64,000 nucleotides of DNA from Cymbomonas tetramitiformis (taxonomy: Eukaryota; Chlorophyta; Pyramimonadophyceae; Pyramimonadales; Pyramimonadaceae), in NCBI GenBank assembly GCA_001247695.2, contig LGRX02035196.1, positions 1 to 64,000 on the forward strand, read 5' to 3'. Within the stretch, counting starts at the first letter, position 1. Every line of letters starts with the position of its first letter. Below the pieces are notes generated by a model. That model searched no databases. It saw nothing but the letters and a program-made list of their open reading frames with translations, and was not told where the DNA came from. The translations under genes were made by a program, and so were the position numbers. Shown one piece after another: positions 1 to 64,000 of this stretch.

Positions 1-2581
1 AAATATTATCACAGATCGCGGTGACTAATATGCTGGCGTCCGGGCGAGTGGGGCTGGCAGCGTGACAGGGGGCAGCATCAGGGCCTTACAGAGGTGGCTT
101 GGTGGGAGCAAGTGGGAGTGAAATGGTGATGGCTTGAGGTACGATATGCCCCTACTCTATGTGGAGGTAAGGGGGGGCCACTGGGGGGGGTGCAGATGGG
201 TTAGTCGCCCACTGCCTTGACTGCACGCGTGAGTCGCGGCTAGGGGTGGGGAGGTAGAGGAAAATTCTGGAAATGTGGCACGTCATAGAGATATGGTGCA
301 ATCCAGGAAGGTGTGCAAATGAGGTTAAATATGAGGTGCGTGAACCCAATGGGGTTGCCCCGAAGTGCTCATGGGGTCAGGAACACCGATATGGGGGGTG
401 CCGTATATCTCTATGACGTGCAACCCCCCAGCTGGGGGGGGTGACCCATTCCCCTCTGTTGTGCGTGCAGTGGGCGGCGTAGTGAGTGGTGGGATGCGGT
501 GGTGTGCATCCCCCACGTCGACCGAACATGGAATAAGGGAGTTTACATGTCGACGGTGGCTGGGGGCTCGGAGGAATGCTAAAAATATTATCACAGATCG
601 CGGTGATTAATATGCTGTCGTACGGGCGAGTGGGGCTGACAGCGTGGCAAGGGGCAGCAGGGCCTTACAGAGGTGGCTTGGTGGGAGCAAGTGGGAGTGA
701 AATGGTGATGGCTTGAGGCACGATATGCCCCTACTCTATGTGGAGGTGGGTGCGTGCAGGGGGGCCACTGGGGGGGTGCAGATGGGTTAGTCGCCCACTG
801 CCTTGACTGCACGCGTGAGTCGCGGCTAGGGGTGGGGAGGTAGAGGAAAATTCTGGAAATGTGACACGTCATAGAGATATGGTGCAATCCAGGAAGGTGT
901 GCAAATGAGGTTAAATATGAGTTGCGTGAACCCAATGGGGTTGCCCTGAAGTGCTCATGGGGTCGGGAACACCGATATGGGGGGTGCCGTATATCTCTAT
1001 GACGTGCAACCCCCCAGCTGGGGGGGGTGACCCATTCCCCTCTGTTGTGCGTGCAGTGGGCGGCGTAGTGAGTGGTGGGATGCGGTGGTGTGCATCCCCC
1101 ACGTCGACCGAACATGGAATAAGGGATTTTACATGTCGACGGTGGCTGAGGGCTTGGAGGAATGCTAAAAATATCATCACAGATCGCGGTGATTAATATG
1201 CTGTCGTACGGGCGAGTGGGGCTGACAGCGTGACAGGGGGCAGCAGGGCCTTACAGAGGTGGCTTGGTGGGAGCAAGTGGGAGTGAAATGGTGATGGCTT
1301 GAGGTACGGTATGCCCCTACTCTATGTGGAGGTGGGTGCGTGCAGGGGGGGCCACTGGGGGGGTGCAGATGGGTTAGTCGCCCACTGCCTTGACTGCACG
1401 CGTGAGTCGCGGCTAGGGGTGGGGAGGTAGAGGAAAATTCTGGAAATGTGGCACGTCATAGAGATATGGTGCAATCCAGGAAGGTGTGCAAATGAGGTTA
1501 AATATGAGTTGCGTGAACCCAATGGGGTTGCCCTGAAGTGCTCATGGGGTCAGGAACACCGATATGGGGGGTGCCGTATATCTCTATGACGTGCAACCCC
1601 CCAGCTGGGGGGGGTGACCCATTCCCCTCTGTTGTGCGTGCAGTGGGCGGCGTAGTGAGTGGTGGGATGCGGTGGTGTGCATCCCCCACGTCGACCGAAC
1701 ATGGAATAAGGGATTTTACATGTCGACGGTGGCTGGGGGCTTGGAGGAATGCTAAAAATATTATCACAGATCGCGGTGATTAATATCCTGTCGTCCGGGC
1801 GAGTGGGGCTGACAGCGTGACAGGGGGCCTTACAGAGGTGGCTTGGTGGGAGCAAGTGGGAGTGAAATGGTGATGGCTTGAGGTACGATATGCCCCTACT
1901 CTATGTGGAGGTGGGTGCGTGCAGGGGGGGCCACTGGGGGGTGCATATGGGTTAGTCGCCCACTGCCTTGACTGCACGCGTGAGTCGTGGCTAGGGGTGG
2001 GGAGGTAGAGGAAAATTCTGGAAATGTGGCACGTCATATAGATATGGTGCAATCCAGGAAGGTGTGCAAATGAGGTTAAATATGAGTTGCGTGAACCCGA
2101 TGGGGTTGCCCTGAAGTGCTCATGGGGTCAGGAACACCGATATGGGGGGTGCCGTATATCTCTATGACGTGCAACCCCCCAGCTGGGGGGGGGGTGACCC
2201 ATTCCCCTCTGTTGTGCGTGCAGTGGGCGGCGTAGTGAGTGGTGGGATGCGGTGGTGTGCATCCCACACGTCGACCGAACATGGAATAAGGGATTTTACA
2301 TGTCGACGGTGGCTGGGGGCTTGGAGGAATGCTAAAAATATTATCACAGATCGCGGTGATTAATATGCTGTCGTACGGGCGAGTGGGGCTGACAGCGTGA
2401 TAGGGGGCAGCAGGGCCTTACAGAGGTGGCTTGGTGGGAGCAAGTGGGAGTGAAATGGTGATGGCTTGAGGTACGATATGCCCCTACTCTATGTGGAGGT
2501 GGGTGCGTGCAGGGGGGGCCATTGGGGGTGGTGCAGATGGGTTAGTCGCCCACTGCCTTGACTGCACGCGTGAGTCGCGGC
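1..2581. repeat. GC-rich satellite, about 585-bp unit, 4.4 copies
   Basis: Copies begin at about 1, 583, 1169, 1756 and 2336, so unit lengths are 582, 586, 587 and 580 bp; the last copy is cut by the transposon at 2582. Copies are nearly identical and differ by single bases and small indels. Each unit holds a 17-bp inverted repeat (GCACGTCATAGAGATAT and its complement, for example near 278-294 and 404-421) about 110 bp apart, plus an imperfect palindrome around ATATTATCACAGATCGCG. Open frames of 60-174 codons occur on both strands in every unit, but they are a by-product of the composition and I do not call them genes. The array starts at the window edge, so its full length is unknown. Confidence 0.95.
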
Positions 2582-2610
2582 CAGGGCTCGTCATGAATAC
2601 GATGACTACA

Positions 2611-2750
2611 CTTGATTAGACCTCACTTGCGTCTAATCGTGACTTGACTAGTGGGCCTCGATGCCTAATCGTCACTTGACTAGTGCCCTATCACGTCTAA
2701 TCGTGACTTGACTAGTACATTGTCACGTTTTATCGTGACTTGACTACTCG
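2611..2750. repeat. Left subterminal repeats of the hAT-like element
   Basis: About four imperfect copies of a 33-36 bp unit with the core TAATCGTGACTTGACTAGT. The core is itself a near-palindrome (CTAATC ... GATTAG in some copies). hAT transposases are known to bind such subterminal repeats; binding here is inferred. Confidence 0.8.
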
Positions 2751-3487
2751 GCCACCGTGAATAATCATGATTTGATTAATAATCATGATTAATTGGGGGA
2801 TTTGTAATTTTTTCCGCACTGTTATGTCCCGATACCGATACCGCTACCGCAATGCTATGGCCCGATCAGTAAACCCTATATATTTTCGGATTTTGTGAAG
2901 GGGATGCACTACACAATGATGTTGCGGTGTATATTAGTTTTCAGTAAAAGTTTTTGAGCTTACATTGGAAACAATTTGTAAATTAGTTGGCTCGCCAGGA
3001 AATTTATGAGCGGCTGAAAAGTCACGGATCGTGCACGGGAAAACGGTTCCTTTTTCTTCCTCGGTCATTCGCCCAGAAGCAAGTGTCCAAAATGAACCCG
3101 GAATTTCAACTTGCTTGCCTATGTGCTCGAGCGGTTTTTTGAAAAGCGGATATTGTACTATTCCCAGGGTTGATTGCTTTGACCTGACGGTTGCACTTGA
3201 TTTCTTTTTGAGAGGCATCCGTCGATACGTACGTAAATATCACTATCACGTGAAAAAGAATGACTAGTATCACGTGAAACTGAGGTATGCCATGGGATCC
3301 ACGACTGGAATTCAGGTCTTTGTAAAACCTAAACATAAAATACAGTAGTCGGCCGGCGGATGTCGCTTACCTTGGTCAAAGCCGCATCCGTCACGTCGAC
3401 GTGTTGCGCGTGCACACTGACAGGTCGGTCGCCATTCCGATTCGTTTATTCATGATTTTTATTCAAGTCATGGATAATCGATGGCCA

Positions 3488-3605
3488 AGCTAATCGTGAC
3501 TTGACTAGTACCCTGCCACGTCTAATCGTGACTTGATTAGTACCCTGCCACGTCTAATCGTGACTTGACTAGTGTGACCCGGTGACTAATCGTGACTTGA
3601 TTAGT
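3488..3605. repeat. Right subterminal repeats of the hAT-like element
   Basis: Four copies of the same TAATCGTGACTTGAYTAGT core, in the same orientation as at the left end, spaced about 34 bp apart with the linker ACCCTGCCACGTC. Confidence 0.8.
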
Positions 3606-3666
3606 CAGAAAAAAAGCCTAATCAAGCATTTAATCATCATTACTAGTCTATTCATGACGAGGCCTG

Positions 3667-3728
3667 GTCGCGGCTAGGGGTGGGGAGGTAGAGGAAATTT
3701 CTGGAAATGTGGCACGTCATAGAGATAT
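3667..3728. repeat. Truncated satellite remnant after the transposon
   Basis: After the right target duplication the satellite sequence resumes and continues for about 55 bp. It then stops just after GCACGTCATAGAGATAT, which is one arm of the inverted repeat inside each satellite unit. Unrelated AT-rich DNA follows. Confidence 0.85.
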
Positions 3729-3729
3729 A

Positions 3730-5253
3730 ATTACCAATAATAGCTCTACCTCTAATGGCAGACGCGGTGTTCTGAAGGTGAAAGTGTTCTGAACACCTAG
3801 GTTTGTTTGTCATAGTGGTTTGCAAGGCTCTGTTAGTATGAAATAGTCGGATGCTTGATTTCACCATGATTTTGAAATACTAAATGACTTGAGCCAATAA
3901 TAATAGTAAATGAACTAAATATTTACGTAGCTTGCTAGGAACAGTTTGTAAAATTTGATGAGTTAGTCACTGGGTACTCTAAGCCGGAGAATTGAGAAAA
4001 TCAATCGGTGACGTGCCCCACGCAAAACTAACGTAAGTTCAAATATGTAATATCTCATAGGATAGAGAAACCGGAGGAACTCCTCTTGGTCTACCGTATA
4101 ATAAAAAACTAACGAGATTTAGCGTCAATTACGCAAATCCTTCTCTCCTACAGCATCTTCTACGCATGTATCGGACGAGTCAAAGTCTGGGGCGCACTCT
4201 TGGGGGGTTGATATTCACTTATAGGTGATACTTGGTTTATCAATGGATGACCGAACCGAATTGTCTCCCACTTCATTGGAATACTCCCCGGATAAAAGCC
4301 AGATTTCTGCGGACACAAGCGATGTTGCCTCGCGAAGTCGGAAAAGATCCCAGGCATTAACGCGAGAATGGTTGGTAGCTCCCCCCTAATGTAGGAACGC
4401 CTGGCAGGAAAATTTCAGCCTTATAATATTGTGTTGCAAAGCCCGGAAAAACCAAAAGTACCTGTAGGAATAGATAGGCGCACTAATGAACGTATACATG
4501 CGTTTGTATATGTTCAGCAGACGAATCCGTAACCTTGATTGTTGGTGACCCCTCACCAATCAAGCACCCTGACGACATCCCTATGGCATGTTGTGTCATG
4601 ACTGCCAATTATGAACTAATTAGGTTGATATACGTGAATTGCTGGCGCAGTCACGAGACAATTGGAGATGATCCTTTACTGGCTGCGTCTCCCCATGTTT
4701 CGGTACGGCTCGCATGGCTCCCTTTTAGCGTTATGGCACCTGCCTGCCCTGATAATGATCTGCAGAGCTAATGTTGGGGGAAATTCGAAAGTTATGTATA
4801 TACAGCTGGTATTGGAAAGTGATCGACATCTGGAGACCTGAGAGTACCACGCCACATTGCTGCCAATACCTGACTGTAACTCTATTCGTTCCATCGTTTT
4901 GAAACCGGATAATTTCTGCAGGGGTGTATGGAGCATCACATCGTCTTGGACACCACTTCGTCGAAAACCGCACATCTATCTATTCCCCAGGACGTGGATA
5001 CCCTCAAGCAAATCCAAACGTTATGTATGCTCTGACACTAAATATAATTCGTGCTCATAACCTTGGTCGTTGCTTTCAGAACCTGTAAACTCTTGGACAA
5101 CATTTATCACTGCGTGCCTCGCCTCAGCGGGAGTCTCCTTGGAGTTTCGTGCATTTTTGAAAAAAGTGTGAGCGGAACGGGAACGGCGAAACTGGCTTTC
5201 CTCTTGTGATGGAGACGACTGTGAAGGTTGTCTGTTGCCTTGCAGATTCTAAT
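3730..5253. other. AT-rich stretch without a recognised gene
   Basis: Only short frames are open here and none resembles a known protein. It contains one copy (3799-3982) of a direct repeat found again at 7488-7652. Promoter and leader sequence of channel gene 1 may lie at its right side, but I see no clear motif. Confidence 0.5.
3799..3982 (+). repeat. Direct repeat copy 1 (about 184 bp)
   Basis: Nearly identical to 7488-7652 in the same orientation. Copy 1 has two extra blocks of about 6 and 12 bp. The repeats end abruptly on both sides, so this is a local duplication or a pair of short element ends. Confidence 0.85.
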
Positions 5254-6996
5254 ATGATGGTCCAGGAGGAAGAAATCTTATCTAGTAAACTTCGGTCTAC
5301 GACTCTAGGAGAAGATAGCGCCAAGGTAGAGAAAAGCTACAAACGTTGTTGGTTTAACTTGCTTCAATAAGATTTGTTCCTGTACCAGGTTTGAAAACAT
5401 AGCCGTTGTGTGCCTATGTGCAGGCGTTTCGCACGAAGACTAAGATGTTTGACGTACAACACGGTATTTTGGATCTGAGTAGGCGAAACTCAATCAACCG
5501 GGATTCACCGCTGGGGCATGGTGAGCTTTGTCAAACCGTGCTCTCGATCGCTGACCGCCCTCCCTATGAATACTATTTTTCTTTGACTTGCGGTAAACAG
5601 ATATGCTTGACCCACTGTCACATGCATGTGTCATATTCCTTACAGGTTTTCCAAGAGAGTCTCAACCAAAAAGTGGAAACAATTTTGATAGCAAGAGAAA
5701 TTCCATCGTGCAAGACATACAGACCGATCAGTATGATTTATTACTGGGAGCTGAAATGATTGACCCTCCCGGAACACCATCGGATCGCGATCACCTTTCA
5801 GCATCTTCTCGCTGTAGCAGTCGAAGCTCTTTTCTACGACGGAGCTGCGACAGCCGGCAGCGGGGCGACTTGCTAGACAGTGTTGTGCCCACTGCGGGTG
5901 CGATATCTAGGCAGGCACGTTTCAGTTCCGACAGTGAAATTGATGCCGTGCCTCTTCACTTGAAAAAGAAGGAAATATCGCGCAGTCATCAAGACGGAGG
6001 AGAACGAGATGAAACCGTCGGCAAGCGGCAGGGCATATTAATGACGGCCGGGAGGAAAGAGCAACGGAGAAAAGATCGTGTGGGAAAGGACCTTCACGTT
6101 CGGTGCGCTGCAACCAACACTTGTGCCCAGGTTGCAGACACGTACAAGTAGACTTCTCTGCGTTCAGACAACTAGCTCATGCCAAGTTGCAAAGCCTGCC
6201 CTTAGGAAGTTTTGGCACAACACAGCACAACCCAGTCATCCAAGCATAACGTCGGCTTTTTTATTTACATTCAGGCTATGGCATTTGGCCAAAATAGTGT
6301 GATTGTGGTCCGGACATAGGTGCATCGTCTTGGGATAAGAAGTAGCTGGCCGCATACCCAAGCTGCCTGCAACAAAACCACAGTCTGAGCGGCAACCGCA
6401 GCATTCTAAATATGTTGCCTTTACGCCACCTGAAAATTTGTGTCAGTAGCCCGGGCCTGGTGCCATGTGTAATGGTATGCATTCCATGTGCCTATTATTT
6501 GCATACAAGTTATCGAAACCTTTGACTGCTAGTTTTGGAATAATGCCATCTCGCAAATTACGATTGCAATGATGGGGGATGTCTTTTTCTATATAATCCA
6601 AATGTCTGGCAGTTGAACTTGTTATCTCAGTGAGATACGTGGTTTGTGCAACGGTGCGCCAAGGTAACCAAGCAAACGGTGCCTTCCGTGAAAATATTGA
6701 CGACGTGTGTTTTGTATCCTGATGTAGAGCTGCACTGCACCTTTTTGTATTTCGTTCGTGTGATGCATCATGCAACTGAACCTTGAGTGATGGCAGCTGG
6801 AGAGTGCTCTACTCGGGGTATGTGATCTCCTTCATGGCTCGACTCAAATGGACAATCTGGGGGAACTGCCAGGTGGATTGATCCAAAGAAGCAGCGGAAC
6901 TGGATCTCCCACCTACTGAACTTTCTTCACAGTCCCGCGGTCCTGAAAAAGCTGAAGCAGCGCGATAGGGCCATGGTCCTCCCCCTGACATATGAG
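5254..6996 (+). CDS. Gene 1 N-terminal cytoplasmic exons
   Basis: Exon 5254-5325 starts MMVQEEE and ends AAG before GTAGAG. Exon 5424-5520 follows GTGCAG and ends before GTGAGC. Exon 5647 onward follows TCCTTACAG. The phases 0 and 1 agree. The third exon encodes about 165 residues rich in Ser, Arg and Asp (a run of Ser/Arg near SSRCSSRSS) with no domain I recognise; it looks like a disordered, phosphorylatable tail. Its donor is uncertain: 6077 and 6141 are both possible, and 6141 matches the phase of the next candidate exon, 6933-6996 (ends PLTYE before GTGTGT). No similarity to a named family was seen in this part. Confidence 0.6.
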
Positions 6997-9900
6997 GTGT
7001 GTGTTTACATTCAGCACACCTTTAAGCACACTCTGACCAATGAGGTTGGGTAGGAACTTTCACGATCACTTTCAAAACTTTCATTTACTATTATTGTATT
7101 GTTTTGGTCCTTCTTGGTGGAGAGTTTGGCATGCTTGCTTGGCTTCTACAATGATGAAAGTGTTAAACAGAAAGTCAGAACTGAGAAAACAAGATGAACG
7201 ATTCCACCTGGGTATCACCAGGAAAAGTATATGCTTGTGATAGCGTACGTAATAACCTTGCACGTGGCAAGCTGTAGATCTTGGTTGGTGTTTGTAAATA
7301 TTTCAAAAAGGAAAATATTAAATAGCAACACTGCTGGTACTAGAAAAAATTGCAAGGAGTTTGGTAACATGTTCTTATGGCTGACTCTTGGGGGTGCGTG
7401 GTTCAAGTACAGTTGTGGGCATTCCCATTTCGATATGCTCTATCAAAGCCAGGTACGATCTGGTTACAACCTTGAGCCGCTTCCTCAAGGTTTGTTTGTG
7501 GTTTGCAAGGCTCTGTTAGTATGAAATAGTCGGATGCTTGATTTGAAATACTAAATGACTTGAGCCAATAATAATAGTAAATGAACTAAATATTTACGTA
7601 GCTTGCTAGGAACAGTTTGTAAAATTTGATGAGTTAGTCACTGGGTACTCTAAAGTCCAGGTATGGCCAAAAATTAGCGAGGACATGCCTGAGGACATCT
7701 GTAGAATTCAATGCTCTCATTACTCCATGTCAAACTCAACCACTGCAAACTGTCCGTGTCTGGCCCAGGCATCCTAGTTCCAAGTTGTGCATTCTACATA
7801 GATTTGTACTATACAGCTGGTTATTGCCAACAACGCTACCAGTCTTATCAAGCTTTATGTCGAGTTTCAGGGAATGTAGAGAGGTCGATCTATGCACGCC
7901 CAAAGATCAACTGCCTAGCTACCTATGCACGATACTCTTCCTTGGGTACTTTTTGCATTGGGTTGTGGTGCAGCAAAACTCCTGAATTGCTTCAGAAGGC
8001 ATAACAAACAAATAAAGCAAAAATACTTTTTCATTGGTCGAGACCTAAATATACCGTTTCACTATACCGTTTCACTAAATTGCTGTGATTACAATTATGG
8101 TTCATCTATATATAGGTGCAGGATTTCCATATTTGTATGGCAAGATGGAATTATTTTGTTGCACTGCATTAACTCGCCAGTCAAGGGTCTGGCCAGAGGT
8201 GTCGTGGGGTTGCCATGGCTGCATTAACTTTGATATATGTTGCCATGAAATGTCTTTGAAGGATGCTTTGGTGAAGAGCGTTGCTTCTGCTGAGAGGAGC
8301 TCAAGAGGATGCATGGTGCATGGGGCACTAAATATCTTGGCAGGCTGATCAGTTGTGTTATGTTCGGCAGGCCTAAATTTGCAGCTCGCCTTGGACATCG
8401 GGGCAGATGTCTTGTTTCTTTTGGACATGATAATCGAGAAGCTGATCGAAACTCAATCTAAAGACCATAATGAAGTGCAGAAACTCCCCGAGGCTGCTAT
8501 TGTTGACCCTGTTTACAAGGCGTCCTGGTTGGATTACTACTGCAAGAATAAAATCGTATTTCAGGTGAACTAGACCTGCTTCGCACCGTGCATCGGGACA
8601 AATGGGTCGCGCGAGCCAGGTTGAGCTGTGTACCAATGGCATGATCGATGGCAATGGTGCAATGCATATTGTGAAACGAACGTTGCGGGAGACTTCTGGA
8701 GAGGGTTGACAACTGCAGTGGGTGTGGCTGCACAGTACCTTTCGTGCCTGCTGCTCCACCCTGTGGCATATGCCTGGAGTGTCAGCTGGGTGCCCATTGG
8801 CGTCTGGTGGATGGCGAGTGTGCCAAGGCTGACCCGAGTGGTGAGCTTGCTGCGGTATTTCCGGAAGATGGAGATGCAACTCGAGGTGTGTGCCGACTCG
8901 GGAATCACATCCTCCCTCCGTCTTTCGACTGAGGGCAGCCTCCATTCCTTCATCTAATGGCTGTCACCCTTTTCTTCTCGTCAATGTCCACCCAAAATGT
9001 TGGCACCCTGCCAGTCGGTGTTCGAGCTAGATTGACCCAGATCGTGGATGCGCAGGTGGATGTTAGAACTTTGCAATTCTACAAGTACATGATCACGATT
9101 TTCCTGGTGACACATTGGGAGGGTTGCATCTTCTACTGGTTATCGCGTCTGATGGACTTCAACTCCCAAACCTGGGTCTACAAGTTCCAGAGCGTCCTTC
9201 CATCCTTCGAGCTGGATGACAGCTTGATGGGTCAGAAGTACTTCGTCATCCTTTACAAAGGTATTATCGAGTAATCCACCCTGAACGGCTCGTGTGTGAA
9301 CCCACATTAGCAGAGTAGGTAATGTGCTGTTTATGAAGGAGCAGTGGACAGGCTTGATTGGCGGCCGGGAGCAGGTTTCAATGCCATGACCAACCTGGCC
9401 TACGAGAACATTGTGCCTGGCCAGGCCGCGGAGATCATCCTCTCCATTCTCAGCATTTTCTCCCAGATGGTGTTCAACGCATACATCCTCGGCACCCTCT
9501 TCCATTACCTCGTGCAAAAGGCAACCACCCACTTTTTCCTGCTTCTCATTCTTCGCCGTTTGGGGCACTTATTCCCAAGCTTTCCACTGGATGCGCCTCG
9601 AGCCATGCCACGTGCACAAAAGGCAGTGTTGCGCGCCCTGCCTCTTGCTTTCTCACGGCAACTGCACTGTGCCCTCATTCTCGCCGGATGCATGGTCTCT
9701 CGCTTGATGAGCAATTGGTGGTGCTGGGCAGCTTCTTTTGTGACAACGGGCTCGGCCTGCTGGCTTGTCGCATTTTCTGTTTGCGTGCGGGGCAGAGGGT
9801 AGGGAAACCCCATCGTGGACACAGCTCAGGTGAGAAAGGGGCGCCATCTGTACGAAGCGGCAAACGGCGCAAGCCCTGGCTGAGGGAGAGAAGCGAGGCG

Positions 9901-12900
9901 TGAGTGCTGCTCGGCAGGACTCGCTGAGCGAGGAGCACAAGAGCCGCATGGATCTTCTGGAGCGCTTCATGTCGACACGGCAGCTAGCCCAGGATCTGCG
10001 GCATCGCCTCGTGCGCCACTTCGACTTCCAGTTCAAGAAGCTCGCGGAGAACAAGGTGGGCGCTCCCCCTCACAGGGCGAAGTGAAGCACGGCAGCTCCT
10101 AGAGCGTGCTGTGTCCAAAGCGCTAAAAACTTGATGCAACACTGCACGGGCGCGCTGTGATGCAAGCCAGTTGTGTGATGTTCCACGCCGTGATGTGACG
10201 GGAAGAAAGGAACGGGACTAAACTGCAGGCGAGCAAGAACGTGGTTCTACCCAAATCGCTAGCGATCAAGGTCAGTCCTCCTGGCTGAGCTGTTAGGGCG
10301 TTGCCTTTTGCCATGTGGGTACACATCGAGGTGTCGCCCAGGAGACACGTTTGTGCGGGCCGGTGGAGATTGGCGTGCCAGCACGATAGGTGTGATGGGG
10401 CTAGGAGCCCATTGTTCCCGGCCATCGAAAGTTCTTCTCATTGGGTGGGATGGCGTTGGGTGCCCATGGTGGAGGGCGATCAGGGTTTGCTCTCATGGGG
10501 TGGGATGGCGTTGGGTGCCCATGGTGGAGGGCCACCAGGCTTCATGGGGGTGGGATGGCGTTGCCCCATGGTGGAGGGCGTCAGGGTTTGCTCTCATGGG
10601 GTGGGATGGCGTTGGGTGCCCTGGTTGGGTTGCTCATGGTGGGATGCGTTGGGCCCATGGTGGAGGGCGATCAGGGTTTGCTCTCATGGGGTGGGATGGC
10701 GTGCGTGCCCATGGTGGAGGCGATCAGGGTTTGCTCTCATGGGGTGGGATGGCGTTGGGTGCCCATGGTGGAGGGGCGATCAGGGTTTGCTCTCATGGGG
10801 TGGGATGGCGTTGGGTGCCCATGGTGGGAGGGCGATCAGGGGTTTGCTCTCATGGGGTGGGATGGCGTTGGGTGCCCATGGTGGAGGGCGATCAGGGTTT
10901 GCTCTCATGGGGTGGGATGGCGTTGGGTGCCCATGGTGGAGGCGATCAGGGTTTTGCTCTCATGGGGGTGGGATAGCGATTGGGTGCCCATGGTGGAGGG
11001 CGATCAGGGTTTGCTCTCATGGTGGGATGGCGTCCCATGGTGGATGGGTTTGGGGGTGGGATGGCGTTGCGTGCCCATGGTGGAGGGCGATCAGGGTTTG
11101 CTCTCATGGGGTGGGATGGCGTTGGGTGCCCATGGTGGAGCGATCAGGGTTTGCTCTCATGGGGTGGGATCATGGGTGCCCATGGTGGAGGGCTGATCAG
11201 GGTTTGCTCTCATGGGGTGGGATGGCGTTGGGTGCCCATGGTGGAGGGCGATCAGGGTTTGCTCTCATGGGGTGGGATGGCGTTGGGTGCCCATGGTGGA
11301 GGCGATCAGGGTTTTGCTCATGGGGTGGGATGGCGTTGGGTGCCCATGGTGGTCAGGGTTTGCTCTCATGGGGTGGGATGGCGTTAGGGCCCATGGTGGA
11401 AGCCAGGGTTTGCTCTCATGGGGTGGGATGGCGTTGGGTGCCCATGGTGGAGGGCGATCAGGGTTTGCTCTCCCCAAATTTGCGGACCAAACATGCACGC
11501 CAGCACCCAAATTCCTTTGTGTTTGATACACTTCAGCTGCTCCCGGTTCTCAGTGAAGAGCTTTTAAGCTGCAGTTATTCTCAAGGCCTCCACACTTTCA
11601 TGACGCTTATGATGGTTATGACAGTCATGACAGTTATGACGGTTATGATTGGCCCGTATGGCTTCCATTGCCTCGAGCCGGGCACGCACAACCCAGCAGC
11701 TATGATTGCACCCGGCGAATGGCGCGTGATGCTTGCGATGGACGTTAGCATGATTACCGCAGGCGCGATTGCGTCAGCGCATCGTGATATGCAATGCCAC
11801 GTGGGCGTGCTTGAGTCGTGGGCCGGCTTTGTGATGGGGACCATGCAGGTCGCGTATTGTCAGTACCACTCGGTGATTGAGAAGTGCAGCATGCGCGGGG
11901 GCGGCATCTTCTACGAATGTAATGAACAGTTTCTGAACATGGTGATCCTGTGCCTGCGCGAGGTGTACCTCATGCCAGGGGAGGAGGTCGCGAAGCAGGT
12001 GCTGGTGCCCGCACACGCGTTAGCCAGGGCCCGCCGATGCCTCTCTGCACAATAACGGATGATCTAGCCAACAGTGGCTGGCACTGACCAGATTGGGATG
12101 TGGTCGCAGGGGGACATGTCCCGGGACTTGAGCTTCGTGATCTATGGGTCCGTGCAGGCGAGTGCCTCCGCCTGCAGCAGTGTCGTCTGCTTTGTTAGCT
12201 GTACTGTCCCTACAGCCAGCGCACCCTTGCCCAGTAGTACCAACAGATGGCTCCGGCTCTTTGGCCAAAGAGCCGCCCCTATGCTGCTGAATTTCCCCCA
12301 GTCGGTGAACCAGAGCTGTTCAGTTGACTGAAGAAATCTTCCACAGACTCCATCCACAGCTGCTGCTGCTGCTTCAGTTGATGGCGTTGCTGCCATTGCT
12401 CCTCCAGGATATCCTGGAGCAATCCCCCCTGTGCCTTCAGGGCAGGAGGGGGACGCCAAGCCTTCTGCTCTATAAAGGCTTCTGTGTTGGGAGGGGTTGG
12501 AAATCTGAGCTGGAAATCCCAATCGTGTGCTCGCCAAACCCTTCCTTCCTAACAGTCATCATGCCTACCCTGTTGAATACAAGTGAGAATCAGATGAAGT
12601 ACCAATTTCAAGTGCTATTGCAGTGTGCCTCACAGAGTAATAGGCACCGTGAAGCTCCTGGTCGCCGGGAAGCCGAAGGAACGGAGCTGATTGGCCGCGT
12701 CGCTGCGTGGCCAAGGCCGCAGTGTTACGATGAATAGATGTCAAACGGGTGAATGGACGGTCCAAGGACTGCGGTTTGCGGTTGGGGAGCGGGGGGGATG
12801 AGGGCAGGTGATGGAACCTGGGGATAGTCACCTGGTGGTACGGGAAATTCGGTCAGACATCCCGGAGGTGCCTCCGGTGGTCTCCGAGGTGGCGTTCTTT

Positions 12901-15900
12901 ATGGGTATCATGCAGCCGAGCACGATCCGGGCGAGGCTGGATGGAGACGTGAAGCTCCTGACGTTGAGCAAGCTCGATTACGAGGGTATCGTGAGCAAGG
13001 TGCCCGAGCAGCACCATATAATCACCAAGAATATCGTCACCACCCTTGGCCTCGACAAGAATGGGGAGGACATTCGGGGCGCTGACTTATTCAGTGACTC
13101 TGGTGATGCCGAGCCCCATCCCCTCTATGCCAAGCCCCATCCCCTCTTACCCCTCCCTGCCAGCCACCCCCTCTGCTGGCCTGTTGCAAAAAGTTGTTGC
13201 GCTGCCGAAAGCTGCGCCCCCATGATTTTTCCGCCCAACCAAACCAAAAGAGCCCTCAGCCGTTGATTTGCTACCAGCCACTTCCTTGGCTGGAGGCGGC
13301 TGTCACATCACAGCACACGGATGTCACGAGCTGCATCTACGAGCCGCACGAGCTGCTGGTGGAGGGTTAGGCTTTACATGACCAGGCAGGCGGATGCGCC
13401 CTCCAGCACCGCATGCTGCCTCCTCACAGCATGCCACGCTGAACATGAGGCACCGCCGATGGGATGCAGGAATGCATAAATAAATACATAAGACAACCCT
13501 TTTCGGGTTGTGTGGCGTATTTGGGGGGCAGTCTAGCCCCCTCAGGGATGCAGGGACTCCCCATAAAGCTCAGTCGATGGAGTCGATGGAGGCGTGGCAC
13601 ACATCTATTGGGGTGCCCGGGGTGAGCAGAGGAGCAAGCGATGACCGAGCTGAAGCACCAGGTGGCAGACGCCCTACAGCGGCGGCTTTACGACAACTTT
13701 GCCCAGCTCATGTTCGCGGCGCGCTCCGGGGACCTGGAGGAGGTTCGACCCCTGTCCCTCCGCTGACCCCTCCAGGTGTACTCAGTCCCTTGTCCGCCGG
13801 CGTGTTTTTGCCATGCATTGCCACTTCAGGGGGGCGGCTGCTGCTGGACAAGAGAGGAAGTCTTACAAGGGGAAAGGTGGGCATGGGGGTTTGTGAAGGA
13901 ATGCTTCTGTCCAATGGCTGAACTTTTATTGGGGGATGGGCATGGGGCAGGTAAAGAGCACCCTGCGCCTTGGGATCGACATCAACATGGCGGACTATGA
14001 TGGCCGGACGGTGCTCCATGGTGCTGCCAAGGTGGGAGACTGAGCCGCGCGCACCGAGTGACCCGCGCTCGGCGATGGCTCCCAGGCCAGGGGCAGAGCT
14101 CAGCGCTTGGACCTTGGGCTGCGTAGCATCGCCCTCGGCCGTGCGCTCTGCCCGCAACTGACAGTCGGCGCCCTCGCTTGTGCTCGGTATCCCGAGCTGA
14201 GCCCATCTCCAGGAAGGGTTTTCTCATTTGTTTATGTATCTCCAGGAAGCCGCCGGAGGCATCCGCTCAACTCGCCTGCGGCCTGGCTTAGATCCCCCAT
14301 CGGATCTCTGAAAGCTTCCACGTGGCGTGCCCCCGTCAGCTCTGAAAAGCTTTGAAAGTTGCTCTGAAGTTTTTCGGATTCGGCTTGGGCCAAGTTGGCG
14401 GCGAGCGGAGCAGAGGACTGCGCCACTTCTGAGGGAAACCACGTCTTGAATCTACACTGCTTCTCAAAGATGATTCTGTCTTCTGTGATCCATGCTGGCT
14501 TTGGCCGTCATGACCCAGGTTCCTCAGGGTGCATGTGGGGAACACGGCAGGAGGGAAACTTTAATGTGGTGAGCCTGCTGCTAGAGGAAGGGGCTCAAAC
14601 CGACTCCACAGACCGCTGGGGGAGTACCCCGCTGCAGACAGCTATTGAGAATAACCAGGGTCCTGTCGTGGAGCTGCTCACCCAGTGGAAGGCCATCATC
14701 AAGGTAGGCACGGGGAAAGCGCGGTGGCCTGTGCGCATCGTTGATTTGCCAGGAATATATTTGAGTTGGAGCCGGGCGGGGATTTTGCTGGTTTCTTTTG
14801 GACAGGCGATATCACTGCCTAAAGGTGCACTGCATAACATTCGTTAAATGAATAGTTCTTGTCGAGTGTAGCTACCCGCCAGGCTGAGCGAGAGTCTATT
14901 TTTGAATGCTGTATATTCGTAAAGTGTCCACTGCAACCAGTACAGAGATTCTGGGTTTTGTGTGGTGGGAAGTGAAAAAAACGAACAGAGCCGAGTCCAT
15001 GTCTGTTTGGACTCCTACTTGTACACCGCGAGCGGACACTGTCATAGCCAGTGACACATGCTCAGGCTGATTCTTCAACCACTGTAGTGTACAGGGGTAC
15101 AGCTCAAACATTTCTTCTGTACGCTGGATCTCGCTGCCATGCCTCAGAGTCCGCACGCTGCCTCGACAATGCTCCTGCACACACCCCCCCGGCGGCGCCA
15201 GCCACCCAAGGTAGCTGCGCGCATTGCCTCCTCCGGCACCGATGTTGGCCTGTAGTGCCGAGGAGAGTTGTGATCATCCACCGAGGTAATGCACCTTCTG
15301 GAGCACTGCGCCCACTGCCCCGGCACACGCCGCTGCACCCTTTCTCATACTCTGAGGTAGGAACAGCCCTCCCTCCAGGCGGAGGCACCCCACACACTTC
15401 TCAACACTAGCTCAAGTCACCCGTTGGCCAGGTCCATGTCAGATCCCGACGAGCTGGCGTGCTCCCCCGGCAGACTCACTAGTTGCCACGCGCATCGACC
15501 GGCGGGGTCCACCCCAGTGTCACACGCTGCCAGGCCTCATCCCTGCACCGTGTCCAGAGCTCCAGGAGCTCCTTCACCTGCTCCGACCCCCCACCAGGGG
15601 ATGCACAGCCTCCTCTTCAGCACCTTGTGGTCCCTGCCCACAAGACAAAACTCACGGAACTTCTCCGCCTTGAGAGGAGTTTGCCGCGCGTCCCGTGCCC
15701 GCAGCGCCTCCGCCTGCATCCGCACCGCCAGCTTTGTGTACTGGCTCTCACCCAACTCGTCACGCCAGCGACTGCGCAGCATTAGCCGTGGGGAAGGCAT
15801 GGCGGGGGGGGCACAGGTGCAAGATCCGGCCGGCGCGTTGTGCGAGGCCGCCAGCAACGGTGATATCAGCATGGTGCAGAGGCTGCTGGACAACGGCGTG

Positions 15901-18900
15901 GATCCAAACATTGGCGACTATGACATGCGCACGAGGTACTGCCTGTAGGGGACAGCGAGGGACTGCCTGTAGGGGACAGTGAGGGACTGCTCCGACGATG
16001 CGCCAACACTAGAAGGCATTGCTTCGCCATTCACGGAGTCTGAGTGGCTTGACTGGAGGGCTCAGGGGCAGTCACGCGCTGTACGTAAGTTAGACTGTGA
16101 GACTGGGCATCTCCCGGCGTTGCGTCCGCCGTCGCATGCTCTCCGGCACATCATGCCAGCGGGTGGCCTGGTTGGCTCCCACTGTCAATATTTGCATAAA
16201 GGCCGATCTTGATTCCAACCACGGACCAACACGCGAAGGCGGCAACGCCTGCTTAATTCTGCTCGCTCTTCCAGTGCTGCACCCTGGTATGCCAGCCCTA
16301 GCTGCGTCATTTGCTCCAGGTGGCTGCGGGTGGCGCAAGTGTGATCAGGGTCCCAAGGCTCTACACCGCATTGTCATGGGGCATTGTCCGGGAGGCGCAG
16401 CGGCCATGGTTTGATGCATTCATGGCTGGTGCTAGCGCGGAATCAAACGGTGAGTGCTGCAGAGCATTTGGCTCACCATGCCAGGTCAAATGAGGGGGCG
16501 GCGGGCGGGGGGGCTGGCATTCCAGCTTGCATCTAGGCGCCGCCGAAGGACAGCAGAAAGTGGTCGAGTACCTCATTGGTGTCGGTGCAGAGGTGCGGTT
16601 CGCCTAGCCATTTATTATAGAAGTGATTCCGTTCCTGTGGTGGCACAGATACCTCTGCATGCAGACACGTTCGATGTGATATATGAAACTCCCTGAATTT
16701 AGCAGGAAGCCTTATACAGTCGTGGCTGAAACCTTAGGGTTTGTGCCGGAGCGAATTAGGGTTCAAAGCGTACAATCAGGCCCTACCCTGTAGTTTTTTG
16801 GTTCGAGTAGCCTACACTGAGGATTAAGCTCTTGAGAGGGATCCGTCCTGAGACTTGCACTTAAAGCATTCACATCTGCGAGTCAGGGAGCTTGGGGATC
16901 TAGGGGAAACCACGGCAGGGGGTAAAGGGTTGGCGCCATGCCTTCAGTATGCGAGAGCCAGGGCAAAAGTGGCCCTGTTCAAAATGGCAACTCGCAAAAA
17001 CAATGCATACCCAAATTGGCGGAGAAGTGTATTTTCAGCATGCAGCCATGAAGAGGCATCCCTGAGCTCGCATGCATTGGTTTCTATCCAACTCATGCTT
17101 CTATTCCATTTAACGTTTTAAATCCGACCTGTGATTCCACCCCTCTTGTCTGTTATCGCTACGTGTATGAATTGGGCTTGCCAAGAACGATTGCTAGCCC
17201 TGCAAGTTGCACCCAAATCCCACACGAGTCGCCATACGACCCTAATCATTTCAGATGGAGTTTGCTGGTCGCGCCGCGGACGAAAGGCGCGCATTCTCCC
17301 TGCCTCTCCGTGGAAGGCACGAGTCGCTAAGCGCCCATGACAATACATGACGCGCCTGGAAGACGCGAGAGGTATACACAAATGCGCATCTTCTGCTCTG
17401 GGCGAAGCTGGACCATTGAGATCACTCCGGCTTTCCTTCTGAGACGGAGATTGAGAGCAATTTCGGGGGTCCGGGCGTGCCTTTCACCGCACAGGTGAAC
17501 ATACAGGATCGATGGGGAGGCATTCCCCTCATGGTGCGCCCTCAGACCCGGAGCGACGCTGGGGAGAGGCCGCGCAGGATGGTGGCAGCCCCCTGCTTGA
17601 AGCGAGGGAGCGGACGAGCAAATAGCAAGGGGTGCTCCCTAAAACATCCGCATCGCGCGTACATAACAAATCCCATATAGTTTTGGTTTTCAAAGTCCTC
17701 TCGTATACATCGTGTTCAAAATATTTTGAAGTTGATCGCACATTTATATATAACGAGTGGTTGGTTTGTCGAGGACTGCTTCCCCTTCGGATACCCCTTC
17801 CTATGGGTGCACAAGAAGCGGCCCAATTTGGACTCAAGCAAGCTCTCTCGGCGTGCATCCAGCTGTCGGAAACTGATACGCAGGATGGCGTGAGGTTTCA
17901 GCAGAACAATCAGAACCATAGGCGCGCTCTTGACTCCAGGAGTGCACTGGAGGATACCGTTACGATGCCAGCGGTGCAGTGTGGATACACCACTATGATG
18001 GCACGGGTCCAGATCACCCGGATGGACCTCGGAACAGAAGTGCAAAGTTGCCTGAGGTCAGACACGGGTGGGTCTGGTGCAGGACGCCATTGAGAACGGC
18101 AACTCTTTAATCACGAACCTCATTGCCAGCGCCGGCGGCAAGTTGAATGACAACTTGGGCGCGGACAAAATGTGCACGGCCGCTGTGGAGGGCGATCTGA
18201 ACACCCTCCGCCTGCTGGAAATGTGCCACGTGGACCTGGACAAGGTGCGGCAATTACATTGGAGACGTGGGCCTGGTGTTCTTGCTCTCTCCGCCGGGGA
18301 GCTCGGCAGGCTCAGCAGGCTGGCCGGCAGAGACGGGCCTCGCAAGCGCCCGCGAAGCGCTCGGCAGCGTGCAGGGCGCGCCAGAGGATGTGACCGATGG
18401 ATGTCTACCAACGAGGAACAGAGCTGAATAGCCGTGACGGTTTGCGGCTATTTATACTACTGTGCAGGGTCACGATCACGGCATGTGTCATCTGCTCGTA
18501 TCATGTCATACCACGTTTCCTCCCCATATATTAATTACTTTATTCTCGGATTCATATATATATATATATTCGTAATTTTCGTAATTCTGATTTCTTCGGC
18601 AGTTGCTTCCACTGCGTCATTGGGTGGCTCACATCCGTGCACATTGATTGCGGAGGCTGAGGCGCGCTCGGAGAATTCATTGGCTCCAATCTGCGACGGA
18701 CGCCGAGGCCTGCCACAGAGCTGATGGCGGCTGATTTGTCAAGAAGGCGCTAGTCTTAAGGGGCGCGGCTCTTCGTACATATGGCACACGATGGAGCACG
18801 GCGTGGGTAGATTTCGATTGGGCCGCGGGGGTGCTTGCGGGAGGGGCACTCAGGGTAACTACGATCAGCGCTGCGCTTTGGTGAGCTCCCCGGACCACAC

Positions 18901-21900
18901 GATGTGCGAATCCTCGGGCTTGTAGGCGTTGCGCGGAGTGAAGCCACGACATCCATCGCCAAGCCCGCTTGCTATGTGTCGCGGTGGTGCGCGGAGCGCC
19001 TGGGAGTCCCGAGCCGTCAGGGTGGGACCCCTGTCCAACACAGTGGCCGCAGCCAGGGAGTGCGCGCCGCCGCGGATCTGCTGTGGTAAAAGGGCCATGG
19101 CGACTCGAGGTTGTGGAGAGGAATTTGCACTCTCATTTCCTGCTGTGGCTATACTTTGGGATCGGCGATGCGCTCCTTCTGATGATTTGCTGCACCGATG
19201 AAGGCTGCTGACCGGGTTGCATCGGGTTGGACTGCAGCACTTAGCCGCCGCCGACGGCATACTGATGTCAGTGTCATATCTCTTGGGCATTGCGGCCAAT
19301 CCCAAGTGCCGTGACCGGTGGGGCAACACCCCGCTTGTGGACGCTCTGCGCGGGGACGCCTTCTACTGCATCTACTGCGCCAAGTTGATTGAGGTGCAGT
19401 TGCCCCATCCGAGCCCCCTCACGTAGTTTGACGCTCCGCGAATGGAGTTCCTCCGCCTTTAGCTCTCCCTGTTTGAAGCTCACCTGCCTGCTGGCTGTTT
19501 TGGAATTCTATACAGGGTAATTTGCAAAAGCGAGCGTAAACTTTCATTCTCAAAAGATATATCAGTTCGCAGCTCGAAACGCCACGAACGTTAGCGCCCA
19601 ATCCTTACTGATTGGGCAGTCTAAGCGAAAGTTCACTAATTAGAGTATGAGGTGTCACTGTCGAGTTCATAACGACTGCAGTGACACGTCTGCGATGGGC
19701 CGGTGAACTATTACACACTGTGTCTTGCCGATGGTCATCATATGATCCAACGACCACGATTAGTTCAGCAGATCTACAGATCTAGATCTAAGGGTTTCAT
19801 AGGGTTTCTTCAGGGTTCCTTCAGGGTTTGAGCATCCTGACTTCTGTGCAAGGCCTAGACAGCCATGCTTTACATCAAACTGATCAGCAGACACTGCAGA
19901 TTCCAATACCCCTTCTAAAGGCTGACTGTCTAGTTGTCCTACTGCCAGTTCTTGGGAATGGTGCCCCTTCAGTCAGCAATGCCCAGTTCTTGGGATGGCG
20001 CCCCTCCAGCTCCAGTTTATGGGGATGGTGCCCCCTTCAGTCTTCAGTTCCAGTGATATGGGGATGGTGCCCCTTCAGCTCCAGTTTATGGGGATGGTGC
20101 CCCCTTCAGTCTTCATTGGTCTCCACGAGGCAGGTTCATGACACCCAGTCGCTCTCTGTGTACACGAAATATAGGGAGTGCCAGAGGTTTGGTCATGATG
20201 TCAGAGGTGTTATCATCAGTCCCAGTGTACAGCGCCTCTGTGTCCTTGGCCTTGACCAGCTCCCTGATGTACATGTTCCTCACTTCAATGTGCTTGGACC
20301 GGGAGTTGTTCACGTAGTCAGTGGCCAGGTGGATAGCTCCCTGGTTGTCACAGTACATAGGCACTGGTCTGCATATGTCCACCAGTGAGTCCAGCACGTT
20401 GAGGACATACTTCACCTCCCGAGCTCCCTCTGACATGGCTATGATCTCGGCCTCAGTAGTGGACAGGGACACACACTTCTGGATCATAGACGAGAAAATA
20501 ACCAGACTCCCACAGAGGAAGACAGCGATACCAGAGGTACTTCTTCTGGTTACTTTGCACCCTGCATAATCAGAATCGGTGTAGATGGAGAGAGGCAAAG
20601 GTCTGCTTGGTCCAGTGCCACCCCCCCCAGGCACTGAAACAGTGCGCAGCACCAGCTCGTACTCCCTGGTGCCCTTCAGATATCTCACCACCTGCTTCAG
20701 GGCCACAAAGTGCTCTGGACCATATGTGGCGCAGAACCTTGACAGGACTGATACTGCTGCCATAATGTCAGGCCTACTGCAGCGAGCCACCCACTGCAGC
20801 TGCCCCAGAAGAGCTCGGTAAGGCATGGATCCTTTACCATCAGCAGGAGCCAGCTGAGTGCCAGGTGACATCGGCAAACTTGCTGGCTTGGCATCATCCA
20901 GGCCATAAGTGCTGATGATCTGGGAGATATAACCAGACTGAGATAAGTATGCTGTATCACTTCCCCAGCGCACCCCGATACCCATGACCAAGTCCAGCAC
21001 CCCAAGATCTTTGCACGCATACTGTGCGTGGAAAGAGGCCACAAAGTTGTCATACCAAGACTTGTCATTGGTGGCCACCAGGTAGTCATCCACGTAGGCC
21101 AGAATGATGACCTGGAGAGTGGTGTCCCGGATGAAATACAGGCAGGGCTCCACGTCACTCCTCTGCATCCTGGAGTCATATCCCATGATGAACGCATCGG
21201 AGGTGTCAAACCACTCTTTGCCAGCCTGCTTAAGCCCATACACTGCCTTCAGCAGTTTGGCACACCTGTGCCCCCCATAGACCAGCCCTCGGGGAAGACG
21301 GACATACAGGTCCTCCTCGAGCACTGAGTTCAAAAAGGCAGTGTCAACATCCATGTGGTAGACCACAAGTCCAAGGTTCAGAGCCAGGGTGATGATGATC
21401 CTGACTGATGACAGCTGTGTACATGGTGCAAAGGTGTCATAGTAGTCCACCCCATACTCCTGTTTATTGCCCCGCACACATATCCGGCTCTTCCTCTTCA
21501 GGAGTTGCCTGTTCTTGTCCAGCTTGACCTTGAGCACCAGTGACATTTCCAGTAACTTTACCCCAGCTGGTATGTCCTCCTCGTCCATCATCAGTAAGGC
21601 CTTCTTGATCTGTACCAGTGCTTCCTGTTCATCTTGAATAGAGTTGAGCCGCTCAGTACAGTCAGGTGAACTCAGGACCTGTGAGTGACTTTTTGGCTCA
21701 GTAACTCCCTCAGGCAGCAGAGAGCTCTGCACAGTGGGTGTCTCTGCAGCCTGAACACCCAGGCATGTGTGTGTGGGTGGAAATCGCACATCTCCAGCAG
21801 GTAGGTCCATGATGGTGAAGTTGGTGAGGAGGACCACACAGTAAGGCTGAGCATGAGGTGCAATAGCGCGTCCACAAATCATGGCCTCCTCAGAGTCCCC

Positions 21901-24900
21901 CTTCCCAGTGACAGCACGTACCTCAGTGAACAGTGGATAGTGAGCATTGACACTCCCATATGAGGGGCAATCCCTCAATAGTGACAGGCGATCACTGCCT
22001 GGCTTGAGATATGAGCTCAAACTCACCCAGCACACATCATCAGAGGTTTCCACCTTCACCACAGCCACAATCTCATCACTATCTTCAGGTAAGTACACAC
22101 CCTGCTCCAATACAGCAGTCTCCAATAGTGCAGGCGGTGGATCTTTGTAGGGCGCATCCAGAGTGGTGACCATGAAGTTGGTCTTGAGAGGGGTCACCGC
22201 AGAAGGATCCCATGTGGTCACCACCTTGCCCAGCTTGTCCAGCCTCTCCGAGAAGGTGACCATACCAGAGTTGACCACCTTCCCAGACTCATGATCATAT
22301 AGCAGATAGGCAGATGACACCTCAGAATGTTCCACATATCTGAGTTCACGAGCCCGGTTGCTGAGCTTATGTTCACGGATCGTGGGGTCAATAAAGGGGT
22401 AGGCCATGCATCCAAATACTCGTAGCTGGGACAGGTCCGCATGCTTCTTCCTGATGAGGTAGTAAGCCGAAGTCCACCCCAGAGATTCTCGGAATACACG
22501 GTTAAGGATGTATACCGCATGGCGGGTGGCCAGGGGCCACATGTCCACACCAAATCCAGAAGTCAATAGAAGGGCTCTGGCCATAGCTTGTACATCTCGG
22601 TGTGACCTCTCTACCCTTGCCTGGTTCTCATGCAGGTATGGGGAGCCATGCCTTTGCTCAATACCATGCTCCTCACAAAAAGCTGCAGTTTGCCCAGCAA
22701 TCATGGTACTGTCACCATCAGTGTGGAGCACCATGTGGTACTCGCTGGACAGGTTCATGGTGCTTCTCAGGCGCTTCACCTCCTGCAGGTATAGCTGGAA
22801 AGCCTTGAGATAGTCAGACTTGAGCTTGAGAAAGAATATGCATATCCAGGTAGTGCAGTCATCGACAAACAGCACGAACCATCTGTACCCCCCAGCACTG
22901 GTCCTGAATGGTCCACATGTGTCTGACCATACAAGATTCCCCAGTTCCTTGGATAGCTCTCTCCCAGTGGGTTTCGCAGAGGGCCTTATGGCCTTGGTCA
23001 ACCTACAGGCAATGCACCTCTCGGGGCTGCACTGGGCTGCCAGAGTACTGCGACTCACTGATGCTCATAGGAATATTTTGAGCAAACATGTGATCAACAG
23101 ACTTGTCACCGATGTGACCCAGCCTCACATGTTGTAGCAGCTTGATGTCAAGCTGCTCTGTAGTGTGCGAGTCCTTGAACAAAACCACCACTGGCCACTT
23201 GGTGTCCTCAATCCACACACGATCTTCTCCACAGGGTTCCAGATTGGCCACGTTGTAGCATGACTCCCTCGGTGCAGAGAAGATCTTAGCACCAGCAGGG
23301 TATTCATGAATAATATCAAAGCGAGAGACCAAACTCCACCAGCTCGCTGTGACCCATTTAGGCAATATACACATAAATTTGGTGTTGGAAGGGTCTCTGT
23401 CGAAGTCAGTGAGGGCCTTCTGGAGACACTGTAGGATGATGTCATGGTCGAATGGCGGGTTCTCATAGCAATGCCTGCCAGCCCAATCCTTACCAAAACA
23501 TGTGTCAGTAATGGTACAGTAGTCATCCAGGATGTGGTTGTCATCAGAGGAAAATAATTCCAGGAGGAAAGGGCCATGAGTGGTGAAGTGAGGCTTGGTG
23601 TCCTCAAATTTCCAGTCAGAGCGGTCTCGTTGATCATCAGTATGTTTGGCAGCACAGGCTAGATGAGTGTCCAAAGTCTCATATGTGTCCTCATGCATAA
23701 TGTACTGGTTGCCAACTCTGGCAAAGGAGAATACCACCCCCCCTTTGGACACAGTTCTGGCCCCAAAGTCCACAAGAAAACCTGCATCCTCGAGCGCCAC
23801 CACAGACAAGAGGTTGAAGGGCTGTCCAGGTATGCAGTGTGTGCCAAGGAGCTGTAGCCCAACCATGCGCCCAGACTTTACATCCTTCTTGGCAAAGGTC
23901 ACCGAGCCACTGCCAGAGGAGCTCACAGACTGACTCTGCACCACACTGAAGGTCTCACAGGCTGCAGTGTCATAGTCCGCATTGAACACCCGGACAGAGT
24001 TGAAGATGTGTGCTTGGTGGCGCCACTGTCGATAACAGCACTCTTGTCCACAACAGACCGAGTGCCACTGCTGCCAGCACTCGCACCACATGCCACCTGA
24101 GCATGGCCAGCATCAGGGGCACAATATACACCAGATGCCCAAGTATCACAAGGCACCCAAGCACACTCACCACGTGGGTCAGAGCCCAAGTCCAAATCCT
24201 CGACGAGGTCATCATAGGCATCATCGTAGTGGCCCTCACAGTGGTCCTCATAATAGCCACTGGGGAGCAGAGCCACAGAACAGAAGCGGATCTTGCGAGG
24301 TGGAGAAAGCAGTCCAGAGGCCCAATCATCAGAGGGGCTGTAACCCACTCCTTCAACGGGCTGTCCAAGGCTCATGTACTCCTCCTCCTCGTCAGAGTGC
24401 CCAAGGTACATACCCTCCTCCTCGTCAGAGTCAGAGTCAGAGGCATCTTCCAGGTCTGGTAGAGAATCACCATCACTTGAGCCAGAGTCCGAACCTGAAA
24501 CAAGGCTGGCAACAGACCCAGCATCACTCTCAACTGGCTGCCCAAGGTGCATGCCCTCCTCGTCAGAGTGCCCAAGGTACATGTCCTCCTCCTCCTCGTC
24601 AGAGTCAGAGGCATCCTCCAGGTCTGGCATCGAGGCATCATCATCCGAGCCAGAATCCGTGTACTCAGGCCAGGCACTGGTGCCCCACCCCTCACCGAGG
24701 AATAGCATGCCTCCAAAGTCCTCCACTGCCTGTATCAAGGTCCTGGTGGCCCCCCCGAGCTCAGACGCCCAGCTATGCAGGTCTACCAGCGAGGTGCGCA
24801 CCATGACAGACTCCAGCTTCAGTAATATGTCCATGTCATCCGTGGCCTGCCTGATGACAAGGAGCTGGCAGAGGATCTTCTTGGCACTGACAGTGTGCTC

Positions 24901-27900
24901 AACACCACGAGGAAGAGTAGTACCCCTGTCAAGTATGTGGTGAGCACGAAGGAATATCTCCACCGACCCGGCCATCATGATAGAGTGCCACCGTTGCAAT
25001 CCAGGCTTGAACCATAACTGCCTCGGGGATATCTGGAAAGTGTCGCCCAAGTGCTGATCACGTCCATCATCCCACTGGGCCTGTGTCCTCTTCAGGCGAG
25101 CCTTGTCAGGGAACAAGGCAATGAGCACATCAATGTAGACCCACGAGTCATAAATAGGTACAACCTTGGTGCGGCGACGACGGCTGAGCACAGGAGAATG
25201 CTTGTTGGGAACGTAGCAGTGGTGCTTCTTCTTGGCCCTGCGAGGAGGGCGCCCCACTGAAGACAATTCCACACGAGGTGCACTCACAGTGCCCTCATTG
25301 TCCCCAGTGTACTCACCAGCAGTGTGGGATACAACAACCTCAGGCTCGCCCACCTCCGTCAGGACAGAGTAGTAATTGAATACCGGGAACACAGAGGACT
25401 GGGACTCCACAGGTACAGAGCCCCGACCAGATATCCAGGGCTTGCACGGGGCCGAACTGGAAGGCAGCGACCCGGAGATGTTGAGATTACCTGCCTCAGC
25501 TGGCCCTGAGCTCAGGGCAGATTGTGCACCGTCCGGTAATGATGACTCCACCAGTACGGAGCTCCGACACGTCGATAGCTGGCCCGAGGCCGGGCAAAGG
25601 GTCAGCGAGCCAGAGATGCTAGAATGACCAGATTCCAATAGTCCAGAGCCCAAAGAACTGGCATATATATCTTCACCGGTCTCGTCCAGACCAGGGTGCA
25701 AGTCAGATGGACCAGCCTCCCGAATGGCAAAAAGGGCCTCACCACTCTCTTCCAGTCCAGGATGAAGTTCAGATTGCCCAGCTGCAGCACCACGATGTTC
25801 ACCAGGCTTCGGTAAGCTACCATGCTTCCCATAGTCCGCCACCCTCTTGAGAATTGCCGCCTTGGTAGTCGGGGAAGCCTTCTTGAAGAACGCCCCCCCG
25901 CTTCTCGACGTTCTTGATGAAACAGTCCTTAGCAGGGTGCCCACGTCTGTGACAGACAGGGCACGGGACTTTGACAGCCAGTCGCTGCCGCTTCGCCTCC
26001 TCCTGCTTACGCCTGTCGTCAGCAATAGCACCAGCAGTCTCAGATTCAGTATCCAGCGCGTGGGCAGTTTGCGCCACAGCAGCACGCGGGGCGAGTATGG
26101 TGTCGTAGTGAGATGTGACTTGGTCCGACAGCACACTCGCGGTAGGCAGGGTCTCAGACATGAATTTGGCCTTGAGGAGCATATAGTCGGGGTGCAGCCG
26201 CACAATAGCCATGGCAGAAAATATGGTCTCAACCGTCTCCATACACAGAGGCTTGCCAGAAGGAGTAACGCGCGCGTTTGCGGAGTACTCGCGTACACGC
26301 CGAAGAGTCTCCTTGGACTCTAGAAACGTTGGAAGAGGAGGGGCAAGTCTCGAGAGTTGATTCGTTAGCGACAGCAGCTTATCCACTTGCGTGATGAAGT
26401 AGACGACGCTGGTGTTGCGTCGCAATTTGGATAGCTCAAGCCAGGCTCCGTGACCGTCAGAATGTTGTTCGTAGCTGCGAACGACAGCGTTCGCAGTGCC
26501 AGTGGTAACACAGCAGAGGAAGTCATAAAACAGCTGATTCGCTTCCTCAAGATAGGAGTCATCCCCCCTCACCATATGGAGCGGAGTAGATTCCGAGAGC
26601 AGTAGCGCAAGAGAAGGGTGGCGCAAAGAGGGCTTAATTTTCGCAAGCCACTCGTCCCAAATTCCTTCCTGGTCAGTTTCCTTGCCAGAAAAGTACGAGT
26701 CCGCGGAAAGTCCCTTAGTCATATCAGAAAGAATTGGTAAAGGACGTCGCCCACCAGCGGCGACGAATTGAGATGTTGGTCCACAGGGACAGTGGCGCGG
26801 GGAGCTGAGTGATTAAGGCTGCGAATATCGTAGAGCTGAGCACTCAAGCCTTTCACCATTTCCGTAAGCGCCGAGATTTGCTCCTGCTGACCACTCAGCG
26901 CAATATCTCGCAAAGACGACTCGCCAGGCTTCTCCTCATAAGCTGGCGCGCCACCAGGAGGTGACGGTGTCGTCGCTTGACATAGCTCTTACTCCCTTTG
27001 ACCATAATGAATTCTCTTACGCGCAGCGGAAAATTTGCGTGATAAACAAAACGGATCCTCACTTACAATGTAAGTGGGCCCATAACCTTTTGGAATTCTA
27101 TACAGGGTAATTTGCAAAAGCGAGCGTAAACTTTCATTCTCAAAAGATATATCAGTTCGCAGCTCGAAACGCCACGAACGTTAGCGCCCAATCATTACTG
27201 ATTGGGCAGTCTAAGCGAAAGTTCACTAATTAGAGTATGACGTGTCACTGTCGAGTTCATAACGACTGCAGTGACACGTCTGCGATGGGCCGGTGAACTA
27301 TTACACACTGTGTCTTGCCGATGGTCATCATATGATCCAACGGCCACGATTAGTTCAGCAGATCTACAGATCTAGATCTAAGGGTTTCATAGGGTTTCTT
27401 CAGGGTTCCTTCAGGGTTTGAGCATCCTGACTTCTGTGCAAGGCCTAGACAGTCATGCTTTACATCAAACTGATCAGCAGACACTGCAGATTCCAATAGG
27501 CTGCGCCGATTGGCCGGCTTCGCGGAGACAGACGATGCAAAGACGGTTGTGAGGGAGATGGTGGAAGGCTGTGGCAGGCTGCTGGAGGAGATCTGGGGCA
27601 GCTGGAGGGAACCAAGGAGGGCTATGTCCTGCGTACGAAGCTGGAGACGTTGCACATGGACGACGTGCGCCTGGCTATCGTGAAGATGCGGGAGAAAGGC
27701 GTGGGGGAGCATTCCGCAGACAAGGGTCCGGTTTCGTATGACGAAATCATGGTCCTGCCCGCTCGCGCACCTGCTGAGATTGCCTGCCTCCCCCCCCTAG
27801 CCCGCACACCTCTCTCCTGCCCGTCATTTCCACCCACCTCCATCCACCGCCCGAACCTACCAACCTGATTTGTTGTCATGTCATATGACATATGCCATGT

Positions 27901-30900
27901 ATGTATGAAGCAAATCCCCCATTCTTGTTGCCTGCCCGCCGTGCATGCAAGCCGTGTCGCTTGAACCGATTTCAGCTCCATTGTCAGACAAGCGTAGATC
28001 TTTGATGGGAATAGAGGCCGTAAGGACACGTGGGCCATGAGCTCAGAAGACGGTGAGGATTGCGTGGAGGTCAGGTTACCTTCGAGGCTACTATGGAGGT
28101 GCTTGTGCTGGACTGCGAGCTCCGACTCCTGATTCATAAAGTGGGAGCGACCATCGCGAAAAAGTTCTCACCTTTGATGGACCAAGTGTTGGCGGTCGTC
28201 TCCAGCATCAGCGCCTTCCATACAATCCTCGAGGGTTCTGCATCCCCCACCGCCCTGTTGTACCCCTGAAAGCCTGACTTCGTTGAACACGTCCCCTTCT
28301 GTGCGGGCGTGCCACTGCGCCAGGCCAGGCGCGCCTGCCATGCGCCGCGCCGCACGCGCACCACAAGTGCGCCATTTGGTGCAGTTCAGTCGTGTGCTCC
28401 TTTATCCAAGTGCTTGGTGCTTCCGCTGATGTGATGCAGTACACAGGTGTTTGGCGAGTCCTCGACCCAAATGCTGAGCTCCGCACTCGGGCCAGAGCTC
28501 GGCATCTCACCAGGGGCCTGGGTTGGGTTTTATACACAGATATCACTTCTAGGGAGTTCAACCCTTAGGGTTGTCCGACGCAGGGTTGTCAGCGGTCAGT
28601 CACACCTCTGTAGGAATGTCAACCACTCTCTGACATCTACGGATGTCATCTCGCCGCCCGTAACCCGATCTGAGTGAAACTGTGTCACACTGACTCTTTC
28701 TGTTGCGCTTTCTCGATCGTGGTTTCGACTTTTTCCATTTACTATTTCCTGATGTAATCACCTCTTTTGGCACCAAAACACACTGGAAGCTGATGCGCCA
28801 CTTTCCCAGGCTATGCTTCTACTTTTGGGGCAGTTTGCTATTTTATAGCTTTATTCGGATGCTTCAGTACAAAGGTGTTTGGTACATGCACAACCCGAAT
28901 GCTGGGCCTAGCACTCGGGCCAGAGCGCAGCATCCCACCGTGTTCTCCATCGTAAACTGAAACAGCCGTCACTCGCAATAGACCGCCCATCAAAAGGGTT
29001 CCTCCGCTCCCTGTGGAGTAGGCTCCTTCTGCCCGTCCCCCGAAGGGAACGTAGGAACCGGCAGGCCTGTGCCAGGCACACCAACCACCGGCGCCAGCCC
29101 CACGGCCGACCCCGGCTGCGCCCTTGCCGCGTCTGCGTCCAGGCTGATTCGATGAGCAAGTGGTTGATTGTGAGCTGCTCCAAGAACCACCATGGTCATG
29201 CCGTACAATAGAGCTGACTCCGTGTCTGTTCGGATTCCTACTTGTACACTTGTCAGGATGCCGGCTACTCTTGGACGGTTTGAACCAACACTGTCAGAGT
29301 TAGTGACACAGGCTCAGGTTAATCGGTGGCAATTTTTGGAACGACTCACATTCCGCAGGGCTCCAAACTGCTCGTTGGCTCAAGCCTCCGAACAGCTCTG
29401 CTCAGCCCTCGAGAGGGTGACATCGATTTTGATGAATTGAGTGCCATTGTTGTGAAATCTTACGCAAATCTAATACTTGACCTCGTTCGGCCCCCAGCTC
29501 CCTGACCGCTCTTCATTGGAGTAACCCTCATCACTGAGTTTCTCTGGAGATTATTCGTGCAATTTTCCAGCACGTTGAGCAGCATATATCAGTGACGCCA
29601 CACTGAACATTCGAAGTCGTCCGATCGTGACTTTTAAGGTATCAAAATGACCGTTAGATCACCCTGATGAAGAATATATATATCACCGGTGGGGGTTTTT
29701 CGGGGGAAGATCGCCATTTTTACTGATTTGTACCCCTGTTTTAACCCCTTTTTCTGGCGTTTGGGCCCATAACTAAGGTGAGGCCTTTTGCCGCTTTTCG
29801 ATTTTCTTTTTTCCAAGATTCTGCACTGTTCTGCACTGTGAAGCATCTAGCATGTGCAAATTTTCGATTCAGATCTCTAAGACGCTGTCGGCTGTGTGTT
29901 ACGGTGATTTCACTTTCTGAGGACATTACAGAATCGGGACAAGCAAATCCTCGTTTCTCATTGGCCATCCTGAATTCGGAAGCTCCTGCGCTGTCGATTG
30001 CGGAAGCGTCCTTCGAAACTCGCGCCCTGCACCGTGCGATTTTGTTGTGACTCGACTTTGGTTAAGGCTTTTTTTTCAAACTTCACAAAGGTGATCCAGC
30101 TGAAATGCAAAGGTTGACATCGCACCTCACCAAAGAGGTCCTTGGCGGTGATGCACCCATGCATGCTTGCAGGGCTCTGTTATATGGCTCCGTGGGAGTA
30201 TCAGAGTGAAACCTTGCTAGAAAGGAAGCTGAGGTCACCCACAACAGTTGGCGACCGCGTGCGGGCACCCGCGACTGATGGGATGCCCGCGAAATGCCCA
30301 AATCATCGAATTTCCCAAAAAATCAAAACAGCTTTTGGCTCGCTGCCTCAAACTTACTTCTGAAAATTGCTGCTGAATCTCGAGGCAGCGAGGAATTGCA
30401 CTATGTGTCGGCTGGATGGCGTTTCCAACGGAGTCATATAACGGAGATGCACACAGCCGCCATATTCCACCCCTCACGAGTCCTCGCGATTCCGAAATTA
30501 TTGCAACAGAATGAAAGCATTCGCGATCGTCACGCTTTTAACACTGTGCAAAACGTCAGAATCGGGATCGATCGCGCGATGACGTCTCTACATATATCTG
30601 GGCGTTGAGCTTGGATGTTGTGTATTACTGCAACAACTGCGAGTGAACTGCAGTCTTGACGATTACTCATTCGCACGGGCGATGTGTATGTCTGTTGTAT
30701 GCAGCAACCAGCACTAAAAGTACATCGGATGTCCAGATGCGTAACTGGCTGAAGACTCTGAACCAGGTGCGCTCCCTGACCCCTTCCTTGCATTGTGGCC
30801 AGTGGCTAGTACTAGCCTCAACAAATAGTGGAGGAATCGCGGGCTCTCGCGCAGGATCGCCTTTTGTGAATAGTAAACTTCTGCTACGACAGGCGGTGGA

Positions 30901-31140
30901 TGGTCTCCGCTGGAGATCTGGCTTCCCACGAGAGGGCGGCACAGGAGAGAGGGGGTGGTGGGGCATCGGCTGCAGGCGATCGAAGGGAGCAAGCACGAGT
31001 TTGATCAGCTGAAGAGCAATCTTGCGCTTCCAGCTCCCGACGAAACCGTACCGGATTTGCCGCCGCTTGTGACCGTTGTGAGAGAGGCGATGCTCAAGGA
31101 GTCCGAGGAGACGGGTGACGCCCCACGCGTGAGACGCTGA
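5254..31140 (+). CDS. Channel gene 1: six-TM channel with CNBD-like and ankyrin domains
   Basis: Spliced gene resembling plant Shaker-type AKT channels: N-terminal tail, S2-S6, C-linker, cyclic-nucleotide-binding-like fold, ankyrin repeats, helical C-terminus. Exons whose splice phases agree: 5254-5325, 5424-5520, 5647-6141(?), 6933-6996, 8371-8564, 8736-8885, 9056-9260, 9375-9520, 9918-10055, 11849-11998, 12110-12157, 12808-13102, 13630-13742, 13951-14031, 14551-14703, 15817-15935, 16526-16592, 17495-17533, 18083-18244, 19238-19393, 27578-about 27700, 28075-28234, 30705-30766, 30976-31140. An S1 exon (between 6996 and 8371) and part of one ankyrin repeat (before 19238) were not found. The start at 5254 is the first ATG of an exon with a good acceptor; upstream exons are possible. 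The stop at 31138-31140 is probable, not certain. The product should sit in a membrane. What it conducts is open because the filter is altered. Confidence 0.75.
7488..7652 (+). repeat. Direct repeat copy 2 (about 165 bp)
   Basis: Matches 3799-3982 apart from two short indels. It lies in an intron-like part of channel gene 1, between the exon ending at 6996 and the exon starting at 8371. Confidence 0.85.
8371..9520 (+). CDS. Gene 1 transmembrane exons S2-S6 with atypical pore
   Basis: Four exons join in phase. 8371-8564 gives S2 (GADVLFLLDMIIE) and the start of S3. 8736-8885 gives S3 and an S4-like helix (PRLTRVVSLLRYFRKME). 9056-9260 gives S5 (KYMITIFLVTHWEGCIFYW) and the turret. 9375-9520 gives the pore loop and S6. 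Across the 9260/9375 join the pore helix aligns without gaps to AKT channels, but the segment normally TTVGYGDIVP reads TNLAYENIVP, so both filter glycines and the Asp are changed. The usual Trp of the pore helix is Lys. S4 has only about four basic residues. The last donor is AAG|GCAACC, a GC donor. The frame is intact, which argues against a dead pseudogene. Confidence 0.8.
9918..13102 (+). CDS. Gene 1 C-linker and cyclic-nucleotide-binding-like domain
   Basis: 9918-10055 encodes the C-linker (starts DSLSEEH; contains ERFMSTRQL and HFDFQ). 11849-11998 encodes the first strands of the CNBD (IEKC ... YLMPGEEVAKQ). The 48-nt exon 12110-12157 encodes GDMSRDLSFVIYGSVQ, and 12808-13102 encodes the rest (SEVAFFMGI ... 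LSKLDYEGI). All joins keep phase. The 12157 donor is CAG|GCGAGT, a GC donor. The phosphate-binding cassette lacks the Arg normal in cAMP/cGMP-binding members (PSTIRA in its place), so ligand binding is doubtful, as in plant AKT channels. The intron 10056-11848 holds a 56-bp minisatellite. Confidence 0.78.
10439..11472. repeat. Intronic minisatellite, about 56-bp unit, about 18 copies
   Basis: The unit contains GGGATGGCGTTGGGTGCCC and GATCAGGGTTTGCTCTCATG. Copies vary by indels of 1-10 bp and a few truncations. It lies wholly within the gene 1 intron 10056-11848. Long open frames across it, up to 584 codons reading into the next exon, are artefacts of the repeat. Confidence 0.95.
13630..19393 (+). 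CDS. Gene 1 ankyrin-repeat exons
   Basis: Eight exons join in phase into a run of ankyrin repeats: 13630-13742 (LMFAARSGDLEE), 13951-14031 (DYDGRTVLHGAAK), 14551-14703 (DRWGSTPLQTAIE), 15817-15935 (ALCEAASNGDISMVQRLLD), 16526-16592 (SLHLGAAEGQQKVVEYL), 17495-17533 (DRWGGIPLM), 18083-18244 (DAIENGNSLI, then TAAVEGDLNTLRLL) and 19238-19393 (HLAAADG, then DRWGNTPLVDALRGD). Exon borders often split a repeat, for example T/SLHL at 15935/16526 and LM/DAIENG at 17533/18083. DRWG-x-PL turns recur at every second repeat. The outer part of one repeat before 19238 was not located. Ankyrin repeats in AKT-type channels are cytosolic interaction modules; partners here are unknown. Confidence 0.8.
14990..15070 (+). 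repeat. Dispersed repeat, copy A
   Basis: This intronic segment (core TCTGTTTGGACTCCTACTTG) resembles 29205-29330 in the same order: the core, then CACTGTCA, then AGTGACACA-GCTCAGG. It is a short dispersed repeat of unknown kind. Confidence 0.55.
19498..19908 (-). repeat. Copia 3' LTR
   Basis: 411 bp, identical to 27088-27498 except for four substitutions (C/A, G/C, A/G and C/T) and no indels. The near-identity points to a recent insertion. Confidence 0.96.
19909..19920 (-). promoter_or_regulatory. Copia polypurine tract
   Basis: The minus strand reads CTTTAGAAGGGG directly before the 3' LTR, the expected place for the plus-strand primer of reverse transcription. Confidence 0.8.
19925..20115. 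repeat. Short tandem repeats in the Copia 3' UTR
   Basis: Five to six imperfect copies of a 30-50 bp unit containing GGGATGGTGCCCCTTCAG and CCAGTTTATGG, between the pol stop and the polypurine tract. Confidence 0.85.
20113..23058 (-). CDS. pol: Copia integrase, reverse transcriptase and RNase H
   Basis: 981-codon ORF. The integrase zinc finger ends in CIACR. The catalytic triad is D46, D114 and E150 (spacing 35, typical D,D-35-E). Reverse transcriptase begins near residue 530 (DTFAPCTQLSSVR), has YHMDVDTAFLN and carries the active site YVDD at 655-658. RNase H covers about 825-930 with YTDSDYAG, STTEAE and CDNQGA, so its acidic residues are present. Length and order are normal for Copia pol. 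No stop interrupts it, so this segment looks functional even though upstream frames are broken. Confidence 0.97.
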   Translation of the reverse strand: MSRSTLAAQCSPERCIACRLTKAIRPSAKPTGRELSKELGNLVWSDTCGPFRTSAGGYRWFVLFVDDCTTWICIFFLKLKSDYLKAFQLYLQEVKRLRSTMNLSSEYHMVLHTDGDSTMIAGQTAAFCEEHGIEQRHGSPYLHENQARVERSHRDVQAMARALLLTSGFGVDMWPLATRHAVYILNRVFRESLGWTSAYYLIRKKHADLSQLRVFGCMAYPFIDPTIREHKLSNRARELRYVEHSEVSSAYLLYDHESGKVVNSGMVTFSERLDKLGKVVTTWDPSAVTPLKTNFMVTTLDAPYKDPPPALLETAVLEQGVYLPEDSDEIVAVVKVETSDDVCWVSLSSYLKPGSDRLSLLRDCPSYGSVNAHYPLFTEVRAVTGKGDSEEAMICGRAIAPHAQPYCVVLLTNFTIMDLPAGDVRFPPTHTCLGVQAAETPTVQSSLLPEGVTEPKSHSQVLSSPDCTERLNSIQDEQEALVQIKKALLMMDEEDIPAGVKLLEMSLVLKVKLDKNRQLLKRKSRICVRGNKQEYGVDYYDTFAPCTQLSSVRIIITLALNLGLVVYHMDVDTAFLNSVLEEDLYVRLPRGLVYGGHRCAKLLKAVYGLKQAGKEWFDTSDAFIMGYDSRMQRSDVEPCLYFIRDTTLQVIILAYVDDYLVATNDKSWYDNFVASFHAQYACKDLGVLDLVMGIGVRWGSDTAYLSQSGYISQIISTYGLDDAKPASLPMSPGTQLAPADGKGSMPYRALLGQLQWVARCSRPDIMAAVSVLSRFCATYGPEHFVALKQVVRYLKGTREYELVLRTVSVPGGGGTGPSRPLPLSIYTDSDYAGCKVTRRSTSGIAVFLCGSLVIFSSMIQKCVSLSTTEAEIIAMSEGAREVKYVLNVLDSLVDICRPVPMYCDNQGAIHLATDYVNNSRSKHIEVRNMYIRELVKAKDTEALYTGTDDNTSDIMTKPLALPIFRVHRERLGVMNLPRGDQ
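23060..25889 (-). CDS. Copia acidic spacer and aspartic protease, frameshifted
   Basis: After the zinc knuckle comes a spacer of about 600 residues not usual in Copia elements. It has Ser/Gly-rich repeats (LHPGLEESGE, LHPGLDETGE), a basic patch (PPRRAKKKHH), a globular-looking part around WVYIDVLIALFPDKA, and a duplicated acidic module (LPDLEDASDSDEEEE ... LGHSDEE ... LGQPVE). The protease follows with the active-site motif VIDSGATKH. A 2-bp insertion near 24005 (CACACA context) shifts the frame just after it, and the rest (LLGTHCIPGQPFNLLSV) lies in the next frame. The integrase zinc-binding start (HVRLGH) ends this part, and a further shift near 23050 leads into the pol ORF. Confidence 0.85.
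25890..26983 (-). CDS. gag: Copia gag, frameshifted
   Basis: The likely start is the ATG at 26981-26983 (MSSDDTVT). The frame must shift near 26965 and again near 26760 to keep gag-like sequence (SGQQEQISALTEMVKGLSAQ, then GLSADSYFSGKE). The long intact part runs from 26722. It ends in a CX2CX4HX4C zinc knuckle (CPVCHRRGHPAKDC, residues 254-267 of that part) that binds RNA in related gags. About eight codons after the knuckle a run of seven G (minus strand) moves the frame into the downstream ORF. Gag forms the particle that packages element RNA. Confidence 0.85.
27075..27087 (-). promoter_or_regulatory. Copia primer-binding site, half-tRNA type
   Basis: Immediately next to the 5' LTR, the minus strand reads GGTTATGGGCCCA. 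This is complementary to TGGGCCCATAACC in the anticodon arm of eukaryotic initiator methionine tRNA, the same internal site used by Drosophila copia. The match is to the tRNA interior, not to its 3' CCA end. Confidence 0.9.
27088..27498 (-). repeat. Copia 5' LTR
   Basis: 411 bp, upstream LTR for the minus-strand element. In the plus direction it starts TTTTGGAATTC and ends GATTCCAATA, so the ends are inverted repeats of the TATTGGAAT type but lack the usual TG...CA. It contains two strong stem-loops (GTGTCACTG ... CAGTGACAC and GCCCAATC ... GATTGGGC). Confidence 0.96.
27578..31140 (+). CDS. Gene 1 C-terminal helical exons
   Basis: The exon from 27578 (after GTGGCAG) continues the ankyrin part in phase: AAGGDLGQLEG, then LETLHMDDVRLAIVKMREKG. 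Its donor is unclear (about 27700-27732). 28075-28234 encodes a hydrophobic-helical stretch (VLVLDCELRLLIHKVG). 30705-30766 encodes MRNWLKTLNQ. 30976-31140 encodes AIEGSKHEFDQLKSN ... VVREAMLKESEETG and ends at TGA. Phases agree between 28234, 30705, 30766 and 30976. No named domain was recognised; the composition suggests amphipathic helices. Whether translation ends here or a donor (ACGG|GTGACG near 31122) leads on is undecided. Confidence 0.6.
28433..28510 (+). repeat. Local direct repeat, copy 1
   Basis: About 80 bp, roughly 80% identical to 28859-28939, sharing GCACTCGGGCCAGAGC. Both lie in the gene 1 intron 28235-30704. Confidence 0.75.
28859..28939 (+). repeat. Local direct repeat, copy 2
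   Basis: Partner of 28433-28510 in the same orientation, about 430 bp downstream. Confidence 0.75.
29205..29330 (+). repeat. Dispersed repeat, copy B
   Basis: Resembles 14990-15070 (core TCTGTTCGGATTCCTACTTG) but is longer. An 82-codon frame (29192-29440) crosses it; I see no support for it as a gene. Confidence 0.5.
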
Positions 31141-32143
31141 GGGAGCTCAGGGATGCCAGCACATCGTCATGCAGACTAGTCCAAATCATCGTGATCTATG
31201 AACGCAAATTATCGAACCATCTTTACGGCCTGGGCATTTGAACTATCTTATCCATTGTAATACGCAAAATGTTATACTGGTCCCGTGTGTTCATATTCCC
31301 TGATTCTTCGCTGTACCCAGGACGGTCACATTCTTTCTTGTACCTCTGTTTCATGGACTCTCGTAGTATTGTCCCGCCACGTTTGGTCATTGCTTTCTTT
31401 GAACTATTTGTCAATATTCATCAACCACAAACCTGTTTTAACCCTATCCAGCGAGGTGGATGGGCGGTGTGGCTATTCCCTCGGAGCTTGCCTGCACTGC
31501 TGCGAGACGTGTGACAATGGGGCAAAGCTTGGGGAGGGCTATGCTGCAGGAATGCTGTCCGACTTTTTCGGGGTTGAGACGAGCAAGCCCTTAATTACCA
31601 TTTCACAACCAAATTCCCCAATATTCCAAAAGGGATCCCCGGTCCCGCAAAAAGGATTGGTAACGCTTTCGCACCCTAAAAAGATTCCCAGGAAACCAGG
31701 AAACTGGCAATTGTGTTTTAGGGGGGAAGGAGATTTGGGCCACGTGCTCTACTGTGCGCCCTGAGCTAGTCCTAGTTCTTACGACTTCCCATCTGTACTA
31801 CATCAACCAATGCTAAAAGGACCTCAGCTCGCCTGACCGGGAACGCTCATGTGTGACACAAGGCAATTTTGGGGATACGCATTTCCCAAACACTCCGACA
31901 ACCAATAGTCAAATGCCGCCCACATCCATTTCTTCCTGCTAGAGTGTCCTAAGGCTGAGTCCTGGCGACCGGCATTGTCAAGGTTCCTTTTGCGACCAGC
32001 ACCTCGGTCAACTCCCATCATGGAGGCTTCGGGTTGTGGTCTGTCTGGTAGATCAGTCCGACAAACACAGCCCCGTCTATGAAAGCTTCTGAACAGAGGA
32101 CGACGCCTTCTCCACTATTCTTGCCCTCTGCACTCGGCCAAAA
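31141..32143. other. Intergenic stretch between channel genes 1 and 2
   Basis: I see no convincing exon here. Short frames such as 31285-31764 have no recognisable motif. It probably holds the 3' end of gene 1, but no clear polyadenylation signal stands out. Confidence 0.45.
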
Positions 32144-32535
32144 ATTTGGAATTCAGCAAAAGGCAGTTTCGCAAAAAGCACAAAACGCATTTCATCGATT
32201 CACTTCGCAACTAAACGCTGCGACAGTGCGCGCCAAATTATCACTCTACGGTTGCGATTTCGCCAAATCATCACTCTACGGTTGCGATTTGGGAATATTT
32301 GGCGGAAGCGACAGTTCAAACAAGCTCACACGAGTGGCATGATCGCTGCACTGTATCTGTATCGTTGCCGTTGTTTTTGATCCTACGGTTCTGATCTATG
32401 CTGTAGGGTTGCATGCCCTTTTAGCGTAGGGTTTCTCAGGGTTTCTTCGGGGAATGACCTGCGGTGAGCTGTTTTGACCTTGGACGGTCTTCACGCCCGA
32501 ATGATCAGCAGACACTGCACGCTCCGAGAAACCAG
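32144..32535 (-). mobile_element. Probable diverged solo LTR of a related Copia family
   Basis: It shares the order of the Copia LTR: a start with TTTGGAATTC, then a TTTGCAAAAGC-like block, then AGGGTTTCT-AGGGTTTCTTC and TGATCAGCAGACACTGCA close to the end. The middle has diverged and includes a 29-bp tandem duplication (near 32231-32290). I found no target duplication, so both borders are approximate. A lone LTR usually arises by recombination between the two LTRs of an element. Confidence 0.6.
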
Positions 32536-32580
32536 CATCCCGGCGTGCCAAGTGACTGGGTTGGACTGTGGGGGGTCGAG

Positions 32581-35500
32581 ATGCACTGTGGAGGGGTTCT
32601 GAGAGGGGACTGTGGGGCCCGTCTGCAGAAGCGCAACCCCAAGACGCTGCACCTCACCAAGCCGGAGGAGGTGGCCCGGTCCTTCCAAATGCTGATCATG
32701 GAGGGCCTCTCCGACCTGCAGCAGGGACTGGGCAAGGTGCGTGCGCGCACCACGTAGGTGTCTGGCCAAGAAGCCCGCCGGCGGAATGAACAGCCAGCCA
32801 AACCCAGCCTCCTGCCATCGAACCTCGTCAGTGCAACGGATGTGCTATTTTTGCCGACCTCCCGAAAGATGCCCTCAGTTCCGACACAGGGCTAGGGTTA
32901 GAATTAGGGTTAGGGTTAGGGTTTGCTGCTGCGCACTCCTCTGCATTGCACTTTGGGAATTCATCACGATGTACGATGGCGCCCTTCCCGAGTGTTTCAA
33001 CGAGTCGCGGCGGCCGTGCGTCCGGCTCTTCGAGGTCTCAGACCTTTGCGCACAACTCTTCCCACATGCGATGCTGCATTCTTACCATCACGGTGACCGC
33101 TGTGCCAAGCGCAATGCTTTGGTTTTGCTGGTTGCGCCTATGGTTCTCCGAGGTTGCCCCGAGCTGACCAAGCCAGTCGGCCTCAGTAGTGGAAATAGCG
33201 GTCTGTAGTGACGGGGGTTTGGGCTTGCTCGTGGTTGTGCATGCAACAGGTGCTGGATATTCTGCTGGCACATGCCGTCCCTTTCCCTGGGGTGGCCTCG
33301 AAACCTTCTGGGCCTCCCAGGTCGGCCAGCCAGGTCGCCATAGAAGTGAACGCAGCGCAAGATCAGTTGCGCTATCTCGAGCTGGAGTCACTGGAGGGAG
33401 CGGTGAACCACGATGTTGAGCTGCAGGTTCGATGGGGCTCCAGACATTTCTTCCACCACCTTGCCTTTCTGATCGGCACGAGATGCCCTCTCAGCGCCGC
33501 ACCAAGGCAGCAGCCCCGTTGACATTCTAGACGCACGCGCATTTCCGCTCAATCGGTGCAAGCGATGCGCCGCTCGCCCGAACTGCGCGGGCTGGCTGCT
33601 TTTGCCCGCAAGCGGGAAGGAGTGCCTGAGGTGGGACCGGCGCTCGGGGGGCTGCTGCAGCTATCCTCCTTCCAGCTGGAGGACATTCTGGTCGCGTGCG
33701 TGAACGACGCCCACACGCGCCGCATCGGGGACGAAGTGTCCGGGATCTATGCTCGGCCTGAGAGCATCCTAATTTATTCCGCGGAGCTACGTTCCTTGCT
33801 CCTTGAACGGGTATATGCCTATCATCCCCAACCTCGGCTGCCTGCAACACCTGTTTTGGCACCTTGCCAGATTGTGTGCATCTCGCTTCCGTCACCGCCT
33901 TGTGTCCCTCGCTTCCATCGCCGGGCGTTTTGGCGCTGCACGCTTCGCACTTCCCTGGACACGATGCGTGACTCGCGCTTCCATTTCCAGGCTGCACGTC
34001 TTTTGCTGAGGTCACCCTGATGCATACCTCTCGTTTCTTTCTCCAGGCCGCGCATCCTTGACTGCACCCACAGCACGCGTTTTCTGCTTTTGTGGCTAAA
34101 ACGCTCGCCTCCCGCTTCTGCCGTAAAGCTGTGCGCGTCTTGCGTCCAACGCCACAATGCATGCCTCTAATGTCCGCTGCCATGCAGCGCACCTCTTGTT
34201 TCCAGCTTCCGCGGAAGATTGCACTGCTGACGTGCCTGCGGTGCCCCTCTTGTGCAGGGCCCCACCGACGTGAAGCGTGCAATCTCCACACTCCACGATA
34301 TGTGGCTGCTGCTTGTGTGCGGCGAACGCTTGCGGCTGAACAAAATTGAGGCGGGCTCGGGCGAGTTCATGGTACACGAGACCGTGTCAAGAGACCTTTT
34401 CCGGAGCCTGCAGAACGAATTCGGTGAGGTCGGGCTCGAGTTCTATAACCGTGTATTCAAGGTACGGCAATCCCGTGCACATGGCTGGGAGTAAGGTGAA
34501 GTCAGACGAGAGCTAGCGATGATGAGGCCGGTGGGACCGTATGTTTGCCCCTGAGGGATGACGTCACTCGGACCGCATGTTTGATTTGAAACGGCAATGC
34601 ATTTCGGGCGGGACACTTCCGGCAAAGATGTATCACGCCGAGGACAAAGGACCCTGTGTAGCGTGTCAGAAGTACCCTCACCCATTTCCGGTGTGTTCAG
34701 GGATTCTGAATTAAATGCCATTGTGGCAGCCAAGAGACAACCCGAAGCGGCAATGTGCAGCATCTGTTACTGCATGCCAGATTGAGTCTCGTGCAAAATG
34801 AAACATGAACATGAACATGAAACGGCTGTGGTGATTTTAAAGGATTCTTGGTCACTGACGAAGGAGCTTTGCCTCCTATTTCTATCGGAGCAAAGACAGG
34901 CTTTTTCAGATATCTATCGGAGCGAAGGCATGGTGTTTCAGATTTCAGTGTTTTTCCTCTTCGGATTTCCGGATCGAGTTGATCAGATAGCTCTGTTCTG
35001 TAATATCTGGACACGATAGGTCTGGGCATTACATGTTTGAGGGTACCCGCATCGACCATTGTCGATTGTTGAGGAGTTCAATCGATAGAGAAGGATGGCC
35101 GTGGATACACGGTGCAGCTCGATGCAAACAGCCCACCACCGTGAAGCGAACATAACGCGTGGACAGACTTGCTGACCGGACAGGGGGTGCGGCGCAGTCA
35201 TTCAATTGGAGCGCCGGGGATTCCATGTCCAAGACGCAGTATGTGGAATGCGTGATCAACTTCATAGCTGGAGGAGAGGTGGAAGCAGCGACTTCGCGGC
35301 CCGAGGGCTCCATGATATTGATGGGGACCAAGGACAAGTATCTGCCCCTCACAACCAGGTCCTTCCACGACATGCTGAAGGCGTCGAGACGCCTTGTCAC
35401 AAGTGCGCCCAGACCTAGCCCGGCCCTCTGCTCCTGTCACTGGCGTGCAGTGCCGCAGTGCAGTGGGTTGGATGGGATGAGTTGAGTGTAGGCCCTGATG

Positions 35501-36303
35501 GAGTCGGGGAGCGCTGGTGGTGCAGAACTGCTGGGTCGCCGCTCGGCGAGGCTCGTGGATGAGCTCTACACAGAGGAGTCCATGGCCTTGTATGAGCAGA
35601 CTTTTATCCGGGTGACGGGCAGCTTGGCCAAGCCGCTGCGCATGCACCAGATCTCCCTGTTCCTCCAGCTCCAGTTCCCAGACTTCTGCGGCCAGCATGG
35701 CATCTCCGACGGGGTGCGGCCCCGGAGAGTGGAGGGCCGACGACAGTGCGCCTTTCCTTTTCTTTTCATCCCAGCCAAAACCTGCTACAGTCGGTATTCA
35801 ATCGATGGCTGTGACGAGCTGGCAGAGCAGCTATTTTGCTGTGCACAACATGCTAATTGCTCCGGACTGATCGGGCAGGATAGCAGTTCAAATCCGCTCG
35901 CAGCGAGGCGATATGACGGCCCAGCCTACTGTTCCGATGTCGCGGAGATGCCATTATAATCCGTGTGATGCCCGCCACTTGATCATTATAAGCCGTGCGA
36001 TGCCCGCCACTTGATCAACCCCTGCAAGTTCGTGTGCCCCGCAATGGCATGTAAATTTCGGCGGGGAGAGGGTTGCAGGACGCATACAACGTGGTGCAGG
36101 AGCTGCACCTGCTGAACGAGGATCAGACCGAACTCGCGGAGATTCCGTGGACCCTGCTGAGCAAGCAAATACAGAAGTGCAGGAAGGAGTACGAGGACAA
36201 GGTCCTGTCCGAGGATAAGAATCAGCTGCACGTCGGCAACGGCATTTTGAATCCGTCGCACTGGGCCATCCAACGCGTGTGGCGCCCCATCATGCTCTAC
36301 CAC
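32581..36303 (+). CDS. Gene 2 N-terminal cytoplasmic exons
   Basis: A long N-terminal region of at least 350 residues precedes S1. 32629-32736 encodes KRNPKTLHLTKPEEVARSF. 33250-33426 encodes VLDILLAHAV ... LRYLELESLEGAV. 34258-34461 encodes VKRAISTLHDMWLLLVCGE ... NEFGEVGLEFYNRVFK. Near 35180-35390 lies MSKTQYVECVINFIAGGE. Near 35514-35690 lies LVDELYTEESMALYEQTF. 36079-36303 encodes DAYNVVQELHLLNEDQTE and ends NPSHWAIQRVWRPIMLYH just before S1. Two stretches (around GSGEFMVHETV and around FNWSAGDSMSKTQ) have EF-hand-like spacing but lack the first Asp, so calcium binding is speculative. No named domain was recognised. Most joins are phase 0, which gives some freedom for error. Confidence 0.6.
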
Positions 36304-39300
36304 GTACTCGCCCCCCCAACACATGCCCTCTTCTGCCTCCTGGTTGTGCGCTGATGTGCACGCATCACCTGTGGAGCTCCCTCCGCAAAGATAACCAGGC
36401 CAGTCTCCCCGGAACAATCTCCCACGTGTGTGTGCAGATGTGGCATGATCCGCGACGTTCTTACGACACTCCCCTCGGCACTGGCGCTGCGTGTCGTGCG
36501 CCGGCTGCACCGTGCACCGGCTGCACCGTGCACCTTGCTCTGCCTTTGGATGCGCTAGCCCATTCCTGATCTCAAACCCCTGCTCTTGTGGCATTCAGTT
36601 CGCCTGACCCCCCGACTCCCTTTTGCTTGCACTAGACTAGTCCCCCCCCCTTGCAGCCCTTTCTCTGCCACGCCGTGCAGAACGCCTAATAAACCCCAGC
36701 CCCCGCCCGCACCGCTTCTTCTGGTACGGCAGGTGGTGTACAGCTTCTTTATGGTACCCTTCCGCATCGCCTTCCAGCCATTCAAGCGAGTCGACCAGCC
36801 CATGTACCTGATCTTTGAGCTCTTCCCAGACCTGCTCATGCTCCTGGACGCTATGATTGTCAACTTCAGCCTGGCGTACTTCAACAAGGATTCACTCTTC
36901 ATCACCGGTGCGCAGTTTTATACGCACCGCCCGGCAGGCCACCACACGCGGAGAGGGAGCATCGACTGCATCATAACCTCTTCCGCGGACTGAGGCGTGC
37001 ACAGCGGCCTGGCCTGAGCGCACAAGTAGGCATACCTCCGGCCGAGGCGTGCACAGCGGCCTGGCCTGAGCGCACAAGTAGGCATATCTCCGGCCGAGGC
37101 ATGCACGGCGGCCTGGCCTGAGCGCACAAGTAGGCATACCTCCGGCCGAGGTGTGCACGGCGGCCTGGCCTCAGCGCACAAGTAGGCATACCTCCGGCCG
37201 AGACGTGCAATTTCAACTTGACAACCTCCCCCACTGCCTCCGAGATCCAGACCGTGCCTCAGACTTGATGGTTCCAACTCAGTGTCCCCGAAAAGATGCT
37301 CCGCCTGTGTGGAGAACGGGGCGGAGGTGAGGGGCCGCACGGTCGCCCGCCGCTGTTGGCCGGAGAGTAAGGATGCCTCACAGGAAGGAGGGTCCGGGGA
37401 ATGAGCAGACCGGGCCAAGATATCACGGCACTATGTTGCAAACGGGTTCGTGATTGACATGTGCGCTGCGCTTCCCTTCGACCTGTTCGCGCTGGGCATG
37501 GGGTCGAACATGTACACCGCCTCCCTCATGCGCCTCCCCAAGCTGCTGAGGCTGCGCAACCTTCTGGTCAGCCTCAAGGCAAGCCTCTCGAAGAACGAGA
37601 ATAACGCCACCAAAATCAAGCGGCTGCTGTACATCACCGCGGGCATCCTCCATCTGACGGCTTGTGTGTGGTGAGTGCGCCGCGCGGCAGAACCCAACCC
37701 TAAAATGCCACTAGCTGGAACCAGCGCTTCCTGTGGCGCCACATGCATCTGCTGAGGCCGCCGCCCGGCCCACCCAGGCACGTCTCTCAAACCCCCCGAG
37801 CCACCCCTGCACCCCCATCACGTGATCGCAAGCATCACGAGCATTCCTGCACGGCGACCCGGCAAGACCCCGTGTTCACTTTTTGCTTAGGAGCACCGGG
37901 CAATAGTCACACGGAGTATTTGAGTTGGCCTTTTTGGGGGGCTGTGGCGCAGGTTCTCCCTCGGGCAGAACTCCGGGCACACCTGGTACACCGCGCAGAG
38001 AGAGCGCATCGACGCCTTGGAGGAGGACACCATGGCGGAAGAGAGGATACCCGAGCCGCAGCTGGGATTCGGGGACAAGGACACCGTATTTGAGAAGTAT
38101 CTCCTCTCGTTCTATTGGGTCACAGTCACCATTTCCAGCAGCGGTCGCGTGGGCAACATGTTGCCTGTTAACTTTTCCGAGATTGCGTTTGTCATCGCGA
38201 TCATGTTCCTGAATATCACCCTCTTCTCCTATCTACTTGGTAAGTCCCTGCCAGCTGCCTTGAGTCGGGCCGCACGCCCTTGCCTTGTCAGCATGCTTTC
38301 CTTGTCTGGTGCGGCGCGGTGCACGGATCTCACGGCTGATCTCACTCGCCGGGTTCAAGAGTTGTCATTCAGACGTTTGGCAAGTGCCAGGTGAGGGCAC
38401 CTCGCGCTAATGGCTAGCGCGTTTGGTGCTGTCTGACGGGATTCGGATTGTGGGCGGGGCTGCCCAGGCGAGATGTCGAACATCGTGCTCGCAGCGGATG
38501 AGAAGCTGATGAAGGACCAGGAGCAGATGATCAAGGTTCAAACTTTCCTCACTTCGCGGCAGCTTCCGAACGAGCTGCAGGAAGAGGTGAAGAAGCATTT
38601 CCACGTGTCTCGCAATGGAGAGAAGCACCAGGACATGGCCGAGATCACCTCCTTGATGAGCCACACCCTCCAGGTCCCCCCATCCCGCCTCCTTGCTTTT
38701 CGCTCTCAGTTGCGCTAGTGCTTGCCACCACAGCTGGCGTCCCCCGCAAGCACACATGCAGTACCTCCCGCCCTTTCTCCCCCTACCCTTTCGCCTGAGT
38801 GAGCTTCTGCCTGGATCCGCAGGTGGAAGTGGCCAAGTGTCTCTCCCGCAACTTCATCTCGGATGTGCGGCTGCTTAAGGCACGCCCTGTCCCCTTATGA
38901 GGGTGGACCAACGCCGTCTGTGAGGTCCGCCATATCTGTGTGCGAAGAGACTGCCCGTGCCCTGCGACACTGAGACCCCGGCCCCAGTGCACCGGTAGGA
39001 ATGTCGCCGGCCACATTCTGCTGTGAGGAGGTGGACATTCAGCGCACCCGCTGGGTGGGCGACAGATACCGCTGCAGCAGTGCTCATCCATCGAGCAGGG
39101 GGTGAGGGGTGTGCGGGGATGCGGGGGAGCAGGGTTGCGGTGACAACTTCATGGACTCCTTGTCCGTTCTCCTGCGTGAAAATCAGTTCCCTCCCACCAC
39201 CGTGGTCTTCCGGGAGGCGGAGGTGCTACAGCCTAACCCACTTCTAGCTATAACCCCATTCCTAGAGCCGCGTCTCTCCCAAGTCGCCTTTCCGCCCACA

Positions 39301-42300
39301 CCAGCCTGGTGCACTGACTCCCACTGCTCCCCTTGCTCATGCTTTATTTCCCACCCAGGCACCTGATCGCTGACCTCTGCATGCCGGCCGCTTCTTCTGC
39401 TGGAGTGGGTGTCTGCACGCGGTCCGGGCCCCGACCTCGAGGCCCCCGCGGTGTGCGGATGTGATTAGCGGTGAGACGGCTGAAGGCGGGTGGGCGGAGC
39501 CGGGGCGGCAGGTGTGCCGGGAGTTGGTTTTTGTAGTGAGCGGGTCGGTGCAGATCGTGGTGAACACCGACGAGGAGGGGGACCTCGTGGTGGAGACGGT
39601 CAATTCGGGCGAGTCCGCCGGCGACCTGGCCTTCTTCTTCGGCATGCGCCACTTCACGTCAGCCCGGGTCAGCCCGGGCATGAACTGCGTGTGCTTCGTC
39701 CTCCAGCGATTCGACTTTGTGCAGCTGCTAAAGCTCTACCCCTCCGAGGAGGAACTCATCGCCCACAACGCCCTGCACTCTTTCACCGAGTACGAGCGTG
39801 AGGCAGGGAGCCACTACTCCCAGTCCCAAGGGGGGGTGCGCCACCCACTCCCTGGCCCCCTTGCGCATCCCGCCTCAAGCACCCAGCCGCCTTCCCGACA
39901 TTGCAACCCAGCTCGCTCTCCTTGTGAGATGCATGAATGCCGGGCAGAGGGATGCGGGTCATGTCCCATGACAGCAGCCATATGTAGGATTTTAGGTGTG
40001 CAAGTGGGTGGCTTGCTGGCGGCCAGAGGACGCGAAGCTGCCGGGGCGCCCTGTGCACTGCGAACCATCTTCAGTGGTCGCATCCCGGGAGTGTTGTGCA
40101 AGCACCAATCCACGTTGGCCTGCTCGGCTCTTCTCCGCTCTGCTGCGCTCTGCCCCGCTCTCGCTCTGCTCAGGAGAAGTCATCGCAGGGGGGCTGCAAA
40201 CGGGCGCCCCAAGCCTTCGGCGCCTGCTTGCCTCGTGTGGACATGGCTTGGGATTGGGTTTAAGTTGGTTGACGGGCGCGCGGCTCTCGTGGCACCACAG
40301 AGCGAAAGTGGGCGGAGCCATGGCACCTCCGCCTCCAGAGACAGTGGCAGCAAGATGCTGGAGACCTTGGAGGTGAGCGGCATGGGCGACGCGATCAAGA
40401 TGCTGCGCTCCAAGCGGGCCAACGACAACCTCACGCGCCTGTTTGAGGCCGCGCGCCGCGCATCTGAGGTTCCCTCCTGCCCACCCTGCCAATACCAACC
40501 CCTGCACCTCGTAGCTGTGCTCTTCTCAGCCCTCAATCTCACTCCCGGCTCCAGCTCCTTGTTGTAGTCGACGGCGGAAAAACTGTGCTGCACAGCACCA
40601 GCCTCTTTCAGCTCGGGGCTGGTGTTCTAATTCGCGACAGCCGACCGTCTTCACCGCGAGCTGGTTGCGACTGCAAACCCAGCTGGATGGTCCAAGCACC
40701 ACTCATGGTGACAGTAAAGTGTACGACCTTGACGTGTAAGCGCTTGCTCACTCGCGCCACAAATGTCCATACGTGTGGTGTGTATGACGCGGTGCCATGT
40801 GTGAGCCCCGCTCAGTCCACTACGTGTCCAGATGTCATCTCATCGACCGCTCCTCCGCCCCTCTTCTCTGAGAGATAGGGTCAAGCCGCCTTCTGGGGGC
40901 AGGGAGTGAGGCGGTATGGGGTGGGAGGGGGGACATGCAGAGCGTCTTCAAGGAGTCGCTGCTGAAGACCGGCCTCGATGTGGATGCAACGTGAGCCCTC
41001 CCCGCCCCTCCGCCCCTCCGCCCCTCCGCGAGTCGCATCTGGATAGCCGCTCCCAGCGAAGGGCTGAGACCCAGTAGAGGTCATTGAGCTCCTAGGCCTG
41101 CCTGCATCAACCTTCACCCTCCGCTGAGCCGAATGACAGCGCTACTCGGAGAAACCCCGCGAATGCTCCGGTTTAACCTCTCTCTTGCACTCGGGCCGGG
41201 CGGGCGGCAGTGGCACACCGCAAGTTCTCCGTTGCCACCAGCCACACTGTGTGCACGGAGGGTTCTGACGCGGCGTCCTCGAGCGCCTCCGTATTTTGAC
41301 TCTCGAGTTGCCGGAAAGGAGCACAGGAAAACTGCATCGCCATTCCTGGAACCAAGATGATTGGCCGGATGGGTTTGCACCGTCGCACGTGTTAGCCAAT
41401 CCTGTGCTTCGATGCCACAAGCGCTGCAGATCCTCGGAAGGCCGCAGAAATGCTGATAGCCAATTTTGGATCCAAGAGGCACAGATTGGCGCCTTGCCTC
41501 ATGGATTCGATCGTGTGGCAGGCAGAGGTTCAGATCCGCAAACCCTGGGCTTGAAACGCCTGACAGTGGTCTAATTAGATAATTGATCGTCATCCTGTAC
41601 CCCACAGCGGTCACTAGTTCTCACCGCTTGGGGATGCTCCTGGGATCTGCCCAACGTGCGCCATTCAGTGCAGCTGCTGAGCTGCCATTTGCCAGGCCGG
41701 CTGCAAGGTGAGTTTGACGGCGGATGGGGGAACTGATGGAGCTGCAGCGATGGCTATGGCCGCACGTCGCTGCATGTGGCGGCCTCGGAGGGGAATCTCG
41801 GGGTCATCCGGCACCTCCTGGAACAGGGCGCTAGCGTCAACATCAAGGACAGCCACGGCAACACGCCATTGAACGAGGCAGTGCTACACGTCCAGGAGGA
41901 GGCGTGCGCGATATTCCGTAAGCACGACCCGAAGCTCGCCCTGGACATGAGGGAGGTTGATGCTGCCGTGAAGCTGTGTGAAGCTGGCGCGAAGGTCCGC
42001 CCCACTCCCTGGAATGGATCGAAGTCGGTCCGAAACTCGTGCCCGGGAGGTCATCAGGGGAACACGCCGAGACTGTTTTGGGTTTTTGTGGCGTTTGTCA
42101 GTGGGTGGATCTAACCGCTGGGATGAAGCCTCTCCATCGTTGGATCGGTCGCTTTTAACATCCCTGCACGGCCAGAGATGGTGCTTGATTTGCTACGCCT
42201 CCCTCTGAGCCCAGAATTCTGACTACGGGTATGTTTGGGACACGCAGGGTGACCTGGTCCAGATACAGCGATTCGTGCAGAACGGAGTCAATTTGAACTG

Positions 42301-45300
42301 GGCGGACTACGACAGCCGCACATGCTTACACCTGGCATCGGCAGGTGCGGAGATCTCTGAACTCACCACCGTGTGAAGAACTGGATTTCGTTTGAGATGG
42401 AGCGTCCTGGTCCGTGCAGCGCAGCCTGTGCCTTGGTTACACTTGGCCTGTGCCTGACGGTATCGTAAGGCAGCGCACCCGCTGAGCTGCGCCACGTGCG
42501 GAGCGGCGCAGGCGGGGCTGACCTGTGCGCGGCTCCGGGGCTCGAGCGCCACGCCTGCGCCCTCCAGCCGGACCGAGAGCCCAGCATGTGCTCGGTCATG
42601 AGCAGCGGCTCAGTGTGAGGAGGGAGCTGTGGGATGTGAGTGGCAGAGGGGCAATATGACGTCGTGAAATTCCTGTTGGAGCAAGGAGCAGACGTGAAGT
42701 GTCTGGACCGCTTCGGGGGGACGCCCCTCGAGGATGCCATCCGTCACAAAAAGTATGACGTGCAGAAGCTCCTCGTCAAGAATGGCGGCACCATAGGTCA
42801 GATGGATCTTGCCTCCAAGTGCGCTCTGCCCCACCTCCCCCGTCCCAACCTCATCCCAAACCCATCCCCACCCAAACTGCCCCCTTTCAGGCATAAAATG
42901 TTGTCCCATTCCACCGTGTTCCGTTTGCCAATGATTGAGTCGCCAATCATCGGCTACAGCTACAAATCTGCGCGGGGTCTTCATCTTGCGCCACACATCA
43001 CGGCTCTTGGACCGCCTCCAGATGTTTAAAACTAGAGGTAGTACATTTGCGACGCTCTCCCCAAATCAAATAGGTAGAGGGCAGGCTTGTTGTGGTGCTG
43101 CGGTAGCCGGCGCCTTCTCGGTGACAGATTTCTCGCTGTGGGCACGAGGTGAGCGCCCGTGAGCCGTTGGATTATGTCGAGCTGCATTCAGCAACGTGGG
43201 AGAAAAAAGCTGCCACAGCAGCTGGAAATATGTGCTCAGTGCAGCAGCGAGGGACAGGCGACGCATTGGCCGTATGGATGTGTCGAGCTAAATTCGGCAG
43301 GAGAGCTTCACAGGCGCCGAATGGAGGTACTTCAGCAGCGGGGGAGGGGAGAGCTTCCACAGGGGTCTTGTATACGGGTCGAGTTCAGCGGTGGGGCAGA
43401 GGAGATCGCATACATCAGTCAGGCGTCGGGCCACATTTGGCAGTGGGCAGGAGTGGAGCTGCCACAGGCCCGAAGTGAGGTTTCGGCTAACGTGAGGAGC
43501 ATGGAGGAGGAGAAATCCCCCAGAGGGGAGGTCGAAGGGATTGGTTAAGTTTGGCGGAGGGGTAGAGAAGAGTTCGGAATAGTGTGATGTGGAGAGGAGA
43601 GCTTACGCGGCGGTAGGAGTGACGTGGGTGTGCGGGTAGGAGTGACGGGGGAGTGACGGGGGTGTGCTGGGCAGAATGTGCGAGGCGGCTGCAAGCGACG
43701 ACGTCCCTACTCTGGAGATCCTGATTGCATGCGGCGTGCACCCAAACTCGACGGACTACAATAAGCGCACCGCTTTGCATCTGGTCCGCCCATTATCGCT
43801 TTGCATTTTGTCCGCCCATCACCGCTTTGCATCTGGTCCGCCCATCACCGCTGCCTGCCTGCTGCGTAGATTGCGCCCTGCAGCTCATTCTTTCATTATT
43901 CCAGATTTGCTCCTCGCAGACGACGTGGTAAGACCATGAAGACGGTCTGCAGACACACACATCATGGGGCATGACCATGCATGCACGTATGAGCTGCGCC
44001 CCCTGTCACCATCGATCAGATGTGGCAAATGCACTGTATGACACACTGATGGGCACCGATCCACTGATGGGCAGGCGGCTAGCATGGGCGCGGACGATGT
44101 TATTGATTTCCTACTGCACATAGACCCTCCGATCGACCGTAATCCCATTGATCGATGGGGGGGCACTCCGTTGGAGGATGCTTATCGCCATCAGAATGAG
44201 GTGAGATTTCTTTTCTAAGTGCTCCAGCCTAGCATGCACTGCCATGCTCGCACCCTTGCGTCTTTTATCACACGCAGTGTCCCGCCGATTCTGCCTTCAG
44301 GGAAGCTGTGATATGGGCATGGAGAGAACTGGCCGAGGATGGTGACACAGGTGGCAATCGTCATGTTGGAGGTGGCGGGAGCCCTGCGCTCTGGGCATTC
44401 CGACCTGATGAGGGAAACTGAAGAAAAACAGAAGGCTGTCTGGGCGCAAGTAAAGAAGTGCGATCCAACTCCGCTCGGCACTCGAGCTCTGTCAGAACTT
44501 CACTGTAGCTTGCATGCGCTGAAGCAAACTATCCTTGCAGTAGTAACAAATGAAAGGTTTGGCTGTTCAAGAATGATATCAGCATGAAGCACAATGGCGT
44601 CATAACTAGTGACGGAATGAGTTGGAAGACTGGGAGCAAACTGGTGCTTGGCGTAAGCAAGCCGCATATGGGACACCAGGGAGCGCCAGGGGAGTGAGGC
44701 CGAGGCTCAATTACTCACTACCAGCTTTGAATAGTGCCTGATATGGATTGCGACCATTGATTGTGACCGGATGCGATGGGCCATGCAGCAATCGACGCTC
44801 GAGAGTGCGCAAAATGGTGGAAGAATGTAGCGAGGCTAAGGATCTGACATCAATGCGTGATATAGAGGAGAAGCTGGAAGATTCCTTCAACAATGCTCAG
44901 CAAGCAAACAGAGAAATCGAGGTGTGCCAGTCGAGATCTCGTAGAATGTATTTGCACGATGCGTACGCTTTGCTTCGACAAATTAAATCGACGGCGTTGA
45001 TGAGCTCTCCATGCCTGAGTTTGGGTGGAATGGCTGCCACAAATGGTTGTTGGCATGATCATGGAGTGCTGCGCATGTTACAGGATCGGTTGGCCATATG
45101 CTCGGAAAAGTTTGAGGCGCTCGGGCACACTCGTGACAATGATTCTGGCAAACTGCCACTGGATGAGCTCTGCTCTCTCATGGAAGAGTGCGAGCACCTG
45201 CGTCGCCATTTGCGTAAGTCACCTCCCTGCACTCGCACCTGTAGATAAACGGAGGTGGCAGGATGTAGGAGGATACCAGGGAACACGAGGGCAAGAGGCG

Positions 45301-46314
45301 TGGAGTGACTCCTTGGCGACTGCATCTACTTTCTCATCCTAAACCCTAAAAACGTTTGCTCGGATTTGGCCCACCTTTGTTTTTGTTTGGTTCTCCCTCC
45401 ATCGTGCATGCCAGCAGTGCACAATGTGCACCTTCTGCTCGCCCAAATGGCCATCACTATAGTTGTGAGGCATGTGCTGCAGTGTTCAAGCTTTTGCAGC
45501 TATCTCCATATCACAACCCTCTGATAGCTCCTTTGGATAAGATGCCTGAAGGTGGGGGATTTCGGGATCTAAGGATGCCATGGGATATACTGATGAGAGT
45601 TGTGGGAGGAGCCTGAGTCTGCCAACATGTAGAAACTTCGAATCATGCTGCATGGCATTATTGATGGAACACACAACTCTTGTTGTGGAATGCCTAATGA
45701 GGTGGTTGAAATGTTGGGTACCTCTCTTAGGGTGTGGGTCGCGGCCATCCCTTGCCTCTGCTTAACATTTTTCCATTCTTGGGTGTTGGTGGGCAAACTT
45801 CAGTCTTTGAGCTGATGACTTTGGTTGGCGCATCTCACGACAATCGTTGGTTGCTGGCTTGCGCTGCTGTGTCCTTGCATTGTGGTAATGTGTGGTATGA
45901 GAATGCGATTTGGTCATCCATGTCTGTCCGGCTTTACACTATTGTGTACTTGATTATGTCGAAATTGGTGTGATTTGATAATTATGATTCACTCAAATAT
46001 CAATAGCGTGAATCGTAGTCGTATAGTAAAAATGACCCGGTATACACTACAAAACAAAGGCTCATGACGGATGGGTTGGATTGTGACAGCGAATATTGAT
46101 GAAGCAATACACACGTACATTGCGTGCGCAAAAAAGCGTGATCACTTGGGCAAGGTGAGCACAAGTGCATGGGAACCATTTAGCGAGAAGATGCACATCG
46201 TGATACAAATTATTGATTACTTCCATCAACTTTTACATCCTATCACAGTCCTTCAAAGTCAAGATAATGCGACCCCCAAAAATTGAGTCAGATCACAGAA
46301 GAGCTGAGTCTTAA
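32581..46314 (+). CDS. Channel gene 2: six-TM channel with CNBD-like and ankyrin domains
   Basis: Second spliced AKT-like channel gene in the same orientation as gene 1. Phase-consistent exons: 32581 or 32629-32736, 33250-33426, 33661-33735(?), 34258-34461, one near 35180-35390, one near 35514-35690, 36079-36303, 36733-36907, 37409-37670, 37953-38239, 38468-38673, 38823-38879, 39133-39222, 39512-39797, 40355-40468, 40938-40991, 41748-41994, 42248-42344, 42647-42796, 43675-43783, 44075-44200, 44351-44449, about 44800-44921, 45084-45213, 45483-45551, 46090-46154, 46249-46314. The start ATG at 32581 is a guess. Joins at 39797/40355, 42796/43675 and 44449/44800 do not match phase and probably hide small exons. 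Introns are 110-1,100 bp. It could be a tandem duplicate of gene 1, long diverged. Confidence 0.75.
32892..32924 (+). repeat. Interstitial telomere-like repeat
   Basis: Five TTAGGG-type units (one degenerate, TTAGAA), GGGTTAGGGTTAGGG at the core, within a gene 2 intron. This is too short to be a telomere. Confidence 0.85.
36733..38239 (+). CDS. Gene 2 transmembrane exons S1-S6 with atypical pore
   Basis: 36733-36907 encodes S1 (VVYSFFMVPFRIAF) and S2 (FELFPDLLMLLDAMIV). 37409-37670 encodes S3 (GFVIDMCAALPFDLFALG), S4 (SLMRLPKLLRLRNLL) and S5 (LLYITAGILHLTACVW). 37953-38239 encodes the turret, pore and S6 (IAFVIAIMFLNITLFSYLLG). Phases 1, 2 and 1 match at every junction. The pore helix is conserved (KYLLSFYWVTVTIS), but the filter region, normally TVGYGDIVP, reads SSGRVGNMLP, with one extra residue. 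The Tyr and Asp are gone and the two glycines are spaced differently. S4 keeps only three to four basic residues, so voltage sensing may be weak. The intron after S2 holds a 52-bp tandem repeat. Confidence 0.85.
36992..37210. repeat. Intronic tandem repeat, 52-bp unit, 4.2 copies
   Basis: Units start at 36992, 37044, 37096, 37148 and 37200 (partial). The core is GCCTGGCCTGAGCGCACAAG. It lies in the gene 2 intron 36908-37408. Frames open on the minus strand here are repeat artefacts. Confidence 0.95.
38468..39797 (+). CDS. Gene 2 C-linker and cyclic-nucleotide-binding-like domain
   Basis: 38468-38673 continues S6 (GEMSNIV) into the C-linker (QTFLTSRQLPNELQEEVKKH). 38823-38879 encodes VEVAKCLSRNFISDVRLLK and uses the GC donor AAG|GCACGC. 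39133-39222 encodes GCGDNFMDSLSVLLRENQF. 39512-39797 encodes the core (ELVFVVSGSVQIVV ... GESAGDLAFFFGM). The Arg expected in the phosphate-binding cassette is replaced (RHFTSARV region), so direct cAMP/cGMP control is unlikely. The domain may serve assembly, as in plant AKT channels. The 39797 donor is uncertain (GT at 39798 or GC at about 39804). Confidence 0.8.
40355..44200 (+). CDS. Gene 2 ankyrin-repeat exons
   Basis: 40355-40468 (MLETLEVSGMGDAIKML, then LTRLFEAARRASE), 40938-40991 (SVFKESLLKTGLDVDAT), 41748-41994 (DGYGRTSLHVAASEGN, NIKDSHGNTPLNEAV), 42248-42344 (DLVQIQRFVQNGV, DYDSRTCLHLASA), 42647-42796 (QYDVVKFLLEQGAD, DRFGGTPLEDAIRHKKY), 43675-43783 (MCEAAASDDVPTLEIL, DYNKRTALHL) and 44075-44200 (ADDVIDFLLHID, DRWGGTPLEDAYRHQNE). 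The run alternates repeats with DYD-R-LHLA and D-GGTPLEDA turns, the same rhythm as gene 1. Junctions 40991/41748, 42344/42647 and 43783/44075 complete conserved ankyrin motifs exactly, which is strong support. Confidence 0.82.
43771..43848 (+). repeat. 26-bp triplication spanning an exon end and splice donor
   Basis: Three copies of CGCTTTGCATCTGGTCCGCC plus six bases start at 43771, 43797 and 43823. The first contains the coding end TALHL and its donor (CTG|GTCCGC at 43783). The third recreates an equivalent donor, and the second has TT in place of CT. Confidence 0.9.
44351..46314 (+). CDS. Gene 2 C-terminal coiled-coil exons
   Basis: 44351-44449 encodes VAIVMLEVAGALRSG ... RETEEKQKAVWAQ. 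The exon ending at 44921 encodes KMVEECSEAKDLTSMRDIEE ... NNAQQANREIE, with coiled-coil character. 45084-45213 encodes FEALGHTRDNDSGKLPLDEL, which has EF-hand-like spacing without the first Asp. 45483-45551 encodes FKLLQLSPYHNPLIAPLDK. 46090-46154 encodes NIDEAIHTYIACAKKRD. 46249-46314 encodes SFKVKIMRPPKIESDHRRAES and then TAA. All acceptors are CAG and the phases agree from 45084 to the stop. AT-rich DNA with ATAAATAAATA near 46470 may provide the polyadenylation signal. The last three exons are less certain than the first three. Confidence 0.55.
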
Positions 46315-47446
46315 AATCGAAAATATAGAAAATGTAGAAATAAAGAAAGTGAAGTTAAAAGAAGAAGAAAAGAGGAACCTACACCCCTCCAGCCATGTAA
46401 GCATCGAGATTTCGGCGCAAAATTGGGGGGAAGTAGTGACTACCTTGTCCAAATCAGAAGTGGAGTGAGATAAATAAATAGGTTTGGCCCATCAGTTTTG
46501 GTGTATTTAGCAGTGCGCATATGTATACAAGGAGGGTAACGTAGCTGGATCATGCTACCAAACCTTTGCTATTCACACGGTGAAGACTTTTTTAAGTGTT
46601 ATTGCTTTGTAAGTGGCCAGGTGAACAGATGCAGTTGAGGTTTTGCTTCTCAACGTTGACACTACATAATCGTTCATGCACATGCTGTGTCGTACAAACG
46701 CCCATCTGAAAATATGACGGAAAGCAGCCCGATTTTTAGCAACGGAGCTATAAATCGGGGAACGGTTCAGAAATGGTCCACGATGGCAAATTGCAGTCGT
46801 TCGATGTTTCCGATTTCCCCGTTCTAGTTTTCTTCGCTGTGGAAGAGTTCATTATTTTTAAGACTTGCGGGAGGAGTCGCAGTGCCTGTTTGACCGTGTA
46901 TATTGCACAAAAAATCAGGATACTAACCCACTTGCGGGATATGTGTTTTCACGCAAAAGCGGATTCGCAACGATAACTTTCGCCTCGCTTACCGCATTGA
47001 TAAAGGAGGTACATTTTTGGAATGTTGAGACTATTGCGCATCGATTGCCATCATCCGATATACCTCACGAGCGAGCGAGGTATAGCGGATGCTCGAGTGG
47101 GTGTTCACAACGTTGAGCGAGCCAAATCACACGCAATTGCAATGTAAGGATCGCGTCAGTTCTTGTTAGTAAACAAGAACTGAACAGCACAGACCCACCA
47201 GTATGCTTCCTTGGAATAGGTCTGGAAAGACCCCGAGCGAAAAGGTGATTTTTGCGACGGTGAAAATTATACAGTGCATCAAAAACCCTGAATTTCGAGA
47301 TCCCGCGGCCCATTGCATCTGAGCACGTCATAATTTCAGATGAGCGTCTGTACACATACACGCGCATACACATATAATGCAAATACATGACACACATAAT
47401 ACAATTATGCCATTTTACAACGTTCCATGCAAGGTATTTCTGAATA
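46315..47446. other. AT-rich intergenic stretch
   Basis: No convincing gene. Short frames such as 46283-46468 (Lys/Glu-rich) overlap the proposed end of gene 2 and have no recognised motif. Confidence 0.45.
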
Positions 47447-47611
47447 GAGCTTCCGAGGATTGATAGCGGGGGGCGCAGCAGGGTTCTAGAAATACCCCCC
47501 CCCTAGAACTTGCATTTTGCCTTTGGGGGGTTAGCACCCCCCCCCTAGGAGTTGCTTTTTGCCGTTGGGGGGTCAGCACCCCCCCCCTAGAACTTGCACT
47601 CGCGCACACTG

Positions 47612-47925
47612 CGGGGCGGGCGGGAGTGCCCCACGGTACCACCATAACGCGCGCGGGGCGAGCGGGAGTGCCCCACGATACCACCATAACGCGCGCGGGT
47701 CGGGTGGGAGTGCCCCACGACACGTGCCCTGCGATACCACCATCACGCTCGCGGGGGACGGGAGTGCCCTACGATACCCCCATCACGCTCGCGGGGCGGG
47801 CAGGAGTGCCCCACGAGACCACCATCGCGCGCGTGGGGCGGGCAGGAGTGCCCCACGAGACCACCATCGCGCGCGTGGGGCGGGCGGGAGTGTCCCACGA
47901 TACCACCATCACGGGCGCGGACCTA
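47612..47925. repeat. Minisatellite inside the transposon, about 42-bp unit
   Basis: About 7.5 copies of a very GC-rich unit with CGGGAGTGCCCCACGATACC and ACCATCACGCGC. Long frames through it are artefacts. A further repetitive part (about 47980-48190) has GGGCCCGG motifs and GGAAATTTG units. Confidence 0.9.
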
Positions 47926-48363
47926 GCTGCAAATTATGTCGTCTGGAGCGAGCAATGCTCGCTCCGAAAAATATGGAAATCGGCCAGCGGAACCTGGAAA
48001 CTTTGCCCGTTAGGGCACAAGCGGGCCCGGTAGGGCCCGATCGGGCCTTGCATAATTGTGGAAATCGGGCCCGGCAGGGCCCGTCAAATCTGGAAATCGA
48101 GCCCGGAGGGCCCGGCGGGGCTTGGCGATGGGCCCAACGGGCGGCCTCGTCCGAAATTTGGAAATTTGGAAATCTGGAAATTTGGAGCTTCAGCTTGCGG
48201 AATTTTAGAGGTTTCTGCACAGTAGATCGAGCTGTAGCCTCACAGGGTTTTCTGGACCGTCAGATCGAAATATCACAGATCTGCGTGTTCACACACAAAG
48301 ACACACTAGACGCTAAAGACCGCACCAGTTCACGGGAGGAACTTCAGGAAAGCTTTTCGATCA

Positions 48364-49056
48364 GTGTGCACGACACGCTTGGCTAAATGGCGTGACCTTG
48401 TCCTGGAGCACTTTACTGACCGTTTTCTAAACAGTGAAGTCCACGCCTGGTGTGCAGTGATGGCTGAGTGCTTTGACCTACGTTTCTTATTTCAGTTGCC
48501 CTGCAAAATGCCAGATGAGAAAGGTTGCTTGAGACAGGTTTATGATTGGGCTAGAGAGCATGGCAATATTTATTTGCCATCAATCACTGCAGTATGGGCG
48601 CAACATTTAGTCATCAAACAACGACTGGTTACAGCATATTCGGAACTAGCAAGGTATGCAAAGTGGCACCTCTCGCCAGGCACAGTTGTCATGCGAGACC
48701 TGTTAACAAATTCTGAGTTCTACACGGATGTGCATGATTGGATATTCTTGTTCCAACACTGCGCCTTGAAAACACAGAATGAGGCTGTTGTGGAGTCTCA
48801 AGGTGCATGCGTTGATAAGCACGCAGCGGGCCAAAGGCATTTGAGTCAAGAGGCTTTGATCAAGGAGACTTTCGTCCATTCGAATGGCCCAGCACCGCAG
48901 CACTCTGATGGACTTTTGAAGGCTGCACTAGATCATCATTTCAAAGGAAAGAAGTGGCACTTCACTACGACAGATTCTCGGGCCAATTTGAATGTGGTTT
49001 TAGATGTGGTTGACCGTCTTATGTCAGTTGAGAGTAAGTTCTCATTTATGGAATAG
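48364..49056 (+). CDS. Transposon-internal ORF, about 230 aa, family not recognised
   Basis: The frame is open from about 48310; the first codon at 48364 is GTG and no ATG occurs until about residue 33, so an upstream exon or truncation is possible. It reads like a real globular protein. It is rich in Trp, His and aromatic residues (HAWCAVMAECFDLRFLFQLP, VYDWAREHGNIYLPSI). Its C-terminal part has many charged and His residues (VVESQGACVDKHAAGQRHLS, KETFVHSNGP, HHFKGKKWHF). It is the only coding sequence between the terminal inverted repeats, so it may be a transposase fragment or an accessory protein. I cannot name a catalytic triad. Base composition is more balanced than that of the GC-rich element arms. 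Confidence 0.6.
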   Translation: MCTTRLAKWRDLVLEHFTDRFLNSEVHAWCAVMAECFDLRFLFQLPCKMPDEKGCLRQVYDWAREHGNIYLPSITAVWAQHLVIKQRLVTAYSELARYAKWHLSPGTVVMRDLLTNSEFYTDVHDWIFLFQHCALKTQNEAVVESQGACVDKHAAGQRHLSQEALIKETFVHSNGPAPQHSDGLLKAALDHHFKGKKWHFTTTDSRANLNVVLDVVDRLMSVESKFSFME

Positions 49057-49651
49057 ACATTGTGATTCAATATTGATAATAGATGCCTTAAAGTGCAAAA
49101 TCCATAGTACAAATTGTGAAGAATCAACATTTTTTTAATATATTTTAGCATTCCACCATACCGTTGCACAACCTTGACTACCTGAAATTGCAATAATCTA
49201 TGAGAGGGAATATGCCTAGGTGCATAAATGTAGTAAATTATCTCTTAAGAAACTGTGTAATTTTGGAGAAAGAATATTCTTTTTTTCAAAAAATTCGCCT
49301 GCGGCTGGCATTTTATGGAAATTACCGAGCTGCTCGCTCGGAAATTAACATTATTTGCAGCTAGGGGCGCGGACTAGTCACGCAAGGATGGTGGGGGTGG
49401 GCGTGCCCCGCGCTATCGCCTCACATGTTATATTATTATGCGCCGCAGGCGCGAATTTTCGTTGAACAGTGGAGTTATTATGAGGCAAGGGGGTGTGCTC
49501 AGATCCCCCCCCCATAGGACTTGCATTCTGCCCTTGGGGGGTGAGCGCCCCCCCCTAGAACTTGGATTTTGGCGCTGGGGGGTCAGCACCCCCCCCTAGG
49601 AAGTCACAGAACCCCTGCTGCCCCCCCCCTGCTATCAATCCTCGGAAGCTC

Positions 49652-52236
49652 ATACTCTTATTCAAACATCTGCCATATACCGTAACCACCAATGCGGAGT
49701 AGCGAGGAGCGACGTGTTGTTCATTCTATGGGCGACAGCAAGACCGTTATGTGTTACCCGTGCATATCCCGTATGGCCATTTCAGTGTATGGCTGATATA
49801 GTAGCGACGCGGCAAGTAAGCATTCGCATAATCGCACCACTCGTGCTCAACGCACGTGAGTCGTTCAGCAGTGGCGACCCTAACATGAGTGGCCACGTCA
49901 CTTTTACCTCTGGTGCGCCTTTTCCAGATTTTGTCCGCCATCTACGTTTGCTATGCAAGCCGGAATAGTCGATAGTTCATCGCATCGTCCGTACGTCCGA
50001 TGGAGCTGGGAATACGGATGTTGTCGCAAATCGTCCAATGGGACTGCAGCCTGCAGCATCCTACTATGCAGAGACCGTACGGTAACCACTTACCGTGCTA
50101 CGAACCACCTACCGTCAAGCTGTCCACGAGGCGCCGGAGTTCGCCAGCACCTTCATCTCCCGATGGCCACGCAGATAAGCATACATACGACCACAAGAAA
50201 GGGACCGTCTTCGTCACGGACCACACACAGCGAGCCCGCCCTACACGCGCTTTGCTGGCACTCCCTAGTAGCACACCACCGCCCACCTTCGTTCACAAAC
50301 TTGCACAGCAAAACAACATCCAGTGCATGTGACATGAGGGCAGCAAATATCGTGTGCAGCCTTCCTCATTTGCTGGGTTACCAACCACAAAAGCGGCGTC
50401 ACCAGGAGGTAGGGCTCGGCGGAATGTGGCACCAGTGACTCACTTGTTAGTGGAGGAAGGTGGCGCGAGGCGGAGGGTTGGACATCCACTGCTGTGCGTG
50501 CGAGACCTGTGAGCCACGCGTGCGCATGTGGAGAGGGCGGGATCTCACTGATGGTGTTATGGTCGGCGACAATATGCTCGCCGCTGGCGCTGATGTCTAC
50601 CCCGCAGCATCCACACCTGAAGGTGTAATATACCGCCGGCAGCGACGTCCCTCGTACCAACGAATCCGCTGCCAGCCGATGTGACGCGTATTGGCGCTCC
50701 ACCCCGCCCGTCGAGCTAGAGAGGGTACGGCGCGGTCATGCGCTGCCAGTCGGTAGGCTCTATGTAGAGCACGTGCCTGGAAACTCCGATCCGGTGTACC
50801 CACGCCCAGGGCCTCCCTCCTGCGGGACTGCGGCACCCTCTTCCAACTCCTGGGCAATTCTTCGGTGCTGCTCTCCCATATAGTCAGCTCCGCCCATGTC
50901 CGTCAAGCACACCGCTCGTGTGGGGCATCATGCCTCAAGCCTCGTCATCTGCGCGTCAATGCAGACAACTGCACGTCGACGCGATAGAGAGGCTCCCCGC
51001 ACCATACGGTGCCTCCTCCGGGGGCGCCCGTAGACGCTAGGCCGCCATGCCGCGCGACGTGACTGGTCATCACCACCCCGTGCTACCACGGGGAAACTAT
51101 GCGGGACATTCTTAAAGCGTGCGCGCATGATGCTCGTCATCAATAATGGACTGTCGTCCCCGCTCGCCACCTTCACCGTCACTCCAAGCCCACGCATCTA
51201 ATCACCTGCTCCTCCACCAGCGAACCGCCCTGGTACACTTCGCCGCGGGCTGACGAGCATGGCGGGGTAAGGGCGATATCCTGAAAGTCGGCCGCCTTCG
51301 TTACCACCCGCTGTGGCCCTGATGCAAACGCACGATGGCTCCCACATCGATCGTCATCCGCGAGGCGCAATAAGGCATTGTTTCACCAGCGGAGACTGTG
51401 TTGAATACGACGCTGTGGGTGTCTGAGTCGGCTTGTTCGCCTGCGCCGCCCAGTACGTACAGCACGCCATGTCGGAAAGGGCCGCGCGACCCACGCGCGG
51501 GCGCGGCTCCCCCATGTCGTGTCCTTGTATGTGCGTATGTCCTGGCGACCTTGGGCGACTCCGAACATGCTTTCCATAAACCGGGCTTATTGGTCACTGG
51601 GGCCCTCCAACTCCTTCCCAAAGTTAGAGCTTCTGTCCGGCATGCACTGCTGTAAGCGGGTTCGACGGCTACGATACTGATTCTGCACAGTTGCCTGCCT
51701 CCAAGCTAGGACGGTGTCAGGCAGGTGAAAGCAGCACAGCCCACGAGACTATACGAACCGTGGCATCGCTCAGTTGCAAGACGCTGGATTTTAAGATAAC
51801 TACATTTCGTTTCGTCAAACGAAGCCGGAACCTCTGATTTTAGCTAATGTAGAACTCCGTGTTTGTATATCTGATTTGAGTAGTAGGAGATTCGGGTAAG
51901 TATAAACGGGTCAGACATCGGTTTCCTGACCAGAGGCATCGATTGAGTCAGGTTCTTGTTTCGTCATAATATATCCCGCATCGCTACATGCCGTGCTCTT
52001 ACCAGCCGAACAGGGAGCCATCACCGTTGGCCATATTGCATTATAATAACCATGGTGAGAAGTCGTGTTTGATAAACAAAATCTGTGTTTGTCGTTCAGA
52101 TATATAATCAAACTGTTGAACTACTGTAAGTTTCAGTTGAGCAGGGGATGTGTTATTGGCCGTTACTGGTGAAAGCTGCTACGTAACCTCACCCACCGGG
52201 AGAAGAATGCAATAAACTGAAGTTGTGTGATATTTA
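49652..52236. other. Gene-poor stretch with a GC-rich part
   Basis: 50000-51660 is clearly richer in G+C than its flanks. It has overlapping medium-length frames on both strands (for example minus 50265-50702 and 51301-51621), but none resembles a known protein. Possibly a decayed gene or foreign insert. 51700-52236 is AT-rich with nothing recognisable. Confidence 0.4.
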
Positions 52237-52850
52237 TTATCGTATATAATGAATGCAGGGTGGTTCTACTCTGCCGTCCACAATTTCAAAGGCTCCATGG
52301 GGACGCTCTGAGTATCCACGTAGTGCATGGTATAATCGTTTCCGGGTCATATCCGATTGCAGTCGGATATAAATAGCGATCGATGATTTGCTCTCATTGC
52401 CTTTCCAATGAAATGCATTCACAACTGGAGTGTCGGGCACATCTCTGTAATGATGCTTGGCATATCTTGCATAAGAGTCGACAGCATTGGAGTGAATGAT
52501 CATTTCTTATTGTAAATTATTCAGCCATGCAGGTGGTTCCCATACCGGGATGCCACAAACCGCTCGATATTTCCAGCCATCCGTTCAGCATGCCACAAGG
52601 AATGCGAAATAATCCCATGTGCTTCAGGTTGTATTTTCGAACGGCAGCAATCTTCCATATCACATGCGTTGTAGAGTTATTTGGGGATTGCAAAGTTGTT
52701 TTCTCCAACTTCACATTCTGGGTAGAGTATGCCATACCCTAATTTAGCTATTTTGTGCCCAGCTCTCCTCATTCGGTCAAATTGCATATCATTCATGTGA
52801 TCGTCGTAGGTCGTGCAATGTGAGAAAGTAGAGCCCGCAAAATTACTCAT
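52237..52850 (-). pseudogene. Unrecognised, apparently broken coding region
   Basis: A 57-codon frame (52677-52850) starts with ATG (MSNFAGSTFSHCTTYDD) and ends in AIPK and a stop. The same frame continues as protein-like sequence (SHSLWHAERMAGNIERF). After further breaks comes an 88-codon frame (52237-52503: MIIHSNAVDSYARYAKHHYR ... RKRLYHALRGYSERPHG). The three parts together look like one decayed gene, but no family is recognised. Confidence 0.35.
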
Positions 52851-53020
52851 TATATTAGAACGGGAATCTAAATGTTCCTAGTGATTGTGCCCGGAGGCAC
52901 AGCGTGAGCCGATATGCCTATGCGTCTATATGTGTGTCATCGGGGGTAATCTGGGATTGGCACGATGACAGTGAAATTGGGCTTGAAATCACGATGAGAA
53001 TGAATACCAGATGTCCGGGG

Positions 53021-53254
53021 TATGACAGTATGACAGTATGACACTATGACACTATGACAGTATGACACTATAGTAGTATGACAGTACTATGGGGGGTGTC
53101 ATCGTGGCACTCAGTCAGACCCTCGAAGAATGGTCAGATTCGCATCGGGGTTGAAAAGACAATGAAATCGAATATCAGATGTCGGGGCTATGACAGTATG
53201 ACACTATGCCATTATGACAGTATGACAGTACAGTAGTATGACAGTACTGTGGGG
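53021..53254. repeat. 8-bp repeat arrays (TATGACAG type) in a duplicated block
   Basis: About 8 units of TATGACAG/TATGACAC at 53021-53090 and again at 53190-53250. Both arrays sit in a larger block of about 165 bp that is itself duplicated (CCAGATGTCCGGGG ahead of the first, ATCAGATGTCGGGG ahead of the second). Confidence 0.85.
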
Positions 53255-54341
53255 CAGTCATCGTGTCAGTCTGTCGACATAGCATCTGAATCGAGAATGA
53301 CGAATCGGAATTAGAAATGAGATCGGATCGGGAATTGAACGTTGAGCCGAAGTGTGACATCGGCTCTCGAGTGGTTGACCCTGCAACCTGAGTGACGAGT
53401 GAATAAGTGGAGCACTTGAGAAGTGTTTAGCCTTCAGAACTCGGAACCGAATTATCGTTTGTACCTCAATCTGGCCCTGATCCAGTATATTATAAAATCC
53501 GAATTGTGTACCTTTGCACGTTCAATCAAAAACATATTTCCGAGCATCTGTCGTAGTGCCCCTGGCACATTTGGTATCTTGCGTTACTTTGAACGCCTCC
53601 GTTGCGTTCAACCACGGACCTGTTAAAACTTACGGGATACTGCAGGGGAGAGGCTGTACTTTTGGCTACCTTTGCGCAATTTCTACGTCAGAAAAACCAT
53701 TTTTTTTTGTAGAAGGACTCCTGTAAATACCTCCAAAAGTCACTAAAAAGCAGTATCCGGCTCCCTTAACACTGGGGGCTCAAAACGGCTTTTCGACCCA
53801 AGCATGCCTGACAAGATCTTAAAACCAAACTTCGTCTGAGGCCAGTTCCGACCGATTTCGAGCAGTAAGGTTGGATACTAGGGTCTATCATGGCCTCGTT
53901 CCAGGCATGCAACTAGTTACAGACCCCTAAAAGCAGCAAAAACAGCCAAAAACAGCAGTTTTAGCCAGTTTTCAGCCTACCCCAAAACCTTCCACAGTAG
54001 CCCCCACCACCAAAAACTCCTTCCTTAGACCCCATAGGACAGCCTAGAAACCCCTGATACCGCCCTCACGGCCATCAGCAGCGGGGAAAGCTCCTCCAAA
54101 CAGCGCTTTCAGCAGCTTCTGGACGTTTCTGGCAGCTCTTCAGCACCTTCTGGTATCCTCCAGCAGTACCCTGACTGGAGCATTTTGGGACCTACGGAGC
54201 ATAAATATCGTCTGGGACCTTACTGGACCCCTGTATTGGACCTGACACCCTTCCTTTCGCTGCTGCTTGACTCTTGCCCGCGCACCTAGGCACTCAAAAA
54301 TCGTGTCGCGGAGCCCTGGCCAAATTTTGAGTTCGCTGGTG
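53255..54341. other. Possible 5' LTR and leader of the Gypsy element
   Basis: No gene is seen. The stretch lies just upstream of the first element-like ORFs and has a TATA-like GCATAAATAT near 54200, so it may contain the 5' LTR. With no second LTR copy in the window and no clear primer-binding site, this is an inference from position only. Confidence 0.3.
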
Positions 54342-54509
54342 TATGGCAGTACCCCCAGATCCAGACAAATACAGAAGAGCGTGGTGGAAGCAAGGACCTA
54401 TTAAGTGGGTATTCCCTCCAGACCCTACCTACCCACCAGCAGGCGCTTTCTGGCAGAGCGGCCCTCCTTCCCCTTCTTCCTCTGACGACGAAGAGGAGAA
54501 CAGCGACTG
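54342..54509 (+). CDS. Small acidic-tailed ORF ahead of gag
   Basis: 55 codons, ATG to TGA: MAVPPDPDKYRRAWWKQG ... SSSDDEEENSD. The Trp/Pro-rich body resembles pieces at 54560-54751 and near 55020-55110, so it may be a module repeated within the element leader. Function unknown. Confidence 0.35.
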
Positions 54510-54544
54510 AACGCCTGGACAGAGTCACGCTGGCGATCCCACCA

Positions 54545-54751
54545 GCACACTACGACTACGTGTGGCACCACCAGGGGAACTACTTCTTCCTCTACCCTGC
54601 TGACCAAGATTTAACAATCTACCCCGCGCTCCCTGGTGCGTTTCCGATAGCTGTAATCGACGGCGTTCCCCCATCTCCACCCGGAAGCCCCGCGCCTTCT
54701 CCTCCTCCTTCGCCCCCAGAGAGTGACATCGACGAGGACGAGTCTGACTAA
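54545..54751 (+). CDS. Second small acidic-tailed ORF ahead of gag
   Basis: The frame reads HYDYVWHHQGNYFFLYPADQ and ends in a Pro-rich stretch and the acidic tail ESDIDEDESD before TAA. Same build as 54342-54509: an aromatic core, then Pro/Ser, then an acidic end. No ATG at the left edge of the homologous part, so it may be a fragment. Confidence 0.3.
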   Translation, partial: AHYDYVWHHQGNYFFLYPADQDLTIYPALPGAFPIAVIDGVPPSPPGSPAPSPPPSPPESDIDEDESD

Positions 54752-54873
54752 ATAAAAAGGCGAGCACTCACTACTTTTGCTCACCTGTGGCTATTGCCAC
54801 ACCCAGTCTGTGAACTCAACCAGCTCAGCAGTCAGAATGTCACAGCAGACATCAGAATCCTTTCCCAGCATGG

Positions 54874-56119
54874 GTGTCACGGCGCAGAGCCGCTTTCCAA
54901 CATAGGAGTCAATTCAGAGCCGCTACGCCCCCCATTATTTTCACCCTTCACCTTCCCATCCCCCACTGCATTCGCTTCCACTTTTCCCTTCCCTCTCCCG
55001 GGCACCACCATGCCCTATACCGCTGTACCACGCCCTTATACCCTACCCGATGGCACCCCTACGCAAGCTGTGTGGAATGGCTCCAGCTGGGTATTCCCCC
55101 AGACAGCGCCCATTGCTGGGGGAGTGTCCCCAGTGCCATTTACATTGGGGACCCATCACGCCCCATGGGTTCGTACCCCACGCCATATCAACAGCATCTG
55201 CAACAGCAGCAGCAGTGGCAGGCGTACCATCAACAGTGGCCACAGCAGCAACAGCCGCTGGAGCCGGTGCAGCAGCAGCTACAGCAGCATCAGTTCCAGC
55301 AGCAGCAGTTACAGCAGCAGCAGCTGCAGCCGCAACCGCAACAACAACTACAGCAGCCTCATCAGCTGATACCAGCTACCTCGGCGCCTCAAGACCCTGG
55401 TGCGGATCTCTCATCGCTGCAGCACTTCATCAACATCAGCGCCGCAGCCCTGCCAGACCCTCTGCAGGCACCCCCTGACAGCGGAGTTCAGCAGAGCGTA
55501 CTGGGCCCGCGGGACCCAGCTCTTGGTGCGCCACCTCCCCGCGGTGGCAGCAACCTCAGAGACCCGCCGGCGCCGGCGTTCCCGAAGAGTATCCTCGGGC
55601 CCTGCGACACATGGTAGGCACCTCCCAGGTCTAAGCCATGCACCTGATCACTCCGACCCCGACTCCGGCACGGACGTCAGCCGCACCAGCACGGGGTCCA
55701 GAGGCAGCCGAAGCACGCAGGCACGGGCTGAGCGCAGGCGGAGGGCCGCCCACAGGTCCGGTTCTGACTCGGACGCGAGCAGCCGGAGCGAGCACATTCG
55801 CAGGGAAGTCCTGGCGGCAGTACAGGCCCTGGACATCTCCGCGGTGCTCTCGAGAGGACTCGCCCTGCCTGGCGCGACGACATTCTGCAGGAGCCTCCCC
55901 TCCAGGCGACCCTCAGAGCAGCGCACAGGGGGCCCTGACGGCGGACCATCCACTCGAGGCGGACGCCGCTGACAGCGTAACCCCCCCAGTGTCTCAGATT
56001 GTCGCTGAAACCGCTCCCGCCGAACCTCCCACTCAGGGTCGGCCAAATCCCCTCAACATGATGGTGGCTCGCCGGCGGCAGTCGATGGAGACGGTAGTGC
56101 ACGGCGGTGGCAACCCTGA
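54874..56119 (+). pseudogene. Low-complexity 5' region of Gypsy gag, frameshifted
   Basis: Three overlapping frames alternate. The first is MPYTAVPRPYTLPDGTPTQ in one frame. Next comes a Gln-rich stretch (GCAGCAGCAGCAG runs, 55200-55360), then Arg/Ser-rich sequence (TSETRRRRRSRRVSSG, SGSDSDASSRSEHIR). The frame changes near 55170 and 55500 suggest accumulated indels. It probably was the N-terminal part of gag. Confidence 0.5.
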
Positions 56120-58273
56120 CTCGGAGCTCAGAGACCCCATTCAAGCGACTCGCCTCTAGGCCCCCCCAGTGATCCACCTCAAGACCCCCTTGACGACCCC
56201 GCGCAAGGACCAGAGCCCTCCTACCCTCAGTACCCAGAGGTTCGGGCTCTCTTCGTCACCCATGACGGTGGGTCATTGTGGGTACACCAGTCAGCGGGGG
56301 TGCGAGGCGCGGCAACCGTCTCCCTGCCATGGGATGAACGCCGTCGGGCTGGGGTGCAGGGCGACGCCATCCTGTTCAGGATCATGCACCTGCTGGGAGC
56401 TCCGCTGACTGCATATGCGCGCATGGGAGGCCGCCTACACCATGCACCCCTACCACTTACCAACCCTCGTGTGGAGACCTGGGTCCTCATGGTCGACCGC
56501 GAGGTCATGGATATGGCAATGGGGGACCCAGCCGCAGCCAATGTGCGGTCTACGAGCATGGGGCAGCCAGTGTGGGAGTGGATCCCTGCTACTGCGCGGG
56601 AGTCGGAGATGCAGAACTTCGACCAGGACGGGCTCGCCGCGTGGTCGGAAGTCAGCAACTCCGATTGGTACCGAAGCATGAGCGTGGTGGCCGCACAACC
56701 ATCCACTCCCCTGCCCTTCCATACACCTCTTCCACTCCCCGCTCCACCATCAGCCCCTGCATTACCGCCCACTTCGACTGCAGTCCCCACAAATCCCGCG
56801 CCTGCGCTCCCGCCCGCGCATGCCCCGGGACCACCACCTCCAGCCCGTTTCCCCCACTCCGCCGCCGCAAACCCCGTTCACTCTGCCGCTGCCGCAAACC
56901 CCGTTCACTCTGCCGCTGCTGCGAACCCCGTACTCTCTCCCAGCGCCACCCCCTTTGTACCAGGCATCGTCCGACTGCCGCAGGGCACTAATCTGCGAGC
57001 ATCCTCAGACGAGGTCCGCCTGGAGCACAAGACCAAGGAGATGGTGCTGAAGCTGGTCAAGAGTGTGACCAGATTCCCTCGCTCCGCGTCCGACACTAAG
57101 TCGGCCGACAAGGATGGCCTCCTGACGCAGTTGGAGCACTACTCCAACATGGTGCGGAAGATATTCCAAGAGGCCATCGTGATCGAGGCGCTGACCACTC
57201 CCAGCTGTACGCCATCTGTATCGGCGTACCAGGCGAGCGTGTCGAGCCTCCTTTGGAGCTTTAAGGAGCACACTCTTCAGGACCAGCAGAAGAAATTCTT
57301 GGAGCGTGCGGCGGGGACCTTCGGGTCTGACCAGGCTTGGCACCGGCGCTACGTAGAGCTGGACGTGTTCTTCAGCGATCTGGCGGTGTGTTCTCTAACA
57401 CAGGCCTACCTGGAGAATGCACACGGAGAGGCCATTGCACTGAGGCAGGCGACGAACGAGACCGCGGCGGAGTATTTTTCGCGGTTGGAGACCCGCATGG
57501 CCTCCGTCAACTTCCTGGCTGGCAGAGTCCCCAATTGCGTGGAGATGTCCAACCTGTCCATGCTCTCCACGTACCGCCGAGGGTTGAGGTATGCACCCAA
57601 GGTGATGCGGCGCCTGAGAGCCATCCACCTGGATGTCTCCAAGCCAGAGGAGTGGGAGAGGAAGGCCGTCAATGACGATATCCCAGGCACCCACAACGCC
57701 CTGTTGAAGATACGGGAGGTTGCTGAGGAGGTGGAGAATGACATTGACACGGAGGCGGCGCAGAGGCGCACTCAAGATCGTCCTCCCCGCACTGTCTCCT
57801 TCGCCAACCCCTCACCTCGCACCCCCTTCTTCAGGCGTACCCCTTCCTCGAACCGTCCAGCACTCGCCATGCTGGAGAATGGGCCCACCACCACCGCTGC
57901 CGCGGCAGTTACCCCATTGCCACCACCACCTGGTCTCCCCCGCCCTGACGCTCCGAAGGTCCGCCGGTGTTTCGCCTGCGGCTCCGCGGAGCACATCGTC
58001 CGTAACTGCACGGATGAGACCAAGCTCAAGGAGTGGAGGGCCAATGCACCTGCTCGATTGGCAAATTCTCCTGGGTTCGTGGCCGCCGTCGTCTGGGCCA
58101 TCGAGCAGCAGGAGGACATCTCCTCGGTGGATGGCGTTCCAGAGGAGTTCTCCGAGGAGGTCCTGGCACTTGCTACCTGTGAGGACGAGCAGAGCTACCA
58201 GACCCTGGCGGCCCTCGCTGGTATCGAGCTTGTGGAGGGTGACGGTCTTCCCCCGGTTGAGGACGATGAATGA
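56120..58273 (+). CDS. gag: Gypsy-like gag with zinc knuckle
   Basis: Open from the TGA at 56117-56119 to TGA at 58273. The first in-frame ATG is unclear, and translation from 56276 gives 665 residues. Pro/Ala-rich linker with repeated HSAAAANPV near residues 200-215. Helical capsid-like part at about 245-470 (KEMVLKLVKSVTRFPRSAS, QATNETAAEYFSRLETRMAS is typical of retrotransposon gag). CX2CX4HX4C knuckle at 565-578 (CFACGSAEHIVRNC). Acidic C-terminus. This is a structural protein that packages element RNA. The intact length suggests the element was active not long ago. Confidence 0.85.
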   Translation, partial: LGAQRPHSSDSPLGPPSDPPQDPLDDPAQGPEPSYPQYPEVRALFVTHDGGSLWVHQSAGVRGAATVSLPWDERRRAGVQGDAILFRIMHLLGAPLTAYARMGGRLHHAPLPLTNPRVETWVLMVDREVMDMAMGDPAAANVRSTSMGQPVWEWIPATARESEMQNFDQDGLAAWSEVSNSDWYRSMSVVAAQPSTPLPFHTPLPLPAPPSAPALPPTSTAVPTNPAPALPPAHAPGPPPPARFPHSAAANPVHSAAAANPVHSAAAANPVLSPSATPFVPGIVRLPQGTNLRASSDEVRLEHKTKEMVLKLVKSVTRFPRSASDTKSADKDGLLTQLEHYSNMVRKIFQEAIVIEALTTPSCTPSVSAYQASVSSLLWSFKEHTLQDQQKKFLERAAGTFGSDQAWHRRYVELDVFFSDLAVCSLTQAYLENAHGEAIALRQATNETAAEYFSRLETRMASVNFLAGRVPNCVEMSNLSMLSTYRRGLRYAPKVMRRLRAIHLDVSKPEEWERKAVNDDIPGTHNALLKIREVAEEVENDIDTEAAQRRTQDRPPRTVSFANPSPRTPFFRRTPSSNRPALAMLENGPTTTAAAAVTPLPPPPGLPRPDAPKVRRCFACGSAEHIVRNCTDETKLKEWRANAPARLANSPGFVAAVVWAIEQQEDISSVDGVPEEFSEEVLALATCEDEQSYQTLAALAGIELVEGDGLPPVEDDE

Positions 58274-58328
58274 CTGGCCGGCGACCAGTCCCCGACCCTG
58301 CCCTTCGGGGAAGTGAGGTCACACCCTG

Positions 58329-60653
58329 ATGATCAGACCCTCTCCGCCCTGGAGAAGCGGTCAGAGCCAGTGGAACCCCGACGCGCACGAGGACGCAGAG
58401 ACCCTTGCTTGGGGCCATCGACCTCATCCCCAGAACGTGGCCTTCACCTCTGGAACCCGCTTGCGACGCACCTACCGCTCAGCTGGTGCCCCATCGCTGC
58501 CGAGGGATGACCTGACCAGCCACCCCCTTACAGAGAGCGCCTCTTTCGACGAGCCATCACTACCTCTTGATGACGGCCCTGCTTACACACAGGCAAGGAT
58601 CGAGGGTCGGAGGGGGCGGCGAGTTCCCCGGCACAGACCCCCCATTATGGGCAGCAACCGTGGAGAGCCCCGCGATCTTCGCCCCCAACCACGTGCTGTC
58701 CTACCATTACCCAACTATCAGTCCAACCTTGCAGATCCGCGGAAGAGGCTGACTGCGTGGCACTGGAAGAGAGATCTGTATTCTCTCCCCCTCGAAGTCG
58801 CCATGCAAAAGGTTCGCAGAGCTCTGCGCAAATCCCCGGAGGCTGCCAAGGACCTGGTGGATAAGATGTGGGAGCGCACTCGTAGCCGCATACGCTCTGG
58901 GAGTCGATCGCCGAAGGAGCACGTGAACCGCGCCAACCAGCTGGCGGAGAGGGTACGCATTGCCCGTGAACCTCAAGATCGCAGAGAGGGCCATCAGCGC
59001 ATCGCACTGTGGCACCTCCTCTCACACGACGGTCACCAGCAGGTCCTCGAGTCCCCTAGCGCCAGCCCCTCCGACCTCTACGCGGCTTGGAGAGAGCTGT
59101 CGCCCGCCGAGCAGCTGGAGGCGATCGCCACTTCGAGCCCAGATTCCTTCCCCGGTAGCAGGCTGTGGGAAAAGGAGGGTGCACGAAGAGCAGCAGCGAG
59201 ATCCTCGACCTCTCTCTGCACCCTGGACACCGAAGTGGGCACGATACCCGGGACAGCGGGAGACGTGGGCTTACCTGGCGCCTGGTGCAGTCTACACGCA
59301 GTGCACCAGTACAAGATGAGGAAGCTGGGTCCCAGCCCCTTGGGAGCATCCCCTCCATCATCCTCACTGGTCGAGCCCACGACAGAGACGACATCCTCGC
59401 ACCATGAAAACGCGCCGGCTACCCCGGGAGGAAACCTTGAAGGTCCATCTGACTGCGTAGTGACAGAGGAAACCTCTACATCCAGCTCGCTCTGCTTCAC
59501 CCAACAGATGACCACCGTCAGAACGCACGAAGCAGATGAAGCGCCGCCCCGCCTCGACAGCCACCCCATCGCTGAAGACCCCGAGGTTATGGGAGAGGAG
59601 CCCTCAGTTGATTCGCTCTGCTACACCCAGCAGATGGCAGCAGCTGGGACCCCTGAGGCGAGAACTAATCATCAGAGCTCCCACCAACTCGCCCACAACT
59701 TTCCCACTGGCAGCCCTCAGCATGACGAGGATCCCCTCACCCATAGCAGTCTCACCAACAGTGTTGCTACCCATGTGAGCCCCACAGCAATCGGCACTAC
59801 CCACGTGAGCCCCACAGTAAGCGGCACTACTCATGTAAGCCCTACCACCAGCGGCACCACCCACGTGAGCCCTACCACCAGCGACACCACCCATGTGAGC
59901 CCTACCACCAGCGACACCACTCATGTCAGCCCCACTTCGAGCGAAAGCACCTCAGCGGGTACCCTGATGACGGCGAGTGTGGACAACCTCGTCAGCCACC
60001 CGACTGAAGATGTTGACTTGCTGGATGAGGAGTTTTACGCCGCGTGCAGGCAGACGTTGGAGGAATGCCGCGAGGCCTCGGACAACCTCCTCCCCAACCT
60101 TAAGTGCAAAAGCATACGCACGGATGGGGGAGTTCAGTGGAAGACCGACATTGAGGGTACCCTTGCAGCGGCACATGACGAAGAAGGACCGCTGCTGCTG
60201 GTGTTCTATGCAACCCTCAGAGGGCACACGGTTAAGGTGCTGATCGACTCGGGGGCCTCTGACAACTTCATCTCGGAGCAGAGCGCCAAGCGATGTGGCC
60301 TCACGACACGAGCTGACTCCGAGATGCGAGTCACCTTGGCGGATGGATCTGTGAAGATCACTGGCGCCACTGCGTACGCCAAGTTTAACACGCACACCAC
60401 CACGGGCACCTATACAGAGAACGCCCTTGCCCTTCGAATCCTACCACTGGGCATACAGGTGGATGTTATTCTTGGCGGAAGGTGGTTGCGCAGTCACTCT
60501 CCTGTTACTCTGGGCTATGAAGGGAATGGTTCCGTCTCCTTCCTCAGGAAGTCCCGCAGTGGTAAGATTGGAGATCGCGTCACCATCACAGGCTGTTCTC
60601 CTGGGAAAGCATCTGGAGACAAGTCTCCGAAGGGCACGGCCTGTGCGGGATGA
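58329..60653 (+). CDS. Gypsy-like ORF2 with retropepsin domain
   Basis: 774 codons from ATG at 58329. The N-terminal 600 residues are mostly disordered, with an Arg-rich helical part (YSLPLEVAMQKVRRALRKSP). A 10-residue repeat lies at about 480-540 (THVSPTTSGT type). The aspartic protease is at about 625-750 with the active site LIDSGASDNF (D640) and the flap-side motif DVILGGRWLRSHSPV, which matches Ty3/Gypsy retropepsins. A TGA at 60651-60653 separates it from the reverse transcriptase part, which continues in the same frame. This is therefore either a single broken gag-pol frame or a read-through site. Confidence 0.85.
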   Translation: MIRPSPPWRSGQSQWNPDAHEDAETLAWGHRPHPQNVAFTSGTRLRRTYRSAGAPSLPRDDLTSHPLTESASFDEPSLPLDDGPAYTQARIEGRRGRRVPRHRPPIMGSNRGEPRDLRPQPRAVLPLPNYQSNLADPRKRLTAWHWKRDLYSLPLEVAMQKVRRALRKSPEAAKDLVDKMWERTRSRIRSGSRSPKEHVNRANQLAERVRIAREPQDRREGHQRIALWHLLSHDGHQQVLESPSASPSDLYAAWRELSPAEQLEAIATSSPDSFPGSRLWEKEGARRAAARSSTSLCTLDTEVGTIPGTAGDVGLPGAWCSLHAVHQYKMRKLGPSPLGASPPSSSLVEPTTETTSSHHENAPATPGGNLEGPSDCVVTEETSTSSSLCFTQQMTTVRTHEADEAPPRLDSHPIAEDPEVMGEEPSVDSLCYTQQMAAAGTPEARTNHQSSHQLAHNFPTGSPQHDEDPLTHSSLTNSVATHVSPTAIGTTHVSPTVSGTTHVSPTTSGTTHVSPTTSDTTHVSPTTSDTTHVSPTSSESTSAGTLMTASVDNLVSHPTEDVDLLDEEFYAACRQTLEECREASDNLLPNLKCKSIRTDGGVQWKTDIEGTLAAAHDEEGPLLLVFYATLRGHTVKVLIDSGASDNFISEQSAKRCGLTTRADSEMRVTLADGSVKITGATAYAKFNTHTTTGTYTENALALRILPLGIQVDVILGGRWLRSHSPVTLGYEGNGSVSFLRKSRSGKIGDRVTITGCSPGKASGDKSPKGTACAG
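59766..59945 (+). repeat. 30-bp coding tandem repeat in the Gypsy ORF2
   Basis: Six to seven copies of a 30-bp unit (ACCCATGTGAGCCCTACCAC core) that keep frame and encode THVSPTTSGT-like decapeptides. Confidence 0.9.
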
Positions 60654-61333
60654 GTGGATGAGGTGTTCCTGACCCCCGCCCAGTTGAAGAAGCACCTGGT
60701 GTACGCGGAGACGCAGAAGCTGCGCGGCAATGACGACCCGGGGATACAACCCGCCTGGCTGATGATGGCCGAGAAGTCCCCCGATGATACTACTTCTGCT
60801 TTTGCAGCCACGGCTATCGACTCTGAGAACGCCGAACCCGCTGCGGATACTGAAGACGCAGAAGTGGGCCCTGAGTGGACCCTCAAGTTTCAGGACTTCT
60901 GGGGCGAGGAGTACAAGAAGGAGATGACGACTGCTCTACCGAACATTGATGGACTCAGACATGACCCCCAAGATGAGGCCAACATCAACCTGGACCCTGA
61001 GCTGAGCAAGAAAGGGCCGCCCTGCCAGCGCATCTACAAGAAGTCTGCAGAGGAACTCCGCCAACTTCGAGAACGCGTCGAGACACTGATGTCCAAGGGC
61101 TACATCCGACCCTCGTCCAGCCCTTATGCAGCTCCCTGCCTGATGGTCCCCAAACCAGGGAACCCCAAGGAGCTGCGACTGGTGATCGACTACCGGCTTC
61201 TCAACCGCCAGATAGTTAAGGACAAGTACCCTCTCCCAGACATCCAGATGATGTTCGACGAGATGCAGGGTGCGAAGTTCTTCTCTTCATTCGACGCGGT
61301 GGATGGCTTCTGACAAGTTCCGATGGCTCCAGG
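60654..61333 (+). pseudogene. Gypsy reverse transcriptase, N-terminal fragment
   Basis: In frame with the upstream ORF after a TGA. It encodes the linker and the first reverse-transcriptase motifs (SKGYIRPSSSPYAAPCLMVP, LRLVIDYRLLNRQ, FDAVDGF). The next codon is TGA where the family has Trp; sequence typical of the family (QVPMAP) follows in the same frame. At 61333 it meets the LTR of another element. The catalytic YxDD region, RNase H and integrase are absent from the window, so this copy cannot make an active enzyme. Confidence 0.88.
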
Positions 61334-62720
61334 TGTACCAGGCACACACTCCTGATAACTTACACATCTTTATCTCTTTATTTTTCTTTCTTTTCTTTTA
61401 TCTTCTTCCTTTTCTTTTTATATTTTCTGCTGTTTTTGGTGTGTAATATTAACTTCACAGTCTTATATTCCACTGTTTTATTTCATGACATACTCTGGCT
61501 TCTAGCCTAGAATTACAGTCACTTTTCTGATATAATGTCTGGTCTCAGACCTAATACATCTATATCCTTATATCAGTCTTGGCATACAGCCTAATCCTAA
61601 CATGTAAAACTTCCTTAATTCATTTCTCTTGATCAACACTAACTGAGGTCCACTTTCCAAGCTTCCCTTTCAACATGTTGCTCTCTAACAATCACTAGCA
61701 GGATTCCTGTATTGACATCTGCCATCGACCAATCATGTGCACATATATGCCTGATTCTGGTACTCCTCCACCAATCATCAGGCAGATCACGATATTGCCA
61801 TTGCAGATCTTTCTGGAATCCACCAGATCCTCAATATAATTATTGTCATTGCAGATCTTCTCCTGAAATCTGCCTTGCCATCAATTATTTCTTCATACAG
61901 CTGTGACCGGCATGTAACAAGGCCCTTGCAGCATGCAACCACCCGTCACCAGCATGCAACCTGGCAGGTGTAGCATGCAACCTGGCCTCTGTCGCATGCA
62001 ACCTGGCCTCTGTGGCATGCAACCAGACATCTGTAGCATGCAACCTGGCCTCCGTGGCATGCAGCCTGGCGTATGTAGCATGCAACCTGACATTTGTCGC
62101 ATGCAACCTGGCCTCTGTCGCACGCAACCTGGCCCCTGTGGCATGCAACCCGACATCTGTCGCATGCAACCTGGCCTCTGTCGCATGCAACCTGGCCTCT
62201 GTCGCATGCAACCCGACATCTGTAGCATGCAACCTGGCCTCTGTCGCATGCAACCTGGCCTCTGTGGCATGCAACCCGACATCTGTAGCATGCAACCTGG
62301 CCTCCGTGGCATGCAACCTGGCCTCTGTAGCATGCAACCTGACATCTGTAGCATGCAACCTGGCCTCCGTGCCATGCAACCGGGCCTCTGTAGCATGCAA
62401 CCCGACATCTGTAGCATGCAACCTGGCCTCCGTGGCATGCAACCTGGCCTCTGTAGCATGCAACCTGACATCTGTAGCATGCAACCTGGCCTCCGTGACA
62501 TGCAACCGGGCCTCTGTAGCATGCAACCTGACATCTGTAGCATGCAACCTGGCCTCCGTGGCATGCAACCGGGCATCTGTAGCATGCAACCAGGCATCTG
62601 TGGCATGCAACCAGGCATACGCAGCATGCAACCAGGCATCTGTATCATGCAACCACTCGTCGGCAGCATGCAACCAGATCTCTGTAGCATGCAACCCCGC
62701 TGCTCGTACCTCCCGGTACA
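61334..62720 (-). repeat. 3' LTR of the minus-strand chromovirus (1,387 bp)
   Basis: On the plus strand it starts TGTACCAGG and ends CCCGGTACA, which gives the TG...CA ends and a 6-bp inverted repeat (TGTACC/GGTACA) expected of an LTR. Its left border coincides with the end of homology of the plus-strand Gypsy reverse transcriptase. Its right border abuts a polypurine tract in the correct orientation for the minus-strand ORF. The second LTR lies outside the window, so the borders rest on these signals. The left 590 bp is AT-rich and the right 790 bp is a 21-bp satellite. Confidence 0.75.
61931..62697. repeat. 21-bp satellite with GCATGC core, about 36 copies
   Basis: The consensus is AGCATGCAACCTGGCCTCTGT, with variants alternating TGGCCTC and TGACATC/CGACATC. 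Period 21 keeps three frames open on both strands for about 800 bp, giving long 7-residue repeats that I do not regard as proteins. The array lies inside the LTR. Confidence 0.95.
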
Positions 62721-62734
62721 ACTCCTCCCCCCTC
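62721..62734 (-). promoter_or_regulatory. Polypurine tract of the chromovirus
   Basis: The minus strand reads GAGGGGGGAGGAGT directly before the LTR start TGTACC. It lies 38-51 bp after the stop of the methyltransferase ORF. Confidence 0.75.
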
Positions 62735-62771
62735 AAGAGCGGCCTATCTCCCGATGCCGCTCCCGGTGTCT

Positions 62772-64000
62772 TCAGGTATCAAGCTCCCCGAATCGAAGAT
62801 GGTGGAAGAGATGACGCAGTAACGGAGCTGGTACGGGGTACACGGCGTGAGCATCTCGCGCCCCTGGTTGCTGTGAAGACGATGGTCCAAGCTGAGCAGT
62901 CTCAGGGTGCCCTCCGGTGGCCCATTTACATGCGCAAGGTGTCCGCGAGGTACACTCCAGTAATGGCGTTGGTGGAGGTGAGCTAGTCCAGATACATGTC
63001 GGCTTACGATATCGCTCTCCATACTTACAGTAGGTGCAAAAAAGAGGCTGTGGCAGTTTGCGAACCACCGACCGCAACCGCAGTGCATTCGGGTATCTTC
63101 CCTCAGGGTTTTCAAGAAACCAGTGCTTGGGCTTCAAGTACTCGATAGCATCCAGGGTGCATTTCACACTCTTGTCTGCTCCTTCCAGATCAGGAGGGCC
63201 TCCCGTAGTGCGCGCCTGACTGTACTGGGTGCATGGAGGGCTGGCCCAGATGACATCAAAGAATCCCGGTGGATACTGAGTGGGGTCCCAGTCCTCCATT
63301 GATGCGAGATGGTTAGGTTGCCAACGTGGGTCGTTGTCGAGCGTAACCACCGAGGCAGACGGGAAGCACTTGGCAAACTCCCTTTCCACCGATCCAGTCC
63401 CGCTGAACAACACCAAGATTCTCACTGGCCGGGTCTTCCGCTCTTCAAGGTCGGTGATCACCACTAGCTCTCCATTCCCCAAGGTTTCCACCCGCTCCCA
63501 CGGCAGACAGAAGTCTTCCGGTGGAGAATCCACTTCCGGAACGTCACATGGGTGTTCCATTAGCTGGGATAAGGTGACGCCAAGGTGGACGGGCTGTCGC
63601 TGTTGACGTTGCCGTCGGTCATGCTCAGTGGATTTCAGCATGTCCGCCTGCATGCCTAATCGTCGTGCCTCGAACTCCTTGAGCTGCTGATTTTCCCCGC
63701 CTCTGTCCATCTTGTCTCTGGAGCGCCACTGGTCATGAGCTGCCGAGTAGCCCGTCCAGCGTACCTTCCATTCCTCCACAGATTTACCCTTGACCATGCG
63801 TACACGATACGCCAGGATTTTGTCCACGTGAGCTTCCGCTTGCCCATCTACCATTACCGGGTCAGGTACGGGCAGTTGTGCTCGAGATGCAAACTCATCC
63901 TTGCCGGAGATGTACGGCTTCAGGCGGTGCTGCGCAAACACGTCGTGAATGCGCCAGTGCGGCGGTAGGGCCAACCGATATGCCACCGGTGCCCCGCGGT
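62772..64000 (-). CDS. Retrotransposon ORF: integrase end, chromodomain, C5-DNA methyltransferase
   Basis: Partial: open through the window edge, stop at 62772-62774. Residues are counted from 63986. 1-25 are the end of a Ty3/Gypsy integrase (YRLALPPHWRIHDVFAQHRL; upstream codons read GAPV). 51-93 form a chromodomain (VDKILAYRVRMVKG, WKVRWTGY, DQW). 188-340 and on form a C5-cytosine methyltransferase-like domain: motif I LVLFSGTGSVE, motif II TLDND (D217), motif IV SPPC with catalytic Cys at 252, motif VI FLENPEG (ENP where most have ENV). The C-terminus has YPVPAPLL. Integrase and chromodomain target insertion in chromoviruses. The methyltransferase would modify cytosines in DNA, perhaps the element's own copy. 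Retrotransposon-borne DNA methyltransferases have been reported in dinoflagellates and charophytes. Target specificity is unknown. Confidence 0.88.
   Translation of the reverse strand, partial: RGAPVAYRLALPPHWRIHDVFAQHRLKPYISGKDEFASRAQLPVPDPVMVDGQAEAHVDKILAYRVRMVKGKSVEEWKVRWTGYSAAHDQWRSRDKMDRGGENQQLKEFEARRLGMQADMLKSTEHDRRQRQQRQPVHLGVTLSQLMEHPCDVPEVDSPPEDFCLPWERVETLGNGELVVITDLEERKTRPVRILVLFSGTGSVEREFAKCFPSASVVTLDNDPRWQPNHLASMEDWDPTQYPPGFFDVIWASPPCTQYSQARTTGGPPDLEGADKSVKCTLDAIEYLKPKHWFLENPEGRYPNALRLRSVVRKLPQPLFCTYCKYGERYRKPTCIWTSSPPPTPLLECTSRTPCACKWATGGHPETAQLGPSSSQQPGARDAHAVYPVPAPLLRHLFHHLRFGELDT

What the first reader, a model, noticed from the sequence alone, without database searches (positions are those of the whole stretch)
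62772..64000. Chromovirus integrase-chromodomain fused to a C5-cytosine DNA methyltransferase
One uninterrupted frame runs from a Gypsy integrase C-terminus through a chromodomain into a methyltransferase-like domain with motif I (FSGTG), the catalytic SPPC and ENP. It ends close to a polypurine tract and LTR, so the enzyme is inside the element, not a neighbour. An element that both reads chromatin and writes DNA methylation could pre-methylate or hide its own copies. Captured methyltransferases are known in dinoflagellate and charophyte retrotransposons; a chromodomain neighbour on the same polypeptide would be a distinct arrangement.
Basis: partly seen in the sequence, partly recalled or inferred. 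Interest (0 to 1): 0.92.

Follow-up and report, generated by a model that had tools for sequence, protein, structure and literature searches.

The report
Algal retrotransposon carrying two DNA methyltransferases
A young, very abundant jumping element in a marine green alga carries, on one polyprotein, a chromatin-reading domain and two phage-like DNA-methylating enzymes (one for cytosine, one for adenine), so it may chemically mark its own new copies.

Summary
On the minus strand (62772-63998, open at the window edge) one frame runs from a Ty3/Gypsy integrase tail through a chromodomain (Pfam 5.9e-7) into a C5-cytosine methyltransferase with motifs I, IV and VI, then a polypurine tract and a 1,387-bp LTR (61334-62720). 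It is not a chimera: 102 of 102 scored copies in the same 852-Mb genome (almost certainly Cymbomonas tetramitiformis) carry the fusion at 98-100% identity, 99 without a stop. A complete copy is 16.7 kb, with a 5-bp target duplication and LTRs identical over 560 non-repeat bases. A second family (C5 domain about 47% identical, at least 124 copies) has the same order, as do some metagenome proteins. The C5 domain is phage/bacterial in sequence, not Dnmt3, although its fold fits DNMT3 best. Methyltransferase-bearing retrotransposons are known (KnitGypsy-Dnmt3, SymbioDIRS, SymbioLINE), and Burns 2015 saw these domains on high-copy Cymbomonas scaffolds. Ten literature searches listed no chromodomain, Dam and C5 together on one Pol. 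Self-marking of new copies is inferred; no methylation data were available.

The parts
62772..63998 (-). 3' end of the Pol reading frame (408 aa, 5' open at the window edge; the frame goes on to 791 aa on contig C25014); stop codon at 62772-62774
63912..63992 (-). Integrase C-terminal SH3 (GPY/F-type) module, residues 3-29
   Evidence: Pfam SH3_Tf2-1 3.7e-5, below its cut-off; 2.9e-7, 30.9 bits and above the cut-off in copy C3710
63663..63830 (-). Chromodomain, residues 57-112
   Evidence: PF00385 5.9e-7; CBX5/HP1 chromodomain E 0.008
62775..63425 (-). C5-cytosine methyltransferase domain, residues 192-408 (motif I 63393-63407, motif IV SPPC 63231-63242, motif VI ENP 63105-63113)
62721..62734 (-). 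Polypurine tract GAGGGGGGAGGAGT (sense strand)
61334..62720 (-). 3' LTR, 1,387 bp, TGTACC...GGTACA; contains the 21-bp GCATGCAACC tandem array at about 61900-62700 (seen by eye)
   Evidence: homologous to the LTR of C3710

Best explanation
This is the 3' end of a young, high-copy Ty3/Gypsy chromovirus of Cymbomonas tetramitiformis whose Pol polyprotein carries two writers and one reader: protease, RT, RNase H, Dam-type N6-adenine methyltransferase, integrase, chromodomain, C5-cytosine methyltransferase (anatomy: shown). Proposed mechanism (inferred): both methyltransferases stay in the particle and pre-integration complex. The chromodomain docks the complex on marked chromatin. The C5 enzyme, and where intact the Dam enzyme, methylates the new cDNA copy and/or the insertion site. 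New copies thus arrive already carrying the host's silent mark, which limits damage and hides them, much as plant chromomethylases couple a chromodomain to C5 methylation. My probability for the anatomy is about 0.97; for catalytically active C5 about 0.8; for self-marking at or before integration as the selected function about 0.45.
For: Fusion in 102 of 102 scored copies, 99 without a stop. Same order in family B and in metagenome proteins such as P0123 and P0132 (the C5 part of P0132 by the profile, not by Pfam). In 15 of 15 relatives covering at least 200 profile positions, C5 motifs I, IV and VI are all intact (the other 17 of 32 hits are partial). Dam catalytic NPP[YW] is present in 11 of the 12 proteins where the Dam pattern was found. 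Among 26 copies the C5 domain has 6 non-synonymous and 29 synonymous variable sites, against a neutral expectation of 2.8 to 1 (choice of copies biases this downward). C5 fold at pLDDT 94. Recent transposition: LTR pair with 0 of 560 differences outside the array, TSD GTCGA, PBS TGGTATCAGA. One supported clade for the chromodomain-C5 arrangement (99/93, midpoint root, 46 of 154 rows). Chromodomain keeps two of three HP1 cage aromatics (cage roles recalled). Precedent: SymbioDIRS-Dnmt3 enzymes methylate CG de novo in yeast (PMC5890265, section read).
Against: No methylome, RNA or enzyme data. Coding CpG observed/expected is 0.80-0.87, not below the window background of 0.75, and CpG transitions are only 22 of 224 differences among copies, so there is no broad deamination footprint of CpG self-methylation. 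The first chromodomain cage aromatic is replaced, so H3K9me binding is uncertain. P0132 has a damaged Dam motif (WCSPPS). 4 of 12 checked integrase copies have no methyltransferase at the expected place, and 4 of the 8 that have it are damaged there. KnitGypsy-Dnmt3 was inconclusive in the published yeast assay.
Confidence: 0.55

Rival explanations
1. Protection, not silencing: the two methyltransferases mark the element's cDNA so that nucleases (of host, prey bacteria or co-infecting viruses) spare it, the role such enzymes usually have in phages.
For: Both domains are phage-type: PHROG 757 (C5) and PHROG 111 / TIGR01712 (Dam, below cut-off); C5 and Dam relatives in phage genomes. Two base specificities together look like anti-restriction (inference). 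The host eats bacteria (title and abstract starts).
Against: No nuclease with matching specificity is known here; does not explain the fusion next to a chromodomain.
Confidence: 0.2
2. Antiviral or anti-competitor weapon: the enzymes methylate and silence invading DNA viruses or rival elements, to the host's benefit.
For: Proposed for retrotransposon methylases in PMC6338049 (passages read); the Cymbomonas genome has many endogenous viral elements (PMC10675990, abstract start and passages).
Against: No evidence of targeting; it must act in trans, yet the domain is tied to the element's own integrase.
Confidence: 0.1
3. RNA methylation: the C5 domain acts like DNMT2 on the tRNA primer or on the element's genomic RNA.
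For: The best PDB sequence match of the family profile is human DNMT2/tRNA C38 methyltransferase (4.7e-7).
Against: The match covers only the N-terminal SAM half; the fold matches DNA enzymes DNMT3A/B and M.HhaI best; the paired Dam domain acts on DNA in its known relatives (recalled).
Confidence: 0.08
4. Passenger domains: captured once and kept as structural parts of integrase, without catalysis.
For: Damaged Dam motif in P0132; 4 of 12 checked integrase copies lack the domain at the expected place.
Against: Catalytic motifs intact in 15 of 15 full-length relatives, spanning families about 47% identical.
Confidence: 0.06
5. Assembly chimera or chance frame.
For: The window copy is 5'-truncated or rearranged (homology to C3710 ends at contig 72684) and its frame is broken near contig 65.0-65.15 kb.
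Against: Same junction in 102 copies on 102 contigs, in family B and in public and metagenome proteins.
Confidence: 0.01

Closest known systems
KnitGypsy-Dnmt3 of Klebsormidium nitens (de Mendoza 2018, PMC5890265; abstract, three of seven parts of the main section and passages read)
   Same: LTR Gypsy element with a C5 methyltransferase inside the Pol frame, in a green-lineage alga, with purifying selection.
   Different: There the enzyme is a Dnmt3 and the repeats are DIRS-like. Here the LTRs are ordinary, the C5 type is phage/bacterial by sequence and C-terminal to a chromodomain, and a Dam enzyme is added. What I read mentions neither a chromodomain nor Dam for KnitGypsy.
SymbioDIRS-Dnmt3 and SymbioLINE-Dnmt (same paper)
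   Same: Hundreds of retrotransposon-borne C5 methyltransferases in an algal genome.
   Different: DIRS and LINE elements; Dnmt3 or an orphan C5 lineage.
DIRS elements with Dam-like adenine methyltransferases (cited in PMC5890265 and PMC6338049)
   Same: Dam-type domain in a retrotransposon Pol.
   Different: Tyrosine-recombinase elements; no C5 domain reported together with it in what I read. PMC6338049 also speaks generally of DAM- and DCM-encoding Ty3/Gypsy and DIRS elements in green algae.
Chlamyvir-like chromoviruses of C. tetramitiformis (PMC10675990, passages) and the high-coverage scaffolds of Burns 2015 (PMC5741210, passages)
   Same: Same host. Burns 2015 lists chromodomain, RNase H and cytosine DNA methyltransferase regions on three scaffolds above 10,000x coverage, very likely pieces of these elements.
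   Different: Neither describes a fusion, the Dam domain or the element structure in the passages read; the word methyltransferase does not occur in the main text of PMC10675990.
Diatom DNMT4 enzymes with an N-terminal chromodomain (PMC9998398, passages)
   Same: Chromodomain N-terminal to a C5 methyltransferase domain on one protein (nine diatom proteins).
   Different: Described as DNMT4-family enzymes, not as parts of a retrotransposon Pol in the passages read.
Plant chromomethylases (CMT3/ZMET2) and fungal DIM2-HP1
   Same: Works-like analogy: chromodomain reading coupled to C5 writing.
   Different: In chromomethylases (recalled) the chromodomain sits inside the methyltransferase domain and a BAH domain precedes it; host enzymes, not retrotransposons.

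Membership tests
Ty3/Gypsy LTR retrotransposon | Pol order PR-RT-RNase H-INT | tested here: met
   C3710 copy: PR, RVT_1 1.1e-30, RNase H, H2C2 3e-19, rve 8e-6 (below its cut-off) in that order; family B RT through INT
Ty3/Gypsy LTR retrotransposon | LTRs with TG...CA ends, 4-6 bp target duplication, tRNA primer site, polypurine tract | tested here: met
   C3710: TGTACC...GGTACA, TSD GTCGA, PBS TGGTATCAGA beside the 5' LTR, PPT beside the 3' LTR. One copy only; the window copy's TSD is not testable, as its 5' end is missing
Chromovirus | Chromodomain at the C-terminus of integrase | tested here: met
   PF00385 above cut-off in window, C3710, family B and L167
Chromovirus | Position in the chromovirus clade of the RT tree | not tested
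   No reference RT set used; PMC10675990 calls related Cymbomonas elements Chlamyvir-like
C5-cytosine methyltransferase | Motifs I, IV (PPC) and VI (EN) in the class I fold | tested here: met
   Pfam below cut-off in the window copy but above it in P0123 and P0127
C5-cytosine methyltransferase | Methylates cytosine | not testable with these tools
   Needs an enzyme assay
Dnmt3 | Sequence and fold kinship to DNMT3 | tested here: inconclusive
   No DNMT3 chain up to E 10 in the profile search, yet DNMT3A/B give the highest structural Z (16.3 against 14.8 for M.HhaI)
Plant chromomethylase | Chromodomain inside the methyltransferase domain | tested here: not met
   Chromodomain residues 57-112 lie wholly N-terminal of the C5 domain (residues 192-408)
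Phage-type Dam (PF05869) | Significant profile match with the NPP[YW] motif | tested here: met
   4.2e-12, 46.5 bits (cut-off 28.1) in C3710, WCNPPY; PHROG 111 1.7e-17. In C3710, outside the window

The most novel reading that the evidence does not exclude
A widespread clade of algal chromoviruses carries a phage-derived two-base marking system: a chromatin reader plus adenine and cytosine writers on one Pol. Each new copy is delivered with its own 6mA/5mC mark, and hundreds to thousands of copies may set much of the host methylome.
Probability: 0.3. Interest if true: 0.88.

Novelty: new variant of a known kind. Interest (0 to 1): 0.74.

Why it matters
It suggests that phage-type C5 methyltransferases, not only captured host DNMTs, live inside retrotransposon polyproteins; it shows that cytosine and adenine methyltransferase domains can be carried together beside a chromatin reader, and that the arrangement is old enough to span families whose C5 domains are about 47% identical. 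With young, abundant copies in a sequenced alga that is kept as a living strain (recalled), the long-standing question of whether a transposon can write its own epigenetic state becomes directly testable by long-read methylation calling.

Tried and rejected
Assembly chimera: rejected. Dnmt3 capture as in KnitGypsy: not supported by sequence, left open by fold.

CpG footprint of self-methylation in coding DNA: not seen. A target-site reading of the GCATGC array: CATG and GCATGC are not notably over-represented outside the arrays; dropped as unproven.

Several independent captures of the C5 domain: the 46-row tree needs 3 label changes and 0% of bootstrap trees have one, but the AU test does not reject a single origin (p 0.294), so I do not claim it. 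The 46 rows are my choice out of 154, themselves kept from 207 full-length of 234 domains after removing near-copies; 'stand-alone' was judged by length and start codon, not by gene context.

Close viral donor: the close-query scan of IMG/VR gave none. Two such contigs checked have phage-like neighbours such as endolysin and thymidylate synthase. Of 64 loci in bacterial and archaeal genomes the one at 43% is itself a retrotransposon in a MAG; the others are at 24-35% (L167).

Host DNMT inventory, genome-wide Dam count and copy count of the window's Copia-Dam element: not obtained, because the genome search stayed busy. The viral structure library was never obtained.

Full report
Observation. 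The feature is on the minus strand. One frame of 408 aa (62772-63998) is open at the window edge. Pfam finds an integrase SH3 module, a chromodomain (5.9e-7) and a weak C5 methyltransferase match (7.2e-4, below cut-off). Downstream in the element's sense come the stop, a polypurine tract and an LTR at 61334-62720. The LTR begins inside the RT coding sequence of another, plus-strand element, about 20 bases after an in-frame stop there, so this copy inserted into it.

Host and copies. The window is contig C25014 of an 851.7-Mb, 25,745-contig genome. Protein CYMTET_12107 (P0008) of Cymbomonas tetramitiformis is 100% identical over 321 residues to a place in it, so the host is almost certainly this prasinophyte alga. 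102 of 102 scored copies (of 9,839 first-look candidates) align over the full 408 residues at 98-100% identity; 3 of 102 have a stop, and 5 of 102 have frames of more than 3,000 aa. The scored set is the best-matching set, so it is biased towards intact copies.

Anatomy of a complete copy (C3710). LTRs at 91458-92823 and 106848-108172 begin TGTACC and end GGTACA; they are 99.2% identical, with 0 of 560 differences outside the tandem array, and are flanked by GTCGA. A TGGTATCAGA primer site (the initiator-Met type, recalled) lies by the 5' LTR. A gag frame of 1,252 aa carries a weak zinc-knuckle match (0.035); the Pol frame is 3,110 aa, read here as pieces L024:3-2207 and L023:2878-9999. In order, Pol holds protease, RT (1.1e-30), RNase H, Dam N6-adenine methyltransferase (4.2e-12, WCNPPY), H2C2, integrase core (8e-6, below cut-off), SH3, chromodomain and C5 methyltransferase. 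The window copy itself is incomplete: its frame breaks near contig 65.0-65.15 kb and its homology to C3710 stops at 72684.

A second family. P0008 belongs to another family with 124 scored copies (of 8,004 candidates), frames up to 2,759 aa and no stop in any of the 124 listed matches. Copy C3347 (L042) has RT, RNase H, Dam, H2C2, integrase, chromodomain and C5 in the same order, with a PPT and an apparent LTR start downstream (by eye). The C5 domain of P0008 is 47% identical to the window's.

Relatives elsewhere. The first C5 search gave 959 proteins among 1,125 candidates, 120 of them listed. A search of the C5 region in proteins of about 558-1,776 aa gave 32 hits. Cymbomonas and metagenome proteins repeat Dam-integrase-chromodomain-C5 (P0121, P0123, P0132). 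L167, filed as a Verrucomicrobiaceae MAG contig, encodes integrase, chromodomain and the C5 domain (its C5 was seen by tblastn and by eye, below the Pfam threshold used). Other metagenome proteins carry the same C5 type elsewhere in Pol: before the protease, with a C-terminal Tudor match below cut-off (P0141; P0142 partial), or after a Dam domain and before RT (P0146; P0148 has protease-like sequence by eye, Dam and C5; P0147 has C5-RT). In the tree of 46 rows (chosen from 154) the 13 chromodomain-type sequences form one clade (99/93, midpoint root); the other two arrangements branch apart, but one common origin is not rejected (AU p 0.294). P0019 and P0021 were placed in the chromodomain group by eye; Pfam found no family in them at 0.01.

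Selection and intactness. Over 26 loci (the 20 top-ranked plus 6 chosen for long frames, one of which, C3710, is also among the 20) the C5 part has 6 non-synonymous and 29 synonymous variable sites, against a neutral ratio of 2.8; the integrase-tail/chromodomain part has 3 and 18, the linker 1 and 13. The choice of copies lowers these figures. Across families, motifs I, IV and VI are intact in 15 of the 15 hits that cover at least 200 profile positions; 17 of 32 are partial. Of 142 scored integrase-core hits, 65 lie on contigs with a listed methyltransferase hit. For 12 of the remaining 77 I fetched the expected motif region: 8 hold it (1 seen for only 50 bases, 1 with a stop and a frameshift, 3 more with frameshifts) and 4 hold unrelated sequence. 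Some copies therefore lack the domain at that place, by loss, interruption or shift.

Mechanism. Shown: the fusion, its spread and its intact catalytic motifs. Inferred: activity, particle packaging, and marking of the cDNA or target. The chromodomain keeps the HP1 tryptophan and the aromatic three residues on, but has lost the first cage aromatic (cage roles recalled). The best reading is self-marking at or before integration, at about 0.45; phage-like protection of cDNA is the main rival at 0.2. Against a CpG target: coding CpG is not depleted. Possibly relevant: the 560-bp non-repeat part of family A LTRs has only 2-4 CpGs (o/e 0.12-0.25) in 14 of the 15 copies where the script found the LTR end (C25734: 7, 0.42; in 6 of the 20 loci it found none), while 0 of 382 windows of positions 1-54000 are at or below the window LTR's 0.124. 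Family B is not like this: 0.58-0.64 before its LTR and 0.89 at the LTR start. This could be methylation decay or selection against methylatable promoters.

Comparison with the literature. de Mendoza 2018 (PMC5890265; abstract, three of seven parts and passages read) reports LINE, DIRS and Gypsy elements with C5 enzymes, including KnitGypsy-Dnmt3, and de novo CG activity for SymbioDIRS in yeast. PMC6338049 (passages) speculates on antiviral roles and mentions DAM- and DCM-encoding Ty3/Gypsy and DIRS elements in green algae in general terms. Burns 2015 (PMC5741210, passages) lists chromodomain, RNase H and cytosine methyltransferase regions on three Cymbomonas scaffolds above 10,000x coverage. 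Gyaltshen 2023 (PMC10675990, passages) describes Chlamyvir-like chromoviruses there, without methyltransferases. PMC9998398 (passages) reports nine diatom DNMT4 enzymes with an N-terminal chromodomain, which are not described as retrotransposon parts. The Ectocarpus paper (PMC12477816, passages) reports what it calls the first Tudor-bearing transposon. PMC12344493 and PMC12542154 (passages) gave no such arrangement. The ten searches, of openly licensed papers only and judged from titles, abstract starts and the passages named, listed no report of chromodomain, Dam and C5 on one Pol. I therefore call it a new variant of a known kind.

Noticed in passing
window 19498-27387, minus strand: A complete-looking Ty1/Copia element (300-bp repeats 19498-19797 and 27088-27387, 99% identical; RVT_2 3.4e-45) also encodes a Dam-type adenine methyltransferase (PF05869 1.2e-8, ENPPF) at 23006-24112, between a protease-like DSGA stretch (by eye) and the integrase. 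No PHROG match at 1e-5. A second retrotransposon superfamily with a methyltransferase in the same window.
   Followed up: partly
window 54290-61333, plus strand: A related Gypsy element (gag-like frame, protease, RT 84% identical to family A RT) has a stop in RT at 61311-61313 and is cut at 61334 by the LTR of the reported element; its RT/integrase continuation was not found in contig 65001-79876.
   Followed up: partly
window 61900-62700; L023 2076-2799 and 6137-6968: A 21-bp GCATGCAACC repeat fills the LTR (about 34 units in C3710) and, in the opposite sense, recurs inside gag and Pol, where it encodes EHATRPA-like heptads. 21 bp is two helical turns with a palindromic core; role unknown.
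   Followed up: partly
window 61334-61893; LTRs in L001-L020, L023, L024, L028: The non-repeat part of family A LTRs is strongly CpG-poor (2-4 CpG in 560 bp in 14 of 15 copies; 7 in the C25734 copy), unlike coding DNA, background windows or family B's LTR start.
   Followed up: partly
P0141, P0142, P0146, P0147, P0148 (metagenome proteins): Gypsy-type Pol proteins with the same C5 type at other positions, one with a C-terminal Tudor match (PTM_DIR17 1.1e-4, below cut-off), two with Dam next to C5.
   Followed up: partly
L167 (NHEN01000032.1): A contig filed under a Verrucomicrobiaceae MAG encodes a chromovirus-type integrase-chromodomain-C5 protein, probably a binning error from a eukaryote.
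   Followed up: partly
P0087 (EukProt, identifier TSEL_043356, Tetraselmis by its prefix): A stand-alone 243-aa C5 relative with 23 member sequences, possibly another repetitive element.
   Followed up: no
contig C25014 76086-77309, minus strand (L035): A protein-kinase frame (PF00069 2.6e-18) lies a few kb beyond the 5' end of the truncated element.
   Followed up: no
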